Positions 1 through 64,000 of a stretch of DNA of 64,000 nt are shown here, piece by piece (the stretch's first letter is position 1; the number at the start of each line of letters is the position of its first letter). The DNA is taken from positions 434,001 through 498,000 of the forward strand of contig PUDQ02000010.1 of the NCBI GenBank assembly GCA_002964805.2, in the 5' to 3' direction. Source of the DNA: Trametes villosa. Taxonomy: Eukaryota; Basidiomycota; Agaricomycetes; Polyporales; Polyporaceae. The notes beneath the pieces were generated by a model. That model was not told the origin of the DNA, did not search any database, and was given only the letters and a program-made list of their open reading frames with translations. Both the position numbers and the translations under genes were made by a program.

Positions 1-2980
1 ACGAATCTCATCGTCCCGCAAGAGGTCCTCGACAGTGCTCGGTCCAACCTCAGCCCTGTTAATGAGAGCAGCGAGGTGGGCGATGTTTCCGTCCCTGTCG
101 TACTCGGCCGAGGTGTAGTACAGCCTATGGTCCCGATCGACGCGGAGGCGCATCAAGAACTGCAGCACGGTAAGCCGGGCGCGCACACAGCCTGCGGAGG
201 ATATGAGGTCGACGAGATGCCGGAAGACGCGTTTTGCGTGCCAAAGGCTGCATTGCGAGAGCGCGAGCGGGGTGAAGACGAGCTGGCTGAACACCGAGAC
301 GAGGCCGATGACGGCGCCGACAGACTTCGGAGTGAATGGCGGGGGCTCTGCTATTACAACGGGAGACGATTCGATGGGGATGGGCATGTCGTTGGTCGAT
401 CGTCGTGGTTTGGACTGGGAGCGGGAAGGGGCCCCGGATGTGAGCGAGGTCAGGATGGACATCACGGAGGGCAGCGACGTCTCCTTCTCCCGCACACCAG
501 GGTAGTCGGATGTCATGCGGGAGAGGATGGGCGAGGTCGATGCTGTGTTCGTGGGCGGTATGAGTCCGGGAGGGGAGGGGGCTTGAGACTCCACTGTCCG
601 AATGGACGCAGTGTCGTCCTCTTCGTCCTGCCTCTCGAGAGCCATGGAAAGGAGAAAGTCCAGGATCTCTTCGCACAGACCTTCCTGCTCCTCGCAATCG
701 TCAGTGGTTGGGTCCTCTGCGTGTTTCTCGACTAAGCGTAGGACGGCCTCATCCGCGAGTAGATTCCACACGACCAGAGTGCTGCTGTCCTCCAGTTCCT
801 CCGCGGAGTGGCGCTTCCAGACGTCGAAGACCAAGCTCGCGAGCGGTTTCCTGTACGCGGGGATGTCCTTCACGAACTCCCAGACGGAGTGCAGCTGCTC
901 CATGACGTGTTGACGCGTCGCCGTTCGGGAGGGTGAGAATAGGCTCGACATTGTCAGCAGGTTGTTCCACTCGTCTAGCCATGACAATGACGTGGGCGAG
1001 AGACTCTGGCGCTCGGCCATGGTGACCAACAGCTGCGTGAGGTCGCGGTCGGGGAGGTGCTCAGCAATCGACAGGATGATGGATGGCAAGACGAGGAACA
1101 ACGGCGAGCTCTTCAGGTCCTGCGCGAGAATCGTGGCGAGCGCCACGAGGAACGGCGAAGAGCCGTCGGGTCGCTGGAGCGAGATGGGAATGAGGCTTCC
1201 GTCAGGCGTCCTTCGGGCCCCAATCAACTTCCGGTCTACTGCGCGCAGGGACGGAGGGGACCTACTTCACGGCGCGGACGTACACGACGAGCTCGCGCAG
1301 GATGCGGCCGATCGCGGCGATCTCCTCGTCGTCCACGTCTTCGTTGTCGCCGCGCTCGTCGAGCGCGAGCACGACGTCCTTGAGGATCGCGGCGACCTCG
1401 AGCAGCACGTCCTCCTTCGGCGCGGCGATCACGTTCGGCGTCGTCTCGTGCTCCTGCGCGATCCACGCCTTCGTCGCGCGCGCGAGCACGCCCGCGAAGC
1501 GGACGAGGTCCCATGATGCGCTCTCGTCTGGCGCCCACGCACGCTCCACGAGCCCGTCCTCGAGGGAGAGGTGCGAGAGCACGCCGGCGGGGGAGTAGTC
1601 GACGGCGGACGCGCGCATTATGTATGCGCGTGCCAGGCGGCTTTCGAGTACTTGCCTAAGCGATATGCGCAGCGTACGGAGTGCACCTACCGAGGTCTGT
1701 ACAGACACTCGCACGCTAGCTAGCTGGGAAGCGACCGACTGGGAGCTGTCGAGTTGAGAGGGGAAGAAATGGCGCCTAAGGAGGATTTTGCAGGAGGACG
1801 CATAGGGACCAGCGACAAGTTTCGCAAGAACGTCAGAGATCTTCTGCTCAAGCGTGTTTTGGTGGGGTACACTAGGCTGGATGGAGATGCGGGGAAGGGG
1901 GTTAGAGTAGAATGCGAGCGCGCGAAACAAGAGCGGTAGAATAGACGTTAAGTAGCTGGGGGCAAGCGCGACGAGCCGTTCGCTGAGATAGACCAAGTAT
2001 GCGTCGACTATAATATCAGCGGGATGCTTTAGGAGTGATAGTTTCGGTAATGAAGTCGAAGAGTGATGTCGGCGGTGAGCCAGGGAGTTCTTAGGCGGAG
2101 AAGCAGCTTTTGATGACTGAGGCTCCAGGAAAGGAGAGCTCGGTGGCGATACCAGGTTGAGGTACTCCCCCGGGACGGCGAGGGACCGATCAACCAGACG
2201 CTCCCAGAGTTCTAGCACTCCCGCTGTGTCGTCTTCGGTGAGTCGAGAGACAAACTCGGGCCTGCGCACGAGGTTCGTAAGGAAGGTAGTGAGGGACTGG
2301 ACGCTGCGCTGACGTTCCAGCCTGTCCTCGTGCGAGATGGCATCTGTCCGCGTGAGCCCCTCGAACGCGCGCTCGATCCAACTCTCGAGCATACGCAGTA
2401 TGGGCCCTTCCATGCCCACGGCATGCGACCCTGATGCGATGAGCGCGACGAGCGCCTTGGTCCGGGCCTCCCATAGCTCCTGCGACCACGGCGCATCGAT
2501 GAAGAGCGAGAGGCAGGAGAGCCTATCCGCGGTGGTGATGATGGAAGAGCCGCTTCCCTCCAAGTAGGCAGTGAGGATGTCGTACCCGGCGGCCTGCAAA
2601 GGCGTCGGGGAATCGCCGGAGCACAGGGACGCGAGGACGGGTTGAAGCGCGGCTAGTCGGGGAGGCGGGGAATGTGCATCGAGGGCGCCGAGGGCCGTTG
2701 CCAACGATTTGGCGTAACTGAGCGAGGGTACTGCGGGCGGGGTGAGTGCCTCAATTAGAGCCTCCCACTGGAGAGGGGCAGAGATAGTGGGCGGGGCGGG
2801 AGTCGAGGCGTTCTCCGCCTTGCGTCGCCAGCCGAACGGGAAAGCACTCGTGTTCGCCCTCTGTCTCGTCGGCCTGTATGCATCGTCGCTCTGTGGAGGC
2901 ATCCAGTACTTCGAGCGGTTGTCGGTTAGTACGGCGCGTAAAGTCCGCGGCAGAAGGGCCCGCGACCGTACGGAAGGCAC
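1..2980 (-). CDS. Tuberin (TSC2)-like protein, 5' part, cut by window edge
   Basis: The first exon encodes about 570 aa from position 2980 down to about 1266. A short intron (about 1240-1265, exact join unresolved) follows. A second exon then stays open to position 1. The exon-2 frame reads through helical repeat sequence and contains ARLTVLQFLMRLRVDRDHRL, which resembles the [20 protein letters not shown]-type segment of tuberin; exon 1 fits the tuberin N-terminal (DUF3384-like) alpha-helical region. Tuberin is the GAP subunit of the TSC complex that restrains Rheb and TORC1 at the lysosome/vacuole; that role is family knowledge. The RapGAP catalytic domain would lie beyond the left edge. 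The start may be Met at 2980 or the later Met at about 2902 (MPPQSDDAYRPTRQRAN), which suits the conserved part better. A different HEAT-like protein is possible. Confidence 0.62.
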
Positions 2981-3732
2981 TCACCACGAGTTGACTGCAG
3001 GTTCCTGTTTCCTTGGAGCTACCAGGACGCGTCTCCGGATTTTGCTAGAGCCTCAGATGTTCTCGTCAGATTCGTGTGCGGGCTGTAGGGATGGGGAACG
3101 GAGGGACATGCGAGGACGGTCGTGCGGGATGGCTGAGGCCGCAGGGCAAGACAGTCAGGCGCCCGTTCCCCCCTGCAGATCGACTTACGTACCGCGCCCA
3201 CACGCCGGCCATTGCCGGATACCCCTGAACCTGGATCCTTCGTATCAAGCGTCGCTTTCGTAGGTTCCCTCATCCTGAATATTCTTTCTTCTCCGTCGCT
3301 AAAATCGTTGAGCACCCTTCTGGTTCAAAGGAAACGGATATGGCTCAGACATCCGTCAAGATGTTACTCCACAAACCACGTCTTGAGCTTACGTTCCCCG
3401 CTCACTCGGTGGAGAACTTGGCGACGCGAACGGGGTCGCTCTGAGACTCAGTCCTGGCCAGCTGAGAGCTCGTATCGCGCCACACTGCCAGATAATGCAG
3501 GAGAATACTTACCATTGGCAAGAATATACGGAACGGTCTTTCAATCATTGGACAAGGACGCGCCCGAGCAGCAGGCCCCTAGGAAATGCGCCGTGTACTG
3601 GTGCATCGATCTCCGGACCCCCACCGACCACAGCGGTCGCGGTTCATTGTATATCACATCTCCTCGAGGGAGACGATCAACTTCCCGAAATCTAAGACGC
3701 AGAGTTCAACATAACAGTGAGTTGACTGTCCG
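2981..3732. other. Intergenic, no gene recognised
   Basis: Several overlapping ORFs of 60-175 aa occur on both strands, but none shows a family signature or a convincing intron/exon pattern. The stretch should contain the promoter of the tuberin-like gene and the 3' end region of the small gene at 3733-4316, both transcribed leftward. Confidence 0.4.
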
Positions 3733-4316
3733 TTATTGACAGGTACGGTGGTGCTGACCTTCGACCGCCTTCTTCGCAATAGCCATGCCTTTCACTTGTC
3801 CTTTCTCGCGCTCTCGGTCGTTCTCCATCATGGCCTTGTGCTTCTTCTCCGACAACAGCTGCACGACGTGCTTGTTTATCTCCAGGAGTGTTGTGTCAAG
3901 CCCAGGAGACTTACCAGCACTTTCTGTTGCTCTTGCTGCAATTGCAGCCACAACTTGCGTATCTGATCGTCCACTTGCGCATAGTCGATCACAAACGTCT
4001 CGTATGCGGAGTTCCTGGATGAAAGTGAGATACGCCGTCCATTCTTACAACAGGTACCCACAAGTCTGCGATTGCCGTGTTATACTCCTCAAGTCTTCCG
4101 GCGATCTGGATGCCTATGGTGAGTGGACTATATGCGTTGAATTAGATGTTCCAAATGCTGACGCATCTGTCTAAGTCCAGCTTTGCGCTTTGCAAGAACT
4201 TGGACTCTTTCTCTTTCCGTTTCTTCTCCCAGGATGCTATGCCCACGAATTAGCGATAGGCAGCCCAAATGCTGCGTATATGCGCTCACATTTCATCTGA
4301 GCCGCTACCGCTGCCA
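3733..4316 (-). CDS. Small spliced coiled-coil protein, unknown function
   Basis: A plausible gene starts at ATG 4316 with a 28-nt first exon (MAAVAAQMK). Its GTGAGC..ATAG intron ends at 4237, and the next exon reads SSWEKKRKEKESKFLQSAKL in frame. Later exons give AGRLEEYNTAIADL, then YAQVDDQIRKLWLQLQQEQQ, then HVVQLLSEKKHKAMMENDRE, ending at TAA 3733-3735. Introns begin GTACCT and GTAAGT. The product is small, highly charged and predicted helical or coiled coil throughout. No domain was recognised; a kinetochore, meiotic or structural adaptor would be conceivable but is not supported. Exon joins in the middle are uncertain, and a second frame (AAIAARATESAGKSPGLD) is also open across the third exon. 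Confidence 0.4.
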
Positions 4317-4588
4317 TAATTCTATGCAGTTTCGGTGAGCTCGTAGCCCTATGCCAGCCACACGAGTCTAATTACCCCGCATCGTCGCTAGCGACTGACT
4401 GAGGAGAGGCCTAGGGAAGCAGGATGAGATCCTCGCGCTAAACACTCTCATCCAATGGTACCTTATCTGCTCGGCTTGCGGGCATGTTGAGGTGGAAAAA
4501 GGTAGTGCTTTGATTGTTTAATCGGAGTGGTAGGTGGGAGAGAGTGGGGGAAGTCAAGAGGCTCGCGCGAGCACAGTCCCTTCACCGG

Positions 4589-4645
4589 ACGCGTCTGCAT
4601 CTGGCAGTGCATGGACGCGTCCTCACGCGACGCGTACGGACGCGA
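4589..4645. promoter_or_regulatory. Cluster of ACGCGT (MCB-like) boxes
   Basis: Three ACGCGT hexamers (4589-4594, 4615-4620, 4630-4635) and two ACGCGA variants (4625-4630, 4640-4645) lie within 57 bp, about 270 bp upstream of the minus-strand gene starting at 4316. ACGCGT is the core site of MBF (Mbp1-Swi6 family) in ascomycete yeasts, used for G1/S transcription. Use by this gene is inference. Confidence 0.4.
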
Positions 4646-5578
4646 CTGACGTGCGGGCGCTCCGTATAAGTCGCAGATCTTCTGTGTCGATTTCGATCGT
4701 CGGTCCTCCCAAAACGGTATGTTGGAACGCGAAGCGAAAACCGTGACGGAGTGAGGGCTTGCGCGTAAGAGGTGGTGCGACTCCCCCTCCCATAAAGTAC
4801 GTTCACCGCAGTGATTTGCAGAAGAGACAAGGCGTAGTCTCATACCAAGACCGTTCACGTGTCAGCGTGGACGGTCTTGTCTCAAAGTCCGGGAAAGTGA
4901 AAGGGTCTGGGGGGTGGCCGGTGATTAGAACAGATTACAATCCTGGACTATCTGGGATTCAAACTGATTCTAAGCAGCGATAAGAGGATGTGTTTATCTT
5001 TTGATGCGAAGCGCTCAGCACTCACTGGCCGCCGCCGCCGCCGCGTCTATCCCTGGGCCTCAGGCCTCCGTGACCCGGGTCGCGAGCACATTCACGTAGC
5101 GTAGAACGTTGTGCCATTCTGTTGAACGGCCTTGTGCAAGCGGTCGGTGGGGCGGAGCAAGAGTGCGAGCAGGCAGTACTCCGATATGACCTAAGGCTTT
5201 TCGTTGACCTAGCGCCCAGCCTATATCGACTTTTCACCGCACTCGAAAGTTTGAAGCTTGAAGCTTGAAGCCCTATGTGTTCGGATGTCGAGTCGAGGGC
5301 GCTGTACATGTCACACGTATAACCACTACTACCGGTACCGAGTACTGACAAGGCAGGGCTCAGTTGCACTGTAGTGACCGCCGCCAGGCGCCTGGTGCAT
5401 TAGGGTGCGTTAGGATCTCAAGCCTTCGGTTTGAAGCCTATTGGGTCTCACAAGTGCTCATTCAACCGGCCGTTACGAAGTCCTACTAACAGTTATGATG
5501 GCGATTTCTAATCGGGCTTATCTGGCGATCTAATGATCGGCCACCCCAGAGACCCTTATCAAAAGCCGGACTTTGATC
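4646..5578. other. Intergenic, no gene recognised
   Basis: No coding pattern was recognised. Short repeats such as tandem TTGAAGC near 5250-5270 are present. Nothing else is supported. Confidence 0.35.
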
Positions 5579-5604
5579 CAAACCCCTCACACGTGAGGGG
5601 TTTG
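5579..5604. repeat. Perfect inverted repeat (12-bp arms, 2-nt spacer)
   Basis: CAAACCCCTCAC at 5579-5590 and GTGAGGGGTTTG at 5593-5604 are exact reverse complements. It sits next to the larger nested foldback at 5621-5863. Confidence 0.8.
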
Positions 5605-5620
5605 TGTCGAACCTAAGACA

Positions 5621-5863
5621 CACGACGGGCAATGGCCCATATTAGGGCCCGGAATAGGCTGGGAATATGTCCTGAACTGTTCTCCTATTCCGGAGCGGAA
5701 CCCAGACAATAGAAAACAAAGCGCCACTCTAACACGGTTTGTTACTCAGTAAGTAAATCTACTTACTGAGATTCCGGACCTGAACCAGTCTGGTGATAGG
5801 AGAACAGTTCAGGCGCTGTCCCGAGCCTTTTTGGGAGCGGAATATGGGCCAATGCCCGTCGTG
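5621..5863. repeat. Nested foldback / MITE-like inverted repeat
   Basis: Three nested pairs of arms share one centre. The outer pair is 5621-5643 with 5841-5863 (22 of 23 bp complementary). The middle pair is 5671-5688 with 5796-5813 (18 bp exact). The inner pair, CTCAGTAAGTA, is 5745-5755 with 5760-5770. The sequence between arms is unpaired and differs in length. This suggests a small non-autonomous foldback element that has diverged; no target-site duplication was recognised. Confidence 0.65.
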
Positions 5864-6042
5864 ACAAGGCGTATGAATGGGCGACTGTCCGCGGGGTCTG
5901 GATGGTAATGCTTGGCGGGCACGAATTTGCGCCGTGTTTACCTTCACAAGGAGTGTCAAGGTTTCTGAACCATGCTATTGGACAAGGTAATCACCTGGGA
6001 AATTCGGTGTATACGCAACCGAGACCCCACCAGCAAAACGTA

Positions 6043-6113
6043 TGCATTAAGGGGGAATCGAACCCCCGGCGGGTCGATGGCAACGACCCAGGTTACCACT
6101 ACCCCATTAATGC
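6043..6113 (-). tRNA. tRNA-Gly (anticodon GCC)
   Basis: Read on the minus strand this 71-nt sequence folds as a cloverleaf. The acceptor stem is GCATTAA paired with TTAATGC, with discriminator A. The D stem is GGGT/ACCT. The anticodon stem GGTCG/CGACC carries the loop TTGCCAT (anticodon GCC). The T arm is GGGGG-TTCGATT-CCCCC. The A and B box sequences of an internal Pol III promoter are therefore present. No intron and no encoded CCA, as expected for a nuclear tRNA gene. Confidence 0.93.
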
Positions 6114-6461
6114 CTTGGGAACAAGGAGACCCCACCGGCACTCGTTGGCGCTGGGTCACCGAACTTCTGTGACCGGCGCTTCCCGCGCGCAGGGAGTCAC
6201 ATCCGCGCGGTGACCAGGTTGGAGGTCCAAACATGCTGGGTGACCGGTGAAGTCCAACCACACTCCTCATAGGCAGCGACGCCGCGCGGTCGTTCCTCTA
6301 CCCCCGCTTCTACCATCCTCCCCATGCCACTACTCTAGAGCACACTAGTATCATTTTACGGGCTTTATAATCGCTATTCTGGCATAATTTTTCGGCAGGC
6401 CGCCGAGACCTCCTATCCGCGCCGGCCTGTATTCAAGCCCATACTCGACAGCAACCTAGCT
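6114..6461. other. Spacer between tRNA and Crypton gene
   Basis: No gene seen. A TTTATAATC stretch near 6364 could belong to a promoter of the downstream gene. The left border of the Crypton element must lie in or before this stretch but is not recognisable, because Cryptons lack terminal repeats. Confidence 0.3.
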
Positions 6462-9400
6462 ATGGCGAGCCCTAACGACGTTTTCGATGCCGTTATCGAC
6501 CCAGTCCTGCTCGGCCTTGCCGTACCCTCAGCCTCTGAGCCGGTCCCGGCCTTGTTGTCTCTTCAGCACCCCTTGCCTAGTCCGAATAATCTCGAACCTC
6601 CCAACCTACACATTCCGCCCGCTACTAGCCCGATCCCGTTGGCGTCCTCCCTGGCGATAACTTCCAAGGACTCGGAAGCGCCCACCGTACCACTGGCAGA
6701 CTCGCTGCGCGGCGACGACTTGGGCATCCCACCCGCTACTGACGAAGACGGTCATCTCATATCTCGTGAAGAATATCAAGCACATCTGTCAGTTCTTCTT
6801 TCCCTTGCAACTGACAGCGCTGACAGCCTGCATTGCTAGACAAATCTTCAAGAGGAAGGACCGCCTTCGCAGCGCATGCCAATTCCATGGACTGTCTTCT
6901 CCGAAGTCGGCCAATCTCGAGTCACTTCGCTTGCGGCTGCTTAACCACTGGTAGGTAGTCTGATCCGCATGTGCACAACCGTTTACATGACATATTCCTA
7001 GGTATCCGGCGCCCACAGGCGGCTCACCCACACCCGCCGTCTCTCAGCCTCGGGGAGGGCATCCCCGGTCGTCCGACATGGCATCAGAAGGGCGGGATGC
7101 CGGTGGGCCTACCCCAACCTCACTGAGCTTCGACGACGAGGATGCGCTTGTTGCGCAGTTTGACGTTGCAGGCGCCGGGGCAGCACTCCTCGGGTATGAC
7201 AACAACGGGCTCGACGAGGACGAAGATGAGGATGGTCCTGAGCCAGACTCCGATGGTTCATATTCTGAGCTCGCACTAATGAACGTGTCCGGTGGCTGAC
7301 CTGTTCTTTCAGAGGCATTCCGTCGGTTCCAGACGAAGACACGAGTTGATGCCGCAAAGCGATTCGAGGATACTCGGCGCGCAGGCGGCAAAAAGACGCA
7401 GCAGGCCAACATCAAGGCATGGACGGTATGCACGCCTGTTGGCATATCGGTGTCATACTGACCATGAACAGATATTTATAGATGAAGCGCGAGCAAAGGG
7501 CCACGTTCGCGATGACATCGTCGACGAGCATGCGCTACTTCTGTATGTCAACTACATGGCAGATCGGTGCAAGCGCGATTGCAAAGGGGATATCATTCCG
7601 GGCACGCGCGTTGGCGCGGTACGTAGCTTAATGCGCTTGATACGTGCATCATCATATACTGACGTCTACGACAGTCTCAAATCAAGAAGGAATTCTTCGG
7701 GGCTCTTCGCATCCGCAAAGTCCAGGATGCACGCGATCCTGCCCTGGCAAACACGCGGCCTGCGACCACCGTCCGTGTGTACGATCTCGTCAAGGCGCGC
7801 ATGAACGAGGCCCTGCGAAATGCTCGTCTGTGGGTGCCGTAGTGTATCACATACTGCACGCACACACTAACGTCTACATGCAGAGGACTCATTCCCGCCG
7901 AGGATGCACCCGACATCGTCGCCAATACCTTCCTTGAGAAGGTCTCGGATGAGCAACTCAACAACATCCGCACGGGTTTCCTGCAGCACAGGGAGAGTAA
8001 GTCACGCATGCACTCGTAGTTCGGTGTGCGCTGGCTGACGTCCTGATCAATCACGCAGTCCAGAGTGCTGTCAAGGGCTACCTGGCTTGGACGCTCTGTA
8101 CTGCCAGCGGCAAGCGGGGCGACGACATCCGTGCAATCAGACTATGCGAGCTCCAGCCACATACGCTATCACACCCCAACAAGGTCACGCAGATCCCGGC
8201 GATTGTTGCAGTACAGTCCGAGGACAAGACGAGCAACCGTGGTATGCAGACGGTAAGCTTCACTAGTATGATAGCTACTTCTGTTCTTACATAGTCGCCA
8301 GGCTGTGAATCCACGGTACACATGCTGGATTGCACACCAAGACCCGCGTCAGTGCCCTTTCGGCGCTCTCGCGTTCTTTCTTCATTACTTGTTCGATCAA
8401 TACCGACTCGAGGATAAGCTGGATATCCAGTGGAACTTCAACTCGAGTTGGCGCCAGGTGAGCCTCTACATTTGAGCGCAGCGTAGGCTCTGACATTCCC
8501 TTATTAGGTACACTTGCTTTTTGGCTCGTCACCTAATGCCGCATATAACGAGCACAGTCTCTACAACCTCTATTGCCAAGCATTCAAGAAGGCGAATTTC
8601 GAGTCCGGCATCAAGGCCCATCTTCCGCGACACATCCTGGGCTACCAGCAGGAGCGGCTCGGGTACGCTCTGTTCCCCAGATGTTGACCGATGTCATATA
8701 CTCAATGTATTACTAGCGTGGAGAGCTCAGAAACCGTGCGGCTCGGCTGGGCGCACAGTACTTACTTCGATGTCTATGCACCGGCGCTGCCTAAGAAGGT
8801 ATGCGTCATATATTCTCAGCGCACTTTGTGCTTACGCCTATGTCTGCAGGCGATCTTGGGGTGTCACGGGTATATGGAGCATGAGGATTACGCACCAACA
8901 CGCTGTCAGATTCCCGTACCTCCCACCTTCCTCGCACGCATGTGCCCAATGGCGGAGGGTATCATCACGTCCGTCAGTGGTTCGTGTCGTGTCTAGTGTC
9001 CCGTATAAAGCTGCATAACTAATCGGTCATCTTCTAATGCAGGTGGTGCCCAACTTCGCGGGACAACCAATTTCTGGAAGACCGTGGTTATGCTGCGCCC
9101 GCATCTTTTCCTCGTAAGTAGGTTCCCTTGCGCACTGTGATACTCGGACACTCATGCCAAGGTTAGTGCGCAGCAGCTACATACCAGGTCCTACCAGACT
9201 CGCCCATATTCCGTCTTCCAGCACTCGCACACGACGACGTGAAGTTGTGGATGAGTACGGAGTTTCCTGCCCAGCTTACCGCACTCGAGGCGAGCAAGGG
9301 GGACCCAATCAGCTTGGAACGGCTGCAGAATACGCTCCTACGCCAGTCTTTGCAGCAGATGGTGGTCACGTTACAGCAGCAGTCGCGCGAAGTCGCGCAG

Positions 9401-10653
9401 CTGCGTACTATAGTGAACCGCCGCACAGCGGTACTCTCCCCACCCAAGACACGGGTGTCTATCGAAGGAGCCCGGCATATGGCGGAGCATTCTCATGCTG
9501 CTGCGCTCGACTTCGGTATGTCTACGCTCAAGTCATATTTATTTGTCTGCTCATTTACTCGCTGCAGGTGCCTGCGGTGTTATGCCAACTGACACCGGTA
9601 CGACGCGCTGCGATGGGCTTGATCCACCTTTCGAGCTGGAGGATATGCAGACCCAGGTCGAGCGCATGCCGTCTGAGTTCATGGACGAGTTCTTCGTTGA
9701 CACGGAGACCCGCGCGCGCCAAGATACGGGTACCTACCAGATTGGAGACGATTCATTCCGGGCATTCGTGGCGCTGTCGCCGTCATCGCCTGTCATGGCA
9801 CGGCCTCGAACAGAGGTCGACCTGGTGCTCCCTCCTGCAGCGGCATTCACCACACCAGGTATGTGCTCGTTCATCTGACCGCCCCTTTACTATTTAACTC
9901 ATTTCCTTCAGGCCATCCTCCGCGCATGCCTGATTTCGGGACCGGCTCCGTAACGTGGGATCAAGTCTTTCGGCATGTCACCAAGGCGGGCACCGCATAC
10001 CTCTGGAAGGCCTGGAAGCCCTCGCGGTCGCTCGACCGGTCATCTCTGCAAGAGCTTTGGCAGTGTTACAATACAGGCGAGATCGTACGGGATGCCGCCA
10101 ATAATCCTACAGCGATGAAACCCCCACTTCGGCTCGTGGAACAACGGTTTCTATCCAGCTGGCGACAGGGCACAACGGTACGTCTAATTCCATCTGTTCA
10201 CTACGCGCCCAGTCTCACGTCAGATTACAGGCACGTAAATCCTGGGAACGCTTCCGCGAAATCCCGGAATGGATTGATCACACGGTCCAATCTGAACGCA
10301 TCACACCTGAGGACGCCATCGCACGACTTGAGGAGATGCGCGCGGGTAAGGATGGTAGCACTGCTAAACTCGGTGTGAGTGGCCTCGCCAACAAGCTGGC
10401 TGAGCAGCGCAAAACCGCCGCCGCCGCCGCCGGATCCAACATGACAGTGCCGCCGCCATCATTACCAACATCATCTCCGACGAGCTGCCCATCTACACCG
10501 CCCGTCCTTGATCCGTCTTCCAGTCTCACCGCCTTCAGCTCTCCAGCCAGCATCTCATCGGCTCTGCCAGCAGTGGCCTCCACCGGAGGGAAGCGGAAGC
10601 GGGCGCCCGCCTTTGGGGCACGGAGCAAAAAGCGCAAGGCTGGCACACCGTAG
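6462..10653 (+). CDS. Crypton tyrosine recombinase (SAP-like, YR, GCR1_C-like domains)
   Basis: About 13 short introns separate exons whose frames join smoothly, e.g. 6788-6839 and 6951-7001. In order the protein shows a Pro-rich N terminus, a SAP-like helix pair (RSACQFHGLSSPKSANLES), an acidic linker, and then a tyrosine-recombinase/Ndc10-like core. Candidate catalytic residues are the Arg in ASGKRGDDIRAIRL, the H-x-x-R in HLPRHILGYQQERLG and the Tyr in LGWAHSTYFDVYAPALPKK. The motif CPFGALAFFLHYLFDQYRL is typical of the Ndc10/Crypton core. A coiled coil (LLRQSLQQMVVTLQQQSREV) follows, then a C-terminal GCR1_C-type DNA-binding domain (TWDQVFRHVTKAGTAYLWKA) and a basic tail. Cryptons cut and rejoin DNA through the active-site tyrosine and are the known source of this domain pairing in fungi. 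No stop or frameshift is needed to read it, so it may be functional. One intron around 7290 is not resolved. Confidence 0.78.
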
Positions 10654-10920
10654 TTACCATGTTTAGATACTGTCTGTGTATTCCGAAACGGTCCGAAATG
10701 ATCTATGTTGGAGCTTGCAATACTGGCGTGAGGGCCAACCTCGGATGTGCCATCGGGTGTGCCAGGGTCTGGAGCCTGAACTTCTAAGTATCGGATATGC
10801 CCAATGTATACTTCCGACAATTGTCTTATACACATATAAGCAGGCTCAAGACACCCTTCATGAGCACACACCCCATTACGATCACACCTCTAGCTAGCCA
10901 GCATATCCTACACCTACACG
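10654..10920. other. Spacer downstream of Crypton gene
   Basis: No coding signal. It probably holds the 3' untranslated region of the recombinase gene and the promoter of the small gene starting at 10921. Confidence 0.3.
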
Positions 10921-11328
10921 ATGACGCATCTCAACACGGCGTACCCTCGGCGGCTTCGAATTGCACTATGGGCTGAGGTACGCAATAAACTGTACCCGCA
11001 CATTATTGGTGGCTAACAGCAGTGGCAGGACAACTCGCCGCCAACCATTTGCAATCTTCGCATTCGGACCGACCAGCGCAACCTCCTTCTGCAGCGGTAC
11101 AGACAGCTGTGCACCCTCTGTACCGCGGGCAACATCATACCCCCGGAGGCAGTTATGCTCGAGTCCTGGGATGCCGGCGCAGGCGACTGGACATTGGTCC
11201 GCCTCAACGAGCCCATACCACTCAGTACCGACATGGAGCGGCTCGTTATCCGGGTGGTCAGCGTTTATAACAGTGTTGAACTCGGCCGCGAGATAATGGC
11301 CATGCAGGAGCACCACCCGCTGACATAG
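10921..11328 (+). CDS. Small two-exon hypothetical protein next to the Crypton
   Basis: ATG at 10921 opens a 57-nt exon (MTHLNTAYPRRLRIALWAE). A GTACGC donor at 10978 and AG at 11021-11022 (or 11018-11019) bound a 42- to 45-nt intron containing an in-frame stop. The second exon starts at WQDNSPPTICNLRIRTDQRN and ends at TAG 11326-11328, giving about 120 aa. The composition is protein-like (TLVRLNEPIPLSTDMERLVI). No family was recognised. It follows the recombinase in the same orientation with a 267-bp gap, so it may be an accessory Crypton gene or an unrelated host gene. Confidence 0.5.
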
Positions 11329-12291
11329 GGGACAAAATGTACCATATCATACACTGCATAACATATACACTCTACCTCATGACCATCCTACCCTGTGCGA
11401 GATACTCATGAAGGGACGTGCCGGAGCGTGTCGTGCGGGGTCGTGTCTGGGCGCCTATTACCAAGGCAAGTGTCGTGCAGCTACGTCTGGTAGCACCCCG
11501 AGATCTGCTCTGCAGTACAATTTTTTACTGAATTTAGAAGCAGAAACCTACTGGGAGACTGCTGGTAACACTGTCTAAGCTTGCTAATTTATGCCTGAGA
11601 TGTTATGGGCGGTTTATTGAGGGCACCCCAGTCTGGACTCTGGGCGCCTACATCGACGTGAGCAAGAGAACGCGAGTAGGGGAGGAGCTCGAGCGCACCT
11701 GCGGGCAGTCTGGGATGCGTGGAGCGAGCGTGTCAGGGTGTTTGGTATTTTGCAGCGTGTCGAAGCATGCTGAGGCGTCCCGAAGCGCGGCATGGCAGCT
11801 GGCAGCACATGGTGGCGGGTGTTGTTGGGGCTGGGTGGTGTGCAGCTACTTGAGGCTATGGCAGCTCGAGATGCGCTCTGCAATACAGAATTTAGCTAGA
11901 TTCGGGAGCAGGAACATACTGGGAAGTCGCTAGTAGCATTGACCGAGCTTGCTGATTTATGCCTCAACAGTTACGAGCCATTCCTTCGACTCCTCGGTTT
12001 GGGCGCTTAAATCGAGACGAGCGCGATGGGGTGTCGAGGCATGGCGCAGAGGGTGTCGTATCATGGCGGGTCGGGGCGTGTCGTGGCAGTTCGGGTCTGT
12101 ACTGGCTGGGCTTGAGTTGCCATGGGGGAGGCTGTGCTGTAGACTGTAGGACCAGGTTCGTTTGCCAGCGCTAAGAGGGACGACAGTGGTGGATGGCAAG
12201 AGAGAGACAGTGACCGCGCCAGCGAGAGCGGCGGTGACCAGGGCGTGACGACGCGCCCGCGCGCGCTGCCTGGGCGGGCGCCCTAACCCTA
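11329..12291. repeat. Non-coding stretch with a diverged 368-bp tandem duplication
   Basis: Sequence near 11470-11605 (GCAGCTAC, GAGATCTGCTCTGCAGTACA, TTGCTAATTTATGCCT) returns at about 11838-11973 with the same order and spacing (GCAGCTAC, GAGATGCGCTCTGCAATACA, TTGCTGATTTATGCCT), offset 368 bp. The copies are diverged. No gene is supported. A CCCTAACCCTA motif (two telomere-like units) sits at 12281-12291, directly against the next element. Confidence 0.5.
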
Positions 12292-13371
12292 GGGTGGGGG
12301 TCACCGACGCGGGCGCTTGTCCCACTCGCGCGGTGACACAGGCGCCCGGTCACTCGAATCCGCCTGAGAACCCGCTGCCTTTGCGGCCGAGTGTCCACTC
12401 CGAGCGTCGTTTGGTCGAGAGGTTGTGGGTGACGAGGTGCCGGAAGCTAGACTCCGAGTGTAGATGGTTGTTGTAGAACGTGGCAGAGAGGGCGGCAGAC
12501 GGCTTGTGCTCCCATACGACGTTCAGTATACGAAAGTCGGAGGAATGCGATGTCTCCACCAATTGCGGGCGCGGGATGGTGATAGAGAGAACGTACACGG
12601 GCGCCCACGCGTCGTCGTTGAGTGAGACCGCGCCAAGGCCTGACAGCATCCCCGGGAACTCGCTCAACAACGCCCGCTTTCGGGCATGCCGAGAGCTGAG
12701 CGAAGCCTTGCGAAGGTCCTCGTGTGTCCAGTTCACCCAGTCACAAAGATGGCATTCTTGCAGAATCAAGTCTACCTGGTTTTGCACAAGGGCCTTTATC
12801 GCGAGTGGAACGAGCATGGACCCCAGGTTGACGGGGGACTGCCACCTCCAGCTCCAGAGCGTATTGGGGACGATGGACATGCAATGTTATCCCTGCGCTG
12901 GTGAGGGAGAAATGCGCGATCAGCGCATAGTTCACCGTAGATGCCTCAGGGGACTGTCGGCACGAGCTTTGGGTGAGGTAAAGGAGGTATAAGAAGCCGA
13001 ACGTGGGAGATGGCCGAAGAAGAGGAACATGGCAGGGGACGTGGTCACATTTGAGGGCTACCGCGCCGGGCACCTGCTCCCTTAGCCGACGTTCTAACTG
13101 ACCGCAGTGTCGCACGGTCACGTTCTTCGGTGAATACGCGTAGTTTTTCGCACAACACCTGTCTGCACGGAGCGCTGCCCTCGGTCCAACGTCCGATAAG
13201 TAGGGTATGTAATGGCTTGAGATGAAAGGAATAATGTGTGGAATCTGGGACTATGATGCCTGTCCAACCCGACAGGGTATGGGAGCGCTACGTTCTCAGG
13301 CGGATTCGAGTGACCGGGCGCCTGCGTCACCGCGCGAGTGGGACAAGCGCCCGCGTCGGTGACCCCCACCC
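12292..13371. mobile_element. DNA transposon with 80-bp terminal inverted repeats and TA flanks
   Basis: The left end 12292-12371 (starting GGGTGGGGGTCACCGACGCG) and the right end 13292-13371 are reverse complements, with a single mismatch in about 80 bp. TA flanks both ends (12290-12291 and 13372-13373), consistent with a TA target-site duplication as in Tc1/mariner-like elements. The inside holds a 176-aa minus-strand ORF but no recognisable transposase, so the element is probably non-autonomous. The near identity of the ends points to a recent insertion. Confidence 0.75.
12350..12880 (-). CDS. Hypothetical ORF inside the TIR element
   Basis: A 176-aa reading frame starts at MSIVPNTLWSWRWQSPVNLG and ends inside the left inverted repeat (GRKGSGFSGGFE, stop at 12350). 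No family is recognised, and no transposase acidic triad is evident. A further minus-strand ORF of 126 aa lies upstream (12741-13121) and could join through a GTGAAC..GCAG intron, but the frames do not meet cleanly. Its location makes it either cargo of the element or a chance ORF. Confidence 0.3.
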   Translation of the reverse strand: MSIVPNTLWSWRWQSPVNLGSMLVPLAIKALVQNQVDLILQECHLCDWVNWTHEDLRKASLSSRHARKRALLSEFPGMLSGLGAVSLNDDAWAPVYVLSITIPRPQLVETSHSSDFRILNVVWEHKPSAALSATFYNNHLHSESSFRHLVTHNLSTKRRSEWTLGRKGSGFSGGFE

Positions 13372-13608
13372 TACACTGCCAGACAAGTGCCCGTGGATTT
13401 CCAGGGTTTTTGTGGCTGTAGATTTCCCTGGATTTCCTGGGAATCTCCTGCGGAATTCAGGTGGTCAACAACGCCTGGGGGATTCCACCGGTTGGCTGAC
13501 TCGCCGTTGTGACGTGATTATATTTCCTGATTAGGCCAACCTCGACGAGCACGTCGGGCACGTCGTGCAGCACAGCGACCCCGTAAAAACAGCCCCTCGA
13601 AGCGAATA

Positions 13609-13864
13609 TGTTAGAACCTAGACACGGGTCAGGGACGACTCAGCGGATGGATAACCGACTGTATAAGCTGTACCTAGACACGGGTCAGGGACGACTACCG
13701 TGATACATGAGTATGGGTACAGTACGGGATGTAGCGCGGGGGAACGTACCTCAGCGGATGGATAACCGACTGAGGTACGATGAAGCGGGGGAGGGGGATA
13801 TATATACGGGCGCCTATCTCGTGTGCGTTGTCCCGAGTAGCACCCGGAACGCCATGCTCGAACA
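13609..13864 (-). repeat. Copia 3' LTR
   Basis: This 256-bp repeat is bounded by TG..CA and matches 19526-19781 at 255 of 256 positions by eye. It contains an internal direct repeat: CTAGACACGGGTCAGGGACG occurs twice (about 13618 and 13675), and GCGGATGGATAACCGACTG occurs twice. Confidence 0.95.
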
Positions 13865-14110
13865 CTCCTCCTCGACGAGGAGACAACGCGAAGGGGAGGA
13901 GAAGGCGCACGAAAAAGCGAGAGTGGGGGCGTAGCTATGAAGTGTGGCAGACGTGTGTAGCGTGAAGATGAAGAAGCGAAAACGGAGAAGACGGAAGCAA
14001 GAAAAACAAGCAACGAGACAGAAACCAGAACTCCTCCTCGACGGAGAGACCACGGGAAAACTCCTCCTCGCTCCGAAGACTCCTCCTGGCGACGAAGACT
14101 CCTCCTTGCG
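13865..14110 (-). promoter_or_regulatory. Copia 3' untranslated region with repeated polypurine tracts
   Basis: On the element's coding strand, AGGAGGAG directly abuts the 3' LTR (13865-13872), where a polypurine tract for plus-strand priming is expected. Four further AGGAGGAGT-like copies occur between about 14032 and 14107. Which one is used cannot be told from sequence; the LTR-adjacent copy is the natural candidate. Confidence 0.6.
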
Positions 14111-17100
14111 CTAGCGAAGGCCGAGGCAGCCGCGGAACATGGCGAACTTGGGGCCTGGCAAGGGCTTGGTGAAGATGTCGGCGACATTGTCGTCAGTAGG
14201 GAGCCAGTGGACGTGAAGCTGGTCGGAGGTAACGTAGTCGCGAAGGATATGGTATTTGATGTCGATATGCTTAGTACGGTTGTGATGAGAGGGATCGCCG
14301 GACAGGGTGATCGCGCCGTTGTTGTCGACTGCCAGGGGGGTAGGGCGGGTCTGGCCGTGGCCAATCGCGAGCAGGACGGAGCGGAGCCAGATGCCCTCCT
14401 TGCTAGCCTCAGAAGCAGCGATGTATTCGGCTTCGGTGGTCGAGTCGGACGCGGAGCCTTGCTTGCGTGCAGCCCAAGAGACCATCCCAGAACCCAGAGA
14501 CCAGCAGTATCCGCCGACAGAGCGGCGAGTGTCCAGGCAGCACGCGTGGTTGGAATCAGTGTAGCCGAGCAAGAAGGCCGGGCGGTCGCCGCCGAGATGG
14601 AGAGCCAGATCGCGAGTACCCTTCAGATAGCGAACGACGCGTTTCGCAGCCTCCCAGTGAGCGCGGCCGTAGCAATCCAGGAACTGAGAGAGCTGCTGGA
14701 CCGCGAAGGCGATATCGGGACGGGAGCCGACGGCGACATAGTTCAGGCTGCCCACGAGCGCGCGATAGGGCCAAGAGCGAGCGGCGAGCTTCTCGTCATC
14801 CGTCCGAGGCGAATGTTCGCGACGGGAGAGGTTGCAGTCGGTCTCGAGGGGAGTGACGACGGGGTGAGCGTCGGCGAGGCCGAATTGCGTGACGATGCGG
14901 TCGATGAGGGCGGTTTGGGAGATGCGCGCGAGGCGACGGGTGCGGTCGCGTTCGATAGCGATGCCGATGCAGAAGCGAGCTTCGCCGAGATCGGAGATGG
15001 TCCAGACACGACGCAGATCGGTCTTGAAGTCGGCGGCGGTGGCAGGGGAGCTGGCAATGGCGAGGAAGTCGTCGACGTGGACACCCGTGATGACGGTACC
15101 GGCGGCGGTTGTACGATGGTAAAGACAGTACTCACTGGGGACGCGTTCGAACCCGACGGACAGGAGGTGATCGTTCATCGTCTTGTTCCAGGTGCGGCCG
15201 CCTTGCGGCATGCCGTACAGGCCCTTACGGAGCTCCCAGACCCAGTCCTCGCGGCCGGCGACCTCGAACCCAGCGGGCTGCTCCATGTAGCAGACTTCGT
15301 TCTCAGGGAGTGAGCCATAGAGGAACGCAGTCTTCACGTCAACCTGGTGCAAGTCCCAGTCGAGAGCGGCAGCAAGATGGATGAGGATGCGGAAAGACTC
15401 GAGACGCATAGTCGGAGAGGTGGTGCTGTAGTAGTCCTGGCCCCAGACAGCCTCGTAGCCCTTGCATACCCAGCGCGCCTTGAAGCGGACGGGATTGCCG
15501 TGCTCATCGCGTTTCAAGCGGAAAACAGGCTTGCCGTGCATGATGCGACGGTGGCCGGGGACGTCAGAGCGAGGAATGAGATTGTACACACCCAAGTCCT
15601 TGATAGAGGTAAACTCCTCTTCAAGCGCAGTGCGCCACTGGGCAGCGAAGGGACTGGCCAAGGCGTCGCGGAGGGACGTGGGATCTCCGTCGTACGAACT
15701 GTCGAGTTGAAGGGTTGCGGCGAGGGCTAGGTCGAGCTCGGTGTAGTTAGCCAGGTCAGCCTCAACGCGGGCATCGCGACGCGCGACGCGGTCAGCTTCG
15801 ACACGAGCAGCGCTCACCCGGCACTCAGCGACAGCGCGCTCAAGGGCGGAGACCCAAGGGAGGTTGTCGGCGGCGGCGCGGCGTTCAGAGGGGAGACGCG
15901 CGCGAGCAGGGCGAGAGGACTCGTCGGGAGCGGCAGCAGGGGCGGCGTCGGCGACAGTCGACACGGTCACGTGCGGGGCGGGGGGCGCGTCAGGCGCCAG
16001 AGAAGGCGCAGGCGCGGCGGGCGGCGCAGGGGGAAGAAGAGACGCAGGAACAGGCGGCGCGGTGTGGGGAATGGAAGGGGTAAAAGCCGGATCCTCGGGC
16101 CAGTCGGCGACAAGGTCGGGAGAAGGGGGAGAAGAGGGAGAAGAAGAGGACGGGGCCGCAGAAGGCGGAGAAACGGAGGGGGAGGAAGGGGGCGACGCGG
16201 GAGGCGCGGCGGGCGATTCGTGGGATTCAATAAAAGAGACGTGGAAAGAAGATATAACGCGATGGGTGGGACGGTGGTAAAGACGGTAGGTTTTGGAGTT
16301 AGGACCGTAACCAATAAGGACGCATTCAAAAGAGCGAGCACGAAGTTTAGGGTTGTGCGTATTAATATGAACAAAAGCGCGAGCGCCGATCTCGCGAAGA
16401 TGGGTAAGGGAGGGAGGACGACCGTACCAGGCTTCGTAGGGAGTCATACCACGAGGAAGAGACGCGGACGGCGTACGGTTGGAGAGGTAACACGCGGTGA
16501 CGTAGAACTCGTCCCAGCGGTTCTCCGGGACGTTCGCGGCGAAGCGCATAGCGCGAGACTTCCCGAGGTAGGTGCGATGGACGCGCTCGACCTTGCCGTT
16601 GTGAGCGGAGGTATCGGGAGCGGTGTACACGAACTCGATGCCGAGCTCGTCGCAGACAGCGGATATCTCCTTAGTAGCGCACTCGCCGTTGTCGGTCACG
16701 ATGCGGCGAACGGGACACCCCTCGGCGCGGCGCGCGATGAGGAAGACGCGAAGACGACCAGAGCAGTCGCCCTTGGAGCGGACGGGAATCGCCCAGCCGC
16801 GCGAAGAGTAATCGTCTATAATGTCCAGCGAGCAGATGTTGCCGCTGGCGGATCGAGTACACTGGTCGCCCGTAGCGTCTATGAAGAACACACCACCCCG
16901 CTCCTTGCTCCGTTCACCCTCCCGGACCTGGGGGACGCTAGAGCGCGTCTGCTTGCCCAAAATGCAATGGTCACATTTGGAAGGGAGGAGGGAGAGATTG
17001 ACAGGCGTACCGGCGGCGCGGAGCTGCGAGGCGACGGTGTAGGTGGAGCGGTAGTTGGCATGACCGAGACGGCGGTGCCAGGTTTCGAGCGTGGGGACGC

Positions 17101-18787
17101 GAGAGACGGCGAGGGCAGAGTCGACAGAGGGAGAGGGACCAGAGAGAGAGTAGAGGCCCTTGCCAACCCGAGTACCAGTGAAGAAGACCGCACCGCTGCG
17201 GTGGCGGAGAGACACGCCGGAGGCGTCGAAGCCCACAGTGTAACCATGAGGGCCGTCGCAGAGGGCGCGCACGGAGATCAGGCGCACAGACGCGGCGGGA
17301 ACGTGGAGGGCGTTCTCCAAGACAAGGTGTTTGCCGCGGCCGATAGACAGGCAAATCTTCCCGATGCCGGTGGCATAGATGACGCTGCCATTAACGCCGC
17401 GAATGCCGCAAGGAGCGATAGGAACGAGCTCCGAGAAGTCCGCGGCGACGGGGCTGAGGTGCGTCGACGCGCCGGAGTCGAACAGGAAAGGCTCGACGTC
17501 GGCAGAGCTAGCAGCGTAAGCGGAGTCCCAGTTCACAGAGAAAGAGAACGGGCCGGCGAGCGCGGCGTAGGCCTCATAGGCAGAGTCGCCGTGAGCGTCG
17601 AGAGCATCGAGCCAAGCCATGGGAAGATCGTCGGACGGCAGTGGGGACGGGACGTCGTCAGGGGCCTCAACGATAGAAGCAGCGGCGTGAGCGACGTCGG
17701 GAGCGGGGTCAGCGGCGGGCGCGACGGTCAAGAAGTAGGCTTTGCCAGACGCGTCAACGAACTTCTGCGTACCAGGCGCGGCGGACGCAGAAGCGCCGCC
17801 AGAACGGCCACCGCGCCGCTGTTCGCGACGGGCGGCGCGACGCGCGTCGACCTCGGCGCGTTTCCCGACCATGGGGCCGCCCGGCTGCCAGCAGTCCTCA
17901 GTGGAGTGAGTATCGCGTTTACAGTTGCTGCAGTGCTTGGGGACGCGCGCGCCGGGGCGGTGAGGCTGCGCGGAGAGCGCGGAGTCCGTGGTGAGCCCAG
18001 ACGAAGAGCTGTCGGCGCGAAGAGACTGCTCCAGTTCGATGCGCTTGATGATGTCCGCAACCTTATAGGGAGAGGCGGCGGTCGCGCGAGAGAAAGCGTC
18101 GGCGACGTGGCGCTGCAGGTCAGGGAAAGAGTCGCGCATCATATGCAGGAGCGCGACTTGCGCGAGAGAATCGGCGTCGAGATTGCCCATGTTGATGATC
18201 TGGCGACAGAGCGTAACGCATTGGTGCGCCTGGGGGACGAGCGGCTTCGCAGCGTCGAAACTGCCCTTGAGCAGGTCGCGCAACAGGAGGACCTGTGCGT
18301 GGGGGCCGCGGTTGAGATGCCGGTCGTACAAGAAAGACCAGAGCTTCGATGCGAGCCGAATGTCGCCGAGATGCTCGCGTTCGTCGTCCGAGCACTGGAG
18401 GCGCAAGAAGGCGAAGACGTGATGGTTGTTGCGAGTCCAGGCGGCGCTCGCGGCGCGCGTGACGGGATCGGGACGGACGTACGTGGGTTCCAGATACTCC
18501 TCCAGGTCGCCGCAGACGGACAGGATGTCGCGGACGCGGCGGGACCACGCGCGATAGTTGCCGACGGTGAGGTCGAGCAGATCGGCGGTGTCGAACTTGT
18601 GCAGGAGGTTGGGCGGGACCTGAGTCCGGACGATCGGGTCGGGGTCGACCGGGACAACGGTAACCGACGTCACCGGGGAAGCGGCAGCTGCCGATGCGGG
18701 GGTGGCGGTGACGGTGTCGAGGTCGGTGTCGATCGCGGAAGAGAGCGCGTCGGCCATGTCGGACGAGGTGACGGAAGAGGGGGACAT
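14111..18787 (-). CDS. Copia Gag-Pol polyprotein
   Basis: A single frame of about 1558 aa starts at ATG 18787 (MSPSSVTSSDMADALSSAID) and stops at 14111. The frame is open a little further upstream but without an ATG. In order it shows a Gag UBN2-like region and a CCHC zinc knuckle (CSNCKRDTHSTEDC). The protease motif is FLFDSGASTHLSP. A GAG-pre-integrase zinc module (HRRLGH..CDHCILGK) follows, then integrase D-D-E residues (DIIDDYS, TDNGE, NGKVERVHR). Reverse transcriptase motifs are VDVKTAFLYGSL and VHVDDFL, where HVDD replaces the usual YVDD. RNase H reads GYTDSNHACCLDTRRSVGGY, with DSTTEAEYIA further on and KHIDIKYHILRD near the end. All domains of a Pseudoviridae polyprotein are present without stop or frameshift, in the Ty1/copia order with integrase before RT. 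The likely role is self-propagation through cytoplasmic particles. Confidence 0.95.
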   Translation of the reverse strand: MSPSSVTSSDMADALSSAIDTDLDTVTATPASAAAASPVTSVTVVPVDPDPIVRTQVPPNLLHKFDTADLLDLTVGNYRAWSRRVRDILSVCGDLEEYLEPTYVRPDPVTRAASAAWTRNNHHVFAFLRLQCSDDEREHLGDIRLASKLWSFLYDRHLNRGPHAQVLLLRDLLKGSFDAAKPLVPQAHQCVTLCRQIINMGNLDADSLAQVALLHMMRDSFPDLQRHVADAFSRATAASPYKVADIIKRIELEQSLRADSSSSGLTTDSALSAQPHRPGARVPKHCSNCKRDTHSTEDCWQPGGPMVGKRAEVDARRAARREQRRGGRSGGASASAAPGTQKFVDASGKAYFLTVAPAADPAPDVAHAAASIVEAPDDVPSPLPSDDLPMAWLDALDAHGDSAYEAYAALAGPFSFSVNWDSAYAASSADVEPFLFDSGASTHLSPVAADFSELVPIAPCGIRGVNGSVIYATGIGKICLSIGRGKHLVLENALHVPAASVRLISVRALCDGPHGYTVGFDASGVSLRHRSGAVFFTGTRVGKGLYSLSGPSPSVDSALAVSRVPTLETWHRRLGHANYRSTYTVASQLRAAGTPVNLSLLPSKCDHCILGKQTRSSVPQVREGERSKERGGVFFIDATGDQCTRSASGNICSLDIIDDYSSRGWAIPVRSKGDCSGRLRVFLIARRAEGCPVRRIVTDNGECATKEISAVCDELGIEFVYTAPDTSAHNGKVERVHRTYLGKSRAMRFAANVPENRWDEFYVTACYLSNRTPSASLPRGMTPYEAWYGRPPSLTHLREIGARAFVHINTHNPKLRARSFECVLIGYGPNSKTYRLYHRPTHRVISSFHVSFIESHESPAAPPASPPSSPSVSPPSAAPSSSSPSSPPSPDLVADWPEDPAFTPSIPHTAPPVPASLLPPAPPAAPAPSLAPDAPPAPHVTVSTVADAAPAAAPDESSRPARARLPSERRAAADNLPWVSALERAVAECRVSAARVEADRVARRDARVEADLANYTELDLALAATLQLDSSYDGDPTSLRDALASPFAAQWRTALEEEFTSIKDLGVYNLIPRSDVPGHRRIMHGKPVFRLKRDEHGNPVRFKARWVCKGYEAVWGQDYYSTTSPTMRLESFRILIHLAAALDWDLHQVDVKTAFLYGSLPENEVCYMEQPAGFEVAGREDWVWELRKGLYGMPQGGRTWNKTMNDHLLSVGFERVPSEYCLYHRTTAAGTVITGVHVDDFLAIASSPATAADFKTDLRRVWTISDLGEARFCIGIAIERDRTRRLARISQTALIDRIVTQFGLADAHPVVTPLETDCNLSRREHSPRTDDEKLAARSWPYRALVGSLNYVAVGSRPDIAFAVQQLSQFLDCYGRAHWEAAKRVVRYLKGTRDLALHLGGDRPAFLLGYTDSNHACCLDTRRSVGGYCWSLGSGMVSWAARKQGSASDSTTEAEYIAASEASKEGIWLRSVLLAIGHGQTRPTPLAVDNNGAITLSGDPSHHNRTKHIDIKYHILRDYVTSDQLHVHWLPTDDNVADIFTKPLPGPKFAMFRGCLGLR

Positions 18788-18896
18788 GTTGAGAATGTGA
18801 AGAGGAAGAAAACGAACCGTCCGTCGCGAGAGGGGGGGAAAACGCGCAGAGCGCGAAGGAAACAGACGAAAGAGAGGGCAACGAGGGGGGTGGAAG

Positions 18897-19416
18897 TAAG
18901 GCTGCACATAGGTTCAGGTCACTGCATAGGTCGACCTGATCTGACCCGCAAATTGACCTGTAGGTTCAGGTCAACTAGGTTCAGGTACCTAGATGGCAGA
19001 TCAACTCCAGCTCTGGATCAAGGCTTGTGATCCAGTTAATTGACCTACATGATCTGTTTGTAGGATAAATTCACTCGCTTGACCTCAAATGAAGGTGCAA
19101 AATTATAATATCTGGCCTCAAAAGTTGTAAATCTCAAGGCATGTGGGTTGGTGGTATGCACCCAAGCTATATACAGACTCTATTGTACTGTCATAATATG
19201 TTTAGACATTGTATGAGACCTATTATGACCCAAATTTGGTACAGCATACACAAAACAGACCATGAATAGGTCAACCTGTAGGTACTAGGTACAGATCACT
19301 AGGTCACAGGTACCTAGAAGGCAGATCAACCCCAGTTCCAGATCATAGCTCATGATCTCCCATTACCTATAGGTACAGATCCAGATCACCTACGGATCGA
19401 CCTATGTGCAGCCTTA
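18897..19416. mobile_element. hAT-like MITE nested in the copia leader
   Basis: A 520-bp insertion has 17-bp terminal inverted repeats: TAAGGCTGCACATAGGT (18897-18913) and ACCTATGTGCAGCCTTA (19400-19416). An exact 8-bp duplication, GGTGGAAG, flanks it (18889-18896 and 19417-19424). An 8-bp duplication plus short TIRs is the signature of the hAT superfamily. There is no transposase ORF. The interior is AT-richer than its surroundings and carries many subterminal AGGTTCAGGTC / GACCTATAGGT-type repeats in both orientations, as is usual for transposase-binding ends. Confidence 0.88.
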
Positions 19417-19514
19417 GGTGGAAGCGTAGAAAGTGGAATGCACACGTCTGTGGGTGCGGGTTCACACGAGCGTCGCGTGCTAGGTTGGCGGATCCACGGG
19501 AGATCAGGCCAAAA

Positions 19515-19525
19515 GGCTCATAACC
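19515..19525 (-). promoter_or_regulatory. Copia primer-binding site (internal initiator tRNA-Met type)
   Basis: Directly after the 5' LTR the element strand reads GGTTATGAGCC. This is complementary to GGCTCATAACC, the anticodon-loop region of eukaryotic initiator tRNA-Met. Drosophila copia is known to prime from a half-molecule of this tRNA rather than from its 3' end. Confidence 0.75.
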
Positions 19526-19781
19526 TGTTAGAACCTAGACACGGGTCAGGGACGACTCAGCGGATGGATAACCGACTGTATAAGCTGTACCTAGACACGG
19601 GTCAGGGACGACTACCGTGATACATGAGTATGGGTACAGTACGGGATGTAGCGCGGGGGAACGTACCTCAGCGGATGGATAACCGACTGAGGTACGATGA
19701 AGCGGGGGAGGGGGATATATATACGGGCGCCTATCTCGCGTGCGTTGTCCCGAGTAGCACCCGGAACGCCATGCTCGAACA
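19526..19781 (-). repeat. Copia 5' LTR
   Basis: This 256-bp repeat runs TG..CA and is nearly identical to 13609-13864. Transcription would start in this copy and run leftward. A TATATATA stretch is present near 19716. Confidence 0.95.
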
Positions 19782-20004
19782 GAATAGGGTATATAGACGA
19801 CAGATGCAATTGATATCGAGCCTTGTCGAGAGGTATTTTACACAGGATGCTACAATACAGTAGCTACGCCGTCCAGCTGTTGGCAATACCAGTGCAGTTG
19901 GACGTGGCACCAAGCCGACCCCAAGTGCACTACATGGATATTTTGGACATCAGCGTACGTACCTTTTGCCCTTTAAGTCGGCATCGCAGTGCTCCATGGC
20001 CACA
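19782..20004. other. Short spacer between the copia and gypsy elements
   Basis: Starts with the right copy of the copia target duplication (GAATA). No gene or repeat recognised. Confidence 0.4.
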
Positions 20005-20118
20005 TGTAACGACCCTCCGTGGTCGTTACGGGTTATTGCAGGACATAGCGCTAGTTGCGCTATGTCGCGAGATGTACCTAGCGCTAGTTGCGCTAGGATA
20101 AGATACCGCGTAGATACA
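20005..20118 (+). repeat. Gypsy 5' LTR (short, possibly truncated)
   Basis: Matches 30450-30564 along its length. It is made of three successive hairpins: AACGAC/GTCGTT (20008-20027), GACATAGCG/CGCTATGTC (20042-20066) and CCTAGCG/CGCTAGG (around 20078-20098). The sequence after 20118 differs from that after the right copy. Confidence 0.7.
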
Positions 20119-20120
20119 GC

Positions 20121-22727
20121 AGCTGTGGTAGTTCTAATATAATATAAACCGTCAAATGGCCCAGAGCGCATTACATTAGGAACCGTAGGGGTTCCTAATG
20201 TAATAGGCTCCCCCGCCGAAAGGCCCGGTGAGCCTCCGGCACCTGCCTAATGGGGACGGTTTCCGCGGGTGGCTGCTTATCAGCCCCCGGGACTCTTATC
20301 TCTTGTTGATAACAACCTAATCTCATCTCTCCCGCACTCCCGGGCATGCAGATAGCGCGGGAACTCGGGCGCTTTGACTCTCGGCTGGGCACCACCCCGA
20401 TTAGGCAGGCTCCCCTCTCACCTCCCCCCTGGGTAGCTCTCTTCTTGGATATCTCGCTCGTCTCTGGCCCGATTCGCCTGGCAAGTGGCTCTACCGGTTC
20501 GCATTGAATAGGGCTACCATAATCAGCAAACGCGAAGGAAATGCGGTACGTACTGATGTTGTTATGCTAGGTGCAACTAGCCCATATAGGGCGACGCGAT
20601 CTGGGCGATAGCTTGCCCGTTTCGCGTCGCCCCGGGGCGCGCGTGGGCTCCCCAGAAAGCGGCTGAACAGGGCTTTCTGGAGAGCCCGGGCGCGCGCGAA
20701 TCGACCCAGTGGTTGGGGTTCTGTGCTCCGCCCATCTAGGGCAGGAGCACAGGCTCCCCTCCCTTGGTCAGATCTCGCTCAATTCCGCATGTATACAGTT
20801 GGAACTTTGAATTCCCCCCTAAAACACGATGTTGGTGTGCTTATAGGACTTTTCAGCCCAGATACTTTATGCAAAATGCTCCAGACAACCTCGTCCTGGG
20901 GCCCAGCTCCAGGACGACGGTTTTCTTGATATCTCGGGCACCTAGACGCGCGTCGCTACCGCACGCATATCCCCGGAAAGCTGCTGAACGCAGCTTTCCG
21001 TCGATATGCTTGCTGTGGCGATCCGACCGCCCGTTATTGCACAGTTCCCTCTTCACCTCGCCATCCCATCCTCCCCCTCTCCTTCCCTTCCTTCTTCCAG
21101 GATCCCCCTCCAACGCCCATATACCCGCTCCCAGGCCTTATGGACCTCTCCTGTACATATTGTAGCACTCTGTATGTCTAGATATCCCTCCAGATCGCCA
21201 CAATCTATATATTTATTCCTCTGCACTGATAGGTGATAGATACATTCCTCCCTGGCTAATGATAGAGGGCATGCACCAAGGAACAAATGGTTAGCTTACA
21301 TAGTACTATGCCACAGCTACTCAACGCATTTTAAATCATGTCAATCGGGTAGGAACTCGTAAAGATATGTATTTTACAGTTCCAAGGAGTTCCTAGCAGT
21401 GCTGTACTGCATGAGAGCCTGGGGCAGCCACCGAGACCGTCTTAAGACGGCCTGTGGCTGAGCCCTCCCCGAGGAGATCCTGTTGTAGCTCCATCACGGG
21501 AGCTCGTATTCCTTAGCTTTTTTGTACATACGTAGTCCTAGTAGATGCCTATCAGAATACGCGTTCAGCACGCTTATCGAGGACGAAACGGACTGGGGAT
21601 CGTGTTGCCTACCTGAAGACACCTGGACACACTGATAAGCCCAGGCAACGAGGCCCAAGGATTATGAAACTAATCGCATTCCACAGAACAATTGTGCTAC
21701 GTTATATGAGAAGTGGAAAGCTTGAACGAAGGGAAACGGACAGGAATTGGGTGATTGGTGGGAGAGGGAAAGGGAGGAGGGGGTGAGGAGAGGCATGTCG
21801 CACCAGCGAGGGTTCCAGCGGTCGTATCGCGACGAAAAGCATACCGACGGAAAGCTGCGTTCAGCAGCTTTCCGGGGGTATGTGTTACGTCGCGGAGCGC
21901 GCCCGCGTCCCAGAGATATCGAGCAAACCGTCGTCCAGGGGACAGGCCCCAAGACGAGGCTATCTGGCGCTTTCTGGATGCCTTCCTCGGGCTGGTAAGT
22001 CGGATGAGCGAGTGCCCATCGTGTTTTGAGAGCCTGTACACAGTTTCAGCTGGATCTATGGCGAAATGAGCGATCTGCAGCCCAGGAGGTGATTCTCTGC
22101 TCCTGCCCTGGATGGGCGGAGCGCAGAATCACAACCGCCGGGCGGATCCGAGCGCATGTGGGCTCGCCAGAAAGCTCTGGTAGGCCGCTTTCTGGGAAGC
22201 CCAGACGCGCCCCGAGGCAACGCGAAACGGGCGAGATATCGCCCGGATCGCGTCGCCTGATTGGGCCTACTTGTACACTGTATAGCGGCATTAGTACGCA
22301 CCGTATGAATTCGCGCTATTGAGGCTTATTGAAGCCCTTTGTAATGTGAACGAATAGAGCCACTTGCGAGGCAAATCGGCCGCCAAACGAGCGAGATACA
22401 GAGGGAGAGAGCTGCCCAAGGGAGGAGGGAAGAGGAGAACCTGCCTAATCGGGGTGGTTCTCAGCCGAGAGCTGAGGCGCCAGGATTCCCACGCCTGGTG
22501 GATGGCCGAGAGCCCGGGAGAGATGAGATTAGCATGCTATCAACAAGAGATAAGAAAGCTGGGGCTGATAAGCAGCCACCCGCCGAAACCGGCCGTATTT
22601 GGCAGGTGCCCGGGGGCTACTAGCCCGGGGAGCGGCCGGAAAATGATACAATAGGAACCCTACGGACTTTAATGTAATGCGCTCTGGGCCAATTGACGGT
22701 CAATGATATAATATAACTACCACAGCT
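20121..22727. repeat. 2.6-kb foldback with roughly 1-kb imperfect inverted arms
   Basis: The left arm (about 20121-21180) and right arm (about 21690-22727) are reverse complements over their whole length with many substitutions. Shared blocks include AGCTGTGGTAG at the ends, GGCCCAGAGCGCATTACATT, GGTGGCTGCTTATCAGCCCC, ATCTCTTGTTGATA, and a GGAAAGCTGCTGAACGCAGC block near 20977 and 21850. The unpaired centre is about 500 bp. The arms also hold many small hairpins. It occupies the place where gag should lie. It could be a separate long-TIR transposon or a rearranged inverted duplication of the element's own leader; no transposase ORF and no target duplication were seen. Confidence 0.8.
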
Positions 22728-23617
22728 TGTGGAAATCCGCTACAGTACAGCGGATGTTCGCTCAACGTGTCATCGACGACACGTCGGACGACGGCAACGA
22801 GCCGTCTACACAACAAGACGTTGCCGATGACAATGCGGCAACTCATCCCGAGTATCAAGAGCCTGAACCCGAGGCTCTTGCGGATAGCCCAGACGATAAC
22901 GGAGAATATCCGTTGTCAGACTATGGTCTGGAAGGATCTCAGTATGATCCTGACGAGGATCATTACACATCTCCTGGAGAGGGAGATGCAGATGAATACT
23001 TCATCGCGATGCGTATTGCACCGCTAGAAGAGGCCGAAACTGAGCCTCTTCGGTTACGCACCATGGCGGTTGCACCCACGCGAGGGTACAAGCAGGCCTG
23101 GTTATACGACAACAAGATACGTCGTATAGACGATCCCGCGGCGCAACCTGTGCGCACGCTCCAGGCCCAGCGCACACTATGCGCTGAGATTACAATCAAT
23201 AAGGTCACAGCTCTGGCCTTATTCGACTCGGGCTGCACGACCGATTCGATTACGCCAGAGTTGGCGTATTTGAGTCGCGCAGATCGTATCGATCTGGCAC
23301 AGCCTGTAGGGCTGCAATTGGGAACCAAGGGCAGCAAGACGCACATCAATTATGGTGCGCAAGCAGAGCTCAAGGTGGGCTCTGTGAATACTACGCAATA
23401 TTTTGACGTAGTAGACATCGATAAGTACGATGTCGTGTTGGGAACTACCTTCTGCAGGAAGCATGGAGTAATCCTAGACTTCCGTGCAGGTACGGTAGTA
23501 ATCAACGGCAAAAGTTTGCCGTTGTTCGATCCTGAGGTTTCGACGACTGCGAAACCCGAACCCAAGAAATGGGTTCCTCGATTCCAATTCGAAGGTACTG
23601 CTAAACCTAAGCAGTAG
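22727..23617 (+). CDS. Gypsy Gag remnant plus aspartic protease
   Basis: The frame opens at the foldback edge without an ATG; the first ATG is at 22754 (MFAQRVIDDTSDDGNEPS). An acidic linker leads to a retropepsin-like domain with the active-site motif LALFDSGCTTDSITPELA and the flap/second-loop segment YDVVLGTTFCRKHGVILDF. In fungal gypsy elements such a linker follows a capsid region and a CCHC zinc knuckle, and neither is present here. Either the N-terminal part of Gag was removed by the foldback or the Gag role is served elsewhere. The ORF ends 24 bp before the pol frame. Confidence 0.75.
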   Translation: MWKSATVQRMFAQRVIDDTSDDGNEPSTQQDVADDNAATHPEYQEPEPEALADSPDDNGEYPLSDYGLEGSQYDPDEDHYTSPGEGDADEYFIAMRIAPLEEAETEPLRLRTMAVAPTRGYKQAWLYDNKIRRIDDPAAQPVRTLQAQRTLCAEITINKVTALALFDSGCTTDSITPELAYLSRADRIDLAQPVGLQLGTKGSKTHINYGAQAELKVGSVNTTQYFDVVDIDKYDVVLGTTFCRKHGVILDFRAGTVVINGKSLPLFDPEVSTTAKPEPKKWVPRFQFEGTAKPKQ

Positions 23618-23641
23618 GACAACGTAGCGAGTTCCACAAGA

Positions 23642-26600
23642 GTGGAACCTCCCCACTCTCGTTACGACAAGTCCGGAGGGTCGTCAGGAGGGGGAGGGAA
23701 CGGTGTAGAAACCGTTAAGATTCCTGAACGACACCAAGGGCGAGCCAAAGATAGCTCGCCGCCGAACATTGGCGAAAAATTCATTCCGACGATGCATTCG
23801 TCGCGAGGTCCTAGAAGGGACAAGTATGGGTACGAGGACCCATACGGCATCAACGAGCTCTTGGACAAGATAGCCAAGGAGCAGTGGGAAGACGAACAGA
23901 TCCGACGAACCCACGCTGGGTTCGTCATAGACGAGGAAGAGGAGGAGCTGAAAGCTCTTCGTGACCGCTGGTATGCGGCCACCGAGGACATTATGCGTCC
24001 TGCGCCGGAGCATCTCCCGCCGTTCCGGGAGATCAATCACCACATTCCGCTCATCGATGAAGCGAAGAAATATCGCTATCATCTCCCACGTTGCGCGGAC
24101 GTGGTGAAGCCAGAGCTCATAGCGAAAATCAATCGCTATGTGAAGGCAGGCTGGTGGCGACCGGTAACGGTCACGCAAGCAGCGCCTCTGCTGTGCGTTG
24201 CCAAGAAGAATGGCAAGCTGCGCACCGTACTCGATGCGCGACAACGAAACCAGAACACGGTGCACGACCTGACACCGTTTCCGGATCAAGACCAGATCCG
24301 GATGGACGTTGCTCGAGCGAAGTATCGCTCGAAGATTGATCTGTCCGACGCCTACGAACAGATCCGCATAGTTGCGGAGGACGTGTGGAAGACCGCGTTC
24401 GCGACGCCTTACGGGACGTTCGTGAGCGAGGTCATGCAACAGGGCGACACCAACGCCCCGTCCACATTCCAACGTCTAATGACAGCCATATTCCGTGACT
24501 GTATCGGAAGGTTCGTCCATGTCTATTTGGACGACATTTTCGTATTTTCGGACTCCAAGGAGGAGCACGAAGAACACTTAAGGATAGTGTTCGAAAAGCT
24601 TCGAGAGGCGAAGCTTTTCCTAAGCCGCAGCAAGTGCGACTTATACTCCAAAGACTTGGATTGTCTCGGTCACCGAATAGATGACAAGGGACTACACGCC
24701 GATACGGACAAGATGAGCCGTATCAGGAACTGGCGGACACCTCGCTCGTATAACGAGGTGCAGCGGTTCCTCGGGCTAGTGAACTATCTGGCACATTTTA
24801 TGCCAGATGTAACGGCGTACACATCGCCGTTATCGGACATGGTCCATAACGACCGTCCGTTCGTATGGCGCGCACTGCACGACAAGTGCTTTGAGTCTAT
24901 CAAAGCACTCGCGTGTAAGGTGCCCATACTGAAGCCGATAGATCCGGCTTCCACAGATCCCATTTGGTTGATCTGTGATGCGTCCGTGTATGGACTCGGA
25001 GCGTTATACGGGCAAGGACCCGACTGGCAAACTTGCAGGCCAGCCGGGTTCCTGTCGAAGAAATTTACGTCCGCACAACGGGCGTATCGAACCTACGAGC
25101 AAGAAGCTCTAGCCATCATGGAAGGCTTGTTCAAGTGGGAGGACAAGCTCATAGGACGAAAGCTCAATATAGTCACTGACCATAGAGCTCTCGAGTTCCT
25201 TGAGGGACTCGAGCGTCCTAACCACCGTCAGATACGGTGGTACGAATTCTTGTCGAGGTTCGACAAGACGATTACCTATATTCCAGGTAAACTGAACAAA
25301 GTAGCGGACTGCTTATCCCGCTACTTCGAACACGACGACATAGAGGAACTAGCCGAAGATTTCGACTATGTTAACGCCGATTTGCGGCTAGATCCTGAAG
25401 GGGATGATCTCCCCTTCTCCCGACTCATCGAGCTACGCGCAGCTCGAGTGTTGCGTCGATCTGCGCGGAAACTCGCGCAGCTAGAGACAGATAACGCGCA
25501 CGCTACACGCGTGCAAGAACCAATAGAGGAACGAGTCGTAGAGTCGGCTCGTTACGCTGCACACGCACCTATCTCGGTGACTGCAGCAACCCCGGACAGC
25601 GACAATGTGACGCTGTCGGACTCGCTATCTGCGGGTCCCTCTTTGCGTGTCTGGGTAGAAGGAGACGACGGCTTCCTGAAAGCCGTCAAGTCAGGTTATG
25701 TTAATGACCCGACGTTCCAGAAAATACTGGAACGGCCTACTCAGCATCGCGCATTCGTAATGCGCGAGGGTGTGATATACACCAAGAACCGTGAAGGCGA
25801 CGAGGTATTGTGTATACCTCGTGGTCTGTATCGGAAACGGGCCCTTCAGGAGCTCGTGTTAGACCAAGCGCATAGCGCGCTTGGACATCTTGGACCTCAG
25901 CGCACGTCAGAGTACGTGCGCAAGTGGTTTTGGTGGCCCGCGTTACGCAAAGATGTAGACAAGTTCTGCATTTCGTGCGGCGTGTGCCACACCACGAAAA
26001 TAAGTACACAGCCCCCTATAGGGCTGTTACACTCGCTACCGATACCTACGGTGCCATGGACGTCTATGTCCATGGATTTCTTCGGTCCGTTTCCGCCCTC
26101 GCACGGATACGACTACATATGGATTGTAGTCTGTCGGTTGACCTCGATGGTACACCTCATACCCATCAAGACAACCGACACAGCGTCAGACCTGGCGCTG
26201 GTCTACTTCAGGGAAGTAGTCCGTCTACACGGGCTACCGGACTCCATAGTCTCTGATAGAGACTCGAAGTTCACTTCCAAGTTCTGGAAGGAGCTGCATC
26301 GCCTTATGGGGGCGAAGCTGCTTATGTCCACGTCGTTCCATCCACAGACGGATGGATTATCTGAGCGTAGTATACGCTCAGTGTCGCAGATACTCCGTGC
26401 ACTGGTAGCTCCTGACCAGTTGGACTGGTATGAGAAGCTACCGATAGCGGAGTTCGCTATCAACTCTGCGGTAAGTTCTACCACAGGGTTCGCTCCGTTC
26501 GAGTTGAACTACGGGTATCTCCCGCGTTCTATGAACGGAATCGGAACGGACACTCCGTTTCGAGGAGTGCGAGAGTTCGCACTCAGAGCCAAGGCGAACC

Positions 26601-27163
26601 TGGAGATGGCGCATGATGCCATCATCGAGGCGCGAGTGCGCCAGACACACTATGCGAATAAGCATAGGCAAGCCGAACCCGACTTTGAGGTCGGGGACAA
26701 GGTATACCTATCGACAAAGAATTTGTCGATACCTAAGGGCCGGGCACGAAAGCTCGTGCCTAAATACATCGGACCGTATGCTATAATTGAGAGCATACCC
26801 AGTACGTCAAACTACGTACTGGAGTTACCAGAAGAACTCCGGAACCGAAGGATACACCCTCGGTTCCACGCGTCGCTATTACGATGCTATGAGCCAAACG
26901 ACGATGCGGTATTCCCGCATCGTGAGGCGAAGTCGTATTACGACTTCGGCAATGAAGACTCCACCGAATGGTTGGTGGAAGAGATTATCGGCCACGAGTG
27001 GAATGGCAATAAGTGCCAGTTCCACGTGCGGTGGACGATGGGGGACCATACATGGGAGCCCTACGAGCACTGTAAGGAGCTCGTAGCATTAGACGAGTAT
27101 TGTCGTCTAATGGGCGTGTCATCTTGGCGCGCGTTGCCCAAGAAAACATCCGCCAAGACTTAG
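23642..27163 (+). CDS. Gypsy Pol polyprotein (RT, RNase H, integrase, chromodomain)
   Basis: An uninterrupted frame of up to 1173 aa; the true start may be a little downstream or reached by frameshift from the protease ORF. The reverse transcriptase shows LLCVAKKNGKLRTVLDARQR, SKIDLSDAYEQIRI and the catalytic YLDDIFVFS. RNase H shows WLICDASVYGLGALYG, YEQEALAIMEG and TDHRALEFLEG. The integrase has the H-H-C-C zinc module (HSALGHLG..CISCGVCHTTK) and D-D-E residues (MSMDFFGPF, IVSDRDSKFTSKFW, GLSERSIRSV). The C terminus is a chromodomain (VEEIIGHEWNGNKCQFHVRW followed by HTWEPYEHC), which places it with the chromoviruses and could direct insertion to marked chromatin. Codon choice is peculiar: neighbouring codons repeatedly form perfect hairpins. 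Confidence 0.95.
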   Translation: MEPPHSRYDKSGGSSGGGGNGVETVKIPERHQGRAKDSSPPNIGEKFIPTMHSSRGPRRDKYGYEDPYGINELLDKIAKEQWEDEQIRRTHAGFVIDEEEEELKALRDRWYAATEDIMRPAPEHLPPFREINHHIPLIDEAKKYRYHLPRCADVVKPELIAKINRYVKAGWWRPVTVTQAAPLLCVAKKNGKLRTVLDARQRNQNTVHDLTPFPDQDQIRMDVARAKYRSKIDLSDAYEQIRIVAEDVWKTAFATPYGTFVSEVMQQGDTNAPSTFQRLMTAIFRDCIGRFVHVYLDDIFVFSDSKEEHEEHLRIVFEKLREAKLFLSRSKCDLYSKDLDCLGHRIDDKGLHADTDKMSRIRNWRTPRSYNEVQRFLGLVNYLAHFMPDVTAYTSPLSDMVHNDRPFVWRALHDKCFESIKALACKVPILKPIDPASTDPIWLICDASVYGLGALYGQGPDWQTCRPAGFLSKKFTSAQRAYRTYEQEALAIMEGLFKWEDKLIGRKLNIVTDHRALEFLEGLERPNHRQIRWYEFLSRFDKTITYIPGKLNKVADCLSRYFEHDDIEELAEDFDYVNADLRLDPEGDDLPFSRLIELRAARVLRRSARKLAQLETDNAHATRVQEPIEERVVESARYAAHAPISVTAATPDSDNVTLSDSLSAGPSLRVWVEGDDGFLKAVKSGYVNDPTFQKILERPTQHRAFVMREGVIYTKNREGDEVLCIPRGLYRKRALQELVLDQAHSALGHLGPQRTSEYVRKWFWWPALRKDVDKFCISCGVCHTTKISTQPPIGLLHSLPIPTVPWTSMSMDFFGPFPPSHGYDYIWIVVCRLTSMVHLIPIKTTDTASDLALVYFREVVRLHGLPDSIVSDRDSKFTSKFWKELHRLMGAKLLMSTSFHPQTDGLSERSIRSVSQILRALVAPDQLDWYEKLPIAEFAINSAVSSTTGFAPFELNYGYLPRSMNGIGTDTPFRGVREFALRAKANLEMAHDAIIEARVRQTHYANKHRQAEPDFEVGDKVYLSTKNLSIPKGRARKLVPKYIGPYAIIESIPSTSNYVLELPEELRNRRIHPRFHASLLRCYEPNDDAVFPHREAKSYYDFGNEDSTEWLVEEIIGHEWNGNKCQFHVRWTMGDHTWEPYEHCKELVALDEYCRLMGVSSWRALPKKTSAKT

Positions 27164-27411
27164 CGGATGTACGAAGCGCAACATGCGCTTCGTGGTCAAG
27201 ACTACCCGAGTGAGTAGTCGTGGTGAAGGACAGAGCACGCGCAGAGAGCGCGTGACCGTGAAGTAGTACGTCACGTGCAGGACTCGCGTGCGCGAGGCAG
27301 CCACCGACGCGTTCGGACTCCGCCGGCGCTTTAAGACGGCGACCTCGCGAGTGCAGGGTCATAACCGACCTCTGCCACCTCACCACCACCACCAACAACG
27401 ACGCCCGCGCC
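27164..27411 (+). other. Spacer between pol and third ORF
   Basis: This 250-bp gap continues the hairpin tiling, e.g. CGAAGCGCA/TGCGCTTCG at 27172-27192. No other feature is supported. Confidence 0.5.
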
Positions 27412-29979
27412 ATGAACGACGCCCCGCAAGACAACACGCAAGCCAGCAGCTCCGGGCAGCAAGCCTCGGAGCAACAGGGGTCGCAACCTGCGGCCCCTCA
27501 ACAACAAAACATCCCCTTCCCCCAACCTTCGCAGTTCCTGCTGCCGCAACAAGCGGCAGCTCCCGCATTCTCGTCCATGCCGGGGGTAACCCACCCCCAG
27601 CAGTTCCCGCATGCCTTCTCGCAGGGCATGCCCGCCTACGGGTTTCCGTACGGCGGCGGCTTCCAGTTCCCGCATCAAGCGGGTCCTGCATTCCAGAGCG
27701 CGCCCAGTTCGAGCGCGCCGATGCCACAGACTGGTGGCATCCCCCTCATGCCCTTCTCGAGCATGACCTGGGCGCCCGTAGCGGGCCAACACTTGTTGGT
27801 CGCGCACAGCGACAACTGCGCTGTGTGCGCGGACTTTGTCCGCCACTACAACTCGGCGGCGTCAGACTCGACGTTCCGGGACGCGCAGACGCGCGTCCAG
27901 TCAGAACTGCAGCAGCGGTTCTGGCGGCACTTCGAGGAGCACCAGAGGGTGGAGGAGGGGAGGAGCCGCGATCGGATCGCGGAGCTCGAGGCGAAGCTCC
28001 AGAAGATGAAGGAGCTCGTCGACGAGACGAAGTCGATCCGGGACAGATACCGGAGCGAGCGCGAGGCCGCTCGCCAGGAGCGCGACGAGTACGAGCGCGA
28101 GCGCGATGAGGTGCGCTCGCAGTTGGAGGCTGAGCTCAGTCGGGCTCGGCACAGGAGGGCGTCGCCTCCGCGCGACGAACGACGACGCGACCCGAGGGAA
28201 CTCAGCCCTCGGAGGAGGGATACTGCGAACGATAGGTCGTTCGCGTCGACATCAAGGAGCTCAGCGCCGTCCGCTGGGCCCAGCTTGATGCCGATCGTGT
28301 CGCTGCCCAGCGGGGCAGGACCATCGAGGACTGGAGCGTCGCAGATGACGACGCCAAATGTGGCAGGACCGTCGAACTCGACGGCGATGCCGACCTCGTC
28401 GACATCCGCGGACCGGGACCACCCTATGGTGGACTGGGAGAACGCGACGAGCGACGAGGACGACGACATCGACGAGAGGCGGATCGAGAGACTCGTCTCT
28501 CGAAACCGATATCGTCGTGCTCGTCGCGACACTGGCCCGGCACATGCTCCGGGTCAGGGCGCGCCGTTTGGCACGCAACCTCCGCCGCAACCAGCGACGG
28601 ATGTGGCGAGGGTCCCCGGGTGGCCGTACCACCTGTTGGCCCTCCCCACCGACTCGGACCCGCGTCTCGCGGGGCACTGGTACAACTACGTGCCGGTGTC
28701 CGTCGCGGACGCCAACAACATCATCATGGCTGCTCGCCGTGATACGGGTGAGGCGGCTCACCGCATCCGCGACCTAATTGGTCAAGTGAACTCCCGTTCG
28801 GAGTACACAGGAGTGGCTGGTCTCAACCAGCTACAGTCGTCGTGGCGTCGAGAGGCGCCGCCGCCGCTGATCGCGGCGGTTCAACGAGCCGACTCCCGGG
28901 GAAACACTCCCCCTGGACTCGAGCACGCGTCGACGGCGCACTTGCCGCCGCCGTCGTCGACCCTCTCGCGCAAGCGGACGCCCGCTGAGTGGCGGGAGGT
29001 CAAACTGAAGCTGCGTGCACAGCGCACGGCGCCGGCCCCAAACCAGCCGAGCTTCAGTGACCCGCCTGCTGTGTGGCAGGCTTGGTATGGCGTCGATGAG
29101 CGCCGTATCCCTCAGTGGATGGAGCGGGAGCCAAATGGGCTTCCTACGACGCGCAGCGTGGAGTACCACGTTGCCGTTCGAGCGATGCTGCCGCGCGGCA
29201 CGCCACTGGGACCGCGAGGGCATTGGGTGACCCTCGCCCACTGGCTGTTCTCAGTGCCGGGGCTCTACCGTTACGTGGTAGAGCAGGGGCAGTACCCCGT
29301 GGGTACTAGCTACCACCCGGGCCCCTACCCCAACGACGTCGCAAGCACGACGTTGTTCCATCTAGCGCGCTGGTTTGCGGCGCGCGGTCTTACCCCGACG
29401 GCTGCGGAGCGGTTCCTGCCGCTCGCGAGACTGTGCCGCAACGAGCGGAACGGGCGCGACCTTCGGTCGCTGCTGCCTCAAATGGATGGCGGCCCGAATT
29501 CGACTCTCGACGTCGGAGTCGTGCCCAGTTCGCGGGACTTGGGACCAGTCGCCACAGGCGGCCCACTGCCGCCCCCCAACGCGCCCGCACCTGCGCCCGC
29601 GCCCGCACCCGCACCAGCACCCGCACCCGCACCAGCACCCCCGCAGGCGCCCGAGGCGCCTGCCGTTACCACCGACGACGTCGACATGACCGACGCGTCC
29701 ACTACCACCGCCGCGACCGCCATAACTGCGGTCGCCGAACCGTCGAGCATTGCCTCGACCCCGTCACACGTAGTGGCGGGTACCCATCCCGATGACGGAG
29801 TCCCACCTCCGCCGTACTCCCCCGCTCGCGCGATGGAGGACGTGCAGGAGGCACCCGTCGCCGGGCCTTCCCAACCGCCTGCCGCTGCTAGCGACAGGCA
29901 CGACGAGAGCGAGAACGCGACGGGTGAGCAGGGATCCTCCCCTCTCACCCCGTCATCGCCACACGACGACACCGCGTAG
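27412..29979 (+). CDS. Third gypsy ORF: large Gln/Pro-rich protein with coiled coil, unknown function
   Basis: An 855-aa ORF lies between pol and the 3' LTR in the same orientation. The N-terminal 150 residues are rich in Q, P, F and G. A long charged coiled coil follows (about residues 165-245, e.g. RIAELEAKLQKMKELVDETK), then an RS/RE-rich stretch. A compact region (about 540-690) reads PLGPRGHWVTLAHWLFSVPG and ASTTLFHLARWFAARGLTP. The C terminus is a low-complexity PAPAP repeat and an acidic tail. No zinc knuckle, membrane segment or signal peptide is evident, so an envelope role is unlikely. It could replace the missing capsid or act as an accessory factor; both are inference. It shares the hairpin tiling of pol, which ties it to the element. 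Confidence 0.7.
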   Translation: MNDAPQDNTQASSSGQQASEQQGSQPAAPQQQNIPFPQPSQFLLPQQAAAPAFSSMPGVTHPQQFPHAFSQGMPAYGFPYGGGFQFPHQAGPAFQSAPSSSAPMPQTGGIPLMPFSSMTWAPVAGQHLLVAHSDNCAVCADFVRHYNSAASDSTFRDAQTRVQSELQQRFWRHFEEHQRVEEGRSRDRIAELEAKLQKMKELVDETKSIRDRYRSEREAARQERDEYERERDEVRSQLEAELSRARHRRASPPRDERRRDPRELSPRRRDTANDRSFASTSRSSAPSAGPSLMPIVSLPSGAGPSRTGASQMTTPNVAGPSNSTAMPTSSTSADRDHPMVDWENATSDEDDDIDERRIERLVSRNRYRRARRDTGPAHAPGQGAPFGTQPPPQPATDVARVPGWPYHLLALPTDSDPRLAGHWYNYVPVSVADANNIIMAARRDTGEAAHRIRDLIGQVNSRSEYTGVAGLNQLQSSWRREAPPPLIAAVQRADSRGNTPPGLEHASTAHLPPPSSTLSRKRTPAEWREVKLKLRAQRTAPAPNQPSFSDPPAVWQAWYGVDERRIPQWMEREPNGLPTTRSVEYHVAVRAMLPRGTPLGPRGHWVTLAHWLFSVPGLYRYVVEQGQYPVGTSYHPGPYPNDVASTTLFHLARWFAARGLTPTAAERFLPLARLCRNERNGRDLRSLLPQMDGGPNSTLDVGVVPSSRDLGPVATGGPLPPPNAPAPAPAPAPAPAPAPAPAPPQAPEAPAVTTDDVDMTDASTTTAATAITAVAEPSSIASTPSHVVAGTHPDDGVPPPPYSPARAMEDVQEAPVAGPSQPPAAASDRHDESENATGEQGSSPLTPSSPHDDTA

Positions 29980-30449
29980 GTGTCTAATCACAACCTTCGA
30001 GTGCATCCGTCATGCACTCGTCGTATACCACGACGGAATGACTGCAAATATTTGCAGTCCCTGTAGGAGACGATATCATCGTCTCCTCGGGCATAACGCA
30101 ACCGATCTGCGTCAAAAATTGATCGGTTCGTCCGCCATAGCTGCGGTACTAATGTACATAGCCGCACCCCACGGTGCGCGCATCAATAACCCAAAAACAA
30201 AAACACTACCATATCATGGTAGTGTAGTGGTATGACTGCTACTATCTGCAGTCGTGTATATATCCCACTGCACTGCTGTGACCACCCTGTGAGCCTAATT
30301 GGCTCACTGACTCATTGTATATATGAGTTGCGCACGCACTATGCGCAACTCTTTGTATCATATAGTGCTATGACTGCGAATATCAGCAGTCGTTCCTTTT
30401 ATTATAATATTCTATTGTAGACCCGTACAACGGGTCTAGAGGGGGAGAG
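29980..30449 (+). other. Gypsy 3' untranslated region: chain of perfect hairpins and purine tract
   Basis: Successive near-perfect hairpins follow one another: the 20-bp palindrome GACTGCAAATATTTGCAGTC (30040-30059), AGGAGACGAT/ATCGTCTCCT (30065-30087), ACACTACCAT/ATGGTAGTGT (30203-30225), GTTGCGCA/TGCGCAAC (30327-30349) and AGACCCGT/ACGGGTCT (30419-30437). A TGACTGC..GCAGTC unit recurs three times. The purine tract at 30438-30449 leads into the LTR. Confidence 0.8.
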
Positions 30450-30564
30450 TGTAACGACCCTCCGTGGTCGTTACGGGTTCTTGTAGGACATAGCGCTAGT
30501 TGCGCTATGTCGCGATCAGTACCTAGCGCTAGTTGCGCTAGGATAAGATACCGCGTAGATATCA
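30450..30564 (+). repeat. Gypsy 3' LTR
   Basis: Begins TGTAACGACC directly after the purine tract and matches 20005-20118 with about five differences. The end at CA 30563-30564 is chosen by comparison with the left copy and may not be the true terminus. Confidence 0.7.
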
Positions 30565-33399
30565 TGTAGTAGATAGACGCGTACGACGCGCGGGTATTCG
30601 GAGCCCGCGCGTCTGGTGAGGGCAGCCTTCTACAACTGCCCCACCATCTCCCGAGTACGCCGAGCCCTAATAGAGCCCGGACCAGAGTACTTGGAGACTG
30701 CGGGCATCAGAAGTGCCCGACACCCGTGAGTTTTACAGTATCTACACCGTAGGTAGTAACAAAACACACACTCGAGAGTGCGTGAGAGTCGGGCACATGA
30801 TGGTGGACTCGGAGGCGGTGGCTTTCCGAGTTGTTGCTCATCACTCGCTTTGTTCGAGTTCATGTCGCTACGCCTCCAATCATCCGCAGTCGGCTGCAAT
30901 AATTGAGCACGGTGATGCGGCCGGCCCGAGTCCTTCATACTGACTGGGTATGGGGGCGGACTCGGGGTGGAGGAGCAGGCAGGGAAGCAGGTACACTGCT
31001 GCCCGCCCTGCTCTTCCTCCCCGGGCTCACTACACAAGGTTTTCACGGGTCGAGATTCTGAGAACATCACAAGTGAGTGAGGGACGGCGGGATCGTACGG
31101 GGCATGCAAACCAATGCGGGCGGGATTGGACTCGAGCGAGCCGTACTTCTTGAAGCACAGCACGATCACACGGCCGAGGCTTAGCATGCTGATGTTCTAA
31201 CAGACGCTCGCATCGTCTCACAGTTCGCTTAGGGGAAGAGCACATCACAATGAGTGATTTTATGTTATTGATGCATCTGGGATCAAGTTCGTGAATTGCG
31301 TCCAACTTCCAAGTGCGGCGACGGCGGCGACGGGAGACACACCCTACCGCGCAGTGACCAAACAGGCTGCAGCTCCCGCCTGACCGCCCGCCAGCTCTAA
31401 GTGAAGTCGCCTACCTATCCCACCACCTCGCCGGAGTTATGCTTCTAGTACACCGGGCCGTGTACAACATGTAATTTGTAGTAGTAGCCTTGATCGGCAC
31501 GCCCGTAGGAGCCTGAAACTCACCGGAAAGTGCGGTTCTTGGCTATGAAAATTCCAGAATAGCTTGCGCAGACGTGCCGTCCAATGTGACATGATCCGGC
31601 AGGCCGCAGTAGTCGCGTGCGAAGCGGTCGCATCCAGAGTCCGCGGCAATGTCAGAAGCTGCCGCATTCGCCGAGCAGACGGAACACGCTCACCTGGTTT
31701 GTCTCTCCCTCGCTCATCCGGAACGTTGGCCCGTACGACTCCCTGCACCGTGCATCCGCCTAGGAGGGAAGGGCGAGGTGAGTACATCCCCGTTGCAGGC
31801 ATGGGCTTAGTCGAACTCACACCATCCTGCCGCATGCGCTCCCGCAATGTGCTTCCGCCTGCGCATTCTCGACACATACCGCCGACGAACCATTGACCGG
31901 AGGTCGACACGCAGCGGACGGGAGGTTGCTAGAGGTTGCACTGGACACGGTGACGTGCGTGCGTTTTCTTCGCGCTCGAGACGACAACAGAGCACATTAT
32001 GGAAGGTAGCTCTCCGTTGCCACGGTACCCCGTTCGTCGCGCCAAGACAGGGCGCGGAGATCGCCGAGGACGTCGACAGTTGGGCGGGACGTCGGGAGCC
32101 TGAGGGCATAAGTACTCGGGCACGGGTTGCTCGGACATGCGGCTAGGGGCGGCGAGCGGGAAGAGGGTGTTCCCAAGAAGAGAACCAGGTAAGCGTCTCC
32201 GAAGGTGTGGTGTACCGACTCACCTGATCCAGGTACGGTGCCGCGCGGTGAGAGCGCGCGATACGTGACACGTTCTCATCGTGCGTGCTGCCGCGCCGGC
32301 GTCGCATTGCACATACTCGTTAGCATCCGCCGAGCGGGAACGGCTTACGAGCGGGCCTGAATGTGGTGTTTCCCTGCCCCAAACGAGTCATGAGCTCATG
32401 TCCAGGACAAAGCGGCGCGAGGTTCAGACTCAAGTGCGGACGGCACGAGTCACCTCCCGATCGCTGCTGCTCATATCGGAGCGGGGGCCTCGAGGATCGC
32501 GCTGGTCTACACAGGTTAGGTGAGCGGTGTCCTCGGAACCTCGCACGTTCTAAGCTCACCTATGTCTTAGCCGAGGCGCACCGTCCTCCGTACCAGTGTG
32601 CGAGATCCGAGAATGACACGGCGCAGGAAGCACGACTCGGATGCGAAGCGCACGGCGGTAGGTACACGGGCGGCACAGCGAGCACTAGACGCGTAAGTGG
32701 TAGTCGACTCGGCTCGACCGAGCGGTACCGGACACTCTACCAACAGGATCCCGCGTACGAGAGCGGTAGTTAGGCCTGCAGAGCTGCGGGGAGTATCTTC
32801 AGCGTCGGCGAACTTGGAGTCGGTAGCCGGGAGCGCATCCCACCTGACGGCTAGGCGCGGTTCCAAAGCGCGCGGGTTGCTTCGTGCATCGCAGAGTCCG
32901 GGCCAGTGGGCGACGGGGAGCCTGCGGCCGCGCGGGTCGGGCACTATGACCCGGGGCTGGAAGCTGCCCGCAGATCAGCGAGTTGGGCACGGACGGAGGA
33001 GAGCAGGCGATGTCGGGAGTTGTTGATCCATATGTACGCGAGTCGGGCGATCCGAGACGGGCGTGTCCGGCGGGCACGGCGGCTGCCCACTGTTCCGCAG
33101 GTGCATCAGATTCGCTGACCGTTTAGCACAATTTCTACGCGAGCGCAATGAGATGGGCGGCGGTGCATGGAGCAGCCAGCGAGGAGGCGTCGACGTCGGA
33201 TCCAGGAGAGAGCAAGCGGGTAGACGCCCGTAGAGAGCCGCAGAGCTGCGTCGCGCGCAGGCGTCTTTGCGTCCGCCTCTCACCAGCTGGTGGCCGTCTT
33301 GGCATGCAGGCTGGCGTCCCACCGATGCACCCGCCTTGGCATTAGGCCCACATTATTCTTGCAGAGTCCACGAATCCATCGAGGAGATCTCGCTCCCCG
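30565..33399. other. 2.8-kb stretch without a recognisable gene
   Basis: Only overlapping short ORFs without family signatures occur on both strands (e.g. 30630-31187 minus, 31807-32109 minus). No terminal repeats, LTRs or retroelement motifs were recognised. It directly precedes the truncated PEX1, so it occupies the position where the 5' half of that gene would be expected. Confidence 0.45.
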
Positions 33400-35128
<1,729 letters not shown>

Positions 35129-35443
35129 CCGTGCGCCGATACTATTAAATAACGGATGCGAAGTTGAGCTGGCTCCGTGCTCCGCGCTGGGTGATCAGCG
35201 CGGGTCTGGACGTAGAACGGAGTCATGAGAAGTTCGAGGGTGCAGATGCAACGCTGGACACTCCGGTGAGAGCTTGTCAATAGCAGCCGTCCTGTATATT
35301 TCTCCATCAACCTTTTAATGGGTGGGCGTGCCCAGAGTCAAGTGCTTGATCCAAATAGCCCAGAGTTCCGGCGCATGAGCATTGAATATTGAGGTGGGAT
35401 TGCATTCACATGCCGATCGCGAGGGAGGCGAGGGCAAGCGCGT

Positions 35444-35514
35444 TACCCCGCATTATTTGCGGGGCAAGCGAGGTTAAGCGCCCGGGCCGAGACCTAGCAG
35501 GGCGCTTAACCGTT
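35444..35514. repeat. Two adjacent hairpins
   Basis: CCCCGC..GCGGGG at about 35447-35465 is followed by GTTAAGCGCCC (35473-35483) pairing with GGGCGCTTAAC (about 35499-35510). They lie about 35 bp upstream of the phosphatase ORF and 320 bp after the PEX1 stop. A terminator or regulatory role is unproven. Confidence 0.45.
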
Positions 35515-35545
35515 CGGCTAGAGTCGGAAAAAGGGGGAGAGGCAA

Positions 35546-37741
35546 ATGGGAAAACGCTCGGGCTGGTTTCCTTTGACCGATCACCTTGGCACTCCTCTTC
35601 CTCACCTCCCCCGCCGTTCCTCTCCTCTCTCCGCCTCATCGTTCTCCACGGCGAGCACGAACACGGTCCACCAAACGACGTGGATGTCCACCATGAAGAA
35701 CATTCACAAACGCTTCTACACGGTCCTGCCGCGACCCGTTGTCGTCCCTCCGGCCGCATCCACCTCGCAACTCCCTCGCGTGCGCTCCAATTCCGCCTCC
35801 TCCTCCCGCTCCCTCTACACCTCCACCCACCTCTCCTTCCTCGATGGACCACCACCCCCACCACCGCCCCCGAGCACCCGCGGGAACTCGAATGTCATCA
35901 TCGGAACCCGTCTCGCCGCCGAGGCCCGGGGCGAGATCGAGGGCCATACCAACCATCCCTCCTCTCAGGGGCAGAACAGCCATCTCCCGTACTCGATAGC
36001 CCTCACCCTCGGCCAGTCCGAGACGTCTTCTCATTTACCGCTCTCTCCGTACAACCCGTTCCTCCCATACCAATCTCTATCTCCGCTGCTCGTTTACTCC
36101 GCTAAATCCGCGGAAGCACCCGCTCCGGACCACCGCACAAAGCGCCAACGGACGCGGTATCAGCTGGACGTCGGGGCCTACGGCATTCCGAAGCGGTCAA
36201 GAGGCCAGTATGTCGCCGGCCGCGATGGGCATGGCCGCCTCGCGACAGGCGAAGGCCGGCCGGAACCTAATCAGGAGGAGCTGGGCCGCGCAGTGCAGGT
36301 TGGAGAGGACGCCTACTTCGTCAGGGACAACGCGATGGGCGTGGCGGACGGCGTGGGGGGTTGGTCAAAATTACGGCGGTCAGGTAGGCAAAACGACGTT
36401 TCTTAACCCTTTCTGGCGGCTCAACGTACAACCTTAGCCAATGCCGCAGAGCCGACTCCCAGCGCGCTCTTCGCTCGGCGGCTCATGCACTTCTGTTCGG
36501 AAGAGGTCGACGCAGCGAGCGAGCAACAGGAGCAAAGGTGTGTCGTGTATTCCCTGGTTATCTGCGTGCCCTAACCCTGCGATAACTCATAGTGCCGATG
36601 CATATTCGGATGCTGAGGACGATATCTTCGCCGAACTCGAAGATTCACTAGAGGACCTCGAGGACGGCCTAGACGTTCTAATGATACTCGAAAAGGCGTA
36701 CGAGAAGACGTTGCGATCACACGTCTGTCGCGCGGACCAAAGTGCACCATCAAGCAGGTCACAATCACCACCTCAACCTGACATCCCTCCCGCGTCCAAC
36801 GCAACAACACCAGCCCAGTCGCAATCAGCGGATGCGCGAAGTACAACGGGTACCGCCGCAGACTCCGGAGATGTCGTTCCCCTCTTCCAGGGGTCGTCCA
36901 CCGCGCTTGTGGCTATCCTCGAGCACCCCTCACCCCGGAACATCAAGTCGTTTGCCGATGCACCATTATTCGACACCCAGCCTGCCTCCGCAGCGCCAAA
37001 TGCCGCCGAGACGCGAGCTGGCGGTGCTGTCATTCGCATCGCGCACTTGGGCGACTGCATGGGCATGCTCATCCGCGGTGAGACCATCGTCTGGCGAACG
37101 GAGGAGATGTGGTGGGGCGTGAGTCGGCTTTCTTCGCAATCTCGAACCTGTCTATGACATCAGTGCTGACCCGCTACCCGCGCGCAGTTCAACACTCCGG
37201 TGCAACTAGGCCCCGCGTCCTCGACAAAGCCGCACGACGCGCGCGTGTTCACCGTGCCCGTCGAGGAGGATGATATCCTCATCCTCGCCTCGGACGGGCT
37301 GAGCGACAACCTGTGGGACGCGGACATCCTCGACGAGGTCGTGCGCTTCCGGCGCTCGTTCATGGGCGCTTCCGCCCCCACGCCCAATCAGGAGGCAGCG
37401 AGCCCGTCCCCTGCAGCGACGGCCGCGTTCCGCCGCAGCACGCTCGCAGGTATGCTTAGCGAGGCGTTGTGCTCGCGCGCGAAGCGGGTTTCTGAGACGC
37501 GCGGGTCGCGCAAGTCTACGCACGCGTCCAGGGCGGGCGGCGTACAGGTCGAGGTCGAGGTGCCGTTCGCGAAGCGCGCGCGCGAGCAGGGCCGGCTGTT
37601 CGATGGCGGGAAGCCAGATGGTGAGTCCCTTCGCCCGCGGGCCTGTGCTTGTCGTGTGCTCAGACGGGCCGGTTCGCTAACTCCGTTTTCGTGCGCGCAG
37701 ATATCTCGGTGCTCGTCGCTGTCATTTCCCCTGTGGGGTAG
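35546..37741 (+). CDS. PP2C-family protein phosphatase, PTC7/azr1 type
   Basis: Five or so exons. The first carries a long Ser/Pro-rich leader and then RYQLDVGAYGIPKRSRG and the metal-binding start VGEDAYFVRDNAMGVADGVG. Later exons give IRIAHLGDCMGMLIRGE and DDILILASDGLSDNLWDADI, and the last exon (from 37701) completes PDDISVLVAV and stops at 37739-37741. These are PPM/PP2C motifs with the Asp residues that bind Mn/Mg; the arrangement fits the PTC7 branch, which in yeast is mitochondrial and acts on coenzyme Q biosynthesis. The Met at about 35684 (MSTMKNIHKRFYTVLPRPVV) starts an Arg/Ser-rich, presequence-like stretch and may be the true start. An acidic insert (DAEDDIFAELEDSLEDLEDG) interrupts the core. 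Introns: after GGWSKLRRSG, near 36540, at WWG and near 37620. Confidence 0.85.
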
Positions 37742-38469
37742 AGTAGATCAGGACGCTTCCGTTCTCCGCTCCGCCGTGCCCGATCCAGATGCATATATGC
37801 GTTCCTTTCTCGTCTCGTATGCCCCCTTGCCACTCATCGTCTGTGTCTGCACATATCGTCCTCTGCGCATATTCTCCGCATTTAGTTTTGTCTCTCTGGA
37901 TCCGAACACATCATCATCGTATCTTATCGCCTTCGCCTTCACACCCCAATCCCACTTCATTCTGTTCCGGTTCCACCCTCACCCTCGCTCGAAATTCTGA
38001 AGATCAATAACCTGCGCGCATACAACGACCCCTCTAACCACTCATTACACATATTTTATCCCCCCTCTTGCATGCACACATTATCGCAACAGCAACAAAG
38101 AAGCGCATCTCCTTCTGTACAGTGTAGAGCTACTTGGCAGGACGGTTGGGCGCGCATCTTCTCAGATGTCGACTACCGCTCGTGTACCAATCTTATGGAA
38201 CATACAGGACATAATATGGATCCATGTATCCTCGTGATGATCGTCGGGATTGCGAAGGTACGTGTGCAAGGGTTGCTCTCATGCCTCCGGAGAGGTACGT
38301 GCTGCAGCAATGATCGTGTTCTCTCAAGCTCATATACCTAGGCCATTGCAGCTCGATGTACGTAAACGGCTTCAATACATAATTAAGCATGTGTGCTCTG
38401 CGAGGATCCGATATAACGCGCTCTCATGCTCTAGGTTTGGTACCGCGCTCCTTCTCCTAACTTAATACT
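37742..38469. other. Intergenic, no gene recognised
   Basis: Pyrimidine-rich and AT-richer sequence that probably contains the 3' UTR of the phosphatase and the promoter of the next gene. No feature is supported. Confidence 0.4.
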
Positions 38470-40683
38470 ATGCCATACGAAACGTCCTATGATCCCAGCA
38501 TTACAGATCTCTCCCAGGAAACACACGAGGGGCTCCCGGACTCCTCAAGCCTGGGTTCCGAAGGATGTGACGTCGAGTCGGCGGACGCTTCGACGACGCT
38601 CATAGACGAAGATGAAGACTCGCGAGAAGTGGACTCGCACGAGGAATTGGGGACGCGTAGCTCGCGAGGGCTTGATGAGATTTCGGGGGGTCTTAGGTGA
38701 GTTCATTCACTTCGTGTGACATCGGCTTAGTCCAGTAGTCCAATCCGGATTTTTTACCATCCGTCTCGCAGCCGTCTTAGCTTTATAGATGTCGCTGCCG
38801 GTGCACCCCTCTACGCGCAGGACGACACCGAAGCGCAGCATGACTACGATGGCTTAAAATGGCCATGGGCCGCAAACCCTCGGTAAGGACTTTACCGCAA
38901 TGCTGTGACGTTTACAGGGCGTCGATGCTCAATTCAACATATCCTTTCCTTCTAGGGTGCTCGAATCGAAGCTGTCGGAAGGACCGTTGGATTTTCATCA
39001 CCCCGGGATAGCGGAATGGTCGATGGACCACGGTGTGTTCACTCTGGGCTTCCTGCCCAGCGGCCCGACTTTTGAGTGTTTTCGAAGCGCGATGGAGGAC
39101 CTCTTTGCGAAGTTGCACCCGTGCGCCGACCCCGCTGCGCCCGTGAGTTCGTTACCGCTCGAGTATCAGATGTACACCTCTGACATTGCCGGTGGTGCTA
39201 GAGATGTCGCACAAGTCCTACCGCGTCTTCGTGCTCCCTGGCTGATATAGCACCGTTGTCACATGTCTGTCGCGTGCACGGGAATCCTGCTTCGAAGGCC
39301 CTTGCAGCGACCGTTGCCGGTGAACTTGGGGGACTTCATTGGACCGCGCCATGCCCTATACTGCGATGGGACGAAATAGCACGGTGGTGGTGGGACGCGG
39401 ACTCGGAAGGGCGTGCGCAAGGCCGGCGGATGCGTATCGTACGGCGGTGAGCCTCAGCCTACATAAAAGCACTGGTGCGAGGGTACGTTGGAGTACTGAC
39501 CGGGATTAATCTTACAGGCCAGTTGCAGATGTGAACTACGCGCGATGCGGCGAGTACGACGACCTCGTACGAGCTCTCGACCACACAGACCGCGCGGGTG
39601 TTGATGCCGTGAGTAGTGTGCTTGAGGCCGTGTTAGAGTGCCTGGCCCATGTGTCAATGCTGACCACTTCCGCAACTCAGGCCTCAGACCCGCATGGCGG
39701 CTGTATTCCGTTCTCTTCTCATCTGGCATTGGCAGCATTTATAATGTCCCGCAACGCCAGGGACATAGACCCCCTGCATGACGTATGCCCCTGTACGGAC
39801 GAGCTCGAACGGGAGCACAGTGAACTGCTATCAGTCGGATTCCACGCGGTACACGTCTACGCGGCGGCTCATGCCCTCCGTGCGCGCCTGGATATCAATG
39901 ACGCTGACGCCATCCGTGCTAGGGGAACACGTATTGCCCAAGAAATGGAGCAGCGCCTTCTCGAATATCCCGTTCAAGGCACCTATGAGGCCGTGGCCGT
40001 CATCGTCGGCGACTTCTTCCAGGAGCTCTCTCTGGAGTCCGGGCTCACAGCGGCGCTCGATACGCGAGATCGCCTGCGTTTCTTCGCGCATTGCGAGGGG
40101 TCGGGGAAGTCGGCAATTTCAAGTGATGCTGAACGAGCTGCCTCTGAAGCGGAGGATGCCGACGACCTGTCACTGGAGCTGCCGCTCCTGCTCGCCAGCG
40201 ACCAGGATTGCTGGATCGCATTGGAAGAGCGCACACGGAACCACCTGCGACTGGGTTGTGTCAGCGCCGTGCGCTTTCTCTCCGTTCTCGGTGTGACCGA
40301 CTTCCCGATGTATGGCCTTTCCGTATATGGCCCATACGCCGCGGTGTCTATGGCGTGGTACTCAGCGAAAGACAAGGTGAGACGCAGTCACTTATGCCAG
40401 CTCGCAGTCGTTTAGAAGTCTGATCACCCACGTTCAGTGCTGCTTCATCGTGGACCATAACACTCCGTTGCACCGCTTTGACCTCACTGATAAAAAGGGT
40501 GTTCTACGCTACCTTGCGTTCCTCGCGAAGATAGAAGAGCATGGGGAAAAGCTGCGGCGGAAGGTCGAGGAAGCCAAGCCGCGGCTCATCGCGTTGGCGC
40601 AAACGGAAGAGGGGCGCAAGACCTTGCGCTGGACGGCGAACGCACAGTTGGACGACCACTGTATTCGGCCGGCAGGGGTATGA
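38470..40683 (+). CDS. Hypothetical multi-exon basidiomycete protein
   Basis: ATG 38470 starts a very acidic N terminus (TLIDEDEDSREVDSHEELGT). Exons then follow at about 38771 (FIDVAAGAPLYAQDDTEAQH), 38957 (LDFHHPGIAEWSMDHGVFTL), 39250, 39531-40377 and 40441. Introns such as GTAAGG..CTAG and GTGAGA..TCAG join the frames. The long fifth segment encodes a helical region (TDELEREHSELLSVGFHAVH, LRARLDINDADAIRARGTRI) and ends FPMYGLSVYGPYAAVSMAWY. The last exon (HRFDLTDKKGVLRYLAFLAK) stops at 40681-40683. I do not recognise a domain; the layout resembles uncharacterised proteins common in Agaricomycetes. Several junctions are approximate. Confidence 0.6.
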
Positions 40684-41093
40684 ATGGACGTCGATGAGCG
40701 ACCGCGAGATGTGATGCAGGTGGTGGCGCAGTACATGGCTGGAGCCTGAGGGTAGGCTGGCGGAATCGGCGGCGGTTGATGGGGAGGCCGCTGAGGCGGC
40801 TGCCGTACGCGACTGGCCTCAAATCTGTTGAATATTATGATTGAGAGGGTGGAGGGACTTTGTGAGTAGACCAAGGTCTTTTCCTTGAAGTCGGAGCTGC
40901 GAGTGTTGGCAGAAGAAAGTGCCTGAGGGCTGGACGTCTCCAAGGAGCACTCGGCGGTTGCCGAGGAGTTCAGTACGATCAGGATCTAAAGCTGAAGAGT
41001 AATTACATCATGCATTACTATCATTGATCGACTCATAATCACAGCTAACTGTACACCTCGACTCATACCACCACCATCTCAGCGAGTGCCAAT
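40684..41093. other. Intergenic, promoter region of the aldehyde dehydrogenase gene
   Basis: No ORF of note. Pyrimidine-rich sequence with CACC-type repeats precedes the ATG at 41094. No specific element was recognised. Confidence 0.35.
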
Positions 41094-43263
41094 ATGTCCA
41101 CCACTGACAGAGCTCTCAACCCGTCGGGCACCCAGATCAACCAGGACGCGGATACCGCGTCGCAGACGACTATTATCCCTCATAACCAGCAGCCGCTTGT
41201 GATCCGTACCTACCCCTCGGAGTCGCAGCTCAACAAGTCTATCCAGCATGCTGCGGCTGCTCAGGAGAAGTGGGCACGCGTGCCGTTGAGCCAGAGGGTT
41301 GCGATTGGTCGTGCATTCATGGTATGCACCACGCCTACGCTTGTACGGGAGCTCTCCATTAGACTACCATGCTAACCCGTACCCTTGATGTAGGAAGAGT
41401 TTGGCAAATTGCGCGACGAGGTTCCGCTAGAGCTTACTCTGCAGATGGGCCGGTGAGTGTTCCAGAAGATTCAAACTGATCATTACTCACGCAAGTGTCG
41501 CTCAGGCCCGTTTCGCAAGTCCCTGGAGAGATCCGCGGGACGCTTGAGCGCGCAGGCTACATGCTGGACATCGCGGAATCCGCCCTCGCGGACGTTTCGC
41601 TCGCCAACACGGACAAGCCTGGTTTCCGCCGCTTCATCAAGCGCGTACCCCTCGGAGTGGTCCTCGTCGTCGCGCCCTGGAAGTGCGTTACTTTCACTCG
41701 TTTGTCTTGAGCTCGTCGCGCTGATACTCCGTACTGCTAGCTTCCCGTTCCTGGTGATGATTAACTCCGTCCTCCCCGCCCTCATTGCTGGAAACTCAGT
41801 GATCATCAAGCCGTCCCCACAGACACCCCTCGCCGCCGAACGCCTCGCGAACGCCTTCCACAAGGCGGGCGTGCCGCGGGACGTGCTGCAGGTGATCCAC
41901 CTCAGCCCTGAGCTTACCTCTGCAGCGGTTAAGCACCCACTGGTCGACTTCGTCTCTTTCACTGGCAGCGTTGCGGGTGGCCGTACAGTCGACATCGCCG
42001 CCGCGGAAGCCCCTGGTTTCAAAGGCGTCGGCTTGGAGGTACGTGCTAGATACGCCCGGAGCGGCTTGATAGCGCGCTGACGTCAGTTAGCTTGGAGGCA
42101 AGGACCCTGCGTACGTTCGGGCGGATGCGAACCTTGATTACACTGTGGGCGAGCTTGTCGACGGTGAGTCCGAAACTGCATCTACCTATGTGGGTTGCTG
42201 AATATCATCCCAGGTGCCATGTTCAACTCGGGCCAAAGCTGCTGTGCGGTAGAGGTATGCCCATCTTTCCTTGTTTATTGCCACACCTTTGCTTGACAGA
42301 CCGTCTGTAGCGTATCTACGTGCACGAGTCGATATATGACGAGTTTGTCTCCAAGTTTGCCGATATCACCAAGGTCAGTGCGAAGGGTCCGCTTCATTAT
42401 GCTGGCCCGTATTGACACGCAGGCGTATGACAGAAATACCGACTTGGGGACCCGACAGAGCCCGAGACGAACCTGGGCCCGGTCGTCAGCGTCGCTAGCG
42501 CAGAGCGCATCCGGAAGCAGGTCGCTGCTGCTGGTGAGTGCCTTTCACCTGAGCAGTTAAACAGTACTGACATTGCACATGCAGTCCAGGCGGGGGCGAA
42601 GGCGTTGATTCCGGAAGACCTCTTTGCTGTTGCTAAAGCGTAAGTGCTTCACTTCGCGAGCCATGTTCAAGGCACTGATCGGAGGAATCGTATTCTAGCG
42701 GGACTGCATACGTGGCGCCCCAGGTTTTGGTTGACGTCAACCATTGTGCGTCCGTCCACAATCTTTGCATTCTCTAGGTGCTCACAGTCGGCCTACAGCT
42801 ATGGATGTCATGAAGGTATACCCGAGTGCTGTCGAGTCAACCTAACATCGACTAACGATATAACACGCGTAGGAAGAGACGTTCGGCCCCGTAGTCGGGA
42901 TCCAGAAGGTCGTCTCCGACGACGAGGCGATTGCACTGATGAACGACTCCCCGTACGGCCTGACCGCGTCCATCTGGACCGACGCCGAGGGCCACCCCGA
43001 GTCGCAGGAGGCGTTCCTGCAGCTCGTCGACGAGCTGCATGCGGGCACCGTCTTCCTCAACCGCTGCGACTACCTTGACCCCGCGCTCGCGTGGACCGGG
43101 GTGAAGGACAGCGGGCGGGGCATCAGCTTGAGCAAGTTCGGTGCGTGTACTATATGGAAGGCGAGGTCAAGTGAACAAGAGGTGGCTGACGGCGGAACAT
43201 ATAGGCTACGACCAGCTCACGAGGGCGAAGTCCGTGCACATGAAGATCAAGACGTCGCAGTGA
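41094..43263 (+). CDS. NAD(P)-dependent aldehyde dehydrogenase
   Basis: About ten exons join into a protein of roughly 490 aa. Motifs in order: EKWARVPLSQRVAIGRAFM, the nucleotide-binding segment VPLGVVLVVAPWNFPFLVMI, NSVIIKPSPQTPLAAERLA, FVSFTGSVAGGRTV, the general-base Glu in GLELGGKDPAYVRADANLD, the catalytic Cys in FNSGQSCCAVERIYVHESI, KEETFGPVVGIQKVVSDDEA, and the C-terminal SGRGISLSKFGYDQLTRAKS. Introns are 50-60 nt, for example one at 43141-43206 before GYDQL. The enzyme would oxidise aldehydes to acids in the cytosol; the substrate cannot be told. A second copy of its last two exons lies at 45937-46182, so the gene took part in a local duplication. Confidence 0.88.
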
Positions 43264-44070
43264 TTTACCGCAGGAATGGTTCCTGAGAAGAACATAGAGG
43301 ACAATGTTGTAAAGGTAGTACGTTCCGCCCCCCTGCTCCTAGCTACAGCTCTCTCGCATTAGCGCCAGCGCATATAGCAATGAACAACAGTGCAGATCAC
43401 GCGTTGTTCCCGCACACTAACGTCCCAGCATCGGCTGTACATATCACGCAAGTATGTCCTTGAAGATTTCCCAGTAGCGCGGCGGTGAGGCTCGCAGTGA
43501 CAAGTGATGCCGCTGGTAATGGGATGCCTTTCTTCACGTCGTCCAAGTTGCACCCGCTCATGTGTGCAAGAAGTCATAGAGCCGGCCTACCACGAGTCGC
43601 TCGGAGTCGGATGGTTCTAACTTCTCCTTGATTGCTCATGCTTGTCGAAGCCGTTAGTAGTATATACTGTCTTGTACAAGCTGCGGCTATGCTATGTATT
43701 CTCCAGCGCGTGCACTGTACGTACACGGTGCCGAGCTACAATCGAAGGCGCCCGGCGGGGATTTCGCGAAGCGCCTCGATAGTGCTGAACGTACTTCGGC
43801 GCTTGAGGCGCTCGTACCACTGACCACTGTTCCTCCGAGTCCGAGTCCAATTCGCAAGTGGTACCAGTCACTACCGCACCGATCAAATCGCGCTAGCTTA
43901 GCTGTCTTATTCCATCGCATACCACAAGGACCCACAACATCTGTTGTTAGTTGAGATCGATGCATACTCCGGTTCATGACAACTTATTCGGACTGTAGGG
44001 AACCCATCGCTCTGCCTGGCAAGAAGCTTCAAGTTGAACGGCTCGAAATTCCCGTTCACTGGGAGGATCG
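43264..44070. other. Spacer between ALDH and the first F-box-like gene
   Basis: No gene recognised. Parts of the sequence just after the ALDH stop (AGCAATGAACAACAGTGCAG near 43376) recur after the ALDH fragment (AGCAATGAACGGCAGTACAT near 46322), which shows that the duplication includes this spacer. Confidence 0.5.
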
Positions 44071-45818
44071 ATGTGCCCAAGTCCAACGCCCCCTTCAGCG
44101 TCGGAGCGCGTGTTGTCTTGTCCGGAACTCCTAGGGCTGGTGATTGGCAACTTCTCCGCCCAAGACCCTCTGAAAAACGGAGAACACCATGATCTCCTCG
44201 ATCTCTACGAAAACAGCCCTACTCTAGCCTCATGCGCTCGCGTCTGTCGTGCCTTCTCCCACTTTGCACTGGATGTTCTCTGGGAAAATTTGGACGACAT
44301 TTTCCCTCTCTTCAGGTTGTTTTCTTGCCTCACCGAGGTAGAGAATAGCTATGTACGTAGAATTTTCTTCCTGGTCGGCTCACCACTTACCGGACCGTTT
44401 CGCTCCAGGTGTTTGTCGGAGATATCTCTCCTGACTGGAGTCGCTTCCAGGATTATGCACTCCGCGTGCGCCGCCTCGATTGCTCCTTTGAGAAGCTCCA
44501 TCCGTCAGTCTGGATCCACCTCGCTAGGAGATGCGGTAGCCACGGACTGCTTCCAAAACTAAGCAAACTCGTCGCAGTGGAGATCTCAATTTTCGACACT
44601 GCGCCAATGGCCCTCCTGCTTTCGCACACTCTTCGTGAAGTACATCTCAACATGCTCGCAGACTCCACGCAACTCTCATCTGCTGCACTTGCGCCCATCG
44701 CCGCCTCTTTATTTCGCGAGGTCATGACGACCGCGGGAGAGAACTTGACGGCGTTGAATCTGTACGACGGATTCCCCCTTCTACCTGTGCACTTCCTGGC
44801 TCTCGGTAACTGCCGCAGTCTATGCCAACTTAACCTTTCATACCGGGACGACACTGCTCTTGACGCTAGCGCCCTTCGACTTCTGGAGCAGGCGGGCCCC
44901 CTTCGAACACTGTCCTCGTCCATCCGGCTTGACGGCTGCCAGACGGCAGCTGATCTCGGCCTACAGATCGGTTTCCCAGCCCTGAACGAGTTACGCCTTG
45001 TATCCAGCGCACACGACATCACGCTGTTCATAGGCGCGGCTCGCGCAGTCGCGTTGACATGTCTGCATATCACGATTCCTGACCCGCCGGACCTAGTGAC
45101 CGTGCAAGGGTGTGTCACCCAGGTGGGCGTCCACCTCCCCAAGACCCTACGTACTCTGCACTTGACGGCTGAGACGATGCCCCCCCCGCCCTCCACGGCA
45201 ACGCTTGGACATCTCCTCCGGCCGCTCTACGCCCTGAAGGCTTTGGCCACACTCGAGTGCACTCTCGGTATCCACACACCCCACCTATCCGACGGCGATC
45301 TGGAAGAGCTCGCACGGGCATGGTTCCGGCTGGATTGGCTGGGTATTGGGTACACATTTTCACCCCGGTTCCAAAGGCTGCGCCGGCAGGGACAAGTAAC
45401 CACCTTCGCACACGCCCCGTCCGTCCGAGGGCTGATCGAGCTGGCGCGCCATTGTCCCCGCCTACGATACATCCGCCTGCCTGCCCTGGACGTCGTACAG
45501 CTGCCGCCGCCACAGTCGGTCCCGGTGCTTGGCCAGGCGAGCATGAAGTGCCTCTCTCTCTCCCACATCTCCTCGAGCGATGTGCACCTGCGGTACCCCC
45601 TTGCGCTCATCCTCGACAGGCTGTTTCCAAAGATCAAAAAGTTCGCGCTCACGTCTATCGATCACGAGGGGGCAGGACGAGCGATCATGCAGCACTTGGC
45701 GGCGATGCAGGCTGGACGCAAGCATGCTCTGTTGCTTACACAGCAAGCCGGGCTGGAGTCGGGCCCGGCGGATCGAGAGGGCGCAGGGGATGTTACGGAT
45801 GTCGCGATGAAGGGATGA
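44071..45818 (+). CDS. F-box-like protein, copy 1
   Basis: Exon 1 (44071-44352, 94 codons) and exon 2 (44409-45818) are split by a 56-nt intron GTACGT..CCAG; the predicted protein is about 563 aa. The N terminus has an F-box-like motif (VLSCPELLGLVIGNFS followed by LASCARVCRAFSHFALDVLW). The rest is leucine-patterned sequence resembling the irregular LRR-like tails of agaricomycete F-box proteins, e.g. LTALNLYDGFPLLPVHFLAL and LRTLSSSIRLDGCQ. Such proteins are expected to bind Skp1 in SCF ubiquitin ligases; the target is unknown. The protein is collinear with the copy at 47351-49020, clearly a diverged tandem paralogue. Confidence 0.75.
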
Positions 45819-45936
45819 GTCGGCTGGGCACTGGCAGACTGTGCGAGTCCGAGCCGTCGATGGTACGAACTTCGTGCTCTGGATTTTGTAACCCCGGGCT
45901 AACTGGTGATCTTGACATCCCACTAGGCTCGCTGAA

Positions 45937-46182
45937 TCGTCGACGAGCTGCACGCGGGCACGGTGTTCCTCAACCGATGCGACTACCTCGACCCCGCGCT
46001 TGCGTGGACCGGGGTGAAGGACAGCGGGCGTGGCATCAGCTTGGGCAAGTTCAGTACATATCTGATTGTGGCTATAGGCGGAGGGCGAAGTGAGCAGGAG
46101 GCGGCTGACGGCAGAATTTGTAGGCTATGACCAGCTTATGGGGGCGAAGTCGGTGCACATGAGAATCAAGACGTCGCAGTGA
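45937..46182 (+). pseudogene. Duplicated 3' end of the aldehyde dehydrogenase gene
   Basis: The fragment repeats the last part of the ALDH gene at 43018-43263: VDELHAGTVFLNRCDYLDPA, SGRGISLGKF, an intron, then GYDQLMGAKSVHMRIKTSQ and TGA at 46180-46182. The coding parts are highly similar, while the intron sequence differs more. No upstream ALDH exons accompany it, so it cannot encode an enzyme. Confidence 0.88.
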
Positions 46183-47350
46183 TCTCCCGAAGGAGAAATT
46201 CCGAATAATCTCGTAGACGAAGGTTTTGTAACGCTAGCCGTGAGGGGATAACAATGTAGATTGTACGTCCCGTGTCCTCGGTTCCGGCCACAATCTCTAA
46301 CGTTAGTACCAGTACATATGGTAGCAATGAACGGCAGTACATCGCCTTTGCGTTGGCCCACTGGAATCCGCGATTCTCCTGTAGCCGCGGGAACATCATG
46401 GTGCTGGACTCGCGCAGAGTTGCCCAGCCTTGTGTTCTCGATGTTACGCCCCTCCCACCATCTCTGTCCTCGGGTACGAGCCGGGCATGCTTGGAGCCCG
46501 CCGGTTCCTATGTGGCGAATGTCTCGTGGAGATCGCTGTGGCCCTCGACCAGCTATGTCCGGACCTTGGCGCATTCGGCCGACCTATCACTAGACCCGCA
46601 GCGCTATTATACGGCAATCCGTGCGACGCGGGAGCATGGCGATCTGTTTGTAGACAAGAATGTCCTTGACCACGAAGAGGCTCAGTATGCGGTAGGGAGG
46701 AGTCACAGTGGGTCGATACTCGAGGTGAGCCGCTTGCAGATTCCCCATGTACCGTTAGGCACACAGTGAGACGACCCGTACTTTGCGTAATGTCGGACGG
46801 GATATGAACGCAGCTTGCTCTGCGTCGGCGAGACAGACGCACTGTGAAGTGATAGATGAGGTATATATTTCATGTCGCGCCCTCATGTATCTATTATAAC
46901 AGGCGGTGGACGTTATTGGTTTCAAGTTCTATTGGTTTGGACGACGGCCCGGGTACGTGCATGCGCCACCGAGGATATCCACAGAATCTCAATGTACGAT
47001 TCCTCGTTGGCTCTATCTGCACTGTGGGGACAACACTGGCTACTTTCTTGTCGTCGTCCAGCCTCGCCGGCGACACTTGTGTGAGCAATACTGGCCCAGA
47101 TGTAGTAGGCGGAGAATATTAGCGCCGCAGCCAGTTAAGCGAAGAAGCGCCCGCCACAACTTGAGCGCTCACCACCACCATCCTCGAGCGAGTCAGACTC
47201 GGCGGTCTCGCATTGGATTCGCGCAAGCAGTTCTCACGAACCTCTTTTGTGAGTTGAAGTTTATGCATGCTCCTTGCGGATTTAGGCTTACTCAACGGGC
47301 ACTGCGGAATCCTGTCATTGACAGGGTCCAGTTCGGATCCGGGAGGAATC
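46183..47350. other. Spacer before the second F-box-like gene
   Basis: Contains the duplicated downstream flank of ALDH (about 46183-46350). The remainder has no recognised gene; short ORFs at 46272-46769 overlap on all frames. Confidence 0.4.
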
Positions 47351-49020
47351 ATGTCTCTTGCAACATCCACGTCGTTACCCTCAGCGGCCGATCGCGTGTT
47401 AGCCTGTCCAGAGCTACTGGCACTGGTAATCGGCAATTTTTCCGCACCTAGATCAGTAGAAGAAGAAGGCGATCTTCCTCTCATTTTTGCCTATCAGGAC
47501 AGGCCGACTCTGGCTTCTTGCAGTCGGGTCTGTCGTGCATTCTCCGACTTTGCTCTTGACGCCCTCTGGAGATTCCTGGAGGGCATGTTCCCACTGCTCC
47601 AGTTGTTTCCATGTTTCATACAGGTGGAAGGCCTCTATGTAAGTGTATCCTCATTTACAATACATATATATCTGACCAGAGCTATACATTGCAGATGTTC
47701 ACCGACGATATTTCCGCTCAATGGAGCCGCTTTCAAGATTACGCACTCCGCGTGCGCATCTTCGATTACTCCGTCGACGATCTCCATCCGTCGGTCTGGA
47801 TCGACCTTGCTAGAAAATGCGGTAGTCACGGGCTGTTTCCCAAACTGCGACAACTTGACGCAATGGGCATCTCGCTTTCCGACGTTGCGCCAGTGACTCT
47901 CCTCCTTTCGTCCAGCCTTCGCGAAGTAAACATGTCCTTCGAAACGGATTCGACTCTGCTCTCGACAGCTGCTCTTTCGCCTATATCGGCCTCTCTGTTC
48001 AGCCACGTCATGAAGACCGCGGGACGGCATCTGACGAAACTGTGCTTGTGCGACAGGTTCCCACTCTCCGGTCCACACCTCGCCGCTCTCGATAACTGTT
48101 ACCACTTACACCATCTATATCTTTCCGACGGTGGTCACATCACTCTCGATGCCGGTGCTATCAAACGCCTGGAGAACGCAGGACCCCTCCGAACCATGTT
48201 TCTGCTTATCAGGCTGGATGACTGTCGGGCGGCAGCTGACCTTGGCCTGGAGATCGGTTTCCCATTCCTGAACAGTCTGCGCCTTGTCGCGAACGCGCCC
48301 GACGTCGCACTCTTCGTCAACGCGGCCTGTCCAGCAGCGTTAACGATCCTACATCTCACAATTACCGGCCCAACGAACCTGGCAGCTCTGGAAGGATGTA
48401 TCGCTCAACTGGGCATTCATCTACCTCAGGGTTTACGTAACCTCCACCTGACGGTCAATTCACTGTCTCTTCCATCCTCCCCGGCATCGCTCGGACAAAT
48501 TCTACGGCCGCTTTACGGGCTGAAGGCTTTGACATCCGTCGACTGCGATCTCGGTACCTACCTCCCTCACATACCCGACGCCGATATCCAGGAACTTGCG
48601 CGCGCATGGCCGAAGCTGGTTCGACTGAGCGTTGGATCTGAATATCCATCCGATGCGGAGGGGGTATCAACCCGTCGCAGGCCGTCTGTCCACGGCTTGA
48701 TCGAGCTCGCGCGACACTGTCCTGTCTTGCGATACATCCACCTCCCTGCCCTGGACACCTCGCGCCTGCCACGTCGAGAATCAGTCCCGGTGCTCGGCCG
48801 GGCGAGTACGAAGTTTCTCTCTTTCAAGTGGCTATCCTCGAGCGACTCGCACATGCATCTCCCCTTGGCGCTCCTACTAGACAGGCTGTTCCCGAAGACG
48901 GTGCAGTTCGCCGTGAGGGATAGAAGTCAAGTGCAGGCGGGACGTGCGATATCTCAATATTTGGGGGTCATGCAGGCAGGGCGCGAACATGCCCGATTGC
49001 TTCCTCCGGATTCCGAGTAG
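47351..49020 (+). CDS. F-box-like protein, copy 2
   Basis: ATG 47351 opens exon 1 (47351-47638, 96 codons: VLACPELLALVIGNFSAPRS, LASCSRVCRAFSDFALDALW). A 56-nt GTAAGT..GCAG intron (47639-47694) sits at the same place and phase as in copy 1. Exon 2 runs to TAG 49018-49020, for about 537 aa. The two proteins match along their whole length (WSRFQDYALRVR, HPSVWI, LIELARHCP, ALRLLEQAGPLRT versus AIKRLENAGPLRT) but have many substitutions. The intact frame in both suggests that both are retained by selection. Confidence 0.75.
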
Positions 49021-49492
49021 GAGATGCTAGCGGAGGACACGGAGGACACGGGCGAGGCCAGGAACATTGCACTAGAGGAGCGTGCCATTCAAACGGCTGG
49101 CGGAGCGATCCGGGATACTTTGAGTTGGTACGGGATTCACAACCTCGCTCTTCGCAACCTGAAACAAACTAACCACCAAGACCACCCAGATCCGCTCGAA
49201 GTACTCAGCTCGTGCAGATTCTACCACTATGTTATCAGCTTTGTAAGTCTCTTTAGAATACACGATGCACGCTATAATGCTCTAGAATCGTTCGCTTGAG
49301 CGTATGACCAGGCGCTGCGCACTAGCAGAGCACCAATCTCCTTAGCGCGCTTTTCAGAAGACTCGCGCCCGCCTAGTGGAACTCACTCGTACATCGCGAC
49401 GCGGAATTTGAAGCTACGCGTGGAGGCTGACCATGAGGAAACTCCGACAACGTAGAACCGATAGGCATCCTGCCCAAGACGGCAATCCCTCA
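49021..49492. other. Intergenic, no gene recognised
   Basis: Covers the 3' region of the second F-box-like gene up to the start of the left inverted arm. A 91-aa ORF at 49024-49299 shows no family features. Confidence 0.35.
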
Positions 49493-49622
49493 ACGGACAT
49501 CCTCAGGCTCGATCGCAACTCCCGCCGCTATATCAACCCGCCTCCACCCGCCTCCGGCCCTCACCTACACTTTCCCCCGCACTCCCACCATAGCCACGCC
49601 CCGCTTCACCGCACTGCCAACT

Positions 49623-49988
49623 ATGCCCTCCATCCAATTCGCCCCCTCCACCCGCTTCATCGCCCCCGCCGAGCGCCGGACGCTCCGCTCCCCCCCTCCC
49701 AAGCCGAAGGCCGCCCCCTCCCAACGCCCCCCGGTCCCTCCCCTCCCCGCCCTCCCCCTCCCCGCCGCCGACTCCGACGCCGACTTCACCGCAAAGGGCG
49801 CGTGCCTGCTCGTGCGTGGCCAGCCGCACGTCAAGCCCCGCAACCGCGGCGAGCCCCTCCTCGGCAAGGACTACCGGCCTCTCGTCGATGGCGGCGCGAA
49901 CTACACGTTCAAGTTGGTGTCGCTGAAGGCGGCACAGCGCCGGCACTCCATTGTCTATCGCGGTACGCTCTCTGCTGAGCGTGCTTGA
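49623..49988 (+). CDS. Hypothetical 121-aa protein, left-arm copy
   Basis: A compact, GC-rich ORF (MPSIQFAPSTRFIAPAERRT) with a Pro/Arg-rich N-terminal half, then ADFTAKGACLLVRGQPHVKP, YRPLVDGGANYTFKLVSLKA and RHSIVYRGTLSAERA. No family recognised. The other copy at 62074-62448 encodes nearly the same protein: apart from small insertions (FA, AA) there are only a few substitutions. Conservation of the reading frame and of the protein sequence in both copies supports a real gene. A TATATCAAC box about 90 bp upstream is shared. Confidence 0.7.
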   Translation: MPSIQFAPSTRFIAPAERRTLRSPPPKPKAAPSQRPPVPPLPALPLPAADSDADFTAKGACLLVRGQPHVKPRNRGEPLLGKDYRPLVDGGANYTFKLVSLKAAQRRHSIVYRGTLSAERA

Positions 49989-50589
49989 ATGACTGATACC
50001 CCATACCATCTAGAGGCGGAGGAGCGTTGGTTGCAGTGTCGGTGTCGGGTTTCGTGTTCGTTTTTTGTTCACAGCTAGCTTTCGACGTCGCGCGCGCAGC
50101 TCAGCACTCGGACCTGGACCCGGACTTCGACTTGGACGACAAAAACGGCTCCCCCGGGCCCGGCCGGCGGCCTTGGGGAGAAGGAGGCTGACCATAGGGC
50201 ATCGAGCAACCGGGGAGACCATGACCTCTCTCGGAAGCTCAATCGGCAATGCCCTGCCTATCTAGGTACCTCGACATCAAGATACGACAAGGCATTCAGC
50301 ATTCGGCGACTCGATGGTATGTGCTCGCCATGCTGCTCCAATACACTCGTGCTGACAGACGCCTGTCCCTTGCAGGCGCTCGGCGCGGTGGATTGGGGGC
50401 GTAGGAGGTGTGGATTCGGTGGGCGGCAAACGGAGGGGACCTGTTAGGAAAGAGATGGCGCCCTCTCTCTCTCCGAAGCAGTAACCTCTGGGCGTCGTCT
50501 TCCGTCGGAGCGGGGGCGGGGGTCTTCGGGCCCCTTCCCTCGCACAAGTCCGAGAAGTGAGTACATCATTTGATTGATCTTCGTGAGCT

Positions 50590-50776
50590 GGAGCTGACGT
50601 CTTCTACATTCCCTACCTTCCCGCAGGTACTCGTCCTGCCCCTCCGGGGGCAGAACTTGGAAGCTGGCGTCTGCGCGGCTGACGGAGGACTTGGATTACC
50701 CCGTGATGTCAGCCGCCCTGGCAATGCCACGGAAGTATGCCCGGTGCCGTTTCTTTTGGTTCGTCTCCTCGCGTGA
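50590..50776 (+). other. Exon-like cassette B1 (left arm)
   Basis: After a CCCGCAG acceptor the frame reads VLVLPLRGQNLEAGVCAADG, then GGLGLPRDVSRPGNATEVC. The right-arm counterpart near 61290-61430 reads VLVLPLRGRDLEVGVSAVDG, then GGLGSPRDVSRPDNATEVC. The frame is kept open in both, which suggests that the cassette is or was an exon of an uncharacterised gene. Confidence 0.4.
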
Positions 50777-51050
50777 GCATCTGACTACCTAGCCAGCTAG
50801 GCTGCAGGCCTGCAACAGGCATACGGTACGTCCTGTCCTCTCTTTACCATCGCAGACGCTGACTGCCCCGTATTCCAGCTGAGGGTACGGACATGGTTGG
50901 GTGTGGGGTCGGCGGCAGGATGCTGTGTAGGAGAGAGATGGCGCCCTCTCTTCTATGCGGTTATCCTCGCTGTCGTCCCTTTCGGCGCGGGGGCAGGGGT
51001 CATCTTACTTCTGCCCTCGCGCCTGTCTGGCAAGTGAGTCACTCTGTCAG

Positions 51051-51830
51051 TGTTGCTAAACAACGCTGACATCTCCTTTATACACAGGCCACATCGACAT
51101 CCGGGGCTTTGACGCTTCAACTCTTCCTTTATATTCTCACCTCCTCCGGTTTTTCTCCGTGGTCGTGGATCCTCGCGGGCCGCCTTCTCCTTACGATGTC
51201 GCGCTTGAATTGTGTATGTACTCGATGTACCTCCGGTTGCAAGAGTGCACGGTGGGGAGGGAGGTAGGAGGGGTCTTGGCCTGCCCCTCCTATCTTCCTC
51301 CGCATCGTGTTCTCATGCAGTCGGCTTCCCCGACCATGAATATAATTGAAGGTCTTGTGCTATCCCTCTGATGTAACGTCAGGCCGCCGCCCACGGCCGC
51401 TTATGTTTACCTCCGACCGGCTTGAGCGATATATTGGTGCATGTACATCTAGAGGCTGTGTCCGAGTCGTGGTTCGAGCGGAAGAGCCTATGATCACGGC
51501 GAGGATGCGCAGGCCATAACTGGCTACTGGAAAGGGGCCGTTCGTGAGGTAAGAGAAGAAGTCGGTCGTATGGCCAGGTGTTGGGGCCGGCGCCGTGTGC
51601 CTGCTAGCTGTACGAAAGGTAGCGGTGGTTAATGGTACCTGAGCCATGAGGAAATACGCCGCCGTGCGTGACCGTACAGTACCTATGGTACTAGATGCAC
51701 CGCCGGTACATGTAAACTACACACTGTAACAACATACCATACATACAGTCAACGGTCGTGCGAACCCCACTTTCGTAACGACTTCAGATACTAGTAAGGT
51801 ATTGACTCGGAGAACCACGTCGTTCAAAAA
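51051..51830. other. Intergenic, no gene recognised
   Basis: No coding pattern or repeat recognised. It holds the 3' flank of the kinase-like gene at its right end. Confidence 0.35.
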
Positions 51831-52892
51831 TTACCGATAGTTCAGTCCCAGCCCCATAGTTCTCCACCAACGTTCTTGCTTGTAGTACGGGCCGCATATG
51901 AAGGGGATGCACAGGCTCCATAGTCGGTCAGCTTTTTGTGGGTTTGTAGTACATTCGCACCAGTCGTGCCAGCGGAGGCCGGCGAACTCGAACCACGGCG
52001 GGTAGAAGCCTGCGAAGCCCCAGTCGATCAGCCACAGCCGGCCGTCGTCCCCGACGAGGATGTTCCACATGTGCAGGTCGCCGTGCGTGAGCACGAGCGC
52101 GCCCGAGTCGTCGAACGGCTCCAGCACCGCCGCGGCCTCCTCCTGCGACGCGTTCGGCATCTTGCCCATCCGGTGGCGGTCGTTCCAGAACGCGGAGAAC
52201 GCAGCGTAGGTGTGGAAGGGGCCGCGGTCGGGGCGGATGTCGCCGTAGACGGGGGAGTGGCCTTTCACGCCTTCGAGGCCGGGGCCGAGCGGGCCCGGGA
52301 CGGCGGAGCGAGGGTGGCGGATGGCGCGCAGCTGGCGGATGTAGCGGCGGAGGGTGAAGGCGACGCGGAGCTTCGCGAAGAGGGACATGGTCGGCCATAC
52401 GTGGGCGAGCTGCCGTCCGGGGACGTAGTCCATGAAAATGAGGAACTTCCGGCCCGACTGCGGAGGCGCGACGACACGGCGTAGGCGGGGAGTGGGAATG
52501 GTTGTATGGCGGAAGGCGAGGTCCATAGCGTACGCCTCTGGAACATAGTCTCCGGAGAAAGCCAGGGGTCGAGACACCGCTTTAGCAATTGTCCCGTCCG
52601 TCCAACGGGTGATGTTGCCGTCGTACAGCTCCACCCCTGCCTCTTCACCGAGGGACGGCCTTTCGGGGCGTCGGCTCATAAGCTCTATATCGGAGAGGTC
52701 GTCGATGTCCGAGGCCTGCCAGAGTATAGTAGTTAGAGGATGCAGTATGCGATTATTCGCCGCAGGACGTACCTTGTAATCGGAGAGCGGTCGCTCGTAA
52801 GGCAAAAGGCCCAACAGGGTCAATGAGGAGTCGACCGTATCCGCCATAGCACCTAGGGCTTGGTATAGGTAATATGCCAGAGGCTGCATCAT
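51831..52892 (-). CDS. APH-type (aminoglycoside phosphotransferase fold) kinase-like protein
   Basis: The frame of 353 codons probably contains an unremoved 57-nt intron at 52716-52772 (GTACGT, an internal CTAAC branch site, CTGGCAG), giving a mature protein of about 334 aa. The second half has the hallmark motifs of the APH/choline-kinase superfamily: LIFMDYVPGRQLAHVWPTMS, the catalytic-loop motif LTHGDLHMWNILVGDDG (HGDxxxxN) and the metal-binding LWLIDWGFAGFYPPWFE (DW replaces DFE). Large families of such proteins occur in Agaricomycetes with unknown small-molecule substrates. The start MMQPLAYYLYQALGAMADTV is the first ATG of the frame. Confidence 0.82.
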   Translation of the reverse strand: MMQPLAYYLYQALGAMADTVDSSLTLLGLLPYERPLSDYKVRPAANNRILHPLTTILWQASDIDDLSDIELMSRRPERPSLGEEAGVELYDGNITRWTDGTIAKAVSRPLAFSGDYVPEAYAMDLAFRHTTIPTPRLRRVVAPPQSGRKFLIFMDYVPGRQLAHVWPTMSLFAKLRVAFTLRRYIRQLRAIRHPRSAVPGPLGPGLEGVKGHSPVYGDIRPDRGPFHTYAAFSAFWNDRHRMGKMPNASQEEAAAVLEPFDDSGALVLTHGDLHMWNILVGDDGRLWLIDWGFAGFYPPWFEFAGLRWHDWCECTTNPQKADRLWSLCIPFICGPYYKQERWWRTMGLGLNYR

Positions 52893-53443
52893 GTTCTTGC
52901 GTGTATTGAGAAATCACTAGCGACACTTCACTGTCAGAGTTTGAACTGCTAGCCTTGGCTCAAGCCTGACGAGAAGGCTGAAAGTCTGATTAAACAGAGT
53001 TCCTATAAGCCTTACCGGGTTGTGCAAAGATGCGTTGTTTCTGGGGCAAACAGAGGTAAGGAAAGAGGGACTAGTAGGCCAACTTGGCTTGGTAGTGGGG
53101 GAAGCAGTGAGAGTGCGAGAGAGGTCGTGCGCCCCACAAGTTGAACGGACTGGAACCTGCATGCCAGTGATCGGTGCCGATTCAAGTTCCGACAACAACT
53201 CGACGTCGTCGCCCGAGTAGAATTGGGTACTCAGTACTGAGCACTCAAGTATTCAAGCTCAATTGCGGGCGATGGGAGCTGTGCGCCCGCGAGGTGTAGG
53301 ATTGATCTGCGGCGGCAGTCGTGAAGTTCAAGGCTTCCAAGTATAATCAGGCATTCGAAGTACCGCGTCCGAACGTTTCCTCCAGCCCAAACCGTCCGTC
53401 TCGTAAGTCGTACATCACCTATCAAGATCTCACCGACCACCGT
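52893..53443. other. Intergenic between kinase-like and saccharopine-pathway genes
   Basis: No gene recognised. It would contain the promoter of the leftward kinase-like gene and the 3' UTR of the leftward saccharopine-pathway gene. Confidence 0.4.
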
Positions 53444-56400
53444 TCACACCATCTCCTCCATCGCCCTCCACCGCCTCTCCAAGCTCTGCTCAACATGCCC
53501 CCCGCCCCGCGCCTTCCTCACGCTCTCCCGCATCCCCAGCCCCGCCTCCTCCAGCCGCGCCAGCACGTTCGTATACACCTCCTTCCCCATCGGTGCCTGC
53601 ACCCCGCGCGCACTCACGCCCCCGTCCACGATCTGCAGCGCCGCAAACGCGACCGGCAGCCCGACCGTGCGCGCCATCGCCGACGCCTCGCTGTTCCCAT
53701 ACGCCACGAGCTCCGACGAGTGCACCTCCTCCGCGCCCACGCCCGCGCCCCGCGGCCGCGCGACGATCTCGTGCGACAAAACGACGAGGTCACGCTCTCC
53801 GGGCGTGTATCGCAGCTTGTGTGCGAGGAGCGCCGCGAACATGTCCAGCGGCGCCGTCGGCCCGCTCGGCAGGGCGGGCAGCGATGCGTCGTACCCCGCG
53901 TACGCCCGCACGCCGTCCGCTGCTACGGCGGGCGGGACGATGTCGAGCCAGCGGAGCGCGTGCAGCACGGCCTCGCGCTGCGGCACGGGCACGACGCTCT
54001 CGAGGGCAGAGCGGACGGACGCGGGGTCGTCCATGATCAGCGTCCCAAGCCGCTTCTCGAGTGCCTGGCGCGCGAATGCGTGCCAGTGGTGCGGGTTCAC
54101 CGCGGACGCAGGGGACGCGTCAAGTAAGCCGAGCGCGCGGAACGCGTGCATGAGGTCCGCGAAGCCGGGGTAGCGCAGCGTGCCGCGGAAGACGGTGCGT
54201 GCGGTGTCGAGTCCGTAGACGTCTGCGTACGGGAGGCTGTCGCGGTTCGCGAGGCCCTCGAAGCGGAGCACGCTTGCGAGCGGGACGTTGGCGAAGTATT
54301 TCTGTAGCAGGTCCTCTCCGGGGATCTCGCACACCTGGCGTAATGTGGTTCGTTAGGTTGCGAACTCCATATTGAGGCTGATGCGCACCTGATCCCGAAG
54401 CTTGAAACGCGCGGCGTTTGACGCGGCGCTCAGCACGCCCTTCGGACTCCAGCTGAACTTGTACCCGAGCGGGACGTCCGCGCACTCTGGCGCGGGGAGG
54501 CCCCCACAGAAGGACGTGAACGACACGATCTCCTTCCCTTGCGCACGGAGCGACTCTAGCAGGGACATCGCTGAGCAATGGTCAATGCCGGGGTCGAGCC
54601 CGATCTCGTTCATCAGCAGCACATCTGCCTCGACAGCCCTATAAGATAGGAAACGATAGAAGTATCAGCAATAGAGAGGCAGAAGAGGTGACGGGGGACG
54701 AACTTCTCATGGAGCGAACGCATAGCTGGGGAGATGTACGACGCGGTCACAAGGTGCTTGCCGTTCCGAATGCAAAGCTCCGCCACAGATGGGTGGAAGG
54801 GCACCGGCAACAAGCTACGAACAACGCCGAGCCCATTAGCCAACCTTCTACATCAACGCACATTGAGCATCCTACCTGATCACCACATCCGCGCCAGCGA
54901 CGAGCTTCTCAACCGCTGCAGGATCACTGACGTCCACGAGCACGGGCGTCGCATTCGCATACGGATCCGTCAGCCGCCTTGCGTCTGCTAGCGAGTTGCT
55001 CGCTGGAACCCGCGGAATATGTTCAGTCTCTCAGGGCCTCTCGCATCTGCAGGTTACTGTTCAGGTACTGACCAACCACGACCTCGACGTCTCGCCGTCT
55101 GCAAAGCTCTGCCACCGCTGGGGGCGCGACCATCCCGCTGCCCAGCATCAGCACTTTCTTCTTCGGATTCGCGCCTAAGCTCGCTACAGCCGATTTGTCT
55201 GCAGAAGCGCCGGCAGCAGCGATCGAGCTCGTCTTCTGAGAGGTGGACTGCAGGCTATCTTTCCATACGCCCAGCGGTCGCCGTAGCCACTCAAACGCGC
55301 TAGAGAGCTCCCCGCCCCGCGCGACCGTTGCGCGATCGAGCGCATCATGCACGTTCTTGCTCTCAGCAGGAGGCTCGCGGCCTGGCTGCGCATACCCTGC
55401 GAGTACCGAGCGCAGGTACGGTAGGAACGCCTTCGAGAAGTGTTGCGACGCCTCGAGCGGGAGCGCAGTGGGCAGAATGTCGACAGCCATCATCGTGACC
55501 GAGGGGAGGTGTACGGGGAGCGTCGCGGGCCGCGCCGTGTAAAACGGCGAGCAGAGGGTTGTGTATCGCGACAGGAACTCGAGACCACCCTACGATCCGC
55601 AGAAGTGAGTAAATGGCAAAAAAAGGGGTATATGCGCGCCGGCGTACCTCGACGTCGCAGGAGATGTCGCCGACGCACGCGAAACGGCCTTTCCCGAGCG
55701 TTTGGGCGATCTCGAGCGTTGTCGTGAGCTGCTCGTTCGTCATGAGCCGCGGGAAGGCGGGTGCCCAGCCTGCGCCGTGGAGGAGTAATGAGAGATATGG
55801 GGCAATCTAATTCTTCTAAGTGAGTTTGGTTTCTGAGAGTGTGCAGAGCGCGACTGGCCTTGGTATGGAACTCAGATACGTATGCATCTGGGTGTGCGTA
55901 GTAATCAGCGCGGTCAAACTGGCGACCGTCGCGCCGGACGAAGTAGTCCTTCGCATGTGTGTGTACAACGTAGATCTGTGCAGCAAGCTGAGTATATGCG
56001 CTGTAAAGGCGCCAATGAAACCCTCACCTTATGCAAGTCTGTGTCTGGTAATGACGGACGGTTAATCACACGGACCACACGAGAGACGATTCACGAACTG
56101 GGATCCGTAACAACACTGTGTAACTGTTCGACCGTGATCTTCTGTACCGGGAGGTCTTCCAGGATGTCTAGGCACCCTTGGGCGACCTTACCAGTCCTGA
56201 GAAGCGCATATCAGTTGAAGAATAGCTTACGAGATACTGTCTAGTCGCGTACCCGGTGATGCCAATGACAATGGGCCCAAGGCTCTTCGGAGTACCATCA
56301 GAAGCGATCCGGGCCCCGACTACGTCTCGCAGAACAGTCCGAATCGATGCGAGGGAAGGCTGGGTATGTGGACGAGGGGTATACTGGCATAACAGAATTC

Positions 56401-57968
56401 GGTCACATAATGAATATCAGCTGTAAGTGTACAAACGAGAAGGGCGTGCACTCACGAGGAAGGGACTTGCAACGCCAAGCTGGAGGTGGGCATGAGCCAT
56501 CGCGCAGAGAGCCTCTAAAGCTCCTGCGACTAGACAAGTGAAATGATGTCAGCTGCGCCGTACGACATATTCAAATGAGTGGGATCCAGAGCTTAGGTGA
56601 CGCTACGGGCAAGTAACTCGCAGATTAATACGAGCAACCCTTTGGCGGCCCACTTGCTCAAGAGCTGGTTTCCTCACGCGGGTGCGGGCTTAGAAGATGA
56701 TGATTGTGCATATGCGGTACATACGAGTGAGTACCCGCACCACCAGCAAGCACCCCATTCTGCCCGAGGTGGACCCCAACTGTGCGTTGCCCTCCCAAAG
56801 TTCGGAGGACGCGAAAGGGGTGGATCTATCCGTTCGAGCGCATACTTGCACTGGCCTATGCACGAGCAAGCGGCATGCGAACTGAGTATCACTAGAATGG
56901 TGGGAGTGGAACAGGCCCACTGGAAATGGTTACCCTAGCTAGACTCATCTGCGACCACACTTTCTGCACGCCCGTGATCGAGCAAGCCTCGCGTGTTTGC
57001 TTGCGAGCTCGCAAAGAATCCCTCCTCGCCCGCGCTGTTCACCATCATGCCCACGCCCCTCACGCGCTTCTCCGCGCCGCCGCCCAAGGAAGTGGAAGTG
57101 GAAGGCAAGCGAAAGTGGAACTGCGACCCGCCGGCACGTAGTTGCACTTCCACCACCGTGGTGGGTCTCCTTGAGAGCTGGACCCTCGGGTAAGTGATCG
57201 CGATAGTGTTCCACGCGAACGCGCCCTGACGAGATTGTTCTCAACCGAGATACCGGAACGGGCGAGGAACGCCGCCGGCAGTCGGACGCGATACCACAAG
57301 GACCCGCTGATAGCTACACGCGCACTCACCTCCGGCAAACCAGCCAAACCCGACCGTGCGCTTGCCATCTTCGCCCGTGAGGAGCTCGTAGTCGACGAGG
57401 CGCGGGAGGAGCGCGCCCTGCTCGGGGGCGTTTGGGTTCTCGCTCGCAAGGTACTTGGAAAGCAGCTCCATGTTGTAGAGCTGGCCCTTGATGGTGTGCG
57501 AGAACATTAAGTGGGTACGCGGGACGAGTGGTGGCTGAGCGGCGCCATGTGCAGGGGAGCCAGGGGCGGGGAGGGGGTCGGTGAACACCTCGGGGAGGGG
57601 CGTCTCCTTGATGCCGACTATGACATGCGCGGGTTGGAGGGTTGGGTGCAGTTTCGCTCCCGCCTGGAAGACATGCATGAGGAGCGTCTCACGGAGAACA
57701 GGACAGGGCGTACCTTGAGAAAGTCGTCCGAGGTGAATACCCTGCGGTCGCACGGCTGAACGAGGACCTCAACCCCGTCCTTCTCGACGAGTTCATGCAC
57801 GACATCCGGAGTAAGCGGGCATCGTCGTTCCCAAATGCGCGCAGGATCCTCGCGTCGAATACCGACGGTAAGCTTGGCAGCACGAGCAGGTGTGTTGTGA
57901 TAGGCCCGACGGAGGACGGGTCGGAGAGTGAGTTGTGAGCGGCGGAGGACAGTCATGTCGGCATGCAA
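53444..57968 (-). CDS. Bifunctional lysine-ketoglutarate reductase / saccharopine dehydrogenase
   Basis: Read leftward through about ten introns. The N terminus may be a mitochondrial presequence (MTVLRRSQLTLRPVLRRAYH). An AlaDH/PNT-like LKR domain follows: LTVGIRREDPARIWERRCPL, VIVGIKETPLPEVF, THLMFSHTIKGQLYNMELLS, RTVGFGWFAG. After an 800-nt intron come AGALEALCAMAHAHLQLGVA, PSLASIRTVLRDVVGARIAS, VAQGCLDILEDLPVQKIT and GKGRFACVGDISCDVE. The saccharopine dehydrogenase half has KKKVLMLGSGMVAPPAVAEL (Rossmann), MNEIGLDPGIDHCSAMSLLE, SFTSFCGGLPAPECADVPLG and ends RRWRAMEEMV. This is the animal AASS / plant LKR-SDH architecture, which converts lysine plus 2-oxoglutarate through saccharopine to aminoadipate semialdehyde. 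Some internal exon limits are approximate. Confidence 0.82.
56530..57329 (-). other. Unusually long (800-nt) intron in the LKR/SDH gene
   Basis: Donor GTGAGTGCG at 57329 follows GWFAG, and acceptor TTGTCTAG ends at 56530. The phase-1 join G|TC restores GWFAG-V-AGALEAL. Other introns of the gene are about 50-100 nt. The extra 700 nt contains minor ORFs but no recognised element and may be an insertion. Confidence 0.55.
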
Positions 57969-60589
57969 CTAGTGTGAGAGGTGGTGGTGGAAGAGAGGAG
58001 GGCGGGGGCGGGGGAGATTAAGGCGGGGAATAGGGCGCGTACGGTGTGCATGATCCGAGCCGCGGGGAGGAGAACATGACATGTCGGACAAGCGACGATC
58101 GTTGCATGCCGCCGTCCACACTCGTCTTATCCGTCCTCTAACCTCGCCAATTGAGCGAAGCTTCGGGAAGTACGTGCGCATTTGTTGCAAGCATATCGAC
58201 TCGGACTGTCTGGGCATGATAGGATGGTTGAATGGATGGAGAGCAGAGGAGAGTTGCGAGCGCGCTCTTCGCTTGGCAAGCGCCCGCAAGCGCGTCGCGT
58301 ATCCCACGTGATCGATCTTGACTGGCGCCCGTTATCAGCTGCTTCGCTTCAGCGCTTCGAAAGCCTAAAGGCTAACCTCTGACAACGGACATCAGTGAAC
58401 CGGCCATACTTAGTGTAGTGCAGTATATTACACTATAGTTTTCATAATGTCCTATAATGCTAGTAGTTTTGGATGGCAAGCTACCATCCAGTGGCCAGTG
58501 GTGTTAGTACGCAACAACACACCGGCGCTCTCTACAATTCCCAATCATACCGGCCCCGGCGCTATAACTCCCAATCATATCGGGCGGGAGCCCTGTAGTA
58601 CGATGTAATCTCGCCGCCTGGGACTATAGCGCATGGCTCACCTTACTGGTACTACTAGCAGCGGTACACACCGGTTTCTAGCTTCGCTTTTCACTCAGCT
58701 CACACGGCATAATGACAAACGAACAAATATATTAGGGAAACTACTACAATGCACCACGGTATATATACATGTGTAGGATCTAAGCCGATGCTGGGCAGCA
58801 CGGGGCGGGAGGGAAGGGCGAGAGAGATGGGGGAGAGCCGGGGGAGAGAGCCGGGGGCGAGAGACGGGGGTGAGCGCGCCACCAGCATTCGGGTTTACAC
58901 AAGCGAAGAGACAACTCACCGGCATTTGATCAAACACATGACGGCCTCAGCGGCGCATGTCACCGTCAACGTGAGCCTTGAGAAATCCAAGTTAGTACAG
59001 GCCCGCCTAAAGGAAGTCATTTGCGCACCTGTTGTGACGCGATTCCCGAGCACCGGTAGACGCAACCTGTCAATGAAAGTCAGAGTCCTCGGGGTGCGTC
59101 AGCAGTGCGCGAATATGCGCGTTAGGGGTGAGGTTCGCAAGTGTATGCGTGCATACACACATCTCGGCTGAAGGACTGACCTGGACTACAGGAAGTCAGG
59201 GAGGTGGGTCGATAGAGGAGGCGACGATGGTGGTAGGTAGTCAGGAGAGATAGCTAAGAAGCACCCGTTTATGTAGGCTTAGGGCGAAGGGGAAGGTGTT
59301 TGAAACCCCGCTGAGCAGGGGATGGCCCGGAAGCCGGAAGCGCTGTCTCATCGGGCTCTCGAGGGAAACAACTGTAAACAGTCTTTCATCGTTTTGAGCG
59401 ACGGTAGGAGGCTGGGAAACGCAGGCCCTGCACCGATTGCTTAGATTATCCAGTGTTTCCTTATAGACGGTTGACTCCGGCAACCGCTTGAACATTGACC
59501 ACTGATCAAGCTACATAGCAAGCGGCCAGTGCCCGGCGGGCGTCGGACACGCAATTTGAATATACAATCTCTTTGAACGGTCCCGCCGCGACGCATAGTA
59601 GTGTCCGGCCGCGGTGTAAACCCGTATGAACCTCTACTGGCACGCAGGCTTGTCAATATGTGAGTAGAAAATCAGGGTTTGTGATGTATTTCATTACAGT
59701 ACACAGTCGTCTGAGCCGGGGTGAGGTAGAGGCTGATAGCACCTCGCCCGATACGCTTGTAAGTTACAGCCACCCGGACGGTGCGATGGGATACTACAGG
59801 GGGCGGTCGGCGCCTGTCTGTACGATTGGCGCTGACAGTGCGCTATCGCACTCATCGCGCACTGTAGTGCACTGTACTGAAGCTCCCCGTTTGCTGATGG
59901 ATGTACGTCGCGGAATACGAATCGCCTGCTTCAGCTCAGATGTACTTTCGATATACGGTGAGCTATGCAGACCTGGGAGGAACTATACACCCGAGCCAGA
60001 AAGCTCGCTCGTTCATAACTTCAGCTCTATCTCCAGCGAAGCGCTCACGACGAGTGTGCGGGATGTTTAGGTCGTGGTGAGTGCTTCATATTCATTAAAG
60101 CGTGGCGTCGACTGTAAACAGTGGATACGGTGGGATAGAAATGCGTATCTCCATAGGTTTTTGTATTCGGTGCGCGGGGTAGCCCTATAATACCGCTCCT
60201 TACTGGCCGAGAAATAGGCGCCCGTCGGCGACGGCTCCGCACACATGCCAAGGACTATAGAAAGCTGTATTCATATTGACCAGGAAATATAGAAGAACCG
60301 GATCACACAAATGCACGAAGGGAAGGAAGGCAGAAGGGGCTGGCCAAGACCCCTTCTGCCGCCCTCCCCGCCGTGCAGCCGCGCGAACCAGTGTTACATA
60401 GGGAGAAGTACTACAGCACTGTACAAGCCAGGCGATACAGCAGGAGACGCAGTCGGGAAATGAATGAGAAGGTGGACCAGGACTGGAGAGAAGAGGAAGA
60501 GAGTGTCAGACTTGGAGGGTATAGGGACCTACTGACTCGGCAGGGGTATAGGAGACGTTAGTACGACTCAATCACTCCAAGCGAAGGAG
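57969..60589. other. 2.6-kb stretch without a recognisable gene
   Basis: It includes the upstream region of the LKR/SDH gene. Near 58525-58590 a short direct repeat occurs (CGGCGCT..AACTCCCAATCATA twice). At 58795-58870 there is a purine-rich GGGGGAGAGCC repeat. ORFs of 136-140 aa at 58749-59171 and 59660-60070 show no family features. Confidence 0.4.
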
Positions 60590-61265
60590 CTACTCACACG
60601 TTGCGGAGGCGCGGGGACAAGGATCAAACGACCCCCATCCCCGCGCCGAAGGAGACGACAGCTAGGGTGACCACGCAGAAGAGAGGGCGCCATCTCTCTC
60701 CTACGCAGTGTTCCCGACCGTCGCCCCACGCCCAGCCGCATCCACCACAAACGATCTGCGCGGTGATGAGAAAGAATCAGCGTCTGTGTCATGATGAGCA
60801 GATAATACGTACGATGGGTTCTTCGCGGCCTCGCGCAGCTTCCTGATTTACAGCTGCAGGGAGTTAGATGCTCACGCAAAGAGACGGACCACAAGAAGTG
60901 GAGCATACTTCCCTCGCCTTGCCCGGGAGGCTGACCTCCCAGGCGACCTATAGCAAGCTGGTATGTACGAGCTGTCAGAACTATCCAACCGCTCGGAGAG
61001 AAGAACAAACTTACTTGTCGGAGTGGCGCGAGGACAGGAGTCAGATGACCCCTGCCCCCGCGCCGACGGGGACGACAGCCAGGGCAACCGCGCAGGAGAG
61101 AGGGCGCCATCTCTCTTCTGCACAGCGTTTCCGGCCGTCGCCCCCACACCTACCACGTCCATATCCTGTTGGCGGTGGAGATGTGCGACCGTTAGCGTGT
61201 GTAATAGTAAGAACGGACACAACGTACGATGTCTACGTAGCAGGCTTGCGGAGCTGGCTGAGAAG

Positions 61266-61454
61266 TTAGATGTTCACGCGAGGAGACGATCCGCAGGAAA
61301 CCGAGCATACTTCCGTGGCATTGTCAGGGCGGCTGACATCACGGGGTGATCCAAGCCCTCCGTCAACCGCGCTGACGCCGACTTCCAAGTCCCGCCCCCG
61401 GAGGGGCAGGACGAGTACCTGCGGGAGGGGAGGGAATGTAGAAGACGTCAGCAC
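61266..61454 (-). other. Exon-like cassette B1 (right arm)
   Basis: A 62-codon frame runs VLVLPLRGRDLEVGVSAVDG, then GGLGSPRDVSRPDNATEVC, matching the left-arm cassette at amino-acid level. A CCCGCAG acceptor precedes it. Function unknown. Confidence 0.4.
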
Positions 61455-62073
61455 TGTTCAGACCGCTCATGAAGTCAGAGCACTCACTTCTCGGACTTGT
61501 GCGAGGGAAGGGGCCCGAAGACCCCCGCCCCCGCTCCGACGGAAGACGACGCCCGGAGGTTACTGCTTCGGGGAGAGAGAGGGCGCCATCTCTCCCCTAA
61601 CAGGTCCCCTCCGTTTGCCGCCCACCGAACCCCCACCCTCTACGCCCACCATCCCCCTGCCGCGTTCCTACAGAAGGCGTGTACCTGTCAGTACGAGTGG
61701 ATGGGGGCACGACAGCGGGCACATACCATCGGGTCGCCGAACGTTCGAGGCCGTCTTGCGCTGTCTTGATAGCGAAGTACCTGTAGGCTGTGGGAGCAAA
61801 GAATGGGCAGGACACCGTCGATTGAGCGCGCGGGGGGTTCATGGTCCCGGATGGGCTCCCCCGGTTGCTCGATGTCCTACGGTCAGCCTCCCTCTCCCCA
61901 AGGCCAGCCGGGCCCGGGGGACCCGTTTTTGTCGTCCAAGTCGAGGTCCGGGTCCTGGTCTTGACTGCGCGCGCGACGTCGAAAGCTAGCTGTGAACAAA
62001 AACGAACACGAAACCCGACACCGACTCTGCAACCGACGCCCTCCGCCTCTGGATGGTATGGGGTATCAGTCAT

Positions 62074-62448
62074 TCAAGCACGCTCAGCAGAGAGCGTACC
62101 GCGGTAGACGATGGAGTGGCGCCGCTGTGCCGCCTTCAGCGACACCAACTTGAACGTGAAGTTCGCGCCGCCGTCGACGAGAGGGCGGTAGTCCTTGCCG
62201 AGGAGGGGCTCGCCGCGGTTGCGGGGCTTGACGTGCGGCTGGCCACGCACGAGCAAGCACTGGCCCTTGGCGGTGAAGTCGGCGTCGGAGTCGGCGGCGG
62301 CGGCGGGGAGGGGGAGGGCGAACGGGAGGGGAGGGACCGGGGGGCGTTGGGAGGGGGCGGCCTTCGGCTTGGGAGGGGGGGAGCGGAGCGTCCGGCGCTC
62401 GGCGGGGGTGATGAAGCGGGTGGAGGGGGCGAACTGGATGGAGGGCAT
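62074..62448 (-). CDS. Hypothetical 124-aa protein, right-arm copy
   Basis: Starts MPSIQFAPSTRFITPAERRT and ends RHSIVYRGTLSAERA. It is three residues longer than the copy at 49623-49988, owing to FA and AA insertions with a small compensating difference in the Pro/Ala-rich middle. The conserved C-terminal part reads YRPLVDGGANFTFKLVSLKA. No domain recognised. Both copies remain intact. Confidence 0.7.
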   Translation of the reverse strand: MPSIQFAPSTRFITPAERRTLRSPPPKPKAAPSQRPPVPPLPFALPLPAAAADSDADFTAKGQCLLVRGQPHVKPRNRGEPLLGKDYRPLVDGGANFTFKLVSLKAAQRRHSIVYRGTLSAERA

Positions 62449-62583
62449 AGTTGGCTGTGCGGTTAGGCGGGGCGTGGCTATGGTGGGGGTGTGGGGGAGA
62501 GTGTAGGTGAGAGCCGGAAGTGGGTGGAGGCGGGTTGATATAGCGGCGGGTATTGCAATCGAGGCTGAGGATATCCAGCGAGA

Positions 62584-63188
62584 GACTTCCGTTTTCAGCC
62601 GGCTGTCCGTCGGTTCTGCGACGTCGGAGTTTCTTTCTGGGCAGCCTCTATGCAGGGCGCGAGGAGCCGTGCTAGTTCAGGCGAGTGCACGTACAGCCCA
62701 ATTGCGGAGCGCGGTAGATAGGACGAAACATTCGCGTTGAGCACAACACTGACAACGCGGTTGCTGTACGGACCAGCCAATGAACGTCTTCACGTCTACG
62801 ATGCTCTCGGTGCCTGTTCATAACTCAGAGCGGGTGTTCCAACGCAGCACAAGAGCGAGGATTGCAAGGCGCACCTGCTGAATCCCGTGGGCATTCGTAA
62901 GTGGCACTAAGCGTGCAGTCGTGTGGTCGAGCTGATGTGGTACGCGCTGCTACATGCCAGCAGGGTCCCTCGAGGTGGTTAGACGAGCGTTGAGGGAAAG
63001 AGAATGAGTATATGCGTGGATCTGTAGGCCCCGCCTGCTTGAGTGACGCTTCTGAAGGTGCGCTCCCTTAACACGCCTCCGCACCACCGCAGTCCCTCGT
63101 AGATATAAAAAACAGCAATATATCATACACACACCTCACAGTACACAGAAATCTAGAGGAAAACAAACACGAGCGGAAACAGCACGCA
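62584..63188. other. Intergenic, no gene recognised
   Basis: Contains the promoter side of the right-arm small gene (transcribed leftward) and the 3' UTR of the MRG-like gene. Nothing else is supported. Confidence 0.35.
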
Positions 63189-63782
63189 TCACGAGCGGGA
63201 GATGTTCTGGTACGCGATGCTCGCGCTCTCGTACTCGGGCGCGAATATCCGGTTCTTCTCGTTCGCCATCCACCTGCGGTACCATGTCAGTATTGCGTGG
63301 GACTGACGAGGGAGAGAGGAGAGGGGATACGCACTGTAGGAGCTCGTTGACGTATTCCCGGAGCAGCCCGACCGACTCCCCGTCCATCGAGGAGCTCGCG
63401 ACCATCTGCGGCAGGCTCACTACCACCCCATCCGCAAATCACGGCATGTCAGCGTCCAGTCTTATTCGCACCCCATGAAGAAAGCGCCTCGCGACGCAAG
63501 CGCACACCGACGCGAACAGGGGGGAAGCGACCACGAAAGCGAAAGAAGGGGAAAGGGGAGACGCACCGAGCATGCGCAAGAAGTGCTCCGCGCCGTAGAT
63601 CGCGCTCATCTCCTTCTCGGTCCCGACGACGACCGCCGGGCCGGTGACGAACTTCTTGCGGACCTCGGCGTACTGCGGGCGCTCGAAGCGGTAGAGCAGG
63701 TTCGCGCCGAGCGCGCGGTCGAAGTACGTCTGCAGCCCGGCGGTTATTGTGGGCAGGAGCACTTTCGGGTCTTTGAGTCTAG
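63189..63782 (-). CDS. MRG15/Eaf3-like protein, C-terminal exons (partial)
   Basis: Three exons read leftward. 63782-63567 encodes VLLPTITAGLQTYFDRALGA, LLYRFERPQYAEVRKKF and IYGAEHFLRML. 63419-63335 encodes VSLPQMVASSSMDGESVGLL. 63273-63189 encodes WMANEKNRIFAPEYESASIA and YQNISRS, stop TGA. Introns are 147 nt (63420-63566) and 61 nt (63274-63334), with frame-preserving joins. These are MRG-domain motifs; MRG proteins anchor the Rpd3S deacetylase and NuA4 acetyltransferase complexes and read H3K36 methylation through an N-terminal chromodomain. The preceding exons (start of the MRG domain and chromodomain) were not recognised in 63783-64000 and are presumably beyond the edge, or the gene is truncated. 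Confidence 0.8.
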
Positions 63783-64000
63783 GGGAGGGGGTGAGTGAGT
63801 GTGAGTAGGATGCTAGGTGCCGGCTAAGGGCGAAGGGTTGTGGGAAGAAAAGTATATGGGGAGGGTGTACCGCAGACGGGGCAGGGAGGGGGTACTGTGG
63901 AGGTGGGTATATGCGGCATATACTCGCTCATCGGGGCCAACACCCGTGGCGACTTCTAGAGCGCCGGGTCATCGCCTCGTCGTGCGTTGCACGTTTGCCA

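Follow-up and report, generated by a model that had tools for sequence, protein, structure and literature searches.

A hairpin-tiled Ty3/gypsy element in Trametes villosa whose genome is likely kept locally folded by selection

Ordered structure in viral, retrotransposon and mitochondrial sequences

Genome-wide ordered RNA structure (GORS) is known from RNA viruses, and its cause is debated there. The GORS threshold has been placed at an MFED of 3% (PMC3950689); the literature quotes a maximum of 23.4% for vertebrate RNA viruses and local peaks above 50% for SARS-CoV-2 (PMC7642675, PMC3950689). The RNAs of the LTR retrotransposons Ty1 and Ty3 contain stable, highly structured regions, up to 30% according to PMC11381356. 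Coding palindromes are described in the mitochondria of Nematomorpha, for which arm conversion has been proposed (PMC6649704). Among the matches listed in a literature search (titles and abstract openings, most subscription journals lying outside it), none describes a retrotransposon with GORS or with a tiling of hairpins.

Layout of the element

The window, i.e. the whole 64,000-nucleotide stretch analysed, originates from Trametes villosa (assembly GCA_002964805.2, contig PUDQ02000010.1, forward strand 434,001-498,000), and all coordinates below are window positions. The element exhibits the PR-RT-RNaseH-INT order and the paired LTRs of a Ty3/gypsy LTR retrotransposon, with an aspartyl protease Pfam match below its cut-off and a truncated 5' LTR. 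Ty3/gypsy chromoviruses belong to the Metaviridae. Its parts are as follows.

20005..20116, + strand: truncated 5' LTR, beginning TGTAAC, 96% identical to 30450-30561
20117..22731, no strand: nested foldback (inverted-repeat) element of ~2.6 kb that breaks the 5' end, outside the dense tiling
22732..30737, + strand: hairpin-tiled gypsy element proper, from the gag C-terminus to the 3' LTR end (stem counts, MFED)
22732..23617, + strand: C-terminal gag and aspartic protease, the end of the gag-PR ORF
23642..27163, + strand: pol, with RT, RNase H, integrase, SH3_Tf2-1 and a weak chromodomain (Pfam)
27412..29979, + strand: ORF3, 855 amino acids, GC-rich, function unassigned (ORF reading)
30441..30449, + strand: polypurine tract GGGGGAGAG, read directly, adjoining the 3' LTR
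30450..30737, + strand: 3' LTR, TGTAAC...TTTACA, ~288 nt (repeat comparison)

The foldback insertion, whose inverted arms are 74-87% complementary and which has further matches in the genome, splits the 112-nt 5' LTR piece from the remaining gypsy sequence. This piece harbors three perfect hairpins of 8-10 bp, and LTR starts matching it occur elsewhere in the genome. The first-pass annotation had described a dense tiling unbroken from LTR to LTR and an element ending at 30564; the insertion is in fact far sparser in hairpins, and the 3' LTR continues to ~30737. Both the leader and the N-terminal portion of gag are missing from the window copy. In copy L022, gag and protease form one open frame of 669 codons, and gag possesses a CCHC zinc knuckle scoring above the cut-off. 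The C-terminal chromodomain of pol is a weak match (PF00385, E=5.8e-4, 20.2 bits for a cut-off of 25.1). In the relatives, 10 of the 12 loci read carry an ORF of 708-889 amino acids after pol, three of these ORFs reaching the locus end. To the eye, the ORF3 protein has a coiled-coil or disordered look.

Hairpins and folding energy

Between 22732 and 30741, perfect stems with a loop of 3-10 nt number 154, 99 and 57 for lengths of at least 6, 7 and 8 bp, respectively. The longest reaches 11 bp, and noncoding sequence has none above 10 bp. The stems are strand-symmetric and consist almost entirely of Watson-Crick pairs, and their loops cluster at 3-7 nt. Stems of at least 6 bp start every 37 nt in the median and every 52 nt in the mean, so the earlier description of a hairpin every 20-40 nt is a little too dense. 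The 12 hairpins quoted earlier are all present, perfect and correctly placed; the list below includes examples, together with two hairpins compared with the family-B copy L009.

23504..23523, + strand: AACGGCAAA/TTTGCCGTT, gag-PR end, coordinates confirmed
23904..23926, + strand: GACGAACCCA/TGGGTTCGTC, pol, coordinates confirmed
24313..24332, + strand: TCGAGCGA/TCGCTCGA, pol nt 672, also perfect in L009
26203..26219, + strand: CTACTTC/GAAGTAG, pol nt 2562, CTACCTC/GAGGTAG in L009, both arms changed
26928..26948, + strand: CGAAGTCGTA/TACGACTTCG, pol, coordinates confirmed
30203..30225, + strand: ACACTACCAT/ATGGTAGTGT, 3' untranslated part, coordinates confirmed

Stem counts were compared with controls for perfect stems of at least 7 bp and loops of 3-10 nt, using the mean of 20 dinucleotide shuffles and the mean of 30 codon shuffles, which leave the protein and its codon usage unchanged. 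The gag C-terminus and protease hold 16 stems for 0.2 in dinucleotide shuffles, and 15 for 0.9 in codon shuffles. The corresponding values are 48 stems for 1.5 and 2.3 in pol, and 19 for 2.1 and 3.4 in ORF3. The spacer (2 stems), the 3' untranslated part (7) and the 3' LTR (4) each yield 0.1 after dinucleotide shuffling. The tiling thus crosses all these parts, as had been proposed, and the gypsy excess holds against both kinds of shuffle and against the copia ORF, which is confirmed to lack the pattern (0 stems, for 2.6 and 2.9 in dinucleotide and codon shuffles). The window flanks are at the level of their dinucleotide shuffles (6 stems for 6.3 in 1-13000, 17 for 16.3 in 31000-64000). The foldback insertion holds 5 stems in 2615 nt for 1.1 shuffled, much sparser yet above chance. 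Only 9 of the 48 pol stems pair third with third codon positions, a register that is avoided.

Folding tells the same story: the MFED of pol is 38.9% relative to codon shuffles and, in 350-nt fragments, 37.1% relative to dinucleotide shuffles. Over 22732-30449 it is 32.2% for the plus strand and 27.1% for the minus strand (43 fragments), and all 43 plus-strand fragments are positive, from 8 to 70%. The copia ORF (-0.9%) and a flank (-2.6%) serve as controls within the window; the foldback insertion gives 13.7% (plus) and 18.2% (minus). With dinucleotide shuffles, the plus strand exceeds the minus strand in ORF3, in the whole element and in 6 of 9 clade pols; with codon shuffles, the plus strand leads in only 5 of the 9 pols and ties in one. 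Predicted accessibility over 8 and 16 nt drops by only about one quarter to one third, which provides a weak basis for siRNA shielding.

Relatives and turnover of the stems

The comparison of relatives covers one genome, and none was confirmed in viral_contigs. The nine structured-clade pol members form a single clade (support 100/100), and the MFED of the relatives ranges overall from about 5 to 31%. By the 350-nt dinucleotide-shuffle measure, family B pols reach 29.7 and 24.4%; L017 follows at 21.7%, L019 at 15.1%, L015, L016 and L020 at 7.4-8.6% and L021 at 4.8%. Eleven further gypsy families of this genome lie between -5.5 and 8.6%, two of which (L036, 8.6%, and L038, 7.1%) overlap with the weak end of the clade. 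The hairpin excess is centred on one pol clade of the genome and is graded within it.

Individual hairpins are mostly not shared. Three of the 48 pol stems are fully kept in L009, one in L019 and none in six others (none in L012). Pairing at family-A stem sites is in slight excess in L009 (0.486, for 0.444 in shuffles; 3/200). Positional conservation of hairpins between families and compensatory change within stems, both raised by the first-pass annotation, were rejected as a description of the data: pairing positions have largely turned over, the A-B pairing excess being slight, and compensated pairs are not in excess. Perfect stems of at least 6 bp exhibit no compensated double change; in pol there are 51 one-sided changes, and the 3' part has 26. 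Of the 1007 pol pairs that fold with confidence in family A, three changed from one Watson-Crick pair to another and 102 on one side only; the figures are 3 and 85 in family B (L009/L012). Such replacements represent 3 of the 5 pairs changed on both sides in each family. Three stems of at least 7 bp occur in a minority of copies, and each was gained through one base.

Variation at paired and unpaired sites

Variants of pol were analysed in 15 of 26 family-A copies. Third-position variants shared by at least two copies are found at 20 of 657 paired sites (3.0%) and at 44 of 266 unpaired sites (16.5%; OR 0.16, p=7e-12), a depletion that persists when stratified by base (OR 0.12, p=2e-15) and at fourfold sites (11/373 and 9/76, p=0.0025). 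Singletons are distributed more evenly (37/657 and 21/266; OR 0.70, p=0.23; stratified 0.66, p=0.14), still with a bias in perfect stems of at least 7 bp (OR 0.52, p=0.044). Shared first- and second-position variants are in excess in stems of at least 6 bp (8/698 and 6/1648, OR 3.2, p=0.04). In noncoding sequence, any variant is rarer at paired sites (7/356 and 20/220; OR 0.20, p=1.5e-4), as it is in the 3' LTR (30450-30741; 4/149 and 10/82; OR 0.20, p=0.007). No depletion is observed in gag C-terminal and protease stems (OR 1.57, p=0.44), and that of ORF3 is not significant (OR 0.63-0.69). The family B pair L009/L012 displays it (OR 0.44, p=4e-5); L009/L011 does not reach significance (OR 0.69, p=0.27), nor do the weakly structured L015/L016 (OR 0.76 and 0.87). 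The scarcity of shared changes at bases predicted to be paired suggests that natural selection likely keeps the RNA of the element folded.

The near-perfect stems of the three ORFs point the same way. Of their 36 single mismatches, 28 are unmendable by one synonymous change, for 4.4 expected in shuffles, and 8 are mendable, for 5.6 expected. The hairpins are realised mostly within protein constraint.

Which strand or molecule is selected was approached through wobble pairs. Shared variants at paired sites have no G-U preference (10 GU of 40 expected, 18 AC of 65), while all variants mildly favour GU (48 of 89, and 42 AC of 116, p=0.07). Eight pol copies gave about 16 GU vs 2 AC; with 15 copies the ratio is 27 vs 13 in stems of at least 6 bp (p=0.017), 18 vs 9 from 7 bp (p=0.12) and 8 vs 6 from 8 bp (p=0.79). 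The preference is not repeated in gag-PR (GU 4, AC 7) or the 3' part (GU 7, AC 10), and mismatches in near-perfect stems comprise 11 GT and 10 AC of 31. Selection on RNA only, as judged by wobble tolerance, was therefore set aside, the signal being strong in 8 copies, weaker in 15 and absent among shared variants. The minus strand, too, comes close to the plus strand in its degree of structure, so these data do not prove a function of the sense RNA. Of the earlier suggestion of selection for a structured RNA, selection stands, through depleted shared variants and unmendable mismatches; the sense RNA is only a candidate target.

Origin of the hairpins

We propose, with a probability of roughly two in three, that selection on spreading copies keeps the genome of this gypsy element locally folded through coding and noncoding sequence, in a GORS-like manner. 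Copies whose transcript folds on itself would leave more offspring copies, and this would favour synonymous or noncoding changes that create additional stable local pairs. The benefit may be a transcript shielded from host RNA-directed defence or nucleases, and compaction for packaging could be a second one. Single hairpins would be replaceable, total local pairing being the quantity maintained. Argonaute and RdRP gene matches are present in the genome. A more specific proposal, which we regard as rather unlikely, is that both strands evolved as self-complementary hairpin chains, sense and antisense each folding on itself before mutual annealing or RdRP copying and so denying RNAi its long dsRNA. 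Folding of this kind would account for the equal purging of G-U and A-C changes among shared variants and for the upper limit of 11 bp on stem length.

The mutational alternative raised by the first-pass annotation, in which the nascent strand folds back during reverse transcription and copies the opposite arm while protein selection removes harmful results, is consistent with the strand-symmetric, nearly pure Watson-Crick pairing, with loops of the size that fold-back would require and with the turnover of hairpins between families. It has the Nematomorpha proposal as a precedent, and the few Watson-Crick replacements and the somewhat higher amino-acid divergence of family B arms from L015 (62/129 vs 360/923, p=0.055) are in its favour. 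However, about 123 shared variants are expected at paired sites and 30 are seen; if arm copying had removed the missing ones, a large share of them would be predicted to surface as double changes, but only three accompany the 102 one-sided changes of family A and three the 85 of family B. Perfect stems without compensated pairs, one-base gains of all three minority stems, and only 2 of 47 close pairs of changes within stems of at least 7 bp, which contain 23% of sites, also argue against it. So do the arms of family A, whose amino-acid divergence from eight relatives is not raised (OR 0.85-1.14, p 0.32-1), and the 11 other gypsy families of the same genome, which lack the pattern or nearly so. 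Finally, imperfect stems are in excess at unmendable mismatches, whereas the Nematomorpha paper interprets the lack of an excess of this kind as pointing to conversion (PMC6649704). Arm copying is thus disfavoured and appears distinctly improbable.

Slightly less probable is selection on single-stranded or cruciform DNA, for instance on a cDNA intermediate whose hairpins help strand transfer, cDNA protection or integration. The equal purging of GU and AC among shared variants and the similar degree of structure in the two strands would fit; the structure, however, spans the whole element rather than known reverse-transcription sites, and the plus strand leads in 6 of 9 clade pols, though with codon shuffles this lead shrinks to 5. 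LTR elements are not known to have a function that requires ubiquitous cDNA hairpins. We give little credence to dispersed packaging signals bound by Gag or the ORF3 protein: the zinc knuckle of Gag and the large ORF after pol in most relatives are compatible with them, but inspection by eye of the 48 pol loops reveals no evident common motif, and an ORF in the ORF3 position (matched by position only) also occurs in the weakly structured L015, L016 and L021. Chance hairpins arising from base or dinucleotide composition or codon bias alone can practically be discarded, since both kinds of shuffled control preserve such features and fall far short. Selection for local folding is the reading retained below.

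Comparison with known systems

A retrotransposon that shows a stronger form of ordered structure, in many nearly identical copies and next to unstructured gypsy families of the same host, amounts to a natural experiment with a graded series. It makes RNA self-folding as a counter-defence testable, and illustrates how far nucleic-acid structure can bend codon choice with proteins conserved.

The element resembles Ty3/gypsy chromoviruses by its PR-RT-RH-INT order, SH3_Tf2-1, weak C-terminal chromodomain, short LTRs and polypurine tract, and departs from them by the additional large ORF3 after pol and by the hairpin tiling. Like Ty1 and Ty3, it is an LTR retrotransposon with a genomic RNA predicted to be structured, RT-coding part included (PMC11381356 for Ty1 and Ty3); unlike in these, compared by structured fraction and not by MFED, the excess local pairing spans the whole element. 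With the Nematomorpha palindromes it shares perfect inverted repeats in protein-conserving genes, many of them lineage-specific. The latter lie in mitochondrial DNA, with counted arms of 15-142 bp and no excess of imperfect repeats (PMC6649704), whereas here the arms measure 6-11 bp, imperfect stems are in excess at unmendable sites and shared variants carry a signature of selection.

The element also resembles GORS RNA viruses: both exhibit consecutive local stem-loops through coding regions, a raised MFED, pairings poorly kept between relatives and less diverse paired sites (PMC7642675, PMC3950689). In this element these traits correspond to an MFED of 32.2%, far above shuffles, to 99 stems of 7 bp or more over 8 kb, to pair positions poorly conserved between relatives, and to a lower diversity at paired sites in pol (OR 0.12) and noncoding sequence (0.20) that is not significant in ORF3 or in gag C-terminus and protease. 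The MFED of pol, ~37%, compares with a SARS-CoV-2 genome mean of ~15%, the shuffling algorithms being different (PMC7642675, PMC3950689). The element differs from these viruses in that the host sequence is an LTR retrotransposon and its stems are nearly pure Watson-Crick and strand-symmetric.

Anatomy of the element and density of its hairpins

The hairpins quoted in the first-pass annotation are exact in 12 of 12 cases, and the stretch 22732-30741 holds, counting loops of 3-10 nt, 154 perfect stems of 6 bp or longer, of which 99 reach 7 bp and 57 reach 8 bp, the longest being 11 bp. The features concerned are the following.

14111-18907, minus strand: copia polyprotein ORF, 1598 aa
20005: start of the 5' LTR, which breaks off at 20116, where the element of the next line is inserted
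20117-22731: foldback (inverted-repeat) element, 2.6 kb, with long diverged inverted arms
23642-27163: pol, with RT, RNase H, integrase, SH3_Tf2-1 and a sub-threshold chromodomain
27412-29979: ORF3, 855 aa, GC about 0.67, its middle charged and coiled-coil-like by eye
end at about 30737: 3' LTR, directly after the polypurine tract

As claimed, hairpins exceed dinucleotide shuffles in the gag C-terminal and protease part, pol, the spacer, ORF3, the 3' untranslated part and the 3' LTR, and exceed codon shuffles in the three ORFs (gag C-terminus-protease, pol, ORF3); in the window flanks they are near chance (dinucleotide shuffles). The copia ORF indeed lacks the pattern, its stems being below chance (4 versus 11.1 shuffled, at least 6 bp). 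The dense tiling does not run unbroken from LTR to LTR: the nested insert 20117-22731 is sparse, yet above its own shuffles (5 versus 1.1, stems of at least 7 bp). Mean folding z-scores per 1500-nt bin are -3.2 to -5.1 in 22501-31500 (plus strand), -2.8 and -1.4 in the bins at 19501 and 21001, and -1.2 to 0.9 outside 19501-31500, with a slight dip at 60001-61500, larger on the minus strand (-2.27). An ORF with an APH phosphotransferase domain lies at 51831-52892, minus strand.

One arm piece of the foldback element gives 51 matches elsewhere in the genome; as both arms match, the elements number fewer than 51. It also lies inside the loci of three other clade copies (L012, L021, L023). In copy L022, gag (with its CCHC knuckle) and protease share a single frame of 669 codons. 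Among named sequences, the best relatives of pol come from Trametes, which suggests a polypore as the host. ORF3 has no Pfam family near cut-off and, among the candidates scored in a protein search, only two homologues, one from Trametes coccinea; of the 12 loci of relatives that were read, 10 have an ORF of 708-889 aa 3' of pol. At 29580-29640, within ORF3, a CGCACC hexamer is tandemly repeated, and the protein there is an alanine-proline run. The sequence next to the two LTR ends shows no matching target duplication, which might be expected if the window copy was rearranged.

Graded folding among relatives

A search of the genome (46.7 Mb, 140 contigs) for pol relatives yielded 39 scored matches from 228 candidates: 26 of family A, which includes the window copy (97-100% identity), six of family B (75-77%) and seven at 57-60%. 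Nine clade members group together with support 100/100. The folding-energy excess over shuffled controls (MFED) was computed for pol against 12 codon shuffles and, separately, against dinucleotide shuffles in 350-nt fragments. With codon shuffles it reaches 38.9% in family A, 30.8 and 23.3 in B, 20.8 in L017 and 16.6 in L019, and falls to 10.1, 9.4, 6.2 and 5.6 in the weak members L015, L020, L021 and L016; copia gives -0.4, and the values of eleven gypsy families outside the clade run from -5.7 to 6.3. With dinucleotide shuffles, family A pol gives 37.1, the remaining eight clade members 4.8-29.7 and the 11 families beyond the clade -5.5 to 8.6, so that two of the latter, L036 (8.6) and L038 (7.1), overlap the clade's weak end. 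The mild rise of these two is on the plus strand, the minus strand being lower (3.8 and 4.7%).

Selection at paired sites versus arm copying

The comparison of variants covered 15 pol copies out of the 26 of family A. Third-position variants common to at least two copies occur at 20 of 657 predicted-paired and 44 of 266 unpaired sites (odds ratio, OR, stratified by base 0.12, p=2e-15). Singletons show no significant difference (OR 0.66-0.70), and many of them should be younger than the insertion. Perfect-stem counts mostly agree: third-position variants in at least three copies number 3/365 in stems of at least 6 bp versus 42/808 outside, and singletons give OR 0.64 (p=0.11) for at least 6 bp and 0.52 (p=0.044) for at least 7 bp, while shared first- and second-position variants go in the opposite direction (8/698 versus 6/1648, p=0.04). 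Noncoding and LTR variants are likewise scarcer at paired sites (OR 0.20 each); ORF3 and gag C-terminus-protease show no significant depletion. In family B it is present for L009/L012 (OR 0.44) and not significant for L009/L011 alone; a weakly structured pair shows none.

Hairpins could also be made by a mutational process that writes one arm from the other. Such copying predicts many double changes, but Watson-Crick to Watson-Crick doubles number 3 versus 102 one-sided changes in family A and 3 versus 85 in family B, and for one of the three A doubles (pol 1140/1221) both single-step intermediates are seen. For each stem of at least 7 bp found in a minority of copies (three stems, five copy cases) the difference is a single base, and of 36 losses of a stem 33 are likewise single-base changes. 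Amino-acid divergence is not raised in family-A arms against eight relatives; family-B arms show a borderline rise against one relative (p=0.055).

Selection for folding also accords with the mismatches. In near-perfect stems of family A, 28 of 36 cannot be mended by one synonymous change (expected 4.4); this excess points to a conflict of protein with pairing, as selection on both should leave. The eight mendable ones are near chance (expected 5.6), and six are G-U.

Strand and possible function

Among shared paired-site variants, G-U (10, 40.1 expected) is not favoured over A-C (18, 64.6 expected); among all such variants the preference is mild (48, 88.6 expected, versus 42, 115.6 expected; p=0.07). 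G-U pairs make up 6.1% of native folds versus 11.5% of shuffled ones, and both strands fold well. Hence either selection requires pairs of full Watson-Crick strength, or both strands are under selection, an ambiguity on which rests the reading that sense and antisense transcripts would each self-fold.

Argonaute and RdRP both have matches in the genome, and PMC3950689 mentions some evidence, not fully consistent, that structured genomes escape siRNA. Modelled accessibility falls only modestly; if RNAi is the pressure, we therefore infer that folding would hinder duplex formation or RdRP copying rather than hide siRNA target sites.

Comparison with known systems

Compensated pairs, looked for in the stems of related copies, are not in excess between families A and B. 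Hairpin positions are largely replaced, with 3 of 48 A stems still perfect in L009 of family B (0.12 expected), and pairing at A stems is slightly above shuffles. The genome-wide ordered RNA structure (GORS) of coronaviruses is alike in that its pairing positions have turned over as between the two gypsy families, and the same combination, pair turnover with no compensatory excess, is described there in PMC7642675.
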